A DNA stretch of 51,348 nt, from positions 1-51,348 of IMG/VR virus record IMGVR_UViG_3300032289_001747; one strand, written 5' to 3'. This DNA is from a virus. Positions 1 through 51,348 of the stretch are shown here, in pieces. Position 1 is the first letter of the stretch. Each line of letters opens with the position of its first letter. Below the pieces are notes generated by a model. The model had not been told where the DNA came from, searched no databases, and saw nothing but the letters and a program-made list of their open reading frames with translations. The translations under genes were made by a program, and so were the position numbers.

Positions 1-1
1 A

Positions 2-235
2 AGGGAGGAGAGCTTACTCAAACACCTTGAGAGGGCAATTATGTTAATCGAGTGCGGTCATTGGTCAACAGCCGAACACCAGTACAAGTTCGGTTCTCCA
101 TCTACCATTACCAATCTTCGTTTGAAGCATTGGGAGAGTCTTCGGTCTATTATCGAAGGAGAGAGAAAGAGCTTTTTGGATACCCTCAAGGTATTTGTTG
201 AACAATTAAAAAACCACAGCGATGCATCAGCTTGA
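2..235 (+). CDS. Hypothetical protein, 5' end cut by window edge
   Basis: The frame is open from base 2 through a stop at 233-235, so the gene starts outside the window; an in-frame ATG at 41 is available but not needed. The visible 77 or so residues are mostly helical and charged, with an early hydrophobic patch (LERAIMLIE) and no motif I recognise. The 3' end overlaps the next gene by 14 nt (ATG at 222), so it belongs to the same coupled plus-strand operon. Function unknown. It is probably an early or replication-region gene, judged only from its operon. Confidence 0.6.
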   Translation, partial: REESLLKHLERAIMLIECGHWSTAEHQYKFGSPSTITNLRLKHWESLRSIIEGERKSFLDTLKVFVEQLKNHSDASA

Positions 236-821
236 ATCTAAAATCAGACAGTTCTTCGTGGACAAGAACAGAACAGATGTTCCGCACATAATCATCAAGG
301 ACGGCACCGTCTATATTCATTCGGATAAAGACACTCTATCTACCGCGTTGGAGGATGTAGAGGAGGAGAAATGGATGGCCCTCTGCATAATGACCAGAAA
401 CGAGTTCTTTGTTTGCAACGGTAATGTTATCCCCAAGGACATAATGGAAGTCGTGGAGGATTACATTAACGAAAACGAACAGGACAAGAATGGTTGCTAT
501 GACATCTTCCAGTTTATCTTGGACAACGAGATGTACCGGGAGGAGGCACGTGGTTCGGAGTTCAAGTTGGAGGGTCAGGAGTACAACGTCTTTGATGATT
601 ACGATGCCGATAAAGCGTTCGAGGAAAGTATGAAATACTACATTGACGATTGTGTGCTTTCGGAGATTCCGGAGCAATACCATCGTTACTTTGATGAAGA
701 AATGTTCATCGAAGAAGTTAAAAGAAATAACGGTAGGGGACAAAGTCTTGCTCACTATGACGGTGAGGAACTGGAAGCCTATGTCAACGAAAAGTTTTAC
801 TACGGATACCGGACCAACTGA
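222..821 (+). CDS. Acidic protein with ArdA-like C-terminal signature
   Basis: This 199-aa protein is very acidic throughout (many Asp and Glu). The C-terminal 65 residues contain a pattern of the type IPE-x(4)-YFD-x(2)-x-FI, then GRG-x-SLA-x-YDG, then a terminal YRTN. That resembles the C-terminal block seen in ArdA-type antirestriction proteins and related small mobile-element proteins (Y-F-D followed by L-x-x-YDG and a closing YR). ArdA proteins are acidic DNA mimics that block type I restriction enzymes. The N-terminal 100 residues do not look like canonical ArdA, so the assignment is tentative and an unrelated acidic early protein is possible. It overlaps the upstream gene by 14 nt and the downstream gene at TGATG (819-823), which indicates translational coupling. 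Confidence 0.55.
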   Translation: MHQLESKIRQFFVDKNRTDVPHIIIKDGTVYIHSDKDTLSTALEDVEEEKWMALCIMTRNEFFVCNGNVIPKDIMEVVEDYINENEQDKNGCYDIFQFILDNEMYREEARGSEFKLEGQEYNVFDDYDADKAFEESMKYYIDDCVLSEIPEQYHRYFDEEMFIEEVKRNNGRGQSLAHYDGEELEAYVNEKFYYGYRTN

Positions 822-1234
822 TGGTTAATTTTCCTACCTTTGACCCCGGTGTGGTAGAGCGGCCGCACCGGGAGTATTTCCAAAAACTCAAAGTAGTAAT
901 GGAAGATCCCTATAAGAATACCTTGGGGTCCAAAGAACTGCTTTCACTATGCGCTATCTGTACAGCCGAAACTTTTGAAATACCTGTTGAAGAACTGTTC
1001 TTGGATAGTTTTAAGAACAAGAATATTTCAAAGATTCGTGCTGTAGCAATGGAAGTGTGTATGGATAATCAACCGTACATGACAAAGAGCGAGATAAACG
1101 TTTTTTTCAAAAAGAGTAAATCTTGGTACGTACAGAACAGTATGTTCAATCGCACCAAAGCATTACTACTTAAGAAACAAACGTGTCTCAATAAAGTAAA
1201 AGATATTGTTGATTACCTTTATTCCCCTGATTGA
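821..1234 (+). CDS. Small protein resembling DnaA C-terminal DNA-binding domain
   Basis: This is a 137-aa protein. Residues about 40-120 follow the layout of DnaA domain IV: a helix (LLSLCAICTAETFEIPVEEL), a basic stretch with IRAVAMEVC like the A-R-x-I-A-M segment, then an HTH-like region (MTKSEINVFFKKS) and a final basic helix. DnaA domain IV binds the DnaA box; stand-alone copies in phages may act at a phage origin or as transcription regulators. There is no AAA+ ATPase region, so this is not a full initiator. The start at 821 overlaps the previous stop (TGATG) and the stop is 2 nt before the next ATG, so it is inside one operon. The call rests on pattern similarity only. Confidence 0.6.
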   Translation: MVNFPTFDPGVVERPHREYFQKLKVVMEDPYKNTLGSKELLSLCAICTAETFEIPVEELFLDSFKNKNISKIRAVAMEVCMDNQPYMTKSEINVFFKKSKSWYVQNSMFNRTKALLLKKQTCLNKVKDIVDYLYSPD

Positions 1235-1236
1235 CT

Positions 1237-1794
1237 ATGAGCTTGAGCTTAAAAGAATACCAACAGTTGGCAAAACGTACCCTCAAAGACCTGGGTACTG
1301 ATCAGAAGAACCTGCTTCACATGAAGATGGGACTTATGACAGAGATTGGTGAGTTACTGGATGCTCTCAAAAAACATATTGCTTACGGCAAAGAGTTGGA
1401 TGCAGTAAACATTCGAGAGGAGTGGGGTGATGCCATGTGGTACATTGCCAACTACTACACCATCAAAGGTCAAGAGCTTCACTTTGAAGCAGAAAGCGTC
1501 TTTGATCTGTTCTTCTACCTATCCAGTAAGAACAATCCCGGGTTCACTTTTGCGGAGAACATGGCTAATGTTCTTTCCCGCAACAACATGAGCTTTAATG
1601 AAACAGCAGCTCTTATCTGGAGCATGGGAAAGAATTTTATCGAAGTCGGTGAAACCAAGGGCGACTTGCTTCAACTCAACATCGACAAACTACGTAAGCG
1701 TTATCCGGAGAAATATACGGATGAACAAGCACTTGTCCGAGATACGGACGCAGAGAGAGAGATTTTAGAAAATCGTCAAAATCAAAATCAATGA
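1237..1794 (+). CDS. MazG-like nucleotide pyrophosphohydrolase
   Basis: This 185-aa protein is of the all-alpha NTP pyrophosphatase type. The first helix pair has MTEIGELLDALKKH (E-I-x-E-L-x-D) and the second has EEWGDAMWYIANY (E-E-x-x-D), the two halves of the MazG Mg-binding E-x-x-E / E-x-x-D set. A second, less conserved set of similar helices (ENMANVL, ETAALIWSMGKN) suggests a degenerate duplication. MazG enzymes hydrolyse (d)NTPs to monophosphates; phage versions are proposed to adjust nucleotide pools or ppGpp. I chose ATG 1237 over a TTG two codons upstream, because it follows the preceding TGA (1232-1234) by 2 nt. The stop overlaps the next start as ATGA (1791-1794). Confidence 0.8.
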   Translation: MSLSLKEYQQLAKRTLKDLGTDQKNLLHMKMGLMTEIGELLDALKKHIAYGKELDAVNIREEWGDAMWYIANYYTIKGQELHFEAESVFDLFFYLSSKNNPGFTFAENMANVLSRNNMSFNETAALIWSMGKNFIEVGETKGDLLQLNIDKLRKRYPEKYTDEQALVRDTDAEREILENRQNQNQ

Positions 1795-2129
1795 TTAGAC
1801 AGATGTACACCGAGGTCAAAAACGAACGCCTCGGAGAACTGGTTGGTGAACTGTTCGAAGAACTGAACAACGTAGCCAAAACCAAGATTACTGCACTCGA
1901 AGCCGGATTTATCTGGAAAGAGGAAGTGATGCAACTGGAGGAAGTAATGAAAGACAACAATGCTACTCCTGAACAACATCAGCGTTATGCTGAACTGAAA
2001 GAAGCGTTCCACAATATGAAGGGACGCATTGGGTATGTAGTTGCATCCCAGAACGATTGTATCTCGCACCTGAACCAGATGTTCAACCTGGCCGAAGGTA
2101 TGGCGCGGGTAAACGAAAAGATCGGTTAA
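1791..2129 (+). CDS. Small helical hypothetical protein
   Basis: This is a 112-aa, charged, all-helical protein with heptad-like stretches (LGELVGELFEELNNV and KEEVMQLEEVMKD) that could form a coiled coil. There is no catalytic motif and I do not recognise the family. It starts in an ATGA overlap with the MazG-like gene, so it is probably made in proportion to it, and it is the last gene before the strong plus-strand terminator at 2150-2190. Confidence 0.65.
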   Translation: MIRQMYTEVKNERLGELVGELFEELNNVAKTKITALEAGFIWKEEVMQLEEVMKDNNATPEQHQRYAELKEAFHNMKGRIGYVVASQNDCISHLNQMFNLAEGMARVNEKIG

Positions 2130-2149
2130 TGAAACCGTAGAAACTATTA

Positions 2150-2190
2150 GGGGGAGGCGGTGGTTTTATCCACTGTCTCCCCCTTTTTTT
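2150..2190 (+). terminator. Rho-independent terminator ending the plus-strand operon
   Basis: A 14-bp stem (2150-2163 against 2170-2183, GGGGGAG arm pairing with CTCCCCC, two mismatches) surrounds a 6-nt loop and is followed by seven T (2184-2190). It lies 20 bp after the last stop of the operon. Read on the minus strand the hairpin is followed by TAATAG, so it is a poorer terminator for the convergent late operon. Confidence 0.9.
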
Positions 2191-2203
2191 AAATCTTTTA
2201 CCA

Positions 2204-2437
2204 ATGAAAATCGAAGCTAATACTTGGTATCTTACACGGGACAAGAAACACGCCGTCTATGTTTTAGAACTAATCTGTGATGAACACGGATACGTTGAAA
2301 GAATAGTTTGTTCCGACGACGTTCCGAGAAACGAAAGAGGTATGTATTACCGGTGCAGCTACCATGCTCTTGACTTGACAAAGGTTGTAAAGGTTCATAC
2401 TACATCAGAACCGGTTCTCAAAGATACCTTCTTGTAG
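2204..2437 (+). CDS. Small hypothetical protein at the convergent junction
   Basis: This is a 77-aa protein with a compact mixed alpha/beta look (NTWYLTRDKKHAVYVLELI near the N-terminus, alternating hydrophobic residues). I do not recognise the family. It starts 13 nt after the T-run of the plus-strand terminator, with an A/T-rich leader typical of Bacteroidota translation starts. Its last 33 bp overlap, tail to tail, the 3' end of the 1350-aa virion gene on the other strand. It is the only plus-strand frame here not lying fully over a minus gene, which supports it being real. How it is transcribed, by read-through or its own promoter, is not evident. Confidence 0.55.
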   Translation: MKIEANTWYLTRDKKHAVYVLELICDEHGYVERIVCSDDVPRNERGMYYRCSYHALDLTKVVKVHTTSEPVLKDTFL

Positions 2438-5400
2438 ATACTTCTCGTCTTCTTCGCTCCATTCCAACAATCTACCCACGTTTGCTCCAAAGGGAACAAG
2501 GCCTTTAGAGTAATGGAACCACTCCGCGCGATCATAAGAAGAATCTTCTTCATAGACAGTATCTCTTAGTTCGTCAAAGGTATTGACAGCGGCCTTGTAA
2601 ACACGAGTAATAGCGTCAGCTAAAGGAATAGCGTTCTTTGTCAGACGAGTGTACTCAAGGGGATTAACCGTAAAGGATAGTTCGGAGTATGCTTTTCTCA
2701 TAATGGAATATCCAAAGCGAAGAGCATACTCATCTTCTTCATCATCATCCGCTTTCATTGCAGCAGACAGCATCAACAGGAACGCAATCAATCCAAAGAT
2801 CATACGCATTTCCACAATGGTAGCTCCCAGTTGCGATATTCTCATTTCGGCATAGTCCTCAAGACTAATTTGTTCAGCTAAGTCTGGATTCTCTTCTTTC
2901 CAGACTTTGTATTCCAGTTCCAATCGTTCTACGTCTGGGGTAAACTGTTTCTCTTTACCGGCTAAACTACGAACAGCAGAAGGTATGTATGTTGTCTCAG
3001 CCATCATTCTACCAAACCTTGCCATCCCCGTAAGTACCAAATTGGTAAAAGGAATATCCTTCTTACTGGTGTCTTGGAACAAGTGTTTAAAGGCAACCCG
3101 GTATCTACCTTGTTCAGCGGCCATTGTACGAGAATCATAGGACAGCTCACCAAAGCGTTCTTTCAAGATGTTAGGCATCCAAGAACGATACTGCATTATC
3201 AACATACCCCATACGGTCATGTTGACGTAGGACTTATCCTCATCAGATACTTCACCGGATATTCCGTTTCGTATCTTTTTCAGTGCTTCCCGGAACCGGA
3301 TGTACAAATGATGCTTCTCCTGTTCAGTAGCATTGATATTAAACCGAGGACCATCCTTTTCATCGTACTCAAATATTTCGTACATCTGTTTGAACCCTTG
3401 ATCCTTTAGCTCCTGCTTCAGAGTGATACCGTCCTTTTCAAAGTCTTGTTTCTTGAAACGGACAAACTCGTTGTTCTTGTTGACACCAAAGTTCTGTGAT
3501 ACCGCACCTATAAGAGCATTGTCCCTACTTTCAGCTTCATATCTCCAGACACCCATTGCCATCCGGTCAATGTTGAAGTTCCTCCACCACTGAGCATACG
3601 TATGATCTTTGAAGGTACGGATGAAGTCTTTTTGTCTAAACTTTCCCATATCCGCCGGGTCCATACCGACGGCTTTGAGTTTTCTTTCAATAACGCTTTC
3701 AGAGTAAATATCCATGAACAAACCCAGAGCCGACATCTTAGTAGGTTCTTTGTAGTACAGTTTTACGGCATTGTTGAACTGGTCAGTGCTGTAATGAACA
3801 CCTTTGGATCCATCAATCCACGCATTAAGTTTTGCTGCCACATAACCACCAAGAGCTTGTTTAAGGCCAAAAGACAAGGTTATCATTGTCCAACGGCTTT
3901 TGAGTGTTCTCAGAATCTCTGTCCTTGAAATCTCACGATCCCCGATTTTGTATATGGCATCTTTGGAGCGCATGTCAATACCGTAAAAGTGATAGTCCCT
4001 CAAAGCTTCAGCAATTTCTTTTTCTTTGGCCGTTACTTCACGAGTAGCAAATTCAGAACCCACCCTCTTAAGACTACCTCTTGCCGTAGTTTCATACAAC
4101 CGAGAGTTGCCGTATGCTTCTACCAACATGTTTGCAATACCTACTCTTTGCTTTACAGCTTTATGAGTCATGGCCATCTTACCAAATATAAGAAGAGAGT
4201 GCATCAGGTCCATAGACTTCTCTTCTCCAGGAATCGGGTTTCCGTTGTCATCCAGCACCGGTGACATAAAATACACCGGAACCTCTTTGTTGAGTTTAGA
4301 ACCTTCATCCATTGACAGGTATCCAGAATCGTTCCTGGCCATTATGGAATTAAGAACAGCATCTGCAAGTAACTTAGGACTCATCCCTTCACTGTTCAAG
4401 AATCCTTCTACCAGTCCTTGACGAATCCACGGTATAAAGTTGGCTCTCTCTGGAGCATCTACCATTCCCAAGAAGTTGCCCATGCTTTTGCGATAGAAGT
4501 TATAGAACTCTCCCAAAGGAGTGTCTATAATATCTGCATACTCTTTTGTAATCCAGTTCTTGTCGGAGAACAAAGACTCTTTCATTTTTACAGCTCTATC
4601 GTTGGTCCAAGCATTGATAGCTCTTTCAGGATTGGTTGACCAAAGATTGAAGTTTTTGTCGTACTGGTCCATCCTTGCGTCAATCTTTTTCTTATCAAGA
4701 CCTTGCAGCTTCAGTGTTTCTCTGAAGCGATTTTTCCGAGCAATAAACTCCTCCTCGGTAATGTAAGGTTCGTAGTATTTTTTGAACCAGTCAACATCTT
4801 CCATCTTTTTCCTGGCACTTCTTTCGTCAAAGAACTTTTTATCCAACTGACCAATAAGGTTTTTGGTTTTTGGGTTAACCAGTTTCTTTATGAAAGCGGC
4901 CCGGCCATTTGTATTTATCCACTTGTTTACACTATTATTGACATCCGACCAGTCTTTGATAAACTTTTCCAGTTCCTCGTTTACCTGTCTTTCATTCTCA
5001 AGTTTGATTTCATTGAGTGCCCTCATAAAGTAGTTCTTCTGATCGGACAATCCAAAGAACATCTGATTCAGACTACCTTCCTCTCGTTGCATTTTAAGTT
5101 CTCCGTCCTCAAGAACATTATCCCCCAAAAGCCCGGCAACATACCGGTTGACAACCATTGCATCCATCTCGGTCATCATGTAGGTAATCTCTTGGGTAAA
5201 AGGACCAATAACTTCTTTGGCTTTATCAGCAAGATCTTTTCCTTTACCGCTTGACTTAGACATCCTGGAATAATACTCACCCATACGACTAAACATATCC
5301 GCCGCAGATCTTATTTTTCCTACAAGTTCTACAGCTTCTTTGTCAGTGTAATATTTATAGTTGCTCTTACCATTAGCCAAAAACTTAGGTTCATCCTTTC

Positions 5401-6457
5401 TTTTTTCGTAGTCTTCCCAAAGGTTTCTGATGTTATCAACAAGAATAGAAAAGTCGTGATTGATAACGATAGCTTCTACTTCACTTCTCAATTGTTCCGC
5501 AGCAATGGCATCTTCTTGTTTGGTACTCTTTTCCAGTTTACGTATTTTTGCAAACTGGTCTTTAAGGAAGTTGTCGATGTTTTTGACCTTTACCTTTTCC
5601 GTAAGCAACAGTGCTTGGGTTACACCGGATCCTTTCTCAAACGGTGAAGCCAACTTGGTTATCTTTTTCTTGGTCTTGTAAGTTCGAGTAACTTTGTCGT
5701 ACGTTGAATCAATAAGGATAGGTAGTACAATAGCTCTCCCCGCAATTACGTCGGTAACACCATAAGCAGCTTTTACATCCGCCGCAAGAATACCAAGTTG
5801 AATTTCGTACTCCTTGTACTTCTTGGTAAGACGCTCTGTATTTATGAAAGCTCCTGATGCGTCAAAGTCTTTGGCAGAAACAATTTGAAACTTGAAGTCA
5901 TAGACCATTGCTGTTTTATCGGAGAACACAACAATCACGTCAATGGTAGAAGCTCTGGACTTTTTGGGGTTTATGATAATCTGTTCCGAAAAAATCTTGA
6001 AGTCTTTGGTCGGATCAATTTCCTTTTGTCTTTTGGCAGCATACGCTTTTATTGAATCCACTGCATCTCTAATCTGATTCAATACTGTTTGGTCAATCTC
6101 CCACTCTCCAATATGTGTTCCAACTGGTTCACCTTTTATTATTTTCTCAAAGACTTTGTGACCGGCGGTCCCGGCTTCTGCAAATATGGGATCGCTTTTG
6201 TACTCTTTCTTTTCTTTGTTTTTATTTAGAATCTTATCCCGGTCTTTTGTTGCCGTTGTCGAGAACTCTTGTTTTCCGGACAATCTTCCTTCAGCGTAAT
6301 ACACGTGATCCTCCTCACGCAACTTTACGTTTTCGGATGTATGCTTAAACCTTTTTTCAATATCCTCATAGGTATCTTCTGGTCGTATCTCATACGCCAT
6401 TTCCCTATTCTGAATAAGGTTTATTAGTTCGTCAATGTTTGGTACTGTACAAGCCAT
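2405..6457 (-). CDS. Giant virion protein with N-terminal PD-(D/E)XK nuclease-like domain and C-terminal membrane segment
   Basis: This 1350-aa protein ends the minus-strand virion operon. Residues about 90-225 look like a RecB/Cas4-type PD-(D/E)XK fold: GTAGH (H100), a strand with TIDVIVV (D173), MVYDFK (D187, K189) and a following helix with YEIQLG (Q220). The order H, D, D-x-K, QL matches that superfamily. The large middle is helical and charged, without recognised domains. Near residues 1214-1235 is a hydrophobic stretch (IFGLIAFLLMLSAAM) followed by an acidic run, consistent with one membrane segment. It starts 3 nt after the 829-aa gene and is probably co-packaged with the RNA polymerase block. 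The nuclease could act on host DNA, or it could be a degenerate structural fold. A role in virion cargo is inferred from position. Confidence 0.8.
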   Translation of the reverse strand: MACTVPNIDELINLIQNREMAYEIRPEDTYEDIEKRFKHTSENVKLREEDHVYYAEGRLSGKQEFSTTATKDRDKILNKNKEKKEYKSDPIFAEAGTAGHKVFEKIIKGEPVGTHIGEWEIDQTVLNQIRDAVDSIKAYAAKRQKEIDPTKDFKIFSEQIIINPKKSRASTIDVIVVFSDKTAMVYDFKFQIVSAKDFDASGAFINTERLTKKYKEYEIQLGILAADVKAAYGVTDVIAGRAIVLPILIDSTYDKVTRTYKTKKKITKLASPFEKGSGVTQALLLTEKVKVKNIDNFLKDQFAKIRKLEKSTKQEDAIAAEQLRSEVEAIVINHDFSILVDNIRNLWEDYEKRKDEPKFLANGKSNYKYYTDKEAVELVGKIRSAADMFSRMGEYYSRMSKSSGKGKDLADKAKEVIGPFTQEITYMMTEMDAMVVNRYVAGLLGDNVLEDGELKMQREEGSLNQMFFGLSDQKNYFMRALNEIKLENERQVNEELEKFIKDWSDVNNSVNKWINTNGRAAFIKKLVNPKTKNLIGQLDKKFFDERSARKKMEDVDWFKKYYEPYITEEEFIARKNRFRETLKLQGLDKKKIDARMDQYDKNFNLWSTNPERAINAWTNDRAVKMKESLFSDKNWITKEYADIIDTPLGEFYNFYRKSMGNFLGMVDAPERANFIPWIRQGLVEGFLNSEGMSPKLLADAVLNSIMARNDSGYLSMDEGSKLNKEVPVYFMSPVLDDNGNPIPGEEKSMDLMHSLLIFGKMAMTHKAVKQRVGIANMLVEAYGNSRLYETTARGSLKRVGSEFATREVTAKEKEIAEALRDYHFYGIDMRSKDAIYKIGDREISRTEILRTLKSRWTMITLSFGLKQALGGYVAAKLNAWIDGSKGVHYSTDQFNNAVKLYYKEPTKMSALGLFMDIYSESVIERKLKAVGMDPADMGKFRQKDFIRTFKDHTYAQWWRNFNIDRMAMGVWRYEAESRDNALIGAVSQNFGVNKNNEFVRFKKQDFEKDGITLKQELKDQGFKQMYEIFEYDEKDGPRFNINATEQEKHHLYIRFREALKKIRNGISGEVSDEDKSYVNMTVWGMLIMQYRSWMPNILKERFGELSYDSRTMAAEQGRYRVAFKHLFQDTSKKDIPFTNLVLTGMARFGRMMAETTYIPSAVRSLAGKEKQFTPDVERLELEYKVWKEENPDLAEQISLEDYAEMRISQLGATIVEMRMIFGLIAFLLMLSAAMKADDDEEDEYALRFGYSIMRKAYSELSFTVNPLEYTRLTKNAIPLADAITRVYKAAVNTFDELRDTVYEEDSSYDRAEWFHYSKGLVPFGANVGRLLEWSEEDEKYLQEGIFENRF

Positions 6458-6460
6458 AAG

Positions 6461-8950
6461 TTAAATTCCACATTGTATGGGAAAGTCCCCGTTGTTTAAA
6501 AGTGGTTCAGCGTATCTCTTTTCTTCGTCCGTAAGATATTCCAAAGAAGGTATAGCATCCACCATACGTCCTTCTTTGTTCTCTACTTCGGTTAACTGGT
6601 ATTCGTTGTTGGCCGCTACAAAAGTAGCTCTTTCATCTTTAAGCTGCTGTTTGTATTTCTCAAGTAGGTCGTAGGACAACTGTACATTGAACTCCTTTTT
6701 ACTTTCGGTGATTTTCATAAACTCTGAAATCCTGTCACCATAAACAGCGTAGTAAGAATCAAGGATGCCCCTGACAACATCAAAGTCTTTCTTGACCTTG
6801 ATGGTCGTTACATCATCTTCTGCCGACACAGTTCCGTATTCTTCGATTTCAGACACCATTTCGTTCAAGGTAGCACTTGATATAGGTGGAGTGTAAATAA
6901 CGCGGCTATCGGCCAATGAGAGATACTCAGACACATTCTGCTTTAGCACCCTCTTGTCCAGTACACCGGCTGCTACCAGTTCAGCCATGTTGTCCACAAA
7001 CGTCTTCTTGTCATCCAAGCGTTGGTTAACCCACTTGGTCATTTCCGGGTCTGTCATGTAGCCTCTGATGAACGAGAACAGGTCTTTGAAGTGATCCTTC
7101 ATTTCAACCTTGTCACCATACTGCTTACGAAGACGATCCAGTTTACCATTTAGGTAGCTGTACTGTACCGTGTTGGATTGAGCGTCAAGACTCTTGCTAC
7201 CCATCTTGTCAAACAGACCTACCAATGTTTGGTTGAGGATGTCTTTGGTAGCTTGGTCATTCTGCTCTTGTTCAACAACAGGAACCTCTACTTTACCGGT
7301 TTCCGGGTTGTAAGCTATCATTCCGGCTGTATCCACTTGTACCAGTTCAACCGGATTCTGTTTGAGCAATGGCTCCATCCTCTTAGCTAAAAGAGCATTG
7401 GATGCATTGTTGTCCAACTGGGTTTGTTGTACAAATGCTTCTGTAGTCGGTGGTAACGGTTGTTTCTTTTTAATCGGCTGTTCTTTCTTGTAATAGCTAT
7501 CTGGATCCGTACGGGTAAGAAAGCTATCTGTAAGTATTCTAAGAATGTCTTGGTCGGAGAACAGGTTAAGCATCCACTTGGTAAAACGTTTCCACCAAGA
7601 GTAAGCTTCACCCTTTTGTTTTACCACTTGTTCACCAATAGCTTGTACCAATGCTTCTTCACTACCAAAACGACGGATACCCTCTTTTACCAAATCGGTA
7701 TTCCTAAACCAAGAAATATAGTGGTGGGCATACTCGTGAGGTAAGGTATCCTGCTTTTGGTTTATTGCATCAACCAACACGGTCATAGCTTTTATGTTAG
7801 CTTGACCTATGATTTTACCATAAGAAGTTTGAAATCTTTGATTCTGAAAATAATCAAGTAAGTATTCTAAATCTTCTTCCGTGGTTGCATCATTTACCAT
7901 TACCTTTTTCATTACAACCTCTCCTGCAAAATATTGAGGAATTTCTGTAACGAACCTAAACCCAGATTTTTCTAATTGTTTTGATTGATAATCAGGAACC
8001 GCTATTACAATAGGCATTTTTTCTTTTGCTACATTTTCAATCAACTCTTTTCCCATCCTCAAACTCGAAGGAGCAAAGTGGCTAACCACAAAAATATCGT
8101 TTATTGGAAAACCTACCAAAGCTGAATTGTCATCAGAAAAAGGACTGTAAACAATTCCTCTTCCAGAAAGAACGTGGGCTTTAAGATTACCTCTGTAAGT
8201 CGAAGTTCTGCTTATTGCGTTACTGTAGTTTTCAAATATTTCTTCTGCAAGTTTTTCTTTTTCTTCATCTTCTGCATACTGTTCATATTCATCTGTTTCT
8301 TTATTATACTTTGTAAAGACTTCTGTTTGCAAAGACTTTAACTTGTTTAACCTTCCAAAAGAAAGTCTTTTTTCTTCAGGGCTTAAACTTTCTTGAAATT
8401 CATTTTCTTCTTCTGCTTCGTTATAGTATTCAGTAAGCGCACGATAAGCAGCTTTATTTTTTTCTCTTTGGTTAAAAACACCAAGCGTGTTTTCCCAAAC
8501 AAGGTTAGCAGTAATGTTCAGCTTTATCTCCGGGTACTTTTCTTGAAGGATACGCTGAATCTTAGCAGCCAACTCTTTGTCAAACGGAACTACTGCTTCC
8601 TGTACACCCGGTCTAACCGCAGCACCTTGTGCAACAGCAACATCCTTGTTGTACACCAGTTTCTGGAATCCCGGTTCCGTCATAAACTCTGTCTCCGGCA
8701 ATCCGCTTAGGTGTGCAGCACCATAAAGTGCTTTTGCAATATCAACCGCCGATCGTCCGGCTATCTTGTTTTGAGATACCAGGTTATCAACGTACTCCTT
8801 ATTGGCTGTATAAGAAGCCTTACGGTTGGTTATGTTTTTTTCGAGTTCACCGACAATTTGAGGGTAAAGCTCGGAAGCTTCACCCTCGTTGTTCACTGCC
8901 GTATGCTCTCCTTTGTTGTTCTTACCAAATTGAATATCGCAAAAAGACAT
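6461..8950 (-). CDS. Virion protein with HExxH zincin motif and AT-rich inserted domain
   Basis: This is an 829-aa protein. Its N-terminus (MSFCDIQFG...) has the opening style of other giant crAss/jumbo-phage virion proteins. Residues 405-409 are HEYAH, a zinc-metalloprotease HExxH, followed 23 residues later by SEEALVQAIGE, where E432 is a candidate third ligand. Residues about 150-390 are encoded by markedly AT-richer DNA than the flanks. Part of this stretch (SSLRMGKELIENV, later KQLEKSGFRFV and YFAGEVVMKKV) resembles the C-terminal half of GNAT acetyltransferases, which is a weak call. The C-terminal 400 residues are helical and unrecognised. It abuts the ferritin-like gene upstream (shared base at 8950) and the nuclease-domain gene downstream, so it is probably one of the ejected cargo proteins. 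Confidence 0.8.
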   Translation of the reverse strand: MSFCDIQFGKNNKGEHTAVNNEGEASELYPQIVGELEKNITNRKASYTANKEYVDNLVSQNKIAGRSAVDIAKALYGAAHLSGLPETEFMTEPGFQKLVYNKDVAVAQGAAVRPGVQEAVVPFDKELAAKIQRILQEKYPEIKLNITANLVWENTLGVFNQREKNKAAYRALTEYYNEAEEENEFQESLSPEEKRLSFGRLNKLKSLQTEVFTKYNKETDEYEQYAEDEEKEKLAEEIFENYSNAISRTSTYRGNLKAHVLSGRGIVYSPFSDDNSALVGFPINDIFVVSHFAPSSLRMGKELIENVAKEKMPIVIAVPDYQSKQLEKSGFRFVTEIPQYFAGEVVMKKVMVNDATTEEDLEYLLDYFQNQRFQTSYGKIIGQANIKAMTVLVDAINQKQDTLPHEYAHHYISWFRNTDLVKEGIRRFGSEEALVQAIGEQVVKQKGEAYSWWKRFTKWMLNLFSDQDILRILTDSFLTRTDPDSYYKKEQPIKKKQPLPPTTEAFVQQTQLDNNASNALLAKRMEPLLKQNPVELVQVDTAGMIAYNPETGKVEVPVVEQEQNDQATKDILNQTLVGLFDKMGSKSLDAQSNTVQYSYLNGKLDRLRKQYGDKVEMKDHFKDLFSFIRGYMTDPEMTKWVNQRLDDKKTFVDNMAELVAAGVLDKRVLKQNVSEYLSLADSRVIYTPPISSATLNEMVSEIEEYGTVSAEDDVTTIKVKKDFDVVRGILDSYYAVYGDRISEFMKITESKKEFNVQLSYDLLEKYKQQLKDERATFVAANNEYQLTEVENKEGRMVDAIPSLEYLTDEEKRYAEPLLNNGDFPIQCGI

Positions 8951-9372
8951 TACTTCAGGAATTTGAGTTTGTAGATAGTACTGGACATCAGCTCACACAC
9001 ATCATCGATAATCTGTTGCAGCGCACCTTTGCTGAAACGCATCTTCATCATCTCTACTTCATCGCACTTCTTTTGCAGGTAGCTCAAGAAGTCAATGTTG
9101 TTCTGCACCGTTATGGTAGTATCGTACTCTACGATTTTACCATAGAAACCCTGGTAGCTTTCTACAAACCGATCCAGTAAATCAGGAAGACCATCGTAGA
9201 GTTCGTTCATTGCCTTGTGAGCGGCGTAAGAACCACTCTGGAGGTGTGAGATATGGGCTTGGGTAGTAACTTCGAACAGAAGGGAAGCCAGTTCACCACA
9301 AGGGCATCCTACCGAGGAGCCGGGAAGGGTGGGGAGTCCGCCGTGGGACATAATGCGTCTTGCGTCAATCAT
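8950..9372 (-). CDS. Ferritin/Dps-like four-helix protein
   Basis: This is a 140-aa protein. I chose ATG at 9372 rather than a GTG at 9402, because the ATG follows the RNA polymerase stop and the residues before it are not conserved-looking. The sequence QAHISHLQSGSYAAHKAM (H40, H43, H52), then NELYDGLPDLLDRFVESYQG (E57, D60, D67, E71), follows the helix pattern of small phage proteins I associate with the Dps/ferritin-like fold (Pfam DUF5856-type). Ferritin-like proteins oxidise or store iron and protect DNA, but many phage members may be structural. It sits between the RNA polymerase and the zincin protein with almost no spacing, so it should be made together with them. A metal-site function is inference. 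Confidence 0.7.
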   Translation of the reverse strand: MIDARRIMSHGGLPTLPGSSVGCPCGELASLLFEVTTQAHISHLQSGSYAAHKAMNELYDGLPDLLDRFVESYQGFYGKIVEYDTTITVQNNIDFLSYLQKKCDEVEMMKMRFSKGALQQIIDDVCELMSSTIYKLKFLK

Positions 9373-9395
9373 GGTTGTATTGGTTTTGGTTGTAA

Positions 9396-12300
9396 TTAAC
9401 ACGTTTTCGAAGATTCAACTTTTCCTTTTGCAAGTTTTACAGTATTTTTTCCAGGACCTTTTGCCCAATCCAAATAATTCTCTTCGGAAGGAACCACGTT
9501 ACTTTTTTTAGATTCCTTCATGTACTGACCATATATACTTCTTGTTTCTCTTTCAATAGCGTCATACACTTTATACAATCTTTTTCTTATACCTTCTTTT
9601 CTTTTTTTAATTTCTTCCTTTGACTTACCGCTTTCGCCACCGGCTTCTTCTTCGTTCATTGCGTCTTCTTTATAGATACGGTCTTTCCATTCAGTAAATA
9701 AATCTGTTTCAGATTTTACTATTTTAGCCAAAATGGTTTTTGTATCTTTAAGCACATCCCCATAATAAGGAACGGTTTCAAGTGAATTAATTATCGTAGC
9801 ACCAATTTTGTAGTTTTCGTAAAGATCTTTTTCGTAAACCTCCGGAGAAACTCTTTGCAAAGATACACCACCTTGAGCAGTTTTAGCGGTGGGTTGAGAG
9901 GGTGCTGTGGGTTCGGCAGCGGTACGAGGAAGTTCTGGATTGGGTCCCCAGTAATTGTATCCTTTGGATGTTTGACCAGAAGGAGTTCCAAGCTCTTCTT
10001 GAACAGCACCTTCTCCAGATTTATTGTAAGGTCGATTGGCATCGGTAGTAGAATCCATTATTACCGTACCTCCGGCTTCAAGAACATATCTTGCATTTTC
10101 ATATGTTTCTTCTATTGCTTCTTCGGTAACTTTACTTCCACCGCTTACACTTACAAAGGCAATAGTGTTTTCATCTACCTCACCGTCGTAGTTTACAGGG
10201 ATACCTTGTCTTCTTGCATCTTGTTCATACTGCAAGGTGCTCGAACCTTTAACCCCATAACCAATAAACCGGTTTGCTAAATTAGCTTTACCTTGATCCT
10301 TTTTGACATAATCTTTTACGGCTTCGCTTCTTGCAGTTAAGGTAAATCCTTTTTTAGGAGTTGTTGTAGTAGCACTTGGTTCTGTAGTGGATGTGGCTTC
10401 TTCTCGAACTGTAGTTTCTTTAAAGGAACCAGATGTTCTTTCTACGGTCGCTTTTATATCCCTCTTCATAATATACATCTGCATATTCTTAATTTGGATT
10501 CCTTGCTTTTCAATAGGAGCATTGTAAATCTTGTATCCAAACCCAGAAAGAGCTTCCATCCTTGTTTCAACTGTCCCTGAAGGAGTCAAGAAGTATTCTA
10601 CAACATCCAGTTTTTTTGTTTCTCTATTGAAAATACTAAAGTAAACCGGCAGCCCTTCAGAATTTTCAAGAGCTTCACTCAATTGAATTTCTGCTTCCTC
10701 GCCCAAATCTTCATACTCATCAGAAACCAGTCGCTTTTTCAACAACCAAGGATTTGCAGCAAAGAATCTTCTTCTGAAATCCAACAACACCCTTTGCTTT
10801 AAAACAGGGTCTAAGTTATTAAACCAAGTTATTTGCTCTTGCGCCAATGAAAACTTAGTGTAAAGCTTCTTGTTTGGATCATCATTGCTTTCAAAAATAT
10901 CGTCTTTGACTGGAAGAATAGAGTCCAAAGACAAAATGTTGTTTGAAAAACCCGAGCTGTAAATACTATAAGAAAGCATTTTGCTAAAGAGTTCCGGATT
11001 TTCAAAAGCAATATCCTTTATTTCTTCAATGTACTCGTTCAGCATAAATAGATTTTCGCCCAAACTCGATCGTCTTATCGCATCTATAGGGTTGCCGTTA
11101 AACGTATTGGCATTAAGCAAGGGAATCATTGTCTTAAGAACTCGGAAGTTTTTATCGTCACCGTGTTTTTTGAGGTTTTGTATAACCTTTGCAAAAGACC
11201 TTTTACCTCCGCCTCCAAAAAGAATACTTTTTCCAAGACCGGGTCTTTCAAAAAAGTCTTTATTGTTTTGTACCAAGTAAGTAATAAAGTCTTCGCTTAC
11301 AACTTTACGAAACCGGTCTATCTTTTCCTTGTCAATATATTTATCAACAGTCTTTTTAAGATTCATGTTTCCAATAAGATCAATCTCTTCGGTAAAGTAA
11401 AATTTCTTGTACATGTCATCATACTGTCTGTACACATCAAAATAAGTTCTCATTGCATTTTGGCTTTCAATGAGATTCTCCAAATCTACCACCAACTTGT
11501 TTTTAAGAGCTTTTTCTATTTTCATTGCTCTCTCTATCCACTCCTCTCTGCGTATTGGCTTAAAGGTATCCAAGCTAACCGCCGACATAAAAGTTCTGTG
11601 TTCAGATGTTTGCCGGGATATTTGAGAAAACAAACTCAACATGTAGGGTTGAGCCTTTGGATTAAACTCCCTAAGCGTTTTCAAAAATACCTTTTGGTTG
11701 TCGATTCCGGGAAAATCAGGATACCTGTATGTAAACCTTTTTCCTTTTCCTTTTTGCTCTTTGACCAACTGATTCTCAAACTTGTCCAAAGCTTTGAGGA
11801 AAGGAAGCGATTCTTTGGAATCATACTTTTGGGACAGTCTGAATTTTTCCTTTCTGTCAAGACCATGAACCCTGTACGGCACAGACTCATAAATGGCCTT
11901 CTGCTTTATATATTCCCGGATAATAGGTTGTGCAAAGAAATAAAGAATATCCATGTGAGGCACACCTCTTTGCAAAAGGTAAGTAGCCATATTCAAAGTA
12001 TCGCCAACAAGACCAAGTACTTTAGCATAAGGGTCTTTAACGGCGTCCACTTGCGATGTAAGAAGCCCGGACAACAGTTCCGATATAAACTCGTTCTCTT
12101 GATTTAGGATGGCTGAAAACGAAGAATTTTTATCCGCAGGTAGAAACGGAAGGGTTCTATTGGCAATCAAATTGCCTTCATTGTCAACCACCGTCAATTG
12201 AATTTGATAACCGTACAGTTGATTGACCGTGTTGTTTGTTATTGACACAGCCACTTGACCCACACCGCCTTTAGAGGCAATGTTTTCACGAGTCTTGATG

Positions 12301-15300
12301 ACGTTGGTTACGGCAGTATAAGCATCAAAGATAGTAAGCTTCTTGTTTGGGTCAAGACTTTCATAAAAGGCCTCGTCTTCTTTTGTATTTGCATTTAACT
12401 TTCCATACTTGGAAATCTCTGCCAATTTACTTTTTGCTTCAATTCTCCAATGAGTATCATCTGTTGGCTTCATTAAGTTCATGAAATTTACTTCCAGCGT
12501 CATAATGTCCAACTCTGTTTCCAACAGTTCGTTTTCTTCAGCTTTGCGAAACAGACTACGCTTACTCTCTAAGTCCATCAAATCACTTCTCAGCTTTTGA
12601 AAAGGAACTCTTTTTTCAAGATCTTCACGTTCATCCTCTCCAAGATTGTCAATTTGCTCAGCGTACTTTTCAATTACCTGTTTTGCTTTTTCAATACCAG
12701 ACAAACCGCTTTGTAAAAATTCGGTATCTCCCATAAAGCTCAAAAACTCATCAGTGGACTCAGACAAACTTCTTTCTATGATTTCGTTGGTGACATACGA
12801 AAACTTCATGTTCTTACCTCTTCCAGACAACATGCCGTGTCCCAGGTACATGTTCAGTTTGTCAATATCAAAGTCCGAACCTACCTTAGTAGCAATAATC
12901 GGCGGTACAACCACCATTGCCGTATTGGTAGGAACAAAGAACCTCTTAACCCGGAATACGTCATTTGAAGACAACTGCTGATTGGGAATACGAAGACCTT
13001 TGAGGAACAACATCTTTTCGTCAAACTTCTCAAAGTTGTTTTCTTCAATATCCTTATTTACCATCTCTATCAACTTTATTACATCTCTTGTTCCATAAAG
13101 CTTCATAAAGTCGTTCAACCATTTAGTCGGAAATGGCATACCTATATCTGCGTAGGATTTATTGTCCTCGTACATCTGATAGTCCTCAGCAACATAAATT
13201 CTACCTTCCGTTTCTCCCTTACTGTTTTTGACCTCTTTATAGACCGTAGGTGTTTTAGTGTCATTTTTCTCAAAGAAGATAGAGCTTACCTGTGGTACAG
13301 CATTACCGTTACGCTTTTGATTTGTAACTTCGTTACGCACTAAGGAGTACATTACCGGTTCAATCTTGAACCTGTTTGGAAGCAACTCAATGGCCTTGTG
13401 TTCTGCTTTTGCAAACAAGTCCATTACGTCCAACACGTTCGATGCTGCACCTCTATCGTTCAAAGACCTTTTAAGTTCATCAACAAGTTTTTTGATGTCG
13501 CTGTACTCTTTGGTCTCTCTATCAAAACCCGTTTGCTCTTCCAAGAAAGATATTGATTCAGCAATTCGTTTAGCCATAATATCTGTGTACTTGGAAACCT
13601 TTCTGTACGCCTCCGAGATTTCTTTACGTTGAGCTTCGTTCAAGGACGACCATCGTTGACGATCACTATACTTTACATCAATAGGGATTCCTTCGTTGAA
13701 CAGATTGGAAATAGTGAGCTTATAGGACTGTGTAGAAGATATAACCTTTCCCTTTTCCTTGTTGGCAATAGCAACTTGGTGTTTAAAGTACTTGGTTTCC
13801 ATAAACTGGATGTGAGAATTCAAATCCTCCGCAACATTGTCATTGGCAACAGCCTTCTTGTTCTTGACTGAATAAGCCATCTTCATTCCCTTTACCAAAT
13901 TCCTATTGCCCAAGGCCTTGCTATCATCCACCGGATTGTATCTTCCGGTTATGTTGTTCTTTACAGTCTTTATCCGCTGACCCACTTTCCGAGCAGAACC
14001 AAAACCTTTGATGCCCACACCGTTTAACACAAGGTTGCGGTGGATGGACTCCAACTTGGTTCCCATTATCTGCGATGGCAACAATGGATAGAAACTTGTC
14101 TTGGCTACTCCTTGTGCAGAATATCCATTCTTTGTTTGGTTTGTCCAATATGGCCCGGCGTATTGACCTTTCATGGTTTCAGCCAATCCCAAAAACTCGT
14201 TGAAGTAAACGTATGCATCACCTTCGGGTACAGTGTAAGCAGAATAGTCACCGTTGAATATTCTTACTTCCATTTCAAACAACCGCTGATGAGCTTCAGA
14301 CCACTGACCCCATTGTATCTTGGTACGCCGCCATTGGAACAGGTTGATGTAAGACTGACCATCCCCCCAGTTGGTTTTACCGTAAGCACTTTTTAGTTTT
14401 TCCGCGTGTTTTTCTGAAAAAGAATTAGCATCTTCTGTACTCATGCCAAGGTTTATTAGCATTTTGTACATTGAGTTCTTAGACCTCTTCTTGTAGTTGT
14501 TCAGCTGTCTTTCTGGAACATAATAATCTTCTTCGGCAAATGCAGCAGTAGCAATTACATCCGGGTTCTTAGCATTTTCTATACTGTTGTAAGAAATGTA
14601 TTTTCCCTTTTTGGATTTACCGGTTGGAGGAATGTATATTTTGTTCTCTTCCCGATTTTCGGTCTGAATAATAAAATTGCTTACCGTTTCTCCATGAGCA
14701 GAGAGTTCACCAGTCGAAGACCAAACACTGAATCGCTTAAAGCTATCCGGACCGTTCTTGTACAACTTCGGATCACCTGTAAGAATAAAAGACTGCTCAA
14801 TATTTCCAACTAAACTGTTGACCGAATATAGTCGCGATATTACTTCGACAGTTCTGTCATATAATCTATCGGCTTCATTTTTATCTTTTGGTGATACTTT
14901 AAGTGCATCAGCAACTTTTGATTTATAGTGATTCCAAACAGAAAGGTCTATACCTACAGGTACAGCTCTTGTTCCTTGCCCTACTTTTTCATAAACACCG
15001 GATTCACTAATATAAGCATGTTCTTTTCTTGAATGTTCCACGAACCCTTTGTACAACTTATCCAACTCTATCGCAAAGACGGGAGAGTTTTTGAGAACAG
15101 GAGTTAAGTTACCAGCAGAGTCTTTTTTCAAAAGTTTGTTGTAATCTACAAACTGTCCAAAGAAAGTATCTTCATTTTTAACAGAACTTAAATACTGAAC
15201 ATCTTTGGGCAAATTGGCCAAACTAATTGCTTCTTCGTATAGGTAGTTAGCAAAAACATCTTTGAAACTTTGCTCAAAAGGAGCATCTTTTACATCTGTA

Positions 15301-17636
15301 ATCGCCAAATAAGTCTTATTTTGCTCAGTGGGTATATCAACCTGAACAGAATACAACACGCTTCTGTCGGAGTGTTTTACCGTTTGATAGTGCGTTACTT
15401 TTGGGTTTAGCAACTGACTTATGTAAACCGAAAAAAGACTTGTTTCTTCTACCTCGGACATTTCGGTTGCAATAGAACCGTCTTCGGTTTTAACACCCTG
15501 GTTGACGTTTATTCTTATTCTTCCGTTAGTCGCCAGTATTTTCTTTAACCAAAAACTATTTGTCCCTCCCCAAGACTTTAAGTGAGGCATCCTATTAAGA
15601 AATTCTGGAAGCATATCAACGGCCTTTACCTTCTCCTTGTGCAGTTGTTCAACGGTATGATTTATCTCGTTGACGGTTTGAGTCATGTAGTTATTCAGCG
15701 CAATACCATAAACCCTTTCACCGGCAGCGGTAATCATAGAGCTTTCCGTAACCATACCGGTTGACAAAATCAACTCTGCTATTTTTTTACCAGCGGTTTC
15801 AAGATTGAAAGTGCTAAAGGTAGCGTTCGAAAAAGCATCTACCAGTTTTGGCAACCTTGTTTCTTTTTCCGAGTTAATTGACTTTATTAAAACGGTAGTA
15901 ATTTTCTGAAGTTCCGAGTACATTTCTTCCTTTTGCTCTTTGTTCAAAAGGTCGTAGTAGTAATTAAGGTTGTACAAATCCAAGAACTTTTTTTCACCGG
16001 CTTTTTGTTTGTCCAATGAAATCATCGCCTTGAAAAAGTTTTCTACTCCTCCGTAGTTTTGAATGCTCTCAACAAACAATGAAGACATTTCGGCAGCGGC
16101 CCTTTGCAACCTTGAATACCTGGATGCATCAATGATTTTAATCTTCGACTTGTCATACTCTGTAACCAACATGTTGTATGTGGTGTTGGTGTACTGAACT
16201 ATAAACTGAAGACGGTTGTACATCAAGTCGTCAATCTCAAGTTGTTCAGCATCCAATTTTTTGCCACCAAGAACGTCAATAAGCTTTTTTATACCCTCTC
16301 CGTAGATAGCGTTTCTAGATAGCTCTTCCAATTTATCAAAAACCGCTTCATCAGTAGCCAGTGTACCGGCAAGGTTTTCATTCAAGAAATTGGACAGGTC
16401 TACCCAGTTGTAGTTTCGGGTCATTCCGTATCTCGATGTATCACCTTTGTTCTCAATGGCAGACAAAATGATCCTAACTGCCGTTTTAATTCGAGAGTTG
16501 GGATCTATTTCAAAAGAAGCCTTTTCCGCATAAGCTCCTGTAAAGTTGCCTTCTTCGGGAGTAGAGTCTGGATTATCGTCGTCTTTTTTTCTGGTTGTAT
16601 CTTCGTCCTTTTCTTTAACTTCATTGTTTTGTACATACTTTAATTGTTTACTCAACAGTTCATTGCTTTGTTTGTACTTAGCGTAAATCTTGCTTTTCCT
16701 CAAATCCTTTTGAGTCAAGTCTTCTTGAACAGCCAAGTAAAACCAAATCTTATCTTGTTCTACTTCGTTAAGAGAATCCCAGTTGTCATTGTAGTAATTG
16801 TTCTCCAATAGTTTCTGTATCCCAAGCTGATCTACTACTTGAGCAAGTGCTTTATCAATAAGCACACTGGAATCAATGGTCTTGTTACCATCTTTTGACA
16901 AAAGGTCTGATAGACTACCTCCGTTCAAAGCATTGTCAATAACTATCCGGTGCATCATTTCTACAACTGGAGCAAAATCCTCATACAGTAAAGTTACGTC
17001 TTCATTATTATAGGAAAGAGTAATACTCTTTGACTTCTTAAAAGACTGAGTCGTAGTTCTTGATTTATACCCTCCCTTGTTCATCATATCGTAGATACGC
17101 TCAATCTCCGACGGTTTAGCTCCTGTAATATACTTGAGCATTTTGACCAGTTGATCAAACAGCTTCTGGAGGAACGTCCTGGGCTTAGGTTCACCCAAGA
17201 CAAAGTTTGCAAACTCATCCGCAAAGTACTCCTCAATCAACACGTCCTCGTTGTTACCGTACTCTGCTCGGTACGGTTCAATTAACTGTTTCCAGTTCTT
17301 GTTGGTCTTAAGTTCATTGACAGCGGCCTCTCTCTCTTGTGCCGTTAAAGCCCCCTGCCATACCCTGTGGAAGGCTTCATGGTACACGGTGGAGGTAGTA
17401 GCCATGTCGGACAAAAGAATCGTCCCATCGTCATTTAATTGACCTATAGCCCTATCTTCTATTAGCCCTTTGACAAACCCTATCTGAGAGTCCGTCATCC
17501 CGGTTATGCGCCGTAGTTCTTCTTTAGCAAACGACTGATCAACCACCTTAGCGGATGCTATCTTACCATCCTTGATGAGTTTGAGCATTTCTCCACGAGA
17601 GTATTCGTTGCCGTTATAAACGTATCTACAAGACAT
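9396..17636 (-). CDS. Virion-packaged DNA-dependent RNA polymerase (crAss-type), multidomain
   Basis: This is a 2746-aa protein. Residues 1588-1592 are DFDID inside GSDFDIDKLNMYLG. This is the Mg-binding motif of the double-psi beta-barrel in crAss virion RNA polymerases, the counterpart of DFDGD in cellular beta-prime; about 50 residues earlier is RIPNQQLSS, like the R-x-P segment before it. The polymerase would be injected with the genome and transcribe early genes. N-terminal residues 1-335 form a separate module with HEAFH (86-90) and EEYFADEF (135-142), a zincin-like protease signature, joined by an acidic/Lys linker (about 335-365). After a Thr-rich linker (about 2400-2425), residues about 2450-2565 look like a Rossmann/SLOG-type nucleotide-binding domain (FIGYG, IAFVSVSGGS, AGGTVIMD). 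The length exceeds phi14:2 gp66 because of these additions. It overlaps the upstream gene by one base (TAATG). Confidence 0.92.
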   Translation of the reverse strand: MSCRYVYNGNEYSRGEMLKLIKDGKIASAKVVDQSFAKEELRRITGMTDSQIGFVKGLIEDRAIGQLNDDGTILLSDMATTSTVYHEAFHRVWQGALTAQEREAAVNELKTNKNWKQLIEPYRAEYGNNEDVLIEEYFADEFANFVLGEPKPRTFLQKLFDQLVKMLKYITGAKPSEIERIYDMMNKGGYKSRTTTQSFKKSKSITLSYNNEDVTLLYEDFAPVVEMMHRIVIDNALNGGSLSDLLSKDGNKTIDSSVLIDKALAQVVDQLGIQKLLENNYYNDNWDSLNEVEQDKIWFYLAVQEDLTQKDLRKSKIYAKYKQSNELLSKQLKYVQNNEVKEKDEDTTRKKDDDNPDSTPEEGNFTGAYAEKASFEIDPNSRIKTAVRIILSAIENKGDTSRYGMTRNYNWVDLSNFLNENLAGTLATDEAVFDKLEELSRNAIYGEGIKKLIDVLGGKKLDAEQLEIDDLMYNRLQFIVQYTNTTYNMLVTEYDKSKIKIIDASRYSRLQRAAAEMSSLFVESIQNYGGVENFFKAMISLDKQKAGEKKFLDLYNLNYYYDLLNKEQKEEMYSELQKITTVLIKSINSEKETRLPKLVDAFSNATFSTFNLETAGKKIAELILSTGMVTESSMITAAGERVYGIALNNYMTQTVNEINHTVEQLHKEKVKAVDMLPEFLNRMPHLKSWGGTNSFWLKKILATNGRIRINVNQGVKTEDGSIATEMSEVEETSLFSVYISQLLNPKVTHYQTVKHSDRSVLYSVQVDIPTEQNKTYLAITDVKDAPFEQSFKDVFANYLYEEAISLANLPKDVQYLSSVKNEDTFFGQFVDYNKLLKKDSAGNLTPVLKNSPVFAIELDKLYKGFVEHSRKEHAYISESGVYEKVGQGTRAVPVGIDLSVWNHYKSKVADALKVSPKDKNEADRLYDRTVEVISRLYSVNSLVGNIEQSFILTGDPKLYKNGPDSFKRFSVWSSTGELSAHGETVSNFIIQTENREENKIYIPPTGKSKKGKYISYNSIENAKNPDVIATAAFAEEDYYVPERQLNNYKKRSKNSMYKMLINLGMSTEDANSFSEKHAEKLKSAYGKTNWGDGQSYINLFQWRRTKIQWGQWSEAHQRLFEMEVRIFNGDYSAYTVPEGDAYVYFNEFLGLAETMKGQYAGPYWTNQTKNGYSAQGVAKTSFYPLLPSQIMGTKLESIHRNLVLNGVGIKGFGSARKVGQRIKTVKNNITGRYNPVDDSKALGNRNLVKGMKMAYSVKNKKAVANDNVAEDLNSHIQFMETKYFKHQVAIANKEKGKVISSTQSYKLTISNLFNEGIPIDVKYSDRQRWSSLNEAQRKEISEAYRKVSKYTDIMAKRIAESISFLEEQTGFDRETKEYSDIKKLVDELKRSLNDRGAASNVLDVMDLFAKAEHKAIELLPNRFKIEPVMYSLVRNEVTNQKRNGNAVPQVSSIFFEKNDTKTPTVYKEVKNSKGETEGRIYVAEDYQMYEDNKSYADIGMPFPTKWLNDFMKLYGTRDVIKLIEMVNKDIEENNFEKFDEKMLFLKGLRIPNQQLSSNDVFRVKRFFVPTNTAMVVVPPIIATKVGSDFDIDKLNMYLGHGMLSGRGKNMKFSYVTNEIIERSLSESTDEFLSFMGDTEFLQSGLSGIEKAKQVIEKYAEQIDNLGEDEREDLEKRVPFQKLRSDLMDLESKRSLFRKAEENELLETELDIMTLEVNFMNLMKPTDDTHWRIEAKSKLAEISKYGKLNANTKEDEAFYESLDPNKKLTIFDAYTAVTNVIKTRENIASKGGVGQVAVSITNNTVNQLYGYQIQLTVVDNEGNLIANRTLPFLPADKNSSFSAILNQENEFISELLSGLLTSQVDAVKDPYAKVLGLVGDTLNMATYLLQRGVPHMDILYFFAQPIIREYIKQKAIYESVPYRVHGLDRKEKFRLSQKYDSKESLPFLKALDKFENQLVKEQKGKGKRFTYRYPDFPGIDNQKVFLKTLREFNPKAQPYMLSLFSQISRQTSEHRTFMSAVSLDTFKPIRREEWIERAMKIEKALKNKLVVDLENLIESQNAMRTYFDVYRQYDDMYKKFYFTEEIDLIGNMNLKKTVDKYIDKEKIDRFRKVVSEDFITYLVQNNKDFFERPGLGKSILFGGGGKRSFAKVIQNLKKHGDDKNFRVLKTMIPLLNANTFNGNPIDAIRRSSLGENLFMLNEYIEEIKDIAFENPELFSKMLSYSIYSSGFSNNILSLDSILPVKDDIFESNDDPNKKLYTKFSLAQEQITWFNNLDPVLKQRVLLDFRRRFFAANPWLLKKRLVSDEYEDLGEEAEIQLSEALENSEGLPVYFSIFNRETKKLDVVEYFLTPSGTVETRMEALSGFGYKIYNAPIEKQGIQIKNMQMYIMKRDIKATVERTSGSFKETTVREEATSTTEPSATTTTPKKGFTLTARSEAVKDYVKKDQGKANLANRFIGYGVKGSSTLQYEQDARRQGIPVNYDGEVDENTIAFVSVSGGSKVTEEAIEETYENARYVLEAGGTVIMDSTTDANRPYNKSGEGAVQEELGTPSGQTSKGYNYWGPNPELPRTAAEPTAPSQPTAKTAQGGVSLQRVSPEVYEKDLYENYKIGATIINSLETVPYYGDVLKDTKTILAKIVKSETDLFTEWKDRIYKEDAMNEEEAGGESGKSKEEIKKRKEGIRKRLYKVYDAIERETRSIYGQYMKESKKSNVVPSEENYLDWAKGPGKNTVKLAKGKVESSKTC

Positions 17637-20600
17637 TAGAAACAGTTTTTGGTTACTTGATTAGTTTCTTCAAGGCTATCGAGAACTCTTTTTGCCTCTT
17701 GCAAATCTAAGACTTTTTGAGAAGGGCCTCCTTCATCATCTTTAGGTTTTTCCGAAGATTCATCAGAAGGTTGTTCTGGTGTAGGTTCAACCGGTTGTTG
17801 AGGTTTACCAGGAGCTCTTCTTGGAGTAGTCCTTTTAACACTAATGCGATCTTCATCCAAATCCTCTGATTCAGCAACAGTGTTCTCAGCAAAGTTTTTT
17901 GTCGCATTGTCAACATCAACATCGTTTTCTCCAATGTCATCTGCAATCCTATCAACAACATCTTCATCATATTTTTGAGCTTCGCCTACTTTCTTTCTCG
18001 TTCTTGGTCTTTTAGTTTTTTGAGGTTCAGTTTCATCAACATCTTGAAAGTTTTCATCCGCAGTCTCTTCCTCTGTTTCTTCTTCAACAGTTTCTTTTGC
18101 AGCTTTTGGTTTTCCTCTTTTTACATACGAATCCAAAAGTTGCTTGGCGGTATCGTCCTGCGTTTTTTGTCTTGTGTCAAGATCATCAAACAACCCTTTG
18201 GAAACCAACTCTTTTATAAAGTATGGATCGGAACGAAGATTGTCAAAGTTCTCATAGTCAAACGGAACAGAAGTATTTTCGTCAATAAGCAAATTTTCTC
18301 CATCGTGTAAGTAGAAACCAAACTTACCGTCTGAATCCAGATAGTAAGTTTTTTCGATGTACACTGGTTTGCCATCTTTAAATACTCTTTTTCCACTTGC
18401 ATCAACAGCTTGAGTTTTTGTAATAAACCGAATGTTTCTTAAAACTTCTCCAGGATCCATTTTAATACCAGATCTTTGATCTATTTCTGCGTACAGTTCT
18501 GAAATTACTTCTTGAATGCGACTCCTGTACTCTTCGTCACTAAGCCCTACACCTTGACCTTTTTTCTTATTGGTCTTTTTACCAGTACTCTTTTTTGTTT
18601 CTGAAGTTGACCTGGTTGCTCTTTCGTCTCCTTGACTACTTTCGTCTTTATCCTTGATAGGATTACCAAAACTTTTTTTGTCAATAATTAAGTTGGATTG
18701 TACAAAAGGATACTCTGGATTTACTTTTGCCGTAAGTACATTGTCCAAAAGATACTCCGAGTAATTGTCAATGGTTTCAAGCTCAATTTTACCGTTGACC
18801 AGTTTTGGCATAACGGTTTGTTGGTCGAGAAGTCTTTTGTTTACATAAAAATACTTCTTTCTCAGATGTGTTTTAAAATCCTCAACTTCTTTCTTTTCCG
18901 CATCCGTTCTTTCTTCTTCTGGTTTACGAAATATATCAGCGTTGATTGTTTTGGGTTTACTTTCCCGTCCTTCTTTATAGTAAATCGTATCTCCTCTCTT
19001 AAAGAGTTCGAATACGTTACTTGACCTTTTACCAAAGTTTATAATTCTTCCCAACAAACTTATAATAGACTCATCACCTATTCTTTCTTGTTCTGTTGAA
19101 AGAAGTGCAATTACCGTATCTACTTCGTTCTCGGTTAAGGTTCGTTGATTTAGAATCAAAGGAGGAGCGTTCTGTGCAGTATAGTACACAGTACCTTTGT
19201 TCAAACGATAATTTCTTTTCCCAACCTTAACCTCCTCTTCGTCGGCAACCTTTAGATTTTTCGTGTACAACTCTAATGCGTCTTTAGAAGCACCTTCTCC
19301 ATAAAGGAAAGAAAATATCTCTTTTATCTTATGACCCTTTTTTCCTTTTGTTCTATTAAAATGCCGAGAACCTATACCTGCTATTTTTAAGACAACCCTT
19401 TTTTTATTGCTAATCTCACCTTTAAGACTATTCATGAACTGACGATACTCATAGGAAGCTTTTTCTAAATCCTCTCCTTTCAAACCAAGTTTTTTCTCAA
19501 TATCCTTTTCGGAGCGCATTGTAGTAAACACCAGGTTTTTACCACTTCGCATCAATGTCTTTCTACCACCTTTGTTTTTCTTTAAAACAAAAATGTAGAC
19601 TCCAGATTTTTTTTGTTCTTCTGTAATATCTATAAGCCGGGCTTTGTCATACGCAATGGATTCATCAATAGCCATTTTCATTTCTTTGTCCGCAGTATCA
19701 TACGTTACTGCAATATACAAATTTGAATTGATGGCACTACCAAAACCCTTTTTGTCCATCTTTGCCAAGGCGTTTGTAAAACCAAACCAAGCTTTTGCAT
19801 ACGGGTTTTGATTTCTTATCAAATTTCCTTCTGCGTCAAAACGGTCAACCGCCATTCCGTTTACGGTGTCAAACTCAACATCTCTACCGGTAAGCAAAAA
19901 TGGAGTGGTCGGCCTTGCAAATTGCGAACTAATAGTTTGATTCTTTGCTTGTTCGGAAACATCGTCGAGTGTAGCTTCCGGATCTGCATCCTTGTACATT
20001 TCATTCCTTACAATAAAAACCGCATTGTTTCTTAGTTCATCTAATTCTTGATTGGCACTCTTAATGCGTCCGAATATATTTGCCAAAGTGTCAACCTTGA
20101 TTTTCTTTATCTTATTTAAACTATCTTGAATTTCACCAATACTCTTGTTTGTTTCATTAAGTATTTGAGCGTAATATCCAGATTTACCTATCTTACGAAG
20201 TCTTTCATTGACAAACTCTCTTAGTCTATCTGCTTGTTCGGGGTTTCTATTTTCAATAGCTCTTAGCTCATCGATTCTTTGACCAAGATCCTTGATGTTT
20301 CTTTTTAAGCTTTCAATCGCATCGACAATTATGAAAGCCTCTATCTTTTTATCATTAAGCTGTTTTTCTATTTTAGCAAATTCATCATCTGTTTCGTTCA
20401 ACAACTTAAAGTACTGATTGTCCTCTTCAAAGAGTGTTGCATACGCAGTCGCACTTTTGATAGACTTGTCAACAAGCTCTTGAATAGTTTCTATTTTGCT
20501 GGTATCAAAGCCTTCTTGATCTAACTTTTCTTTGATAATCGCAAGCATCAAAGCTCTTTGATCTTCAGCTAACTGTTCTTCGGCTTCGTTCTCCAAATTA

Positions 20601-23600
20601 ATTTTTAGATTCTCAAGAGACGTCTTATATTTTTCCAGTACCTCAAGTTTGTTTTTTAAAGGCGTTATAGTCCTTTTTATCTGAGCTATTGAATCCCTAC
20701 CAGTTTTGATTTTTTTAATTGCTTGGTCATAAGCATCAGCTATATGAGCTGCTCGTTTTTGAGCATCACTCAACGAAGCTTCTGCCTCTTCAAGTAAAGC
20801 TTTTGCGGCTTTAAGCTTACTGCTTCTTGCAGGGTGCTTAATGAGCGCGGTAAGTTTTTCAAAAGCCTCTCTGTATTCCTTAACCTTTTGATTAATTGCG
20901 TCAATAGCAAGTTGTTCTTCAGACAAGTCTTTTTCTTTTGCTTCCAAAAACTCTTTCAACTTTTCGTTTCTTTCTTCAAGAATACCGTTAGCTTTTGAAA
21001 GAGCTTCTTGCAAACTATTTATTTGTTCTGAAACAAACGCCATTGCTTTATTCTTCAGAGCTTCTCCTTCGGCTCTTATGCGATCTTCTTTAAAAGCTTT
21101 AGATTCTTCCTTGTCATAAATAGTAAATTCCTCACCGCTTCTTTTAAGAAGAACCTCAATTGTTTCCGGAGACGTTTCAAAGTCTTCTATGTTTTCCAGT
21201 ATTACTTTTGGCTTCTTATCCTTTTTTTCAACTACTCTCATCAAATCGGCCTGTTCTACCCTTCTTGTTTCAGGGTTCCAGTTGTAAACATACTTTCTTC
21301 CTTCGTCGGTCAAAAGCAGTTTGCCATTTTTTCTTGAAAGTAGCAATCTCTTGTCTCTGAAGTCAATGTGAATTTCATCAAAGTCCTCTTTGTAGTCAAT
21401 GCCCTTTTTATCAAACAGCTTATTGAAGTATTCTGGGTCGTCAATGGTTCTTCTAAGACGTTCCTCCTCAGACATTCCATACTTACCTTCGTTGTTCTTG
21501 AAATCGTTAAACTCTTTCAACAGCTTGTTGTTGTCAAACAGCTCATTGTAGCTTTTAACCGTTTCCTTGTACATATCGTCCAAGTGCTTCTTCCGATCTT
21601 TCTTTTCGGAAAGCTCTTGTTCCAGTTGAGGATTTACCCGGTCAGCTTCCTTGTTGCGCTCTACTTCAGCTTCGGTTTTTTTGATTTCGTCGTCAATGTC
21701 CTTGAGCGCATTGTCATAGTAGTCCATTTGTGCGCCGACATTCATCTTGTCAGCCATAACTAAATTCCGGAACATCATCTTCTCATCTGCTGTTCCAGGT
21801 TCTTTGTCCAAGAAAGAAGTGGTACTATGATTGGTGTTTTCAATAATCCGCCGTTGCTTAGATAGTCTTTCAACCTTATCTATAAGACGCATCTTCTCTT
21901 GAGTAAGAAAGAAGTTATCCGCCTTTGTGTTCTCACTGTACATCTTTTCCACAATCTGATCAACGTGAGCTTTAAATATCTCTACGCCGCCTTCAGTACT
22001 GATGTACGGGGAAAGTAAGAAAGACTCCCGGTTGTTCTTTACACCCTCCAAGTGAACTCTCTCATCTTGGGTAATGGTACCGTTTGCTTCTTTTTCTGAA
22101 AGAAAAGCTTCAGCCAAAGCGTTCATCGACATCATCTTTGTCAGCTCTTCACTTGCTCCGGCAACAGCTTTTATTTTTTCTTGGTCCAGTACATACTGAC
22201 CGTTTTCATCAAACTCGAAGTTTCCGTTTTCATCCTTCTTTAACAGTTCACCGTAAGGAATACTGTTGGCCTTTACCATTTCGGTAAAGTAGTTCACCAT
22301 ACCCTTTGAAGGAGCTTTCTCCTTTCTACCAGTAATACGGTCAAGGGTTCTCCCGGCAAACTCACTACCAAGAAACTTACCTCTCTTTTGAGTACCCGGA
22401 GAACCAAACAGTGCTTCTTCTTCAGCCCTTAGATCTCCTCCAGTTCCTATTGTAGAAGCACCTGCACCAAGTATACCGCCCAAGGCAACTGCTTCGTAGA
22501 ACTCACGAGAAGACTCTGTAGATTCCAGTTCAGTTAAGTTCTGCAAGTACTTCTCTCCAACAGCAAACAAATTACCCGGAATGTTCCAAGGGTTGTTTAG
22601 TTCGCCTTTCATAGCCGCTTCTGTAAAGTACTGCTCTGTGGAAGTTTGCAGACCTTCTTGAAAAAGACCTTCAGAAGCACCGTTGATGGCTATGTTTTTG
22701 GCGTAAATTCCAAGATTCTCTTTGAGCGTTCGTTTGGCAATACCCTTGGATGTACGTGCACCTTCACGTATTACGGTTGCTGCTAAATCATCAGCCGCTC
22801 CCCTTGCTATTCCTTCAGCAGTACCTTCAGCAACTTCTCCGGCAGCTCTCTGTTCAAGTTCTACACCAACTTGTTCAGCCGCTTCACCAACCGCTGCTCT
22901 TTCAACACCTTCAGCAGCTACACCCTCTGCAACATCTTCTACAGCTTCTTTAGCTGCACCTTTAGCTCCGGCCGTTACCGGTGCATCATCAAAGAACTTT
23001 AGTCCAGACATCCGTCTGGATATATTGGCCTGAGTGTCAAAACCCCTAAAGACGTATTTCTCCATTATGGTATTGGACACAGCCAATATACCCACGTTGG
23101 CACTAAATACGTTTGAGGCTGCGTTACCGGCTATTTTGTTTGCTTCTTCCTCGGAGTAACCTTTGTTGATTAACTCCTGCCTTATGTTCTTGTAGGTATT
23201 GTTGGCCTCAGCAGAAGATTCAATGATTGTATTAGCAAACACGTTCATGATACTCTGTGCCCTATTAGCGGCCACTTGACTCTGACTGATGGTTTGCATC
23301 GTCCGAGCAAATTTACCCAGTCCAGAAGTCGATAGACGAGATCCTGCGGCCAACATTTCAGCAGCTTGGGTAGTACCACCCAGTGCTTCGGCTCCCCGAG
23401 CAAGTGCTCCGGCAGTACCGGTAAGAAGCCTTCCGGCTTTTACGGTGTTCATCAATGCACCGCCACCCATCATCCCTACCATGAAACCAATACCATCGGC
23501 ACCGGTAGTACCCCACCAAGCCGAGTCCATTAGCTTACCTATGATACCACCTTCCTGTACAGCCGTAGAAACATAAGTAGGAAGATACTCTTGGTTGATG

Positions 23601-23977
23601 TTGTTCATACCCTCTTGAATAGAGGATATCCAAGCATTGTCCCAACCGTTACCGGTCATACCAGTACCTGCTGCAACCAAGTATCCGGGCGTAGATAGTA
23701 CTTCTGCAACAGCTCTGGTTGCAACACGACCAACACCTCTAAGCAAATTACCTGCCGCACTTTGGCTTTCGTAAGCCATTTGATTAAGTAATTCTTGGTC
23801 GTAAGGCAAAGAAACATTTTCTAAACCGGCATCTTTTCGGATTATGTCATAGTTTTCTGGAGAAACTTCAAGGTTAGGAACCGTAGAAGCTCTTTCCGCT
23901 TGAAAGACATCACGACCTCTTCCAAAAAAACCATCAGACAAAAAGTCTCCTGGCAAAGTATTGTTTTTATCAGGCAT
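17636..23977 (-). CDS. Giant RNA-polymerase-associated cargo protein
   Basis: This 2113-aa protein is encoded immediately before the RNA polymerase, with a one-base overlap. Residues 90-240 are Gly/Ala/Met-rich and hydrophobic (GIGFMVGMMGGGALM; TGTAGALARGAEALGG), suited to membrane contact during ejection. Residues about 330-420 are an Ala/Glu-rich low-complexity stretch built from repeated AxE(G/A)xA units. Long coiled coils follow (about 690-825 and 950-1325), then a mixed alpha/beta part, then an acidic Pro/Glu/Lys-rich disordered tail (about 1960-2113). I see no catalytic motif. In crAss phages the genes next to the virion RNA polymerase encode proteins stored in the capsid or tail and delivered with it, which is the likely role here. 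The N-terminal third is clearly GC-richer than the rest. Confidence 0.82.
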   Translation of the reverse strand: MPDKNNTLPGDFLSDGFFGRGRDVFQAERASTVPNLEVSPENYDIIRKDAGLENVSLPYDQELLNQMAYESQSAAGNLLRGVGRVATRAVAEVLSTPGYLVAAGTGMTGNGWDNAWISSIQEGMNNINQEYLPTYVSTAVQEGGIIGKLMDSAWWGTTGADGIGFMVGMMGGGALMNTVKAGRLLTGTAGALARGAEALGGTTQAAEMLAAGSRLSTSGLGKFARTMQTISQSQVAANRAQSIMNVFANTIIESSAEANNTYKNIRQELINKGYSEEEANKIAGNAASNVFSANVGILAVSNTIMEKYVFRGFDTQANISRRMSGLKFFDDAPVTAGAKGAAKEAVEDVAEGVAAEGVERAAVGEAAEQVGVELEQRAAGEVAEGTAEGIARGAADDLAATVIREGARTSKGIAKRTLKENLGIYAKNIAINGASEGLFQEGLQTSTEQYFTEAAMKGELNNPWNIPGNLFAVGEKYLQNLTELESTESSREFYEAVALGGILGAGASTIGTGGDLRAEEEALFGSPGTQKRGKFLGSEFAGRTLDRITGRKEKAPSKGMVNYFTEMVKANSIPYGELLKKDENGNFEFDENGQYVLDQEKIKAVAGASEELTKMMSMNALAEAFLSEKEANGTITQDERVHLEGVKNNRESFLLSPYISTEGGVEIFKAHVDQIVEKMYSENTKADNFFLTQEKMRLIDKVERLSKQRRIIENTNHSTTSFLDKEPGTADEKMMFRNLVMADKMNVGAQMDYYDNALKDIDDEIKKTEAEVERNKEADRVNPQLEQELSEKKDRKKHLDDMYKETVKSYNELFDNNKLLKEFNDFKNNEGKYGMSEEERLRRTIDDPEYFNKLFDKKGIDYKEDFDEIHIDFRDKRLLLSRKNGKLLLTDEGRKYVYNWNPETRRVEQADLMRVVEKKDKKPKVILENIEDFETSPETIEVLLKRSGEEFTIYDKEESKAFKEDRIRAEGEALKNKAMAFVSEQINSLQEALSKANGILEERNEKLKEFLEAKEKDLSEEQLAIDAINQKVKEYREAFEKLTALIKHPARSSKLKAAKALLEEAEASLSDAQKRAAHIADAYDQAIKKIKTGRDSIAQIKRTITPLKNKLEVLEKYKTSLENLKINLENEAEEQLAEDQRALMLAIIKEKLDQEGFDTSKIETIQELVDKSIKSATAYATLFEEDNQYFKLLNETDDEFAKIEKQLNDKKIEAFIIVDAIESLKRNIKDLGQRIDELRAIENRNPEQADRLREFVNERLRKIGKSGYYAQILNETNKSIGEIQDSLNKIKKIKVDTLANIFGRIKSANQELDELRNNAVFIVRNEMYKDADPEATLDDVSEQAKNQTISSQFARPTTPFLLTGRDVEFDTVNGMAVDRFDAEGNLIRNQNPYAKAWFGFTNALAKMDKKGFGSAINSNLYIAVTYDTADKEMKMAIDESIAYDKARLIDITEEQKKSGVYIFVLKKNKGGRKTLMRSGKNLVFTTMRSEKDIEKKLGLKGEDLEKASYEYRQFMNSLKGEISNKKRVVLKIAGIGSRHFNRTKGKKGHKIKEIFSFLYGEGASKDALELYTKNLKVADEEEVKVGKRNYRLNKGTVYYTAQNAPPLILNQRTLTENEVDTVIALLSTEQERIGDESIISLLGRIINFGKRSSNVFELFKRGDTIYYKEGRESKPKTINADIFRKPEEERTDAEKKEVEDFKTHLRKKYFYVNKRLLDQQTVMPKLVNGKIELETIDNYSEYLLDNVLTAKVNPEYPFVQSNLIIDKKSFGNPIKDKDESSQGDERATRSTSETKKSTGKKTNKKKGQGVGLSDEEYRSRIQEVISELYAEIDQRSGIKMDPGEVLRNIRFITKTQAVDASGKRVFKDGKPVYIEKTYYLDSDGKFGFYLHDGENLLIDENTSVPFDYENFDNLRSDPYFIKELVSKGLFDDLDTRQKTQDDTAKQLLDSYVKRGKPKAAKETVEEETEEETADENFQDVDETEPQKTKRPRTRKKVGEAQKYDEDVVDRIADDIGENDVDVDNATKNFAENTVAESEDLDEDRISVKRTTPRRAPGKPQQPVEPTPEQPSDESSEKPKDDEGGPSQKVLDLQEAKRVLDSLEETNQVTKNCF

Positions 23978-23980
23978 AGG

Positions 23981-26620
23981 TTATCTTTTAAATCTGAATT
24001 TTGGGGAAAACGTTTTTGGTCTTTCTTTTACTTCTTCATAATAATCAGGATTGACTATACGAACGCCCCAAGAAGCTTCTGCGCTTTCGATGTCTTCAAA
24101 AGAATCAATAGTTTGCCAACTCGGAGGAGCATTTAATCCAAAATTATTGTCATTTTGCAATATATAATATTCTCTTCCGCCAGCATCGCGTTTTCCGGAT
24201 ATTTGAAATTTAAACTCTTTACCTTCCTTTTGATACGTCCAAGTAATAATAGGTAAAGCGTCCTCACCAGCTTTTCTGTTTTTCATTAAGCTTTTAGCAC
24301 CTTCGTTTGTTACAATATTTCTTCCTGTATTTTCAACAAAAGAAAAAATTCCACCTATGTGTAAAGAACTTGCCCCTTTTCCTATAAAATGACCCTCTTG
24401 GTCAAAATTATCCAACACCATGTTTTTAGCCAATTCTTGACGTTCTGAAGGAGGATATATGTCCGATAAATAAACTGTAACTGATTCTTTTGACGGTTTG
24501 TCTCCAGATGTATTTACAAGAGGGATTACAATTCCTGTACTTGATCCCAAAATAGTAGGAAAACCAAGACCGCCTCCTTCTTTATCAAGCAAAAGATTGT
24601 TGTTTGCAAAAAGTTGAGCATACTCTGGTTTTACTTTTGAAACCGCTGTTTGAATTGACTCGTTTCTAAAATCTCTTTCTGTTGTTGATAACTGATCGGC
24701 TACAAGACCTCCTTTTGAAGGATCGTAGTGTACTTCTTTTCTATAACCGTCTTGTTTTTTATCAGCAGGTATAGCTTTTTCTTTTTTTAAAACAGCAGCT
24801 TTTATTTTTTGCTCTTCGGGAGTTAATTGACTATCTTGTCCAATCAAAATGTTCTTTATTTGTTCTTTTGTAACAAATTGATTTTTTCCATCTATCTGTA
24901 GTTCTACACCTCTTCTAAAAACAACATTTGGCGCATCTCCTAAACCTCTATTCACAAAAACATTCTTATCTAAATTTTTCAGTACTATTTCTGCTGATTC
25001 CGCAGACCTTCCTGCAAAATTAGCTTCGTTTATTTTAGCAGACTGGAATTCTTCATATGTTTTTTGGTAACGGTTGTTTTTTAAATCGTCTAAAAGAACG
25101 TTTGCATCTTTAACATTGTATCCCCATTCATTCCAAAGTTCATTTTTTAACTCTTCTGCGGTAATATTTTGGTTTTCGTTATATATCTCAATTGTTGCAC
25201 TGTAAAAATCATTCATGTTTGCCTTTGTCACAGGACGAGTTTCATCACCTCTTTTATTCCAAAAATAAGTTTGTGTTTGTTTCAAAAAAACTTCTTCCAT
25301 CCTTTGCTTATTGTTGGTAGCCACTTGAGCATCTTCTTGAATATTTCCATAATCAATAGCAACGTCTTGACCAAAACTTGCAGTTGGACCACTTTCTTTT
25401 ACCGCAATTCTTTGTTTAAGTTTTTCCAAATTAATATCATATCCATTCTTTAAAGAAAGTATGTAAGGTTGACTTAAAACGTCGCTCTTCAAATAGTCTA
25501 TTGTTCCATAAGCAACAGTTCTATATTTAGACTCGAGGCCTTTTTGAACATATTGTTGAGGCGTTAGTTCTTGTACACCAAGTTGTTCCTTAGTATAAGA
25601 CTTAAATTTTTTGGCAGCTTCTGAAGTTTTAGGTCCATAATCACCATCAATCTCTCCATTGTAAAGACCAAAGGCCTTAAGTCCTTTTTGAAGTTCTTTT
25701 ACTTTATCTTTAGTTTTGTCATCATTTTCTAAAGCAGTAACCAATGCTTGAGTTTCGTCAAACTGCTTGTTTACAACAGCAACTTTTTGATTGTGCTCGG
25801 TCACTCCTTCTTGAATATCAGAAAAATCGCTTTTTTGAAAAACACCGAATCTTTCTATTTCATATTGCTTTGCAAAGTTTTCACTTCGCAAATGTTCGTT
25901 AAGTCCTTTAAGAGCTTCATCTGTAATTGATTTTGTTCTTGACTTGAACTGCCAACCCTTGTTGTCGGGAAGATTTTCTATCTCAATATCATTGTAGCCG
26001 GCTTCCTTCATATACTTTAAAGCCTCTTCTTTTATGTCCACGTATGGAAAAACCGAAGGCTCAATAATACCTTTGTATCCAGAATCATCTGGTTTGTAAA
26101 CACCAACACCTTTTAAAAATTGAAGCTGTGCGTAATTTTTATTTACCGCAGCCCATTTTCCTCCATCGGTTGCTTTTTCTTCATACTCTTTTAGTTTCTT
26201 CATACCTTCTACAAAACTTTTTTTACGCTCTTCAAGAATAGTAGCTGTGCCCATAGCACCCCAATCTTTACTTATTTCTCTTTGAGCTTCTTTCATTAGT
26301 TGTCGATACCTGTTTCCGTCTCCGGCTAAAGCCGCCTCGTTAATAGCTTTTTGAAAGCCCTCTATTTTTTTAGCATAATTTTTAAAGGCCTCAGTGTCTC
26401 CATATTTTTCAGTTATGGTTTCGCCCTTATCATTTTTGTAAGAATACTCTTCCTCTTCAATATACTTCGGCATTTTTGCAAGTAGCTCTTGCATAGCCGC
26501 ATCTTCTTTAGCTCGGTTAGCAACTACTTGACCCCATGCCTCAAAATTAGGCATGTAAAATTCCGGCATGTATCGATCAAACGAGTAGTCGTACTGTCTT
26601 GGTTTATCGAACCTGTTCAT
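23981..26620 (-). CDS. Cargo protein with peptidoglycan-binding domain
   Basis: This is an 879-aa protein. Residues about 306-340 (VKELQKGLKAFGLYNGEIDG, then DYGPKTSEAAKKF) are a good match to the PG_binding_1 three-helix motif: L-Q-x-x-L-x-x-x-G, then G-x-(I/V)-D-G-x-Y-G-P-x-T. This domain anchors proteins to peptidoglycan. The N-terminal 260 residues are charged, Tyr-rich and helical; the C-terminus (about 640-879) is mixed with Gly-rich turns. No lytic catalytic residues are evident. Position in the cargo block, 2 nt after the 1046-aa gene and 3 nt before the 2113-aa gene, suggests an internal virion protein that meets the cell wall on ejection. The gene is AT-rich over most of its length. 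Confidence 0.82.
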   Translation of the reverse strand: MNRFDKPRQYDYSFDRYMPEFYMPNFEAWGQVVANRAKEDAAMQELLAKMPKYIEEEEYSYKNDKGETITEKYGDTEAFKNYAKKIEGFQKAINEAALAGDGNRYRQLMKEAQREISKDWGAMGTATILEERKKSFVEGMKKLKEYEEKATDGGKWAAVNKNYAQLQFLKGVGVYKPDDSGYKGIIEPSVFPYVDIKEEALKYMKEAGYNDIEIENLPDNKGWQFKSRTKSITDEALKGLNEHLRSENFAKQYEIERFGVFQKSDFSDIQEGVTEHNQKVAVVNKQFDETQALVTALENDDKTKDKVKELQKGLKAFGLYNGEIDGDYGPKTSEAAKKFKSYTKEQLGVQELTPQQYVQKGLESKYRTVAYGTIDYLKSDVLSQPYILSLKNGYDINLEKLKQRIAVKESGPTASFGQDVAIDYGNIQEDAQVATNNKQRMEEVFLKQTQTYFWNKRGDETRPVTKANMNDFYSATIEIYNENQNITAEELKNELWNEWGYNVKDANVLLDDLKNNRYQKTYEEFQSAKINEANFAGRSAESAEIVLKNLDKNVFVNRGLGDAPNVVFRRGVELQIDGKNQFVTKEQIKNILIGQDSQLTPEEQKIKAAVLKKEKAIPADKKQDGYRKEVHYDPSKGGLVADQLSTTERDFRNESIQTAVSKVKPEYAQLFANNNLLLDKEGGGLGFPTILGSSTGIVIPLVNTSGDKPSKESVTVYLSDIYPPSERQELAKNMVLDNFDQEGHFIGKGASSLHIGGIFSFVENTGRNIVTNEGAKSLMKNRKAGEDALPIITWTYQKEGKEFKFQISGKRDAGGREYYILQNDNNFGLNAPPSWQTIDSFEDIESAEASWGVRIVNPDYYEEVKERPKTFSPKFRFKR

Positions 26621-26622
26621 GG

Positions 26623-29600
26623 TTATCCGTTGGGGTTTTGATTTTGAGTAATTTGAGAAGCTTTTCCAATCATGGTTATTGCTGTATCGTAGTCTTCTTG
26701 CGTCAAAGGAGTTCCTCTACGCAACTTTTCAAGAATAGCATCGGCGTTTTTACCAAACACCTGCCAGTTACCATCAACCTGTTTAAGGAGCGCAACAGAC
26801 TCTCTAAACTGATTAGTAAAGATGTCTTGTTTATTTTTGTACAAGTCTTTGTACATCTGCGCCTTGTACAACTGATTGCCGACATTGGAGAGGTCACTGA
26901 AGAACTGTCTTCCAAAGTCACGTTGAGCAGCTTCGTTCTGCGACTGGATGTTCTGACGACGAATACGTTCAGCAGCTTCCATAGCTCCCAGGTTCATCCG
27001 TGTATTGGCTTCTTCAGCTCTAAGTGCATTATTCATAGCTCTTTCCTCCAGTTTAGCTCTGATGGCATTTCTCTCAGCATTGGTGTACGTTTGCATATCC
27101 AAAGCTCTTTGAACGTTTGCACTCCGAGCTTGGTTCGATGCCAATGCAGCATTACGATTGTACATAGCTTCATTGAGAGCAGCAGCAAGATTAACGTTTC
27201 TACCGGCCATCATGTTGTTGACCAACCCGGCTTCCCTGTTTAAACGCAACTGTTCCTTCTCTGCTGGTTGCAAAGCATCGTATAGGGATTTACCCAAGGC
27301 AAGACCTTTGAGTCCAATAGAGGCGTACTCAAGAGGTCGTAGGCGCATACCTTCTTCTCCCATATTGTTTGTTTGAGGGGTTGTAGCAAGTTGACCCGTA
27401 GGAGTTGTTGCTACAGGTTGTGGTGTATAAATAGGATTTAAATTAAAAGGCTCATCCAAAGGAGTTTGAAGTTCTTGATCCGATGTGTAAGAAACCATTG
27501 GCAAGTTTCCATCAGGATTTTCTAAAGGTAAATACTTTGCCCTTTCTTGAGCATCTTTAATCAGTGCCTCCTTTTCTTTTCCATAAAGTGCTCCTTGAAC
27601 TGCATTTCCTCTTGTCAAAGGAGGAAGTTGATAGTTTTGAAACGGTATTGAAAGTTCAGGAACAACTCCTTGACGATAAGGAATTGTTGTTTGAACCTGT
27701 GGTTGCGGTGTTGGTAAACCCGCCATTGGATTAGTATACGGTTGAGGTGCAGAAGCACTAATTCCGCGATTTACCAAATTTGCATACGGTCCTGTTGCAA
27801 CAGATTTTTGAAAAGGAAACAGTTGTTGTAAATTCAAATACGTTTCATTTGCCCTTATTTGATTACCGATTGCTGCAATTTCCTCAAGAGAAGGAGGTAA
27901 TTCACCACCGTCAGGATACTGCGGCATATACCCTCCGTTCTTCCACGTAGCTCTTGCATACGCACGGAAGTGAGGATTACCTTCCAAGTTCTTCTTATGT
28001 CTTGCGTAGAAGGCATCCTTAGCTTTCTCACTGGGGTTGTTCTTCAAGTCAGGATCACCAAAAAACTTTACCGTTCCGTCCGGACCAGTAACCTTGTGCG
28101 TCTTTCCCTTACGCTCATTGCTACGAGTAACCGTATAGCCACCATCACCAAACTCCGGTAGCATACCACCCATTTCATAGTTAGCAAGATTTAAATCCGG
28201 CATAGAATCAATGAATCCACCGTCTTCGTGTTTCTTAGCCATAGCTTTAAAGGTCTTAGCCAAGTTATACCGCTTAGAACCCGGAGGACAAGAAGGACCA
28301 CCAAACTTACTACCGGTACACACACCCTCTGTTCCCCGGCGTTTGATGGAAGCAGTAGCCTTTTGAATCCAACCGCCTTTCTTGTATTCATCCAGAGGTG
28401 CTTCTGGTACTTGCAGCATACCGCCGTTCTGATATGGGTAGGTAGGAAAGTCAAGACCACCACCCCAACGGAACTCACCGCCTTCTTGAGGCATTTGTTG
28501 TTCCATTCCTTGCGGCATTGGTTGACCTTGACCTTGTTGCATCATCTGTTGCTGCATCATCATCTGCATCATTTGCTCTTGAGACATCTGAGGTTGTCCT
28601 TGTTGCATAGACATCTGCTGCATTTGATCGGGACCTTGTAAAGCCTCCCTCAACATTTCTGCCTCTTCTCTTTCCTTAGCTTCCCGCGCAGCTTCATTCT
28701 TTTGGATGAGCATCTTCATTTCCTTCTCCATTGTCTTCTTGGACAAAGGATCCCGTTTACCCTTGTATCGGTTGGCAATGGATTTAGAAATTTGAGCAAA
28801 GGTCTTACCGTTCTCTCCAAGGGTATCGGAGAACACATAGTTGTTCCAGGACGTTTCCTTCTTCTCGATTTCACCAACGGCCTTTTTAGGGTTGGTAGTA
28901 GGATTACCGCGACCATCAACCATCTGACCGCCGTCTTCGTGGGTAGGAGCATTGTATTGTTTCAGCATACCGCCGTGAGAAAACTTTTTAACCATTTCCG
29001 TTTTGTAGTTTCTTGTAAAGAGGTCAGCCTCCTTTTCTGAATTAAAAGGAATAAACTCCCCTGTGTTAAAAGCATGGTTTATAGCTTCTGTAGGAGTAAG
29101 CATTTGAAGTTTGTTTGCACTCCCTCCTTGTACTATATTTGGAAATGCTATAGCTCCGTTATCAACAGTTGCATACCCCATTAGATGAGTAGCCGGAACA
29201 CCTAAGACATTTGTGCTGGGAGCATTTGGGTCAACAATCCGCTGAACAAAATTCTTATTTGCGTTGGCCGCAAGTTGGTTCTTTACCATTTGGTGAACAT
29301 TTAAACTGTCCATCAAATTTGGATTTACTGGCCCACCATAAGCATATTGTCCCAACATTGATTTAGTATCTATCCCCGGTGTCATCTTTTCATTGGCCAT
29401 CATATTGCCACTGGACAAACCATAAGGATTGACAGTTGCAGTAGCTCTTGTCTTATTGGACATCTGCATCGGAGGTTGACTGGTCATTGCAGATGAAGTA
29501 CCTGCCGCTTGTGCCCCTTGACTAATACCATCTCCTGCACCAGGAAGCATTTTGTTTAAAAATGTAGTTCCAATACCCACAGTAGCACCACCCACAAACT

Positions 29601-29763
29601 TGTTGATAGGTTCAACCACCTTAAATGCTCCACGTCCAAAATCGCTACTCATCTTTGGATCGTAGAAGTTCTGACCACTCAATGCTTCAAAGGGAGAGGC
29701 CAAAGTATTGACGAACATCTTTCCGAGGTCGCCAAAAATGTTTCCTTTACGTTTTCTGCCCAT
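26623..29763 (-). CDS. Cargo/structural protein with GG-motif repeats and Gln/Met-rich tract
   Basis: This is a 1046-aa protein. Through residues about 130-640 a short motif recurs about ten times: a hydrophilic residue, GG, then M/Y/F/W, often before a Pro-rich turn (YAYGGPV, FSHGGML, HEDGGQM, YQNGGML, KKGGWI, HEDGGFI, YEMGGML, FGDGGYT, WKNGGYM, YPDGGEL). Residues about 375-425 are a Gln/Met tract. Around 540-610, KTHKVTGPDG and FYARHKKNL with FRAYARATW match a small domain found in phage and large-DNA-virus proteins (DUF5872-like). CTGSKFGGPSCPPGSKRYNL precedes it. The N-terminus is basic with amphipathic helices, the C-terminus is Asn/Ala-rich and helical. Its place just after the muzzle-like gene fits crAss cargo protein 1. 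The stop and start share a base with the 1552-aa gene. Confidence 0.8.
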   Translation of the reverse strand: MGRKRKGNIFGDLGKMFVNTLASPFEALSGQNFYDPKMSSDFGRGAFKVVEPINKFVGGATVGIGTTFLNKMLPGAGDGISQGAQAAGTSSAMTSQPPMQMSNKTRATATVNPYGLSSGNMMANEKMTPGIDTKSMLGQYAYGGPVNPNLMDSLNVHQMVKNQLAANANKNFVQRIVDPNAPSTNVLGVPATHLMGYATVDNGAIAFPNIVQGGSANKLQMLTPTEAINHAFNTGEFIPFNSEKEADLFTRNYKTEMVKKFSHGGMLKQYNAPTHEDGGQMVDGRGNPTTNPKKAVGEIEKKETSWNNYVFSDTLGENGKTFAQISKSIANRYKGKRDPLSKKTMEKEMKMLIQKNEAAREAKEREEAEMLREALQGPDQMQQMSMQQGQPQMSQEQMMQMMMQQQMMQQGQGQPMPQGMEQQMPQEGGEFRWGGGLDFPTYPYQNGGMLQVPEAPLDEYKKGGWIQKATASIKRRGTEGVCTGSKFGGPSCPPGSKRYNLAKTFKAMAKKHEDGGFIDSMPDLNLANYEMGGMLPEFGDGGYTVTRSNERKGKTHKVTGPDGTVKFFGDPDLKNNPSEKAKDAFYARHKKNLEGNPHFRAYARATWKNGGYMPQYPDGGELPPSLEEIAAIGNQIRANETYLNLQQLFPFQKSVATGPYANLVNRGISASAPQPYTNPMAGLPTPQPQVQTTIPYRQGVVPELSIPFQNYQLPPLTRGNAVQGALYGKEKEALIKDAQERAKYLPLENPDGNLPMVSYTSDQELQTPLDEPFNLNPIYTPQPVATTPTGQLATTPQTNNMGEEGMRLRPLEYASIGLKGLALGKSLYDALQPAEKEQLRLNREAGLVNNMMAGRNVNLAAALNEAMYNRNAALASNQARSANVQRALDMQTYTNAERNAIRAKLEERAMNNALRAEEANTRMNLGAMEAAERIRRQNIQSQNEAAQRDFGRQFFSDLSNVGNQLYKAQMYKDLYKNKQDIFTNQFRESVALLKQVDGNWQVFGKNADAILEKLRRGTPLTQEDYDTAITMIGKASQITQNQNPNG

Positions 29764-32700
29764 TATCGAGGAGTTTTAATAGTTGTAACTGAATTGATGT
29801 TAATTGCTGTTCCGTAACTTGGAGTGTCCGGCTCATACCACAATCTGGATGCAGCCCACTTACCTCGTACAAAGTCCATATTGAACTGTGAGGCGTTCGA
29901 ATCTATGTTTACGGGTACTAAGTCCACCCAACCGTTTCCGAAGCCGTCAGCGTCAAAATAAGACTGTATATCGGCCCATCCACGAGATACTACTGGAATG
30001 GTAGTAGCCAAGTTGTAGAATCCGCTGGTTCTATACTCATCCGCAACACGAACGACGTTCTTGGTAGTGTTGCTCCAACCAATGTTTCCAAAAGGATTGG
30101 TTTGTTGATTCAACAAAGCTACTGCCACTTTTCCACTGTTTTGCTCTTCGTTGTACACCATTGCCCCGTCGAGGGTAGCGTAGTTGTTGTCCTCTACCCA
30201 CTGCCGGGTAATTCCGTCCCAGTACTTGGTGTGACCAACCCACTTCAGAGAATCAACGTCAAACGTCTGGAAGCTCTTGGTAACAGTTTCTACAAACGAC
30301 GGCCACATAAATCCGTAGAAGTTCAAGAACGTATCTGTTCCGTGTTTCCAAGCGTAGTCGTTGTGTCGATCATTGAACGTATAAAAGTACAGATTGTCGC
30401 TGTAACTGTAAGACGGCATATAAGAGTGCCAGGATACCCAAGACTTGTTGAGGAACGAGTAGGACATTGTCCAACACCGACTGATAAAGTAGTCCTTGTT
30501 GTCAAAGTCAATTCTTATATATGCTTCTCCGTCCCAGTGTACAAATTCACACTTCTCGGAATCATAGTACAAGTTGTTCTCAATTGGTTCTTCAGGTGGT
30601 TCAACCGGCAGATAACCCAAAAACGCAAACTGGTTGAGTATCTCAAAGTCACGCTTTATTACTATCAACCGTCTGAATCGAGGATCGTACACACACCGTA
30701 CTCCTACACCTTTCTTCGAGTTGTTGTGCAGACAACAGTAGTCAATACCAGACATCTGTAACTGTTGCAGCAACTTCATGGGAAGGTTATCCCTAAACCA
30801 GTTCTTGGTTCCCTGTGCAGATATTTCCTGTACACCTTCAAAGAACTGGAACACCCGACCATCCTTTGCATCTACCCAACAGTGACCAAAGGGAGTATCA
30901 CAAACAGACTGCGGTTCATCTGTACCGGCATAACCAAAGTTTCTACGTTGTACAGCTTCCGGCGGAATAGACAAGAAGTCACCGGTACCAATGTACAAGT
31001 TAGTCTGGTCCAGTTGCATCTGTTGTGGATTGGGAGCCATAAACCAAGTGGTGTCCTGGGTATGTACCAACATCCGGTTTTTATCGAACCACAGCCCGGT
31101 TATGTCACCTGTAGTAGCATCAATATCCAAGTAGTCGTTGGCAGCATTGACTCTCCAGTTCTCGGATACAGATTCATCCTGAGACTTAGGGGACCACACG
31201 ATACGGGTAGGATACAAACCATAGCAGTCGGAACAGTAGTTGATGAAGCGGTTGTAGTTGGTTCCAGTATCTACACGATTGACAAAAGCGTAGTCTTGGT
31301 TCAACCTAAACTCTTCTTGTGCGGCATTGTTGTAACGGGAAAGTATTTCTACGTCATCCGCAAATATACCGTCGGTGTAAGCAATGTTGTTGTCGGACTG
31401 AAGCGTAAAGTTAAACGAACCTGACAAACCTACATAGTGCTGCGGAAAGTAAAAAGAGTTGGGAAATATTGTAGCGTGGCGCAATTCGGAGTTGATGTCA
31501 CTCTCAAATCCGGAAAACATAACGCCTCTCATTTGACACTTTGCAGTTATAGCATAATGCGCTTGTCCTTTTGGAGCAAGTTTTTTAAATCCAAAGAAGT
31601 TAATGAAGCAGTCTCCGTTAAATGAAGCGTAGCTTTTTGTACCGGTAACTCGATGCAACAAGATGGTATCCATTGTAAACAAGTCAGAGTTTACGTTTGG
31701 ATTAAACTTCTTGACAGCTACGTAATGACACATTTGATCATCTTCATATTGAGGTGTACCTGAAGTTCCATCGGTGTGTATAATCTTACAGGAGTCATTT
31801 ATGTAATAATCTATATCCTTGTTGCAAACCGAAAATATACCAGAATGATATACATTAGTCATGTTAATAGGATAAAGAATTGCTTCAGAAACATCCACGA
31901 GTCCAGATGCATCATAGCTTCTTGGAGACACATACTTGGATTGGGTAATGTTTCTATTGTACCACTCAAACTCTCTTGCTTGGGTAGTTGTTTCTTGACC
32001 TAAAAATACAGTCCATCGTTCATCGTCCGGAGAGCTTGTTACTCCTGCACTGTAACTAATATAGTTGTATTTTTTTAAACCTTCTCTGCGATAATAATAT
32101 CCAGAATGATCTTCTGGAAAAAACTTAGATTTTGGAGAATGAAAAACTGTTGCAGTAAGTGTAAGTTTTGGAGTTTCAAGCTGATCTATCTCTAATCCTT
32201 CGGTGACAAAAAAGTTATTGTCGGAAGGATAATACGCTGAAGAAATATAAGGCGTGAGTCCATCCCAAGTAACTAAAGAGCCAGGAAACATAGGGAAAGC
32301 ATCTGCGTAATACGGAAACTTACCAGTGTCAGCAGCATTAAGACCTATGTCGGCATAATTCGGAATATACTTTACTGCGTGATAAAGTATTCCCTTGTCA
32401 ACAATAGTAGAATTAGCAGGAGTTCTTTTGGTAATTCCTATCTCGTAATACTCGACGTCATTTTCGTACTGTGCCGGAAATTGTACATTGAATACCGTAA
32501 GTGTTATTTTTTTCTTCTCTCCTTTTTTTGTTACAGGGTCAATTTTCCAAAGGTAATCTACACATCCTAAATCGGGAATACGATGATGACGAATAGGAGT
32601 ATCTACCAATACATTACCCCAATAATCTTCTCCCCAATAGTCTTCTCCGTCACAAGTTTCAACGGTTGGATATTTCTCCTCGCACTGATAATAAGCCATT

Positions 32701-34421
32701 ACGTTGAGATACTGGGAATACGTGTAGTTGTAGTTGATACCTGTGTTGAACAATAACCAACGAGGTATCAAAGTATTACCAACGGTTCCTTTTGCAGGGT
32801 CGGTGTTTAGTCCGTAACCTATATCTGTTGTTTCAGTATCAACTCCAAATTGTCTTACTTCTTCAACCCAAACTTGACTGGGATTATTAAACGGATATGG
32901 AGGTAGTGTAGGGGCCTCTACAACTAACGTATAACTGTCCCACCCCTCTCCTATTGGACACAACGCCCTACTGTAACTATAAGCATTACCAGAAGACACC
33001 ATAATGGTGTTAGTAAGATCGTTAATTACTGTAGGACTACTTGGGTCAAGAACTGCTGTCATGTCCATAGGTCTTCCTGGAACATGAAACTGCGGTCCTG
33101 TAATCCCACCTTTCATAACCGGACGAATCCAAATGGAGTATACTTCGTCCGACATGAACGTAGTGTTTTCCAAGTAGAAAGTCGTAGAGTTGTTTCTTTG
33201 ATAACTGTATGGAGAAGATCTTCTTAAATATTCTGCCGGATTTTCAAAAGGAATATAAGGATTATACATTCCTCCAGGAGTATATCCAATATTGTCACCT
33301 CCAAGATTTATTTCAAAACTTTGAGGATATACGTATGTAAATCCAATAATAGGCTTCTTTTCTTCTATGTCTTCTAAAAACCAATTTACAATAGCCTTTG
33401 AAATCTCCCGTTGGAAGATAGACCAATCGTATGTCTTCTCCTCAATATTAGCTCTCACCAATCTCCCGGTTACAATCTCGTGGCTCTTAGACTTGGTGTA
33501 AAAGGAATTGGGTACAACCAACGGTTTAGCATCTGCTCTGGTCACACTGGAAGCATTGAGCGTAGAGAACTCAAGGTAAGTGACCGTATCCGTTATTTGC
33601 CGCAAGTCGTTCGTGTAGAACGTCTCATACGTCAATCCATCACCCGTACGATAGATATTGGCGTACAACCGTAGGTAGATAACGTTTTCCGGGACGTTGG
33701 TCACAGAGAACCGTAAACGCTTATTGGTCAACGGAACACCGCCGTCGGTAGCCGGTACTTGTTCAATATTAGCACCACCATCACTGTTGTCAACGATAAT
33801 AATTTGCGCCAACTCGTTACTGACACCGATACGGTTGAGGTCACGATCAAGACACTCTACGAAGAACGTGTACGATCCCAGAGGAAGTGCGCCACCAATC
33901 AACGTAGTTTCATAAGACAGAATCGGCTGCCGGGTAAAGAAAGCTAAATCTGCTTTGGTACAGTCAAACTCTTCTCCCGTATAGTAATCCTGCAACCGGT
34001 CAATGTTGAGGTACTTGTCCGTGTTCTTACCGTCGTACAGCGTTACAATCCGCTCACAGCCGTTGATAATCTTAAACACCCCTCGAACAGGGTAACAGGG
34101 GTCAAAGCCAAGACAGTTGGTAGCCAATATCTGTTGGTAGGTACAGTCGACGGCAACTCCCAAGTAAGAGGTAGTACCGTCCGTAGAACAGACCAGTACA
34201 GAGTTGTTGTTCATTTCGACGTGACCAACAACCGTTTGTCCAGTACCTACCTGATAGCAGAATTGATTAGAAGCCTCGGATACCAGGTTTCCGTCAAACT
34301 CTGCATCGGAGACGTTCATGTTTAGGGCCGAACGCCAAGTACCCTCTGGTTGATCCAGAGGGTGCATATCGGTAATTAGACCTTTTATAGGTTTGTCGGG
34401 TTTTTCTTCAATCAGGTCCAT
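29763..34421 (-). CDS. Muzzle-like distal tail protein
   Basis: This is a 1552-aa beta-rich protein with many Tyr, Asn, Gly and Cys residues. The opening (GLITDMHPLDQPEGTWRSAL, then NMNV) and the TLYDGKNTDKYLN segment fit the large tail protein that follows the ring proteins in crAss genomes, the muzzle at the distal end of the short tail in phiCrAss001, or the stabilisation protein of older annotations. It would close the tail lumen and take part in DNA and cargo release. It follows the ring-protein gene with a 10-nt overlap and precedes the first cargo gene with a one-base overlap. The central part (bases about 31500-33400) is AT-richer than the ends. The assignment uses gene order and sequence style, not an alignment. 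Confidence 0.78.
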   Translation of the reverse strand: MDLIEEKPDKPIKGLITDMHPLDQPEGTWRSALNMNVSDAEFDGNLVSEASNQFCYQVGTGQTVVGHVEMNNNSVLVCSTDGTTSYLGVAVDCTYQQILATNCLGFDPCYPVRGVFKIINGCERIVTLYDGKNTDKYLNIDRLQDYYTGEEFDCTKADLAFFTRQPILSYETTLIGGALPLGSYTFFVECLDRDLNRIGVSNELAQIIIVDNSDGGANIEQVPATDGGVPLTNKRLRFSVTNVPENVIYLRLYANIYRTGDGLTYETFYTNDLRQITDTVTYLEFSTLNASSVTRADAKPLVVPNSFYTKSKSHEIVTGRLVRANIEEKTYDWSIFQREISKAIVNWFLEDIEEKKPIIGFTYVYPQSFEINLGGDNIGYTPGGMYNPYIPFENPAEYLRRSSPYSYQRNNSTTFYLENTTFMSDEVYSIWIRPVMKGGITGPQFHVPGRPMDMTAVLDPSSPTVINDLTNTIMVSSGNAYSYSRALCPIGEGWDSYTLVVEAPTLPPYPFNNPSQVWVEEVRQFGVDTETTDIGYGLNTDPAKGTVGNTLIPRWLLFNTGINYNYTYSQYLNVMAYYQCEEKYPTVETCDGEDYWGEDYWGNVLVDTPIRHHRIPDLGCVDYLWKIDPVTKKGEKKKITLTVFNVQFPAQYENDVEYYEIGITKRTPANSTIVDKGILYHAVKYIPNYADIGLNAADTGKFPYYADAFPMFPGSLVTWDGLTPYISSAYYPSDNNFFVTEGLEIDQLETPKLTLTATVFHSPKSKFFPEDHSGYYYRREGLKKYNYISYSAGVTSSPDDERWTVFLGQETTTQAREFEWYNRNITQSKYVSPRSYDASGLVDVSEAILYPINMTNVYHSGIFSVCNKDIDYYINDSCKIIHTDGTSGTPQYEDDQMCHYVAVKKFNPNVNSDLFTMDTILLHRVTGTKSYASFNGDCFINFFGFKKLAPKGQAHYAITAKCQMRGVMFSGFESDINSELRHATIFPNSFYFPQHYVGLSGSFNFTLQSDNNIAYTDGIFADDVEILSRYNNAAQEEFRLNQDYAFVNRVDTGTNYNRFINYCSDCYGLYPTRIVWSPKSQDESVSENWRVNAANDYLDIDATTGDITGLWFDKNRMLVHTQDTTWFMAPNPQQMQLDQTNLYIGTGDFLSIPPEAVQRRNFGYAGTDEPQSVCDTPFGHCWVDAKDGRVFQFFEGVQEISAQGTKNWFRDNLPMKLLQQLQMSGIDYCCLHNNSKKGVGVRCVYDPRFRRLIVIKRDFEILNQFAFLGYLPVEPPEEPIENNLYYDSEKCEFVHWDGEAYIRIDFDNKDYFISRCWTMSYSFLNKSWVSWHSYMPSYSYSDNLYFYTFNDRHNDYAWKHGTDTFLNFYGFMWPSFVETVTKSFQTFDVDSLKWVGHTKYWDGITRQWVEDNNYATLDGAMVYNEEQNSGKVAVALLNQQTNPFGNIGWSNTTKNVVRVADEYRTSGFYNLATTIPVVSRGWADIQSYFDADGFGNGWVDLVPVNIDSNASQFNMDFVRGKWAASRLWYEPDTPSYGTAININSVTTIKTPR

Positions 34422-35230
34422 ACAGATTTGAATCTAAGGTAAACGAGGTTTCTTCCTTGGATGCTGTTGATCTTACGTCTATCCAGTCCATGAGCAATAG
34501 CACGACCACGGAATCTCTTCAGACGTATTTCAGCTTTCTGTAGAGCATCATCGGCAATCTTCATCATTGCCTCTTCTTTGGTCCACATTCTGTTCCTGGC
34601 TTCCATTGCTTCTGCATAAAAAGCCAACCCTTGTTTGAGGTCTTCGTCATCCGGGATCATGGGTGTACCATCGTCACAGGTAACTTCGCCGAGGTAGTCA
34701 AAACAAATCCATCCGGTTGCATGGTTATGGACTACCATGTTGCCGTTGTGGTTGAGGGAGAAGTAGCTGCTACACGTCAGATTCGTAGGATTGGGACAAT
34801 CTTCACAGAATACGTTATTGGCCGTTCCCATGTAAATCAGTTCCTCACCGCGTTTGTACACCACCGAGTTTTCCCAAATGCGATAGAACACCGTGGTACA
34901 GGGAGGTCCAATGGTATCTGCAAGGGTACTTTCACCTTGAGGGGTAGTATCCTCCGCAGTAGCCGTAGAATTGGAACAGAGGTCTTCCACGTCACTTTGA
35001 CACGGCATATCCTCCCACCAAGTTACCCGGACGATACGCTTCCAGTCACAGGGAAGTTCAACCCGGTTGTCTTTGACTTCCAATACTTCAATCTTACGCT
35101 CAAAGCGATTCGACAATTCCATAGTTCGGTAAGCTTGGATGGCCAAGTCGAGGATGGTATCATCGTCAGTTTGTTTGCGCATGTTCTGGGAAACATACGA
35201 CAGAACAGTTTTTATAGGTATGTATCTCAT
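34412..35230 (-). CDS. Neck/ring (tail tubular) protein
   Basis: This is a 272-aa protein. The N-terminal helix pair (IPIKTVLSYVSQNM; DTILDLAIQAYRTME) and strand (NRVELPCDWKRIVRV) followed by a C-terminal helical region rich in Arg and Met (AEAMEARNRMW) fit head-tail connector or gp4-like ring proteins. The middle is Cys-rich (VFCEDCPNPTNLTCSSY). In crAss genomes a tail tubular/ring protein stands between an IHF-like small gene and the large muzzle gene, exactly as here. It starts in an ATGA overlap with the 156-aa gene (35227-35230). Which ring of the stacked neck rings it forms cannot be decided from sequence. Confidence 0.7.
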   Translation of the reverse strand: MRYIPIKTVLSYVSQNMRKQTDDDTILDLAIQAYRTMELSNRFERKIEVLEVKDNRVELPCDWKRIVRVTWWEDMPCQSDVEDLCSNSTATAEDTTPQGESTLADTIGPPCTTVFYRIWENSVVYKRGEELIYMGTANNVFCEDCPNPTNLTCSSYFSLNHNGNMVVHNHATGWICFDYLGEVTCDDGTPMIPDDEDLKQGLAFYAEAMEARNRMWTKEEAMMKIADDALQKAEIRLKRFRGRAIAHGLDRRKINSIQGRNLVYLRFKSVWT

Positions 35231-35697
35231 GTTCTTCCGGAAAAATTAAAGAAATCAACTTTGTCGCACCGGTCGAGAAACGTCTTTTTAGCAATGGTAA
35301 ACTTGTACAGATCGGTGGCTCTATGGTTTCCCTTGCGCCAATCAACCAGTAACCCATAGCCGTCGTTCATGGGCATCTTGTCGGTTATCCACAGACCCTT
35401 ATCCCGGTGCGTATGTCCATACCGCTTAATGCTTTTAGCAAACGATACTCTGGACCTTTTGTACTTCTTCAAACGTATTACTCCCAACTTGTAGGGTAGC
35501 TCAACAGGAAGACCTTGGAACAGGGTATCCAAAAGCTCATCAAAGTGCTTATACAGGATTTTCTTCCATTCCTCGAACGTTACCGAGTACTCATCATCTG
35601 TTCGTTCAGATTGTGGTACATACGGCTTCGAGTTTCCGTTTTGCTTCTTGTGGGTGTACATCATGTACAACTCACTCAACCCTACACGTTTTTTCAT
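35227..35697 (-). CDS. Small basic protein, possible IHF/HU-like member of the neck block
   Basis: This is a 156-aa, strongly basic protein. The centre has EWKKILYKHFDELLDTLFQG followed by VELPYKLGVIRLKKYK, the arrangement (helices, then a short strand-turn with LPxxLGxIRLKK) seen in IHF/HU-related small proteins. crAss genomes carry a gene annotated as IHF subunit at this place between two neck proteins, and that is the reason for the call. It might bend DNA or be a minor neck component. It shares one base with the gene before (35697) and overlaps the ring gene after it (ATGA). Confidence in the reading frame is high, in the fold moderate. Confidence 0.6.
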   Translation of the reverse strand: MKKRVGLSELYMMYTHKKQNGNSKPYVPQSERTDDEYSVTFEEWKKILYKHFDELLDTLFQGLPVELPYKLGVIRLKKYKRSRVSFAKSIKRYGHTHRDKGLWITDKMPMNDGYGLLVDWRKGNHRATDLYKFTIAKKTFLDRCDKVDFFNFSGRT

Positions 35698-36377
35698 TAG
35701 TTCGTTGGATTAGCGTTGTTCGTCATATCGTGAGGGAACTGCTCTTTGATACCCAAAAACTTCAGCACTCTTTCATACGCCATTAGTTCATAAGCACCTT
35801 TCATTTGAAGATCGACCAAGTAGGGATCAATACACGTTTCTCCGGTGTAGTTACCGTTCTCATCACACTTAGGGATAGAAGCCAACTCAACTACATCCTC
35901 CGGAACCATGTCTATACGCACTACCCGTGGACGAACGTTGTCGGTATCTGCGTTCCACAGAATCAAGTAACGATCCCGAATCTCCCAACCAACAGCGTTC
36001 TTTCTGAATTGCGACCACTTAAACGATTCAACTTGTTCCTTGGTCATAGGAAGCAATCGCTTTTCTCCAAGCGTATAGACCTCCATACTATCTCGGACAC
36101 GTTGCGTCAGGGAACGGGGAATCTGAAACTTAGACTTTAGAACCACGCATCCAACGGGTACACAGGAACAGTCGTGTGACGTTGCCACACACATTGGTAC
36201 GCAGATAGAATACCGGTCAAAGTTAGACTTGAACTCAAACTTGTTGTACTCCTTGTCCAGTATTTCTGCCCTGGCTTTAGCGAGTAGTTCGTAGAGTAAC
36301 TCATCGGTATAAGTGTTGTCGTCACTGGTCTTGTTGATCAGCGACCTGATTATCGATATTCCTTCTTGTACAGTCAT
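35697..36377 (-). CDS. Neck/tail stabilisation-type structural protein
   Basis: This is a 226-aa protein. The N-terminus (ISIIRSLINKTSDDNTYTDE, then LLYELLAKARAEIL) is the helical opening common to head-tail connector and P22-gp4-like proteins that read along a genome-end stack. A Cys-rich strand pair follows (VPMCVATSHDCSCVPVGCVV), then a beta-rich part and a C-terminal helix (QMKGAYELMAYERVL). crAss genomes carry a tail stabilisation gene next to the IHF-like and tubular genes, which fits. Its first 56 nt overlap the end of the nuclease gene in another frame, an unusually long overlap, but no later Met preserves the N-terminal helix. Confidence 0.68.
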   Translation of the reverse strand: MTVQEGISIIRSLINKTSDDNTYTDELLYELLAKARAEILDKEYNKFEFKSNFDRYSICVPMCVATSHDCSCVPVGCVVLKSKFQIPRSLTQRVRDSMEVYTLGEKRLLPMTKEQVESFKWSQFRKNAVGWEIRDRYLILWNADTDNVRPRVVRIDMVPEDVVELASIPKCDENGNYTGETCIDPYLVDLQMKGAYELMAYERVLKFLGIKEQFPHDMTNNANPTN

Positions 36378-37032
36378 CGTAGTATTGTTTTAAGGTTTCG
36401 GTAACGTCCTTCATAGGATAAACCTTGTAGTACTTATTACCGTCCTCCGTTAAGTGTATCAACCATCTTTCGTCTATGTCTATAACCTGCTCCAAAGCAA
36501 GTTCATAGTGTCCCAACTGCAACATGTACCGGTTGTGAGCATTGTTGATGTACTCCCCAAACGGTTCATACAAACTATCTCCGTAGTCCTTGTGCAGCGT
36601 TTCATTGGTCTTCCAGTCAGCAAGGATAATCTTTCCATCAACCTTCAGCAACAAGTCAGCTGTTCCAAAGTAGTTCAAGTCGTAGTGGTACAACCGCTGT
36701 TCGGTTTGCAGTACCTCCGGGTTTACATCCATCAAGAACTGTACTACACCAAGCTCTTTGTTGTTCTTGGGTTTACCGCAGTACTCAATGTAGTTCTCTG
36801 CAAACTCGTGTACCTTTGTACCGGCGGCTGCTGCTTTATCTCCTTTCTCCTTCCATTGCTTCCTCAAGTAGCTCGGAGCTTTGCTTCCGTCAAACTCCTT
36901 GTAGAATTTCTTTATTACGGACGATACACTGGGTGCAGTATTTCCGTCAAGGGTGTACCGATGAAGAGCCTCATCGAACACAATATCACCAAATTTCTCA
37001 ATAAGGCTTTCCGCCGAATACAATCTTTCCAT
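36322..37032 (-). CDS. PD-(D/E)XK exonuclease (RecB/Cas4-like)
   Basis: This is a 236-aa protein with a complete motif set. It has GTKVHE (H75), then E111 before QRLYHYDLNYFGTADLLL (D126), then KIILADWKT (D139, K141) and YMLQLGHYELAL (Q172). This is the catalytic order of RecB/Cas4-family PD-(D/E)XK nucleases, with two-metal catalysis on DNA ends. It is short, with no helicase domain and no Cys cluster for an Fe-S site. It lies between a metallophosphoesterase and the neck proteins inside the late operon, so a role in packaging, genome-end processing or late recombination is possible. It overlaps the phosphoesterase gene by 35 nt. The active-site call is strong; the biological role is inferred. 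Confidence 0.88.
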   Translation of the reverse strand: MERLYSAESLIEKFGDIVFDEALHRYTLDGNTAPSVSSVIKKFYKEFDGSKAPSYLRKQWKEKGDKAAAAGTKVHEFAENYIEYCGKPKNNKELGVVQFLMDVNPEVLQTEQRLYHYDLNYFGTADLLLKVDGKIILADWKTNETLHKDYGDSLYEPFGEYINNAHNRYMLQLGHYELALEQVIDIDERWLIHLTEDGNKYYKVYPMKDVTETLKQYYDDCTRRNIDNQVADQQDQ

Positions 37033-37888
37033 GTTTATAGCGTATGGTTTCTACAAATGACTTCCCGTTAATAACAGTTACAACAGCTAAACCGTTGCAC
37101 CAAACTTGTTTTTGTATCTTGGAGGCATACGAAAAAACCGGAGCCGTGTGATCAGCCGCCGATCCTATTGCGTGAGCTTCTACTTCTCGTTCGTGAAAAG
37201 ATTGTTGTCGGTGAACATGACCGAACATAACCGACTTCTTTATCTTCTGAAGATCATTATACGCACAATGCTGACTAAAAGATTCGCCGTGATATATCTT
37301 CAGATCACCCAGGATAAACTCATCCGAGGGATAGCTCTCGTACACCTCATACCCTCTTTGTATCAAACCCAGTGCTTCCATAGGACCTCTGATAGCATCC
37401 CGGATCTTTGAGTTGTCGGAGTCTTTGATGTACCGGTCGTGACGATGTTCATGGTTTCCCCACAGGTACACCTTCTTCTTAAAAGGGTAATTCTCCAAGC
37501 TATCCAGTACATTGTTTCCTTCAGCATACTCTTTTCCAAGAGTCAGTCCGGGAATGGGTACTTTACCTCTATCGTGTGCAGAAAGCGAATTGAGATCCAA
37601 GAAGTCACCACCCAGAACAAGTCCGTAAGGACGTATTGAATGTATCAAGATATTGATACTTTCAAACATTTTCTTGTTCTGAAACGGAACGTGAGCATCA
37701 AATATACATATCCACACACCGTCTTGAGTTGTGTTCTCTCCTTTTCTAAATCTGGAGTTTTTCCAGTTCTTGTAACGCTTTCTTAGTGCGTTACCACTCA
37801 TGTTGAAGTTCAGAGCGGCTTTTTGCCAAGTGACACTTTTGCCACCACCTTCAACACTTCTAAAAAACTTTTCAAGTTCGTGTTTCAT
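36998..37888 (-). CDS. Calcineurin-like metallophosphoesterase with N-terminal HTH
   Basis: This is a 296-aa protein. I chose ATG 37888 because sequence upstream of it runs through the terminator at 37941-37976 and encodes nothing conserved-looking. All five metal-binding blocks are visible: DAH (64-66), GGD (93-95), GNHEHR (144-149), H200 and GHVH (223-226). This is the dinuclear metallophosphoesterase fold used by Mre11/SbcD nucleases, phosphodiesterases and protein phosphatases. Residues about 18-45 (WQKAALNFNMSGNALRKRYK) resemble a helix-turn-helix. Next to a RecB-like nuclease it may be a DNA-processing pair; a signalling phosphodiesterase is the alternative. It has no SbcC-like partner in the window. 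Confidence 0.88.
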   Translation of the reverse strand: MKHELEKFFRSVEGGGKSVTWQKAALNFNMSGNALRKRYKNWKNSRFRKGENTTQDGVWICIFDAHVPFQNKKMFESINILIHSIRPYGLVLGGDFLDLNSLSAHDRGKVPIPGLTLGKEYAEGNNVLDSLENYPFKKKVYLWGNHEHRHDRYIKDSDNSKIRDAIRGPMEALGLIQRGYEVYESYPSDEFILGDLKIYHGESFSQHCAYNDLQKIKKSVMFGHVHRQQSFHEREVEAHAIGSAADHTAPVFSYASKIQKQVWCNGLAVVTVINGKSFVETIRYKHGKIVFGGKPY

Positions 37889-37896
37889 ACAGAGCG

Positions 37897-37904
37897 CAAA
37901 TATA
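37897..37904 (-). promoter_or_regulatory. Weak candidate Bacteroidota -7 box
   Basis: On the minus strand TATATTTG matches the Bacteroidota -7 consensus TAnnTTTG. It lies between the terminator at 37941-37976 and the phosphoesterase ATG, only 8 nt before that start, so a transcript from it would be almost leaderless. I find no -33 TTTG at the usual 19-21 nt spacing. It may be chance in A/T-rich sequence. Confidence 0.25.
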
Positions 37905-37940
37905 ATACACAAATAGCTGTTTTTTCGTTCCTTTGTGAAC

Positions 37941-37976
37941 AAAATAAAACAAGGGAGTTTACACCCCCTTGTTTTT
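37941..37976 (-). terminator. Rho-independent terminator after the second membrane-protein gene
   Basis: A perfect 10-bp stem (AAAACAAGGG with CCCTTGTTTT) has a 10-nt loop containing the stop codon of the 71-aa gene. On the minus strand it runs into TTTTATTTTG. The stem is A/T-rich at its base and would also work in part on the plus strand. Confidence 0.75.
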
Positions 37977-38174
37977 GATGTTGATTTTCTCGGCACTTCT
38001 GCTGATACCATAAATGCCCAAGTCTGCGAATATCAAAAGTTGTAACTCCGTTCCAATGTGGACTACTTGAAAACAGCTTAGTGCAACAAGAACTATCCAC
38101 ACAAATGATCGAAACGGACGATTGTACGCAGCAAGTGTTTCCGGATTGACGGCAAGTTTTTTGAGTGTTTCCAT
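37959..38174 (-). CDS. Small two-segment membrane protein, holin candidate
   Basis: This is a 71-aa protein. Residues about 22-40 (FRSFVWIVLVALSCFQVVHI) are a clear membrane segment and residues about 45-58 (LQLLIFADLGIYGI) a second, shorter one; the ends are charged, with a basic C-terminus. Size and topology fit a class II holin, but the sequence is not diagnostic. It begins in a TAATG overlap with the other membrane protein gene, and the pair is bracketed by terminators, as lysis genes often are. No endolysin gene is seen next to it, so the lysis assignment is tentative. Confidence 0.6.
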   Translation of the reverse strand: METLKKLAVNPETLAAYNRPFRSFVWIVLVALSCFQVVHIGTELQLLIFADLGIYGISRSAEKINIKNKGV

Positions 38175-38479
38175 TATGCCGATTCTTTGTGGTTTTGATT
38201 CTCAACCCGTGCCTCAAGTTTGGCAATTTTTACACTATGCTCGTTTACCGTCATGGACAAACCCTCGGTTTTTGCCGAAAGGTTGCTGTAATTGTTTTTG
38301 ATGTTTACCATGTCGGTTTCTATGCGCACCAATGAACTTTTGATTTCGTCTTGACCGTCGCCGAGAAACTCTACTTTCTCCACCATCTTCTTCAAATAGT
38401 AGATGATAATGCCAACCAGTGCAGAAAACAATCCGCTAATGGCATACATCATCAACCTGAATAGTTCTTCGTACTGCAT
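38174..38479 (-). CDS. Small protein with N-terminal membrane segment and coiled coil, holin/spanin candidate
   Basis: This is a 101-aa protein. Residues about 10-28 (MYAISGLFSALVGIIIYYL) form one membrane segment, preceded by an acidic start and followed by KK. Residues about 40-95 are a long charged heptad-type coiled coil (IKSSLVRIETDMVNIK and similar). This topology, N-in membrane anchor with a coiled coil outside, is that of inner-membrane spanins or holin-associated proteins. There is no lipobox. It is co-transcribed with the 71-aa membrane protein, between terminators at 38498-38534 and 37941-37976. Confidence 0.6.
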   Translation of the reverse strand: MQYEELFRLMMYAISGLFSALVGIIIYYLKKMVEKVEFLGDGQDEIKSSLVRIETDMVNIKNNYSNLSAKTEGLSMTVNEHSVKIAKLEARVENQNHKESA

Positions 38480-38497
38480 AGGTTATTGAGTTAATAA

Positions 38498-38534
38498 GAA
38501 ACGCAGCCCAGTGATAATACACCGGACTGCGTTC
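38498..38534 (-). terminator. Terminator after the last fibre-type gene
   Basis: On the minus strand GAACGCAGTCCGGTG pairs with CACTGGGCTGCGTTTC (two mismatched positions) around a 6-nt loop, then TTTCTTATTAAC. It lies 6 nt after the stop of the 267-aa gene and 18 nt before the next start. Confidence 0.75.
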
Positions 38535-38540
38535 TTGAGT

Positions 38541-39344
38541 TTAAGCAAAAGTGTTGATCTTGTACAGCAACTCGATAGTAACGGTGCTATTTCCCAAGGT
38601 GGGGTCTCCTCCTACACAGCTCAAAGAAATTGCCGTGTTGGTAGAAAGAGCAATTGCATCACCTGTAAACCGAGCAAAGGAGAACGACTTCGTGGTAGAA
38701 GCAGTCAACGGAAGAAGAGCCGTGTCAGAAAAGTAAGACGTTCCGCCAACCGTAAGGTCAATAGAAGTTACCGAGGTAACGTCATACGCCGTGGTATTAA
38801 AGTTGGTCTTCCAAGTAAGCGACAGGGGTTCGTACGCAACACCGACTTTAGCGTTGAGGAGTACCACCGGAATACTTCCCAGAGTCAAAACATCCGCAGA
38901 AGACAGGGTTACTACCAAGTTTCTCACCGTCAAATCAGCCTGGGGAATAGCAGCCCATTCACCGGCATCGTTACGAACAAACCGAAAACTTGCGTTTGCC
39001 GGGATATTGATGGTGGTTCCGATAGTGGTTCCAAGATAATTGAAATCACCGGAAGAGCTTCCGACCACAATGCTTCCCGTGGAAAAGTTGTTTATCGTAA
39101 AGTCACTCCACGGTTCGGGATTTTCAGGAAGATACATAACTCCCGAACTTACCGTATCAACGGTTACAACACTTTTTTGTCCAGTCAGATAATAGTCTCC
39201 GACAAATGCGCCAACCAATACATTGTTGGTTTGCGATACTTCATTGACAAGAGCATTAAAGGAAACACCATTGCCAAAATTGAGATCAGTCCCCGTAGGG
39301 GCGTTTACGAACACCGACGAAGCGATGTATTTTTCTGTTGCCAT
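38541..39344 (-). CDS. Beta-rich tail appendage protein
   Basis: This 267-aa protein is rich in Ser, Thr, Val, Asn and Gly with alternating hydrophobics, typical of fibre or tail appendage proteins. Its N-terminus (MATEKYIASSVFVNAPTGTD) is not the anchor shared by the 210- and 465-aa fibre genes, so it may be a separate appendage or a capsid decoration. There are no catalytic motifs. It is separated from the 465-aa fibre gene by a 56-bp gap with A/T-rich sequence before the ATG, and ends at a terminator. It is the last gene of the fibre section. Confidence 0.7.
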   Translation of the reverse strand: MATEKYIASSVFVNAPTGTDLNFGNGVSFNALVNEVSQTNNVLVGAFVGDYYLTGQKSVVTVDTVSSGVMYLPENPEPWSDFTINNFSTGSIVVGSSSGDFNYLGTTIGTTINIPANASFRFVRNDAGEWAAIPQADLTVRNLVVTLSSADVLTLGSIPVVLLNAKVGVAYEPLSLTWKTNFNTTAYDVTSVTSIDLTVGGTSYFSDTALLPLTASTTKSFSFARFTGDAIALSTNTAISLSCVGGDPTLGNSTVTIELLYKINTFA

Positions 39345-39400
39345 TGTAATTGATTTGTTTTTTTGTAATTGGTTTTCTCTGTGCCGATTAATGGCGATAA

Positions 39401-40798
39401 TTAACTATTAGTATGCTTAGTTACGCGAACAGCGTAAGCATGAACATTTGTTGCGGCATTAGTTGTTTGACCGCTGACAATAAGGTAAACAAACGGAACA
39501 GTAACACTTTGAATTAAAGAGTTACTTGATCCATCTACCGCAGTATTTGCATTAACGGCAGGAGTAATAAACTGATAAATATTACCAAGAACATCTTTTC
39601 GAAAAGTCCTTTGTAAATTTACCGATAGTTCAGATCCGGTGAGTGTATAAGTTGCAATCAACTGTGCTCCCGTCAAACTGTAACTGGAGTTTAAATACAC
39701 TCTAATTGTGGCATCATTAGAAGTATTTTGTCTTTGCGCCAACACAGAAAGCTCAAAAAAATCTCCGCTGTTAATAGTGCTAAAAGGTTGAGCATTTGAA
39801 GCAATTATCGCCTCTGTTAAAGATGTGGTGGAAGTTCCGGAAAAAACTTTTGATACGGACGCATTAACACTTGCCGAAAGTTGAGTACCGTTCATTGAAA
39901 GACCTGTACCCAACGTAATAGGTTCAATGCTACCAGCACCGGCTGCACTGCCTCTACCAAATAGAGTAGATGCGTTAGAAGTCAAACCAAGAGCCGTGTG
40001 TTGTTGTCCTACTGTACCCGCCGTCAACAAAGTTCTACCAACCGAAGTACTGTCCGATATTTGAGCAGAAGGGTGAGTGTGTACCGCAGCGGCAAAATCG
40101 GTAGTATTGGAAAGAGCGGCAGTTCCAAGACCAAGAAAGTTTCTTGCGTCTGCCATACTTCCACTTGCTATAAGGGTTCTACCGGTAGCCGTACAAATTA
40201 CTTCTTGTACTTGACCAGAACCTGGATTAAGGCGACCCAAAATTCTATCTTGAGCAACGTTTTGAATTTTGGCGTAGGTAACTACACCGTTGTCGATAGT
40301 CCACGTTGCACCGGCATTAGACACCGTTATATCGCCCTTGTCACCGTCTGTAACACCACCTGTACCAGTAGGAATATGCCAGGTACCATCAGCACGAAGA
40401 TAATTTGCTGTACCGCCGCCAGAAGCCGGGGTAAGACCTTTGAGGGTATCGGTAAATACATTCAACATTGCCGTTGTCTGTGCAACCGTTAAATTAATAG
40501 GTGCCGTAGGAGAACCGGTATTGTTGCCCTTGATAGTATTGGCGGCCATATTAGACAACCTAGAGTTGTTAACCGCAGCGGCATTAATAGTCCAAATAGA
40601 ACCAGATCCAGATACAGTAATGTCACCCTTATTGCCATCGCTGACTCCTATTCCTACGTAAGACATTACAAAGTTTCTTAAGTATTCCGTAAGGTTAAAA
40701 TCACCTTCCGTCTTACTAATAAACCTGTACAGGTTAGGGGGATTAAGCTGATTAGAGTTAATTACCCTCGACGAAATTTTTATGTCTTGAGTTTCCAT
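39401..40798 (-). CDS. Tail fibre protein with repeat shaft
   Basis: This is a 465-aa protein. The N-terminal anchor [12 protein letters not shown], then [11 protein letters not shown], is shared with the neighbouring 210-aa protein. Residues about 55-190 hold two copies of a shaft repeat ([18 protein letters not shown] and [18 protein letters not shown]) common in phage tail fibres. Residues about 305-465 are a beta-sandwich-like tip with [20 protein letters not shown], paralogous to the tips of the 210- and 648-aa proteins. The gene is therefore a complete anchor-shaft-tip fibre, probably for host-receptor binding. It follows the 49-aa gene by 8 nt. Confidence 0.85.
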
Positions 40799-40806
40799 AT
40801 TTCAAT

Positions 40807-40956
40807 TTAAGAAGGTTGTTTCAAATTGCTGATGTATTCTTTGCACTCTTGGATACTGTCAAATAAAATCAGCACCGATCCGTCAAAGTAACTGGGTTTC
40901 TGCGGAACTGCCGGAGTTACCGGGGATCCGTCAGAATTGCAAGGAACTATTGTCAT
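40807..40956 (-). CDS. Tiny fibre-coupled protein (49 aa), paralogue of the 59-aa one
   Basis: This is a 49-codon frame with start ATG at 40956-40954 overlapping the TGA of the 210-aa fibre gene (ATGA) and a stop TAA at 40809-40807, 8 nt before the 465-aa fibre start. It shares with the 59-aa frame at 41591-41770 the pattern M-x-x-VPC-x(2)-(D/N)G-x-P-x(2)-P-x-VP, then DG-(S/T)-x-L-x(2)-FD. Two independently placed frames with conserved residues, both coupled to a fibre gene, are strong evidence that they are real. The function is unknown; a fibre chaperone or assembly factor, or a fibre-tip cap, is a reasonable guess. Confidence 0.8.
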   Translation of the reverse strand: MTIVPCNSDGSPVTPAVPQKPSYFDGSVLILFDSIQECKEYISNLKQPS

Positions 40957-41585
40957 TGTTTGTAGTATTTGATGAAAGTAAGTTGGGACTCTAAAATATC
41001 AAGAGCGTTTCCTACAGCCCCTGCCGTAATTATATATTGATCAACCGTCCAGTCTATTATTTGTGCTGTCGGCATAGAATCAGATTGATATTCAGTAACG
41101 CTGTCTTGACCAATTGGAAAAGTTACTGTTCCATTTGAAAGGTCAATATAATGCAGCGTACGTACCAACTGAATATACTTGGTTGGAGACGGCATGGTAA
41201 CTGTTGCAAGGGATTGTGCCCCCAAAAGAGATGCAGATGTATTGACATAAACATTTACATACGCATCGGCAAAAGAATCAATATTTGTGAACCGCATCAA
41301 TACTTCTGCCATTGTTCCGTTCTCAAATGTGTTTGCCGGAATAAGGGTATACTGCAACATGGCTTCCGACAAACTGGTTGTGTATGCCGGGTTTTCATTC
41401 ACAATAAATGAAGAGGTTGTGTTGGAAGCGTTGTACGCAATCAAAAACTGCCTCAAGTATTCAGTAAGGTCAAACTGTCCCTCAAAAGCAAGAGATCCCA
41501 GTTGTTGGATAAACTGGTTTGGTCCGTGCATAAACTGGTTGGAGTTTATGACCGACGAACGAATTTTGATAGGTTGTATATCCAT
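40953..41585 (-). CDS. Short tail fibre paralogue
   Basis: This is a 210-aa protein; ATG at 41585 is chosen over a TTG 9 nt upstream, because it sits 5 nt after the stop of the 59-aa gene. The N-terminus has the anchor IKIRSSVINSNQ, then FDLTEYLRQFL, as in the 465-aa fibre. The C-terminal 150 residues have the same tip domain (NVYVNTSASLLGAQSLATVT; later IDWTVDQYIITAG, which matches IDWTVNQYIFTVG in the 648-aa protein). There is no shaft repeat, so it is an anchor-tip form, perhaps a short fibre or an alternative receptor-binding unit. It ends in an ATGA overlap with the 49-aa gene. Confidence 0.8.
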   Translation of the reverse strand: MDIQPIKIRSSVINSNQFMHGPNQFIQQLGSLAFEGQFDLTEYLRQFLIAYNASNTTSSFIVNENPAYTTSLSEAMLQYTLIPANTFENGTMAEVLMRFTNIDSFADAYVNVYVNTSASLLGAQSLATVTMPSPTKYIQLVRTLHYIDLSNGTVTFPIGQDSVTEYQSDSMPTAQIIDWTVDQYIITAGAVGNALDILESQLTFIKYYKQ

Positions 41586-41590
41586 AGTTG

Positions 41591-41770
41591 TCAAAGTTGT
41601 TCTTCTGTTTCTTCAATACTATTCTGTGGAGGATATTTGGTGTTCCACCATTCCTCAAACTCTTTTTCATTGTCAAATACCCACAAGTCAGTACCGTCAT
41701 AAATAGTCGGCATGGGGGGAACAATAGGTTCCAAAGGTTGTCCGTTTGGTCCACAAGGTACAGTTCTCAT
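41591..41770 (-). CDS. Tiny fibre-coupled protein (59 aa)
   Basis: This is a 59-codon frame starting at ATG 41770, overlapping the TGA of the 648-aa fibre gene (ATGA), and ending at TGA 41593-41591, 5 nt before the ATG of the 210-aa fibre gene. The N-terminal VPCGPNGQP, then PIVPPMP and DGTDLWVFD, is paralogous to the 49-aa frame at 40807-40956. It then has an aromatic, acidic stretch (EKEFEEWWNTKYPP). The single Cys is conserved between the two. The function is unknown; coupling to the fibre gene suggests stoichiometric production with it. Confidence 0.8.
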   Translation of the reverse strand: MRTVPCGPNGQPLEPIVPPMPTIYDGTDLWVFDNEKEFEEWWNTKYPPQNSIEETEEQL

Positions 41771-43713
41771 CTCCGCGTCAGGATTATGAAGTTAGAAGTT
41801 ACTGTATCTGCGGCACTGCTCAAGGTACCAACCGTAAAAATATACTGATTTACTGTCCAGTCAATGTTAAGGGAAGTAACCGCTGTTGAACTGTTTTGGC
41901 TATCTGTAGTTAACGCCGAGGTCGCACCAAAGAGTTGCGTATTGGTAGCACTAATGATGTTTAACGTTCTCTCTACTTGAAGAAATGTACCGGCGGCTGC
42001 TAACGTTTGACCAGTAAATGTCAACATACCTACGGTAGAAAGACTGGTGTTGACATGTAGTCTTACCACCGCTGTATTTGCAGTTCCAGATTTTACACAC
42101 CGGTACATAATAGCAATAACGTCACCGACAGCATAGGTGTTTGCCGGAATTAAGATTGACTGTAAAATAGTAGCGGTGGTAGTACCGGTTACACTTTGCA
42201 GTACACTATTCTTAAGATAGCTTGGATACGGAGGAGTTATAAACTGTCCGTAACCACCGCTTAGCCACGTCATCACTTGACCAGTTATTTCAGTACCGGT
42301 TTCATTCATGTTGTGAAGGTCATCGAACCCAATAGCCTCGCCGATTCGAACATAGATTTTTCCGTTAATGGCGTGCGCGTGTTCGACGTAGCCGACCGAT
42401 ACCTTGAAGTATGGGGCCAACGGCCGCACGTTCGTAAGGCCGCCCGGCGTGGTAGGCGACAGCCAAAGCTCATCGCCATCATTCCACGTCTCGCCTTGCA
42501 GGGATCCGGTAGTGTTGATTTCGCGCACCACACCAACCAGTGTAATGAAGCCCTGTTGGTTGTTGGCGATATTTTCCGTGACCACACCGAGGGTGCCCCG
42601 TGCGTTGAGGGCCGTGTCAGCTTGAGCGAAGTCCACCCTAAGCCGCTGAAATTGCGCATCGTCAACACGCACGACGGCATATCCGGCCTCCGTCAAGTTG
42701 GTGCCCGTCTTGTTGACCACACGGCTAACGATTTCTTGCCCTATTTGGAGTGTTACATCACCGCCCTTTAGGCCGAGGTCCAGGGTGCCGTCGGTATTGT
42801 TCCACTGCATTCGCGCCACGGCCCCGGCATTTGCCGGAGTAATATCAAAGTCAATAGAACCGACATTGGTCAGGTTATTCTGGTTAAGGTTTATGTCTAA
42901 ACACGCTGAGTTACCTGCGGTTAATACCGAACAAAGATCGGGAGTTGCAGATCCAGAAGGAGGTAAAAACTCCGCTCTGGAGTTAGCAGATACCCATGTC
43001 AACACGTCATTGTTGGTCGGCGTAGTAGCTACATACACATCTTGAATATCTGCCAATCCGTAGCCATAATTGGGTTTAACGTAAATCTTACCTAAAGTCG
43101 CATGGGTGTACGTAACGTAACCTACAATAATGCGGTAATTTGGAGAAGTAGGTTTGACGTTTGTCAGTCCTCCGGCAACCGTTGGTGACAAGTATAGAAC
43201 ATCCCCGTCCATCCATATCTCACCTTGTAGTGTACCGGTTGTGTCAATATTCTCAACTTCACCAAGGGTACACACAAAACCTTCCCCTAAAACCGCTATA
43301 TCTTCCACTACAAGCCCTAAAACATCTTTGGTGGTAGAAGCATCCGCTCTCGCTAAACGAACGCTTACGCGCTCACTGAATGCGTCGTAGGGGTAAACTG
43401 CTTTGTAAGCAGACTTCAACAAAATTGCCGAGGTGTCATTGATAACCCTGGTCATGTTCTGTTGACCTACCTGTAAAACTACATCGCCGCCACCAAGACC
43501 TAAGTCAAGGGTTCCATTGTCATTGTTCCAAACAAGAGTACCTTCCGTTGGTGTTCCGGTTGGAGTAGTGTTGAACGTTATGTGATCAACGTTATCCAAA
43601 GCCGTACCGATCAAACCGTTTATGTATCCGGTAAGATCAAAGGCGTATTTCTCCGGCAGCATAGACACCGGAACACCCAAACGGTTAGTAAATATCTTTA
43701 AGGCTACGTACAT
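41767..43713 (-). CDS. Large tail fibre with duplicated domain, one copy GC-rich
   Basis: This is a 648-aa protein. Residues about 58-230 and 292-464 are two copies of one domain (WNNDNGTLDLGLGGGDVVLQ against WNNTDGTLDLGLKGGDVTLQ; LQGEIWMDGDVLYLSP against LQGETWNDGDELWLSP; GGLTNVKP against GGLTNVRP). The second copy is encoded by DNA of about 60-68% GC, the first by about 40%. Residues about 500-648 are the tip domain shared with the 210- and 465-aa fibres (VRLHVNTSLSTVGMLTFTG; IDWTVNQYIFTVG). The N-terminus (FDLTGYINGLI) is only loosely like the other anchors. It is likely an adhesive fibre or spike. It overlaps the 86-aa gene by 10 nt and ends in ATGA with the 59-aa gene. Confidence 0.85.
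   Translation of the reverse strand: MYVALKIFTNRLGVPVSMLPEKYAFDLTGYINGLIGTALDNVDHITFNTTPTGTPTEGTLVWNNDNGTLDLGLGGGDVVLQVGQQNMTRVINDTSAILLKSAYKAVYPYDAFSERVSVRLARADASTTKDVLGLVVEDIAVLGEGFVCTLGEVENIDTTGTLQGEIWMDGDVLYLSPTVAGGLTNVKPTSPNYRIIVGYVTYTHATLGKIYVKPNYGYGLADIQDVYVATTPTNNDVLTWVSANSRAEFLPPSGSATPDLCSVLTAGNSACLDINLNQNNLTNVGSIDFDITPANAGAVARMQWNNTDGTLDLGLKGGDVTLQIGQEIVSRVVNKTGTNLTEAGYAVVRVDDAQFQRLRVDFAQADTALNARGTLGVVTENIANNQQGFITLVGVVREINTTGSLQGETWNDGDELWLSPTTPGGLTNVRPLAPYFKVSVGYVEHAHAINGKIYVRIGEAIGFDDLHNMNETGTEITGQVMTWLSGGYGQFITPPYPSYLKNSVLQSVTGTTTATILQSILIPANTYAVGDVIAIMYRCVKSGTANTAVVRLHVNTSLSTVGMLTFTGQTLAAAGTFLQVERTLNIISATNTQLFGATSALTTDSQNSSTAVTSLNIDWTVNQYIFTVGTLSSAADTVTSNFIILTRR
42320..42838 (-). 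repeat. GC-rich second copy of the fibre domain (recombinant module)
   Basis: GC changes sharply at both edges: hand counts give 68% for 42421-42480 and 65% for 42781-42840, against 33% for 42841-42900 and 40% for 42061-42120. The module encodes the second copy of the duplicated domain in the fibre protein. The domain match at protein level without a match in base composition means the copies did not arise by recent tandem duplication. Confidence 0.8.
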
Positions 43714-43964
43714 TCAAAGCAGGTATTCCTACCAAAATTGGTACACAAACGTTTTTGTAGAGCAACAAAGTTTTCCCAGAGCGATAACTTGAAGTTGCAG
43801 CCTTGTTGTATCAGAAACAACACCCGGCGTATTTTCCGAGCATCTTCCATTAACTCATCGTTACAGTCAACCAAATACTTTTTGCCCTCTACGTACAGAT
43901 ATACGCGACGAACATACTCGCATTTAAGACATTGAAGAGCATCCGCATCCAGTACTGGGTACAT
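43704..43964 (-). CDS. Small Cys-rich protein
   Basis: This is an 86-aa protein with six Cys, two of them in C-L-K-C near the N-terminus and two in C-F-E-C at the C-terminus. Such paired C-x-x-C motifs could bind one zinc ion. The rest is helical and basic (DARKIRRVLFLIQQG). It overlaps the Cys-rich gene before it by 41 nt and the fibre gene after it by 10 nt, so it is firmly inside the operon. It may be an adaptor for fibre attachment, but nothing in the sequence proves that. Confidence 0.65.
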   Translation of the reverse strand: MYPVLDADALQCLKCEYVRRVYLYVEGKKYLVDCNDELMEDARKIRRVLFLIQQGCNFKLSLWENFVALQKRLCTNFGRNTCFECT

Positions 43965-44787
43965 TGCCGTTGGTTTTGGTCAGTGAACGAAGGTGCGTAT
44001 AGATAGCTACCATCTGGTTGCAATCAACACACGTAGATCCTTGAGCATGTAACTCATTCAGGTAAATCAAAGCTTGGTAAACATCCAGAGTTTCGGTCAG
44101 GTCTTTAAGTTCAAATGCGGCGGTAGCAAGACACACCAAGTCACAACAAACAAAAATACAGGATACCTCCGATTCAATGGCCATGTTGTACACACTACAA
44201 GGAAGAGCCAAAGTAGACTCACAAGGCGCACCAAAGAAAAATCCGTAGGTGAACGTCATCGTTTCTGATTCAGAATCATACGCAACACCGCAAGGAAGCT
44301 CCGGGTAGATGGTTTCTATTTCAAGAATTTGGAAGTTGCTACACTTGATCTCACTGGTCAGCGAACTAAACACGTAGGTAACGGTGTATTCGTTACCCGC
44401 CGTGTCTTTGATTAAAAAGGTTATGTTCGGATTACCCAGCGTCCATGTAGAGTCGTTAATCAACAGCTCATAGACAAACTGCGAAATAGTGGTCAAGGTA
44501 ACAATTCCGTTATAGGAAACAACGGATATAGAAGAAAGATACGATAGTGGCATTCCGGTTATGTTCAACCGAAATTTGTGTTGCGTATCTCCAACTTTTG
44601 CGCAATTAGTGATGGTTCCGTTAAACGGATACCGGTTTGGAAGTGTAACGGTTGTATTGGTGCAATCATTAATTGCCCAAGTAATGTCCACGTCCAGTTC
44701 TTGACCACTGTACCACAATCCAAGAAGTCCGGAATCTGGAGTAGTCGCCGTAATTTGCGTACAGCTTTCGTTTGTTGCAAGAGTCAT
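43924..44787 (-). CDS. Cys-rich beta-structured virion protein
   Basis: This is a 287-aa protein starting at ATG 44787; longer frames begin inside the preceding gene and run through a terminator, so they are rejected. The first 190 residues are beta-rich with Thr and Asn (Ig-like feel: GTITNCAKVGDTQHKFRLNI). The last 100 residues are helical and contain clustered Cys (SCIFVCCDLVC, STCVDC, GCGCSS). I count about 18 Cys in total, unusual for a cytoplasmic phage protein, and they may bind zinc or form bonds in the virion. The ATG is only 4 nt after the T-run of the terminator, so expression must come by read-through. Confidence 0.7.
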   Translation of the reverse strand: MTLATNESCTQITATTPDSGLLGLWYSGQELDVDITWAINDCTNTTVTLPNRYPFNGTITNCAKVGDTQHKFRLNITGMPLSYLSSISVVSYNGIVTLTTISQFVYELLINDSTWTLGNPNITFLIKDTAGNEYTVTYVFSSLTSEIKCSNFQILEIETIYPELPCGVAYDSESETMTFTYGFFFGAPCESTLALPCSVYNMAIESEVSCIFVCCDLVCLATAAFELKDLTETLDVYQALIYLNELHAQGSTCVDCNQMVAIYTHLRSLTKTNGNVPSTGCGCSSMS

Positions 44788-44791
44788 AGAC

Positions 44792-44827
44792 AAAAAAATA
44801 GGGGGAGAGGATAACCTCCCCTCCCCC
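44792..44827 (-). terminator. Terminator after the abundant 485-aa structural gene
   Basis: A GC-rich hairpin on the minus strand (GGGGGAGGGGAGG, loop TTAT, CCTCTCCCCC, with a mismatch or bulge) is followed by TATTTTTTT. It lies 15 nt after the stop of the 485-aa gene, and its T-run ends 4 nt before the next ATG (44787). Confidence 0.88.
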
Positions 44828-44842
44828 AGTACAAACAATCTC

Positions 44843-46300
44843 TTAGAAGAAGAAGGTCGTGGACGTACACAGACCGTGCAGCGTAAAGTTGCTGTAGTTG
44901 TACGCACTTTGCAGCCAATCACCGAGAATAGTGTTGGTGTCCGCAATCAGAGTGTTGTTGGTTGTGTCATACGTGTAATCCACAGCACCACCGGCCAAAG
45001 TACCGGCAGTAGCCGTCGGGTTGGTAGCAGCAGCAGGGAACAACATTACCACCGACTTCTCAAAGATCTGATGGCTGTTCATCGGCTCCAGATCATCGAA
45101 GTACTTAATCTCCGTGACCGTGTACAGTGCCGAGTACTCGTTGGTAAAGTACAGGGGAACGGTCGGGAAGAAGTCACCGTGCGGTTGGTTCTGTTGCGAG
45201 TTCTGAATAGCAGCATTAGCCCTCCAACGCATCCACAGAAGACGACCAACGTTCAGCGGCTCACGGCTATCCGAACCTTCTTCGATAGTCGGAAGAGCGG
45301 CACGGAACCCACCTTCAAGACCACAGATGACACGTTCGCGCATCGTCGGAATATCGGTGAAAGCAATGGGCAGCGTTTCATCCAGCGCACAGACGATGAA
45401 TCCGTCGATGATGTTGGCAGCAGCAATCGGAAAAGCCGTGTTCAGGGGAACAATTTCCGAGGTAGTCGTCAAAGCCGTATTTGCAATAAGAGCAGAAACG
45501 GTTTGAACAAAAGCGTAGTCGGCAGTAAACGTCAAAGACGTACCGTTGACCGTAGCCCAAGTAAACGACAGACCGTTGTTGATAGTACCCAGAGCTTGAC
45601 CAGTGGAAGTACCAGCAAGGTTGATACCAAACACGATGAAGTTCTTACGACCGCGCTGACGACCGGGAGCATTGGACCACAGCTTGGAGAACGTTGCCAG
45701 TTTACCGGCGACATTGTGCAGCATGTGGCTACGCGATTGGGTAGCCGTGTAACCCAAAGCAGTGTAGTCGGGGGTTACAAACGAAGCATACTGACGGTCA
45801 TCAAGCACCTGACCATAGTAGGTGTGCTGACGGCTTCCGCGCATCACCACCGAAGCAGCATAGTTGGTGTTGGACGTGGGAGTAGCCACGGAAGTTATCG
45901 AAATAGCATTGAACGACCCGTAGTTCGGGAAAGTCGTGGATACGCTGCGAATACGATCACCGATAATCGAGTCGGACTTTACCACCGGCTGATCACCGAA
46001 ACCAAAGTGACCGGCAAGAGCCAAGTTAGCAGAAGCCGGAGTTCCTTGAACAACATAAATCGAAGGAACGCCCGGATAAGTGTCCGTGTTTTGAAGGTGT
46101 TCGTAATAATCACGAACAGTGCTGTCGGAAGACGAACAAACGGCGGAGATAAAGCCGTTCGGCAGATTCAACGCCGTACCCGTTCCAACAAGATTGTTGT
46201 TAGGGAAAGAAGGCGTAGCGGTAGGAAATGCAGTTTGGGTGTTACCCGCCACAATAAAGCAATCCTTTTGCAAAAAAGTGGTTTTCTTGGTAGTTGGCAT
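44843..46300 (-). CDS. Abundant structural protein (auxiliary capsid or tail)
   Basis: This is a 485-aa protein rich in Thr, Ala, Asn and Ser, with an ordered alpha/beta body (RSHMLHNVAGKLATFSKLW; FIVCALDETLPIAFTDIPTM) and an Ala/Thr-rich flexible C-terminal part ending in FFF. The codons are GC-richer and more regular than in most neighbours, like those of the major capsid gene, and a strong terminator follows directly; both point to a highly made virion protein. I cannot tell an auxiliary capsid protein from a tail component. No enzyme motif. It starts 3 nt after the 245-aa gene. Confidence 0.7.
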   Translation of the reverse strand: MPTTKKTTFLQKDCFIVAGNTQTAFPTATPSFPNNNLVGTGTALNLPNGFISAVCSSSDSTVRDYYEHLQNTDTYPGVPSIYVVQGTPASANLALAGHFGFGDQPVVKSDSIIGDRIRSVSTTFPNYGSFNAISITSVATPTSNTNYAASVVMRGSRQHTYYGQVLDDRQYASFVTPDYTALGYTATQSRSHMLHNVAGKLATFSKLWSNAPGRQRGRKNFIVFGINLAGTSTGQALGTINNGLSFTWATVNGTSLTFTADYAFVQTVSALIANTALTTTSEIVPLNTAFPIAAANIIDGFIVCALDETLPIAFTDIPTMRERVICGLEGGFRAALPTIEEGSDSREPLNVGRLLWMRWRANAAIQNSQQNQPHGDFFPTVPLYFTNEYSALYTVTEIKYFDDLEPMNSHQIFEKSVVMLFPAAATNPTATAGTLAGGAVDYTYDTTNNTLIADTNTILGDWLQSAYNYSNFTLHGLCTSTTFFF

Positions 46301-46303
46301 AAT

Positions 46304-47041
46304 TTACTGTTTTTGGTTGATGGCCACTCCCTGTGGCACCAACAATGTACGATAAAGATTCTGTACCGTCATGTCCACGAGCAGCGAGTGATATTGCTCC
46401 GGCAGATCGGAATTTACCTGGGGGTCTCCCGTAGTGTATAGTCCATCCAACGAATCGTATCCGCCGAAATAGACAACCACGGGTTTTTTAATATACTCTA
46501 TACGAACGGAGTTCACCGCAAACTGTCCGTCCGTGTACACGTATAAAGAACTCTCACCAATATTATTATTGGTCTTTCCTATAGCACCGATGCACCGTCT
46601 CCATTTCAGGGAAGGTTTTCTTAAAGGATCTATCAACACCACGTTCAAGTCATCGTGTTGTACCAACTGCAAATTTGTCAAAGACCAACCGGAACAATCG
46701 GTAAACACGTAAGCCCTTAGAATGTGAGCGTAGTCAAACGCAAGAGAAGAGAACGGAACCTCATAGACGTTGAGCGTTGAATCAAAGTTAATGGGTGCAA
46801 TATCGGATTGTTCGGGATTCTTGACCACCAAGGTCGAGAGCATATCCGTTCTCTGCTGCGTTACTTCAAATCCAAGATCGTATGCCGTTGACATCTTTCC
46901 AGAGTAAAAGCCTTCCACGTAGTCCGTGGTTGCGGCATTTATAGCTCTGTCGATATGCGCCGGAGGTAAGTCCCGCAACACATTAGTATCAAGCTTATTG
47001 GCTCGAAACTTTACCTCAAAGTGCATTTCGTCGATGTTCAC
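46304..47041 (-). CDS. Connector/ring-type structural protein
   Basis: This is a 245-aa protein. The N-terminal part (LPPAHIDRAINAATTDYVEG) is helical, the middle is beta-rich (YAHILRAYVFTDCSGWS; VVLIDPLRKPSLKWRRCIGA) and the C-terminus contains SVRIEYIKKPVVVYFGGYDS and DLPEQYHSLLVDMTVQNLYR. This order of a beta-sandwich followed by a conserved E-Y-H-x-L-L-V-D helix is common in head-completion and ring proteins of short-tailed phages, where the helix packs against the neighbouring subunit. It shares its first base with the stop of the 377-aa gene. The exact ring is not assigned. Confidence 0.65.
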   Translation of the reverse strand: MNIDEMHFEVKFRANKLDTNVLRDLPPAHIDRAINAATTDYVEGFYSGKMSTAYDLGFEVTQQRTDMLSTLVVKNPEQSDIAPINFDSTLNVYEVPFSSLAFDYAHILRAYVFTDCSGWSLTNLQLVQHDDLNVVLIDPLRKPSLKWRRCIGAIGKTNNNIGESSLYVYTDGQFAVNSVRIEYIKKPVVVYFGGYDSLDGLYTTGDPQVNSDLPEQYHSLLVDMTVQNLYRTLLVPQGVAINQKQ

Positions 47042-48174
47042 TACGCGATCTCAATTTTTTTGTTGAGGAGTTCTTCTTTAAGTTCTTTCCAAGCGTTGGA
47101 AGGTCCATCCGGTTTTTTGGGGTTGTACGCTTCGTACTCACTGGTCAGGAAAGAAATTACATCTTGCTCCTGTCCAAGTTTGTGCCACTGGGGAAGATCA
47201 GACTTCGAGGGCCACCAGATAAAACCTTTGTCCGCCCGGAATACACCACTGTTCAAAGCTTGTTTGAGCGCATACATAGCTTCAAAACGAGGACGGGAAG
47301 CGGCAGTAGTAGCCATTTCAGAAATAGACGTAAAGCGACGGATGTTCTCCGGTTGCTCTTTCTTAGTGGAATTGATGAAAGCTCTGACAGCTCCATAAAC
47401 CGCTTCGTTGGAAACCTCACCGGAAACAAGGGAAGCACCCGTGGTACGATGGGTAAGAACAACCGCAATCTTGTAAAGGTCGCGTCCTTTGTTCTTCTTC
47501 GAGATAGTTGTCAACGATGCAATGGCTTCATCCACCAACTGCTCTTTCTTGAATTTCTCTTCCAGTTCTTCGTTCTCCAAAGCAATATACGCTTTCGACG
47601 TACCGGGACGAATTTCATCTTTCGACCGTGCTACCAGTTTGCTGTTCTCACAAAGCTGAATGGCCAATGCACCTCTCAAAGAATCATCTTTAAACACGTT
47701 CAGCTTTCCGGGATAGATAAACAGTTCAAAGCTTTCAATGATGGTCGCTTGTCGAGTTTTATATGCGTTAATAGAATCACGAAGACTCTGAGTCAACAAA
47801 TCCGACTTTAGCGAACCGGGTGTTTGATCAAACTTTACTTCAAGCCACAGTTGCTTGGTAATCAAAGGGCGTTTGCTGATAGAAGTCAACTGTTCATCCG
47901 TCCAGTTGTTTTTTCCGCTCAAGTAGCTTTTTCCGTTCTCATTGTACCAAGGGTTGCTAATTTCTTCTTCCAGACCGGTGATGTACTTACCCTTGTTGTG
48001 GTTAGGGGAAAACTGAAGGACGATAGCTTGTCCACGGGTATCCCGAATAATGTCAAGAGGGTGACGTACATCGTTTCCGAAAGAGTCCTTGTAGGTCATA
48101 GTAAAAGAACCGCGACCTTGGGGATCAGAAGTCCTGGGAGCAATGGATACGTGAATGGTTTTCGTTGGATTCAT
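47041..48174 (-). CDS. Virion structural protein following the major capsid gene
   Basis: This is a 377-aa protein. ATG 48174 is chosen because a longer frame would start inside the terminator after the capsid gene. The body is mixed alpha/beta with charged helices (ENEELEEKFKKEQLVDEAIA) and a C-terminal part rich in Trp and Lys (FIWWPSKSDLPQWHKLGQEQ). I do not recognise a family. The place directly after the major capsid protein and before a ring protein suggests a head component, made at lower level than the capsid protein because of the terminator upstream. Confidence 0.65.
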   Translation of the reverse strand: MNPTKTIHVSIAPRTSDPQGRGSFTMTYKDSFGNDVRHPLDIIRDTRGQAIVLQFSPNHNKGKYITGLEEEISNPWYNENGKSYLSGKNNWTDEQLTSISKRPLITKQLWLEVKFDQTPGSLKSDLLTQSLRDSINAYKTRQATIIESFELFIYPGKLNVFKDDSLRGALAIQLCENSKLVARSKDEIRPGTSKAYIALENEELEEKFKKEQLVDEAIASLTTISKKNKGRDLYKIAVVLTHRTTGASLVSGEVSNEAVYGAVRAFINSTKKEQPENIRRFTSISEMATTAASRPRFEAMYALKQALNSGVFRADKGFIWWPSKSDLPQWHKLGQEQDVISFLTSEYEAYNPKKPDGPSNAWKELKEELLNKKIEIA

Positions 48175-48198
48175 TTTGATTTGCGTTTTCTTGCGTTC

Positions 48199-48232
48199 AA
48201 AAAAAGGAGGGGGCAGATTCACCACCCCCTCC
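48199..48232 (-). terminator. Terminator after the major capsid gene
   Basis: A perfect GGAGGGGG arm (48225-48232) pairs with CCCCCTCC (48206-48213) around an 18-nt loop on the minus strand, followed by seven T (48205-48199). It begins 10 nt after the capsid stop, and the next ATG (48174) is 24 nt beyond the T-run. Confidence 0.9.
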
Positions 48233-48242
48233 AAGGATTCAA

Positions 48243-49826
48243 TTAGTAGGAGGTATCGGGGACGTATTCAATACGACCAATACGCGAGGTATCCCACACA
48301 CAAAGCGAACCGGACATTTCACGAACGATTTTCGCTTTCTTGTTTTCAGCGTACACGTTGCCGCCGGACTTTTCAGCACCGGTTTCAAAGTCGTACACGT
48401 TGGACACCGTGTAGTAGCTCTCCACACCGTCCTGCATCACCATAGTGATGTTCTCATCGCGAGTGGAACCCGAAGCCTTCTGGTCCGTCTTACCAAAGTC
48501 GAAGATGTCCATGCAGAACGATTCGATGGGGTAGTTGGAACCGGGAGCCAGTTGCGGGAAGATAGCTTTGTTGTCCTTGATGGGATCGTACACCAGTTCA
48601 ACCACGATGCCGTTGGGAGCCAACCACTTCGTGAACTGACGACCGACTTCCATCGAGTTGCTGTGGAACTCCGACTTGGTCTTGTTGATCAACATGGTGT
48701 CAACCGTCAGCACCGAGCCGTATTCATTTTGCAACAGACGAGCCAAGAGAAGAGCACCGGCGGAACCCGTAGCAATACGGATATGACGATCCGAGAACAT
48801 CGTACGACCGAAGAAAATCGTGTCGAGGTACTGGAAGATGCTATCGAGGGACAGCGAACCGTTGTGCATCATGTAGTGGCCGTCCTGGACAATTTGCCGC
48901 CAACCCGGAGCAACCTTCAGCGAGGTTCCCGTATCGGGGTCAATGGTGTTCTGGGTACGACCGAACTCCATCAGCATCTCACGGTCACGTTCCACCAGGT
49001 TCAGAAGACGAGCTTCTGCTTGGGAAATGAACACACCCTGTTGGACTTTTTGAGCCGTCTTGGGATTGATGAAGTCTTGGTTGAAGACATAACCCACACC
49101 AACGCCGTCATAACCCGTGGGACCGGCAAACTTACCGGACTTCTTACGAGCAGCAATTTCAGCGCGGATGGTCTTGTCGTCCACTTCGAGTTTACGAGCA
49201 ACGTTGCCGACCTGGGAGCGCAGTTTGAACATTTGCGCATATTGATCACCACCGGCTTTGTAGTTGAGGTTGTCCGTAACGGCGGTAGCCACATCGAACA
49301 TCACACGACCGGGTTGCAGAACGTCCGGGGAAATGTAATCGAGGGGATCCGACGTTTGCAGTTCCACTTCGTATTCCCACGACATGTTGCCGAGGGGACG
49401 CGAGTGACCGATGATACGGAGGAGGGGGGCGTTGGCATCTTCCGTCTTCAGAAGGACGGGTTCATGGTACCACGGCTTGTCAAGGGCGATTTTGAAACGA
49501 CTGTTGCCCTTACCAGGTTGCGTGTTGCCATTAAGAATATCCTGAGTAATGGTTGCGGGAACGTAAGCGTTACCAACCATTTCCCATTCATACTCGTCTT
49601 TGCCACCGTCAATCACATACACGTTGCCTTGAGCAATGGTCATGTACGTGAACTTTTTGTTCACAATTTCGGAGGCGGGGTCGGAGGAGAACAGTTGAGC
49701 GGTTTTGACACCGAACTTAAAGGGTTCATAGGTCTTGAACATATTTGCATATTGCACATAGTCCCAAGAACTTCCCCCGTACGGGCCGCGGTCAACAGTT
49801 ACCAAAGCGGTCAATCTGTTAGTCAT
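48243..49826 (-). CDS. Major capsid protein (crAss-type, HK97 fold)
   Basis: This is a 527-aa protein. Length, position after a scaffold-like gene and portal, very regular GC-richer codons and an immediate strong terminator all mark the major capsid protein. In the sequence, an N-terminal arm (GPYGGSSWDYVQYANMF) leads into a beta-rich E-loop-like region, then a long helix (QAEARLLNLVERDREMLMEF), a P-domain-like middle (IRIATGSAGALLLARLLQNE) and a C-terminal beta region (YTVSNVYDFETGAEKSGGNV). There is no prohead-protease-type cleavage site I can recognise. It would form the icosahedral shell. The HK97 fold is known for crAss capsid proteins; I infer it here. Confidence 0.88.
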   Translation of the reverse strand: MTNRLTALVTVDRGPYGGSSWDYVQYANMFKTYEPFKFGVKTAQLFSSDPASEIVNKKFTYMTIAQGNVYVIDGGKDEYEWEMVGNAYVPATITQDILNGNTQPGKGNSRFKIALDKPWYHEPVLLKTEDANAPLLRIIGHSRPLGNMSWEYEVELQTSDPLDYISPDVLQPGRVMFDVATAVTDNLNYKAGGDQYAQMFKLRSQVGNVARKLEVDDKTIRAEIAARKKSGKFAGPTGYDGVGVGYVFNQDFINPKTAQKVQQGVFISQAEARLLNLVERDREMLMEFGRTQNTIDPDTGTSLKVAPGWRQIVQDGHYMMHNGSLSLDSIFQYLDTIFFGRTMFSDRHIRIATGSAGALLLARLLQNEYGSVLTVDTMLINKTKSEFHSNSMEVGRQFTKWLAPNGIVVELVYDPIKDNKAIFPQLAPGSNYPIESFCMDIFDFGKTDQKASGSTRDENITMVMQDGVESYYTVSNVYDFETGAEKSGGNVYAENKKAKIVREMSGSLCVWDTSRIGRIEYVPDTSY

Positions 49827-49841
49827 AGTAGATAAAAAGGT

Positions 49842-50834
49842 TTAAACTGGAATAAAATCTTTGAGCAAAGTTTCACCGACGCTACCCGGTCGTTTGTCGG
49901 TGGTTTTGTTTCTAAATGAACTCTTGACAATGTTGTCCTTAAACTGCTGCACTTGTTTAGAGGCAGCTTGTTTTGAGTAAGCCTCAATATCAAAGGCTCC
50001 GTTTTTATAGTACGACAGGAAGTCAGCAAATTGAGCAACCGCTTTTGGACTACTGCTAACCTTAGCCATAATATCCTTTGTCTGCGCCAAGGTTTGCTTT
50101 ACAGCAGTAATTCGAGTTGGTGCCCAACCACTCTCCTGAAACTCTTTCTCAAGGTGCTGCATAAAGATTTCTCTTTTCTGTTCCACCTCGTTATATTGCT
50201 TCTCCTGTTCTTCCAACAGTTCTTGTTGCCGAAGCTGTTTGCGTTCTTCCAATTCACGTTTGGCTTCCGCCATCAGTTCATCGTCCAGTTCAAGTTCATC
50301 AAGTTGCGCTTTGATAGCCGCTTTACGCATACCCTTTTCCAAGTAAATCTTTTCAAGGTAGTCCCGCGCATCTTCTTCGTCTCGAATAGTGTCGCTCTTG
50401 GAATCTTCTTTGAACGCATCCACAAACTTTTGCAGTTTATCTACCGCAATCTCACCTTCGTTGTCGTCCAGTTCGTTGTACACCAGTTGCAGCAACATCC
50501 TGTACTTCTCCGGGGCTTGATCGATAAACGCCGAAGCTACTTCAGCAGTACGATTCTTCTCTCTTTCTTCCAGTGCCGTTTGAATAGACTCAAAACTTCC
50601 GTCGAAGCTCTCATCATCAATTACACCTAATCGTTTGAATGTTTCAAATGCAGCTTGAGCATCCGGCTCAAACTCACTCTCTTCCTGTCGAACCGGTAGA
50701 TTCACCTGTTCGTTTTCTTCCTCCGTCGGTTGAGACGGTTCCTGTACGGGTTGTTCCTCTTTAGGTTCTACCAGCGAGTTGTCAAGCGGCGAATCCTCTG
50801 GAACAAAGTCCTCCAAGTTGAAATTGATGTCCAT
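49842..50834 (-). CDS. Putative scaffolding protein
   Basis: This 330-aa protein is very acidic at the N-terminus (EPKEEQPVQEPSQPTEEENE, Pro/Glu/Gln-rich, likely disordered). Residues about 100-250 are a long charged coiled coil (AEAKRELEERKQLRQQELLE). The C-terminus is basic and ends in GSVGETLLKDFIPV. An acidic disordered start, long coiled coil and short basic C-terminal segment between portal and major capsid gene is the typical layout of phage scaffolding proteins, whose C-terminal helix binds the capsid protein. It is separated from the capsid gene by 15 nt. Confidence 0.78.
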   Translation of the reverse strand: MDINFNLEDFVPEDSPLDNSLVEPKEEQPVQEPSQPTEEENEQVNLPVRQEESEFEPDAQAAFETFKRLGVIDDESFDGSFESIQTALEEREKNRTAEVASAFIDQAPEKYRMLLQLVYNELDDNEGEIAVDKLQKFVDAFKEDSKSDTIRDEEDARDYLEKIYLEKGMRKAAIKAQLDELELDDELMAEAKRELEERKQLRQQELLEEQEKQYNEVEQKREIFMQHLEKEFQESGWAPTRITAVKQTLAQTKDIMAKVSSSPKAVAQFADFLSYYKNGAFDIEAYSKQAASKQVQQFKDNIVKSSFRNKTTDKRPGSVGETLLKDFIPV

Positions 50835-50861
50835 TTTCGTTGGTTTCGTTTAGTAATAGTG

Positions 50862-50869
50862 CAAAATTA
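50862..50869 (-). promoter_or_regulatory. Candidate Bacteroidota promoter -7 box before the scaffold gene
   Basis: On the minus strand TAATTTTG fits the Bacteroidota -7 consensus TAnnTTTG, 27 nt before the scaffold ATG. The nearest TTTG upstream is 25 nt away (50895-50898), longer than the usual 19-21 nt spacer, so the -33 half is doubtful. It stands in the only sizeable non-coding gap of the late operon (120 bp), which supports a promoter for the capsid genes. Confidence 0.45.
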
Positions 50870-50882
50870 AGGTATCTATTAA

Positions 50883-50942
50883 CTGTGTTTTGCGCAAATG
50901 CAGCATGTTATATAGCTTTTTGTGCAGTTACGCAAAACACAG
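50883..50942. repeat. Perfect 12-bp inverted repeat in the portal-scaffold gap
   Basis: CTGTGTTTTGCG at 50883-50894 is the exact reverse complement of CGCAAAACACAG at 50931-50942, separated by 36 bp (60 bp overall). The spacer holds the direct repeat TGCAG twice (50899-50903, 50923-50927). No T-run follows on the minus strand, so it is not a standard terminator. It could be an operator bound by a dimer, an RNA hairpin after the portal gene, or a site for DNA processing. Confidence 0.8.
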
Positions 50943-50954
50943 AAATTTTGGATT

Positions 50955-51348
50955 TTACTTTTTCTTGTCCTTGTTCAACATTTTGTGAATCTTCTCTCTT
51001 TCGATTTCGAGTTTTTTGTCCACCTGATCAAGTTTGCGTTTGTCGTTCTCCATTTGCTGATAAATCTTCAACGCTTCCAGTTGATCAGGAACTCCGTCTT
51101 TGTCCATGTTCAAATCCTGTTGGAACTTGTACGTATCCAACACTTTAATTTCCATTTCCCGGTCTTTACGCAGTTGCTCCTGGATAATGATTTTGTCGAT
51201 CTCATGCTTCTGTTGATCCTCTTTAGATTCAATCTGCATCTGAACCATTTTCTCTTGGGATTCCATTTGAGACTTCTGCATATCCTCCTGACGTTTTTGT
51301 TGTTTCTCTTCCAACAGCAACAGCTTACGATGAATTACATCCGGACTT
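50955..51348 (-). CDS. Portal protein C-terminus (5' end outside window)
   Basis: The frame is open to the right end of the window, giving 130 visible residues. They are nearly all Gln, Glu, Lys and Asp in a long coiled coil (KQQKRQEDMQKSQMESQEKM and so on) with one EF-hand-like loop (DLNMDKDGVPDQLEAL) and a basic end. A long Gln-rich coiled C-terminal tail before the scaffold and capsid genes fits the portal barrel region of crAss phages. The call is based mainly on gene order; the portal core and TerL are expected just beyond the window. Confidence 0.55.
   Translation of the reverse strand, partial: SPDVIHRKLLLLEEKQQKRQEDMQKSQMESQEKMVQMQIESKEDQQKHEIDKIIIQEQLRKDREMEIKVLDTYKFQQDLNMDKDGVPDQLEALKIYQQMENDKRKLDQVDKKLEIEREKIHKMLNKDKKK

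Follow-up and report, generated by a model that had tools for sequence, protein, structure and literature searches.

Phages face the problem of passing proteins of 2000-5000 residues through a tail channel in the correct order, and a giant gene in a stretch of viral DNA of 51,348 nucleotides (IMG/VR record IMGVR_UViG_3300032289_001747; hereafter, the window) bears on it. The encoded protein was identified from its sequence as a crassvirus virion RNA polymerase. Its residues 1073-1918 matched phi14:2 gp66 (E 4e-15) and crAss001 gp50 (about 7e-7) among 37 records matched in all, including phi14:2, crAss001 and other crassviruses, and the GSDFDID context of the DxDxD catalytic motif was common to the window polymerase and the crassvirus polymerases. 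Furthermore, the gene lies within the giant-cargo block usual in the named crassviruses, after the tail-stabilisation and gp45/gp46/gp47-like genes. The same DFDID/DFDVD motif and the same block are found for crAss001 gp50 and for phi14:2 gp66, the catalytic RNAP of PDB 6vr4; the latter entry came up in a profile search in which phi14:2 itself was a row of the profile. Unlike the window protein, the phi14:2 and crAss001 polymerase polypeptides lack an N-terminal zincin, which in crAss001 is located at the end of gp47. Scans of the whole polymerase against Pfam and PHROGs gave no match, and a single-sequence search of the PDB returned only antibody light chains with weak scores, which were taken as chance. 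A scan of viral contigs with the single polymerase protein found no relative, and alignment-based searches were therefore used.

The preliminary description had proposed a fusion of a protease, a polymerase and a possible nucleotide sensor. Its motifs were found in place (HEAFH at 86-90, DFDID at 1588-1592, and EEYFADEF at 135-142, 45 residues past H90), Thr/Pro-rich stretches were present at about 2413-2429 and 2566-2589, and conservation and structural models bore out that the polymerase is fused with a domain of zincin type and, at its C-terminus, with an alpha/beta domain. All three domains are contained in one polypeptide, which makes it a candidate polyvalent protein. The positions of these features and of the neighbouring cargo genes were collected in the table.

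Table. Features of the polymerase and of the other cargo-block genes in the window.
Feature	Position	Strand	Basis or remark
Virion RNA polymerase, 2746 aa	9396..17636	minus	open frame and homology
Polymerase Cys3	17628-17630	minus	one of the polymerase's only two cysteines
Polymerase Cys2746 (final residue)	9399-9401	minus	the other of the only two cysteines
Predicted zincin (gluzincin-like) domain, residues ~55-195	17052..17474	minus	motif, conservation, model
HEAFH, residues 86-90	17367-17381	minus	
Third-ligand candidate E136	17229-17231	minus	
Charged, probably disordered linker, residues ~335-365	16542..16634	minus	sequence
Polymerase region, residues 1073-1918	11883..14420	minus	matches phi14:2 gp66 and crAss001 gp50
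DFDID, residues 1588-1592	12861-12875	minus	
C-terminal slot domain, small alpha/beta (Rossmann-like), residues ~2438-2563	9948..10325	minus	
Thr/Pro-rich linkers flanking the C-terminal slot domain	10350-10400 and 9870-9941	minus	
2113-aa cargo protein upstream of the polymerase, gp47-like by position	17636..23977	minus	single Cys2112 (17642-17644)
Extra cargo protein, 829 aa	6461..8950	minus	only Cys4 (8939-8941) and Cys827 (6470-6472)
Last cargo protein, gp49-like, 1350 aa	2405..6457	minus	single Cys3 (6449-6451)
879-aa cargo-position protein	23981..26620	minus	no cysteine; outside the putative coupled chain
1046-aa cargo-position protein	26623..29763	minus	Cys482 and Cys492 internal; no terminal cysteine

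The cargo proteins of the window are nearly free of cysteine save at their mutually facing termini. The upstream gene, whose stop overlaps the polymerase ATG, encodes a protein that gave no match in a database search, and in the 1350-aa protein residues 1053-1322 matched cr108_1 gp052. Other large genes of the window are richer in cysteine (26 in a 1552-aa gene), and several smaller ones contain few or none. No earlier report of the terminal-cysteine pattern, or of a zincin in crassviruses, was found in the literature searched, outside which lie Drobysheva 2021, Yutin 2018 and Koonin and Yutin 2020. The terminal cysteines had also gone unnoticed in the preliminary description.

The same arrangement was observed in named crassviruses. 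In phi14:2, gp67 carries Cys1797 as the last of its 1797 residues, gp66 carries Cys3 and Cys2179 (of 2180), and gp65 carries Cys3. In crAss001, gp47 has a single cysteine at 2339 of 2341 and gp49 a single one at position 5, and gp50 has cysteines at 5, 1334 and 2404 (of 2412). The masses given for crAss001 gp47, gp50 and gp49 are 262.5, 276.9 and 154.5 kDa (PMC10172136). The pattern was then counted over the best 80 of 282 loci fetched by the zincin and the best 80 of 456 fetched by the polymerase motif. The 96 polymerase ORFs were grouped into 48 clusters at 60% core identity and one representative of each served as the basis; ORF starts were set by rule (the earliest ATG that did not reach far into the preceding ORF), and loci with stop-codon reassignment, cut by code 11, mostly drop out of the counts. 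Among the cluster representatives from these best loci, a cysteine was present in the last 20 residues of all 46 complete polymerase C-termini, and the next protein had one in its first 10 residues in 43 of 45 cases. The exceptions, though counted as discordant, have a candidate cysteine: in L145 the sequence MPRHC stands where it would be expected but is followed by a broken frame, and in L105 a candidate partner with an N-terminal cysteine lies about 6.5 kb away. The internal rate of 41 cysteines in 176718 residues would give 0.0046 per C-terminus and 0.0023 per N-terminus by chance.

When all junctions between cysteine-poor proteins were considered (229 non-redundant ones, taken from 324 pairs), both facing ends carried a cysteine in 120, neither did in 101, and 8 were discordant. 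The junctions with neither were mostly those between gp45/gp46-like proteins or preceding a fused gp47-polymerase. Cysteine-bearing ends numbered 213 of 421 N-termini and 232 of 433 C-termini, against expectations of 0.7 and 1.5. At the outer ends of the series of cargo proteins no cysteine was found at 35 of 36 starts and 34 of 36 ends, ends beyond the locus being left out. These count schemes, and the count at the upstream junction of the polymerase given below, share loci and are therefore not independent of each other; their end windows differ slightly (20, 25 or 30 residues). In an alignment of 47 polymerase C-terminal regions the terminal cysteine was the only invariant column. The exact place of the terminal cysteines varies among the proteins, between positions 3 and 6 at N-ends and, at C-ends, between 0 and about 25 residues from the end.

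Gene fusions and insertions served as natural controls of the pattern: facing end cysteines are absent where the genes are fused, present on both ends of an inserted protein, and absent at the outer ends of the series. At the junction of the polymerase with its upstream partner (n=37, with the crAss001 row entered by hand), the C-terminal cysteine of the partner and the N-terminal cysteine of the polymerase were both present in 20 cases, both absent in 17 and never discordant. Fused and split forms were exchanged six times on the tree, three of them on supported branches, and all three contrasts agreed with the pattern (p 0.25, because three contrasts cannot reach significance). In locus L094, gp47, polymerase and gp49 form a single protein of 4726 residues with no cysteine at all, which is carried also by L092, there cut by the end of the locus. 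L094 adjoins phi14:2 on the tree (support 83), where three proteins bear four cysteines at two junctions. Where the polymerase is fused to gp49 (L029/L084), one internal cysteine was found in the 5133 residues covered. An extra protein between polymerase and gp49, as in the window and in L099, L100, L117, L121, L181, L183 and L186, has cysteines at both ends. In ORFs broken inside the polymerase (cr108_1 gp054/gp053, L102 and L155) no cysteine occurs at the break, and in L058 the protein continues beyond the likely coupling cysteine into another domain.

Additionally, crAss002 was checked afterwards as a member of a family not previously used (Intestiviridae). Its gp32 has a single cysteine at 2019 of 2020, and its gp33 is a polymerase fused to gp49, with a junction cysteine only toward gp47 and its last cysteine 75 residues before the end. 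From the annotated start of gp33 that junction cysteine falls at position 35, and an in-frame ATG at codon 33 would give MSC; crAss002 fits the pattern only if the start has been annotated 32 codons too far upstream. Signals in the DNA where genes overlap were also considered as a cause of the cysteines and rejected, given that the crAss001 gp47 gene is on the opposite strand and the cysteine positions vary.

From this pattern the facing cysteines most likely bond to each other, as disulfides. The polymerase would then be one car of a head-to-tail ejected train, consisting of the gp47-like protein, the polymerase, the 829-aa protein and the gp49-like protein. Disulfides between facing lone cysteines would make of the cargo proteins a single threadable string, which would fix their order and stoichiometry and could leave through the tail in that order, with the first protein drawing the rest through constrictions of less than 50 angstrom. 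The reducing host cytoplasm would then undo the bonds and separate the proteins. Gene fusion and disulfide coupling would be interchangeable solutions, and variable effector domains may have been slipped in just ahead of each coupling. End-to-end coupling of the cargo proteins, disulfides included, was considered the best explanation as a whole and a probable one. The fully specified covalent train was held with a confidence only a little above even; it takes in one disulfide per junction of end cysteines with all other cysteines purged, one ordered thread through the narrow tail, separation on cytoplasmic reduction, the interchangeability of fusion and coupling, and effector domains placed ahead of the couplings. 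Capsid assembly takes place in the reducing cytoplasm, and anaerobic hosts are common, which speaks against disulfides. Against the train stand the 8 discordant junctions of 229, the small number of independent evolutionary contrasts, the continuation of the L058 protein past its likely coupling cysteine and the dependence of the crAss002 fit on a changed gene start. Inter-subunit disulfides are described in crAss001 virions for the gp57 dimer, the tail hub and rings (PMC10172136); therefore, oxidation of crassvirus particles does occur.

A non-covalent role of the same cysteines, in which facing ends share a metal or dock to a portal or core protein, was judged unlikely. Cysteine pairs suit metal binding and the hosts are often anaerobic, but a zinc site with only a single cysteine from each end would be sparse, and docking to a common partner would leave unexplained both the cysteine-free ends of the train and the loss of both cysteines on fusion. 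That the terminal cysteines are mere left-overs in ejected proteins that generally shun cysteine can practically be dismissed: depletion is indeed wider than the crassviruses (the N4 vRNAP, of 3500 aa, and T7 gp15 and gp16 contain no cysteine, so that avoidance, unlike the end cysteines, is a wider habit of injected giants), but the terminal excess, of two orders of magnitude, tracks gene boundaries and is refuted as chance by the end counts set against the internal rate.

The zincin domain ahead of the polymerase was traced by tblastn to 57 phage records, nearly all of them crassviruses. A first alignment of 13 rows, two of which have Q typed at stop codons, showed five invariant columns, H86, E87, H90, E136 and F142. 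Among 63 aligned relatives H86, E87, H90 and A139 were invariant and E135, E136 and F142 at least 90% conserved, 61 of the rows having been selected with a pattern that itself requires HEA[FW]H. A profile search gave 159 domains, many from loci retrieved with nothing but the polymerase motif; H86 and E87 were kept in 159 of 159, position 90 was H in 128 and E in 31, and E136 was E in 157 and D in 2. After removal of redundancy, 93 domains were classed as HE-H-E (79), HE-E-E (13) and HE-H-D (1). Since the site varies only between metal-binding residues, selection seems to act on the site itself. The idea that the HExxE relatives are dead was rejected on the same ground, position 90 only ever being H or E, and a supposed lack of the zincin in L099 was rejected as well, this locus carrying HETFH.

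An AlphaFold2 model of residues 1-240 (mean pLDDT 81) showed the gluzincin order of elements, with HExxH on a helix at 81-96 and E136 on a helix at 130-147, as expected for a zincin. In structural alignment the best rows were almost all zincin-fold proteins, with Z 7.3 at most; the IrrE/PprI minigluzincin (PDB 3dte and 8sln) aligned with Z 6.8-6.9 and rmsd 3.0-3.1 over 88-89 residues, values below 8 being weak alone, and sequence profiles of Pfam and the PDB gave no match between it and the domain. With Foldseek alone no match to the model reached significance, and the zincin profile found only weak matches in the PDB (best E 0.16). Motif, model and structural matches together point to a conserved gluzincin-like domain at residues 55-195.

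The place of this domain relative to the gene boundary differed among the loci. In crAss001 the zincin lies toward the C-end of gp47, which is encoded separately on the opposite strand, and in Dulem virus 41 it is at the C-end of the protein preceding the polymerase; in these two and 12 other loci it belongs to the upstream gp47-like protein, no more than 363 residues from its C-terminus. In the giant proteins of Suoliviridae (cr113_1 gp38, cr10_1 gp32, cr118_1 gp14 and others), in which gp47, zincin and polymerase form one polypeptide and junction cysteines are absent, the zincin is mid-chain, at a similar spacing of about 1430-1620 residues from DFDID (1502 in the window). Unlike these giants, the window has a break 85 residues before HEAFH, flanked by cysteines. 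Breaks between gp47 and polymerase were found 147-363 residues downstream of H86 in some loci, and in others 81-86 (the window, L019, L020 and L099), 198-248, 670 or 881-1065 residues before it; some loci have no such break. From these varied break points we infer that the zincin marks the gp47/polymerase hinge and that the boundary between the genes has shifted from one side of it to the other. The zincin profile gave no match in phi14:2 gp65-gp67.

At this hinge the zincin is a putative active peptidase that probably trims cargo or a host target after entry. One tentative possibility is that it targets a host protein once injected, or serves as a packaging element, and leaves the polymerase unprocessed. 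This would agree with its being kept on either side of the junction and with the fold neighbours suggested by the model, which include IrrE/PprI and the antirestriction protein ArdC; in N4 vRNAP the MPTase region is reported to be needed for encapsidation, and host-targeting roles are discussed (PMC5512222). The fixed place at the hinge would be odd, however, for a free effector. It is doubtful that the zincin is an autoprotease that cuts near the hinge and releases the polymerase after ejection, the cysteines being secondary; the preliminary description had put such a cut in the linker at 335-365. Where found, the zincin is always near the hinge, its metal-site residues are conserved, and such domains have been proposed to self-process polyvalent proteins (Iyer et al., 2017; PMC5512222). 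Nevertheless, the zincin is retained on gp47 even where gp47 and polymerase are already separate, and with the zincin on a separate polypeptide (crAss001, Dulem virus 41 and the 12 loci) no polymerase needs to be cut off. Moreover, among the best 80 of 456 polymerase-motif loci, HExxH is missing from 10 of 15 fused representatives, almost always with HExxE in its place, while all 6 split representatives with a zincin have HExxH, the reverse of what release would lead one to expect unless HExxE is active. The missing profile match in phi14:2 and the N4 vRNAP, reportedly packaged unprocessed (PMC5512222), also argue against it. Release of the polymerase by zincin cleavage, with 335-365 as the site, is not supported.

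The region between the polymerase core and the terminal cysteine was variable across relatives, and a swappable domain slot lies just before that cysteine. The domain that occupies the slot in the window recurs in L159 and in 12 loci of a dedicated scan (the L159 and L027 contigs hold one each), and it stands ahead of a terminal cysteine in 12 of 12. The slot sequence is different in L099, the closest relative among the best 80 of 456 loci (83% identical at the catalytic region), and in L019. Pfam matches in 47 C-terminal regions were to NADAR (2), cpYpsA SLOG (2), an SF1-type helicase (1), an AlkB-like oxygenase (1) and RNase H (1).

For the C-terminal domain of the window polymerase, modelling gave a small alpha/beta fold with good confidence (pLDDT 86), and its structural matches were diverse general Rossmannoids with Z 5.0 or less. 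No Pfam match was obtained, Foldseek alone found no significant fold, and none of the 50 structural matches listed was a SLOG-named protein; the cpYpsA-matching domains in the slot of two relatives differ from that of the window. SLOG membership was thus not established by profile or fold. Of the nucleotide-binding-like domain proposed earlier, the alpha/beta fold stood and a specific fold family did not emerge (Z no higher than 5.0); judged from the model, the function is plausible. Phage SLOG and NADAR domains have been proposed to counter NAD-derived immune signals (PMC9503650), and the Rossmann-like slot domain, which would enter the cell together with the polymerase, probably serves early counter-defence or host take-over.

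The terminal cysteine code is the new and strong result of this analysis, and the bond itself is what we infer from it. The code offers a concrete answer to the question of ordered ejection, for very abundant human gut viruses. With it, the order of the cargo can be predicted from the sequence alone, gene starts such as that of crAss002 gp33 would be corrected, and the slot in which to look for domains delivered with the first injected proteins is marked. In the crassvirus atlas, the passage of cargo is described as needing partial unfolding, with an order likely set by packing and protein interactions, and the same group ran reduced and untreated samples for mass spectrometry (PMC10172136).

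Among other ejection systems, the T7 ejection proteins are likewise injected; gp15 and gp16 are cysteine-free and gp14 has one cysteine, at position 2. Unlike the crassvirus cargo, they have no facing terminal cysteine pairs. The N4 RNAP is of the single-subunit, T7-like kind, unlike the crassvirus polymerase, and the N4 vRNAP resembles the crassvirus cargo in its avoidance of cysteine, being cysteine-free, but has no terminal cysteines. The word "crAss" was not found in the main text of PMC5512222. According to Iyer et al. (2017; PMC5512222), N4-like RNAPs always carry a zincin-type peptidase domain, and these virion RNA polymerases and polyvalent proteins combine an injected giant polymerase with zincin-type and variable enzymatic domains; the zincin-polymerase fusion of the window is an instance of this known theme.

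The position that differs between HExxH and HExxE in the zincin domain (fifth of the motif, polymerase residue 90) was occupied by only H or E across 159 domains. HExxE was found in 31 of these, including loci within L101-L178, and this substitution raises the possibility of an altered metal or chemistry.

A second HExxH was also present in further cargo proteins, namely the 829-aa protein of the window (6461-8950), gp65 of locus L005, and those of L011, L015, L016 and L017. The motif was HEYAH at 405 in the 829-aa protein, whose residues 381-482 matched a faecal phage contig with 45% identity, and appeared as HEIMH, HEILH, HEMLH, HEIVH or HELLH in the gp49-like proteins.

In cr108_1 (L001/L013), cr131_1 (L017), L102 and L155, the polymerase ORF was interrupted in or close to the codons for DFDID. 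In cr108_1, gp054 ended in ...GSD and ...DIDKMY was found in the next ORF; the gap in cr131_1 contained a 242-aa gene. These breaks look like an intron or insertion within the catalytic motif.

Features discussed, with their positions
Feature	Location	Strand	Remark
150-aa ORF	window 8950-9402	minus	between polymerase and 829-aa gene
crAss002 gp33	L193:10843-23580		
cr108_1 broken polymerase	L001/L013		gp054/gp053
cr131_1 broken polymerase region	L017		gp50/gp49/gp48

The 150-aa ORF matched phrog_858, a starvation-inducible transcriptional regulator. Its overlap with the end of the polymerase and its four cysteines make a role as cargo unlikely.

An in-frame ATG at codon 33 of crAss002 gp33 would give MSC, and the true start is probably 32 codons downstream of the annotated one. 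An extra domain containing KDLKGYP.HAQGGVD lay beyond the likely coupling Cys in L058 (5420-aa ORF) and L020; the C-terminal end of the 5420-aa ORF lacked Cys. The injected giants of unrelated phages, N4 gp50 (L018) and T7 gp15 and gp16 (L191), contained zero cysteines.

Follow-up and report, generated by a model that had tools for sequence, protein, structure and literature searches.

Introduction

That a phage fibre and a partner protein dedicated to it may be exchanged as a module is already known. The Tfa/Caudo_TAP proteins of lambda, Mu and P2 are encoded behind a fibre gene and serve a dedicated client, and in T-even phages the gene behind the distal fibre gene encodes gp38, which caps the tip. 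Alteromonas phages A5 and V22, which differ in morphology, have a fibre and its cognate chaperone in common, and a role as a transient cap has been suggested for the chaperone (PMC10579305). Residues 1-55 of Pam3 gp25, made up of strands and one short helix, grip a TNF-like fibre tip (PMC9608196; PDB 7YPX); far more soluble fibre is obtained with gp25 than without it, and gp25 was not detected in virions (PMC9608196). An XkdW-like protein has been described with a coiled-coil C-terminus (PMC8190038).

The stretch of DNA considered in this study (henceforth the window) consists of 51,348 nucleotides, the whole of IMG/VR record IMGVR_UViG_3300032289_001747 from position 1 to 51,348. It comes from a crAss-like phage, as seen from its matches to PF24228 (CrAss_Ring_1, E=5.5e-15) and to the major head protein phrog_11589 (E=4.6e-41). 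At 22-24% identity, its capsid also matches the capsids of crAss-like phages and of Flavobacterium phages of the FpV4 type. An earlier note had drawn attention to two tiny genes in the window, each coupled to the fibre gene before it. The main new result of this study, which goes beyond what that note claimed, is that the tip of the fibre and the tiny ORF behind it are, as comparison of their sequences shows, exchanged together between unrelated phages.

Results

Fibre genes and small ORFs of the window

The features of the locus are as follows.

41767-43713, minus strand: fibre F1 (P0003), 648 aa, with matches to phage tail fibre proteins
42265-42915, minus strand: segment of the F1 body common with long-tailed phages, 651 bp, 83% DNA identity to L015
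41770-42234, minus strand: F1 tip domain, the last 155 aa, a predicted beta-sandwich and proposed partner of small ORF A
41767-41770, minus strand: ATGA junction, F1 stop and small ORF A start
41591-41770, minus strand: small ORF A (P0001), 59 codons, translated to 59 aa
40953-41585, minus strand: fibre F2 (P0004), 210 aa, mostly tip domain
40953-40956, minus strand: ATGA junction, F2 stop and small ORF B start
40807-40956, minus strand: small ORF B (P0002), 49 codons, translated to 49 aa
39401-40798, minus strand: fibre F3 (P0005), 465 aa, with a diverged tip at 39416-39853 and no small ORF behind it

Read along the minus strand, F1 (648 aa) is followed by ORF A, F2 (210 aa), ORF B, F3 (465 aa) and then a gene of 267 aa. 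The stop of ORF A lies 5 nt from the start of F2 and that of ORF B 8 nt from the start of F3; these gaps, and the coordinates, lengths and ATGA junctions of both small ORFs, are just as the earlier note gave them. To the same note this arrangement looked like a repeating cassette. The order is fibre-small-fibre-small-fibre, and no small ORF is found downstream of F3 before the next gene, whose start is at 39344. Common gene callers accept ORFs of at least 90 nt, and to call frames of 49 and 59 codons far too short for most of them was an overstatement. Elsewhere in the window, a frame of 521 codons (44876-46441, plus strand) lies antisense to a gene of 485 aa (44843-46300, minus strand) and is probably a by-product of codon use.

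Fibres and their tips

Between residues about 106 and 472, F1 matches tail fibre proteins of phages. The C-terminal ~150 residues of F1 and those of F2 align as one domain, to which I will refer as the tip. The tip of F1 is modelled by AlphaFold2 as a beta-sandwich (pLDDT 87.8, pTM 0.83). Comparison of the model with folds in the PDB gave only generic beta-sandwich/jelly-roll matches, with a TM-score of at most about 0.5, and because the matches are generic I claim no exact fold family for it. A profile of the tip matches F2 with E=3.5e-53 (F2 itself belongs to the profile) and the strongly diverged tip of F3 with E=1.2e-14, and a pattern-based scan of bacterial genomes found no tip domain. 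Residues 39-242 and about 252-490 of F1 both match the same part of the fibres of homologues (44-47% identity), and F1 appears to contain an internal duplication.

The small ORFs are conserved genes

The two small ORFs had been described as paralogues, about 40% identical over their first 35 residues. By count 15 of these residues are identical (43%), and identity over 48 aligned columns is 38%. The relationship holds up without recourse to a profile: ORF A as a tblastn query finds ORF B in the window with E=1.6e-8.

Two findings had been named in the earlier note as counting against its observation, an absence of conservation in related phages and a substitution ratio near neutrality. Homologues of the small ORFs are found in independent contigs, and comparison of the window with one of these, the crAss-like contig L004, gives ratios far from neutral. 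ORF A shows 17.5 nonsynonymous changes in 142 sites and 16.5 synonymous changes in 36 sites (dN/dS 0.19), and ORF B shows 2 nonsynonymous changes in 115 sites and 11 synonymous changes in 32 (dN/dS 0.04). Both small ORFs are under purifying selection, and both are conserved genes.

Among 14 sequences of the small protein, the invariant positions are M1, P5, G10, P12, P15, P18, P21, G26, L29, F32, D33 and E37. Four of the invariant prolines are spaced exactly three apart (P-x-x-P-x-x-P-x-x-P), a spacing that may represent the pattern of a polyproline-II stripe. The fold predicted for ORF A (AlphaFold2, pLDDT 81) has a strand at residues 2-4, a hairpin at 22-24/29-31 and a helix at 35-45.

The coupling of fibre and small ORF, noted before in the window, recurs in other phages: the ATGA overlap is present in both window copies and in all relatives read at the junction (11/11). 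The last codons of the fibre vary at the junction, yet M1 of the small ORF is invariant, and no slippery motif common to the junctions was found by eye. The invariant M1, the ATGA in every copy read and the lack of a slippery sequence suggest termination-reinitiation.

Searches of databases for the small family

Neither Pfam, NCBIfam and PHROGs nor the PDB contains the small family. When 14 members were compared with Pfam and NCBIfam at E<=10, no match to Tfa/Caudo_TAP was found, and the one match obtained, to FBA_3 (0.13), is a chance match. A tblastn search of 50,697 phage records found no member of the family, matches to GenBank phages being at chance level only, and a pattern-based scan of bacterial genomes with the small family found none. 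A Foldseek search of the PDB with the model of ORF A, a weak query at 59 residues, gave 13 matches at E<=10, with no fibre chaperone among them; none of these matches is significant, and the same search of BFVD folds likewise gave nothing significant. Some candidates were set aside. The matches in Bacillus phages lie inside unrelated proteins of 233-251 aa, which are encoded close to the terminase and do not follow a fibre, and a weak match of 21 residues in L072 lies in an ORF of other context with no fibre.

Phages that carry the small protein

Virus contigs were searched with ORF A, with ORF B and with alignments. The small protein is present in three further crAss-like contigs, near-identical in L003, 80% identical in L004 and 57% in L007. 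It is also present in phages of a different kind (L005, L006, L011, L013-L016 and L031). Contigs of this second kind carry genes for a terminase large subunit and for a tape measure protein of 1168 aa, and so belong to long-tailed phages unrelated to the window phage. The small family reaches beyond Crassvirales.

The number of small ORFs equals the number of close tips: two in the crAss-like contigs and one in the long-tailed contigs. In the long-tailed phages there is one tip-bearing fibre with one small ORF, behind which comes an unrelated gene and no second fibre, and in L004 F3 is absent altogether and both small ORFs are kept.

Co-inheritance of tip and small ORF

Seven F1-type modules were compared, each in three parts: the body adjoining the tip, the tip itself and the small protein. 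Across these seven modules, identity of the small protein correlates with identity of the tip (r=0.945) and still does so given the body (partial r 0.94), and its partial correlation with the body, given the tip, is -0.18. Mantel tests of tip/small-protein congruence give r of 0.90-0.96. The tree of the tip and that of the small protein are the same for the 7 taxa, grouping L007 (its F1 module) with L031, the window with L004, and the L005 group by itself. The tree of the body is rejected by the small-protein data (AU p=2.2e-5) and overwhelmingly by the tip data, and the tip tree is rejected by the body data (AU p=0.019). It follows that crAss-like L007 and long-tailed L031 have one version of tip plus small ORF in common, and that in both of these parts the window and L004 stand nearer to the long-tailed L005 group than to L007.

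The gene that follows the small ORF in the long-tailed phages does not track it. L005 and L015 are 92% identical in the small protein and 52% in the next gene; L005 and L031 are 52% identical in the small protein and 57% in the next gene. Because identity of the next gene diverges in this way from that of the small protein, the small ORF marks the 3' border of the cassette. The congruence of tip and small ORF, together with the discordance of body and next gene, indicates that the exchanged unit is the tip plus the tiny ORF. Hitch-hiking of linked adjacent genes could lie behind part of this co-inheritance, but both borders of the cassette argue against it, and an exchange that simply dragged a neighbour along would be unlikely to stop so exactly at the small ORF. 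The strict pairing with fibres proposed in the earlier note can now be put more narrowly: it is the tip domain that the small ORF follows, and neither the fibre body nor the next gene. In most pairs of modules the small protein is at least as conserved as the tip.

The body of F1 is 86-87% identical in amino acids to the bodies of L015 and L016. The GC content around the shared segment of the F1 body is 0.54, as compared to 0.42 for the window, and that of L015 is 58.5%. Taken with the 83% DNA identity of F1 and L015 over 651 bp, the contrast in GC gives the impression that the segment passed fairly recently from one kind of phage to the other, crAss-like and long-tailed. A transfer of this fibre segment would suggest a common host.

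Other tiny families in the same slot, and exceptions

A profile search found tip domains in further virus contigs, 29-38% identical to the tip of F1, and these distant tips often have a tiny ORF of other sequence in the same slot. A second family, of about 65-77 aa, is found in L033, L034, L035, L037 and L041, and a third, of 70-73 aa and ATGA-coupled, in L038, L039 and L043-L046. Comparison of profiles, thin as they are, detected no homology among the three families. With family 2 as the sole query, 14 loci were found, and in 14/14 a tip domain is present (E<=7.7e-18) in the gene immediately upstream, the end of which is no more than 5 nt from the small match; five of these contigs were among those used to build the tip profile and nine were not. 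L033 repeats the order fibre-small-fibre-small with family 2.

Some tips stand without a tiny ORF, namely that of F3, those of the first and second fibres in the tandem of three in L040, and that of L042. The fibre genes of L040 (2932-4525), of 175-177 aa and all with the tip, are followed by a single family-2 ORF. In L036, the slot behind the tip is occupied by an ORF of 159 aa. In Flavobacterium phages of Lillamyvirus and Muminvirus (L020, 6055-6471; L021, 5404-5820), the tip is followed by a protein of 138 aa, the C-terminal part of which has relatives in phages of Sinorhizobium, Rhizobium and Pseudomonas. Homology of the small family to this protein was not detectable. Since these Flavobacterium phages have been isolated, they offer a culturable place for testing the partners of tips.

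Discussion

A proposed function and its rivals

On balance, the product of the small ORF is probably a tip-specific folding chaperone or cap, the dedicated partner of the tip of the preceding fibre. Ribosomes completing the fibre would probably restart at the overlapping ATGA, and fibre and partner would be made together. The partner, of 50-70 residues, is predicted to have an extended N-terminal arm with the proline stripe, a beta-hairpin and a terminal helix. It would bind the beta-sandwich tip of what would be a fibre trimer and, so bound, serve as an assembly chaperone or cap in the manner of Tfa-type proteins. I favour this function because of the exclusive link to the tip, the conservation of the small protein, and the precedents in the Alteromonas phages and Pam3 gp25. 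A protein that in most cases equals or exceeds the tip in conservation better fits a folding or structural role than that of a fast-changing receptor ligand. Against it I count the lack of a match in sequence or fold to any known chaperone and the tips that have no tiny ORF or have a protein of 138 or 159 aa in its place. The earlier note had offered a chaperone, a cap or a trimer adaptor, and of these the tip-linked role gains support, as the small ORF tracks the tip, but the adaptor does not sit well with the single-fibre phages or with L004, which lacks F3.

The main rival, which I consider unlikely though it deserves to be taken seriously, is that the small protein stays in the virion as a second exchangeable subunit of the tip, an adhesin or adaptor comparable to T-even gp38, in which case the receptor-binding site would be built from two gene products. 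That the small ORF moves only with the tip domain fits this reading, coupled translation would suit a fixed stoichiometry, and more distant tips do have different tiny families. Mu Tfa is reported to remain at the tip (cited in PMC10579305). Strong purifying selection and conservation that mostly equals or exceeds that of the tips are unlike typical adhesins, however, and by analogy the absence of Pam3 gp25 from virions (PMC9608196) also speaks against a permanent subunit. A more elaborate version, which strikes me as doubtful, is a two-component receptor-binding head: the tip would be the constant element, the partner would stay on the virion and help to set specificity, the cassette would be exchanged between crAss-like and long-tailed phages, and the slot would hold any of several tiny families (49-77 aa) of unrelated sequence.

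It is quite improbable that the small ORF is independent of the fibre, encoding for example a host-takeover or exclusion peptide, and merely occupies a site behind the tip where recombination is frequent. Fibre tips are known hot spots of recombination and adjacent genes do hitch-hike, but one copy accompanies each close tip even in tandem cassettes, the topology is identical to that of the tip and discordant with those of body and next gene, and a second tiny family is paired with the tip likewise. The position of the window's small ORFs between successive fibre genes might suggest a connector that links each fibre, at its tip, with the beginning of the fibre after it, an idea made very hard to credit by the long-tailed phages, where an unrelated gene follows the only tip-bearing fibre and its small ORF, and by the retention of ORF B in L004 though F3 is missing. 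Least credible of all, their shortness notwithstanding, is that the small ORFs are not genes but chance frames or a read-through or frameshift tail of the fibre, given dN/dS of 0.04-0.19, conservation in other contigs, an invariant M1, and fibre ends that differ at the junction with no common slippery motif by eye.

Phage fibres are often hard to make as folded trimers. If tips of the present kind need a dedicated partner of 50 residues that is missing from profile libraries, failed expression would have a simple cause, and poor predictions of host range would be explained as well. The short ORFs behind fibres, heretofore simply unknown, become a class open to tests by co-expression. In the cassette one also sees parts for receptor binding move between a crAss-like phage and long-tailed ones, which gives a direct handle on host switching and common hosts.

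Comparison with known systems

To my knowledge, the size of the partner, its tandem copies, its co-inheritance with the tip only and its spread over crAss-like and long-tailed phages are new. I assign the small proteins to no known chaperone family. No match to the T-even gp38 family was found for them, and gp38 adhesins are much larger, hypervariable and glycine-rich. XkdW (PF09636), of PBSX-type Bacillus phages, is likewise small and encoded directly behind a gene in the position of a fibre gene (in Bacillus phage PBP180). Comparison of XkdW with the small family by hhalign gave P of 0.0007-0.0017 and a probability of 15-27% over 21-26 columns, covering a W-W helix and a Pro-rich tail, the XkdW query being an approximate sequence 58-63% identical to the PBP180 protein. 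The small family has no Pfam match to PF09636, none of the related records contains PF09636, and the similarity is a lead only.

The small ORFs resemble Tfa/Caudo_TAP genes in lying directly behind the client fibre (with ATGA in the two window copies and 11 relatives). Tfa/Caudo_TAP proteins have two domains, about 160-240 aa and a helical multimerisation region, whereas the small proteins, of 49-70 aa, are predicted to consist of strand, hairpin and one helix, are about a third of the size of Tfa and have no detectable homology to it. As in Alteromonas A5 and V22, the partner gene lies directly behind the fibre and both travel between unlike phages. The Alteromonas chaperones, however, have 195-240 aa and combine a helical body with a beta-hairpin tentacle; the small proteins of 49-70 aa have no detected similarity to them, and the partner of the window type is ATGA-coupled and occurs in up to two copies per genome.

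The pair gp24-gp25 of Pam3 offers another comparison. Searches of Pfam and NCBIfam for sequence similarity and of the PDB for similarity of fold gave no sign of common descent with the gp25-type domain. At 162 aa, Pam3 gp25 includes a helical trimerisation domain, which is missing from the small proteins. In size and make-up, the small proteins are close to residues 1-55 of gp25, and their client too is a predicted beta-sandwich. By this analogy, it is an attractive idea that the small protein may be a minimal partner, equal to a gp25-like tip-binding domain alone.
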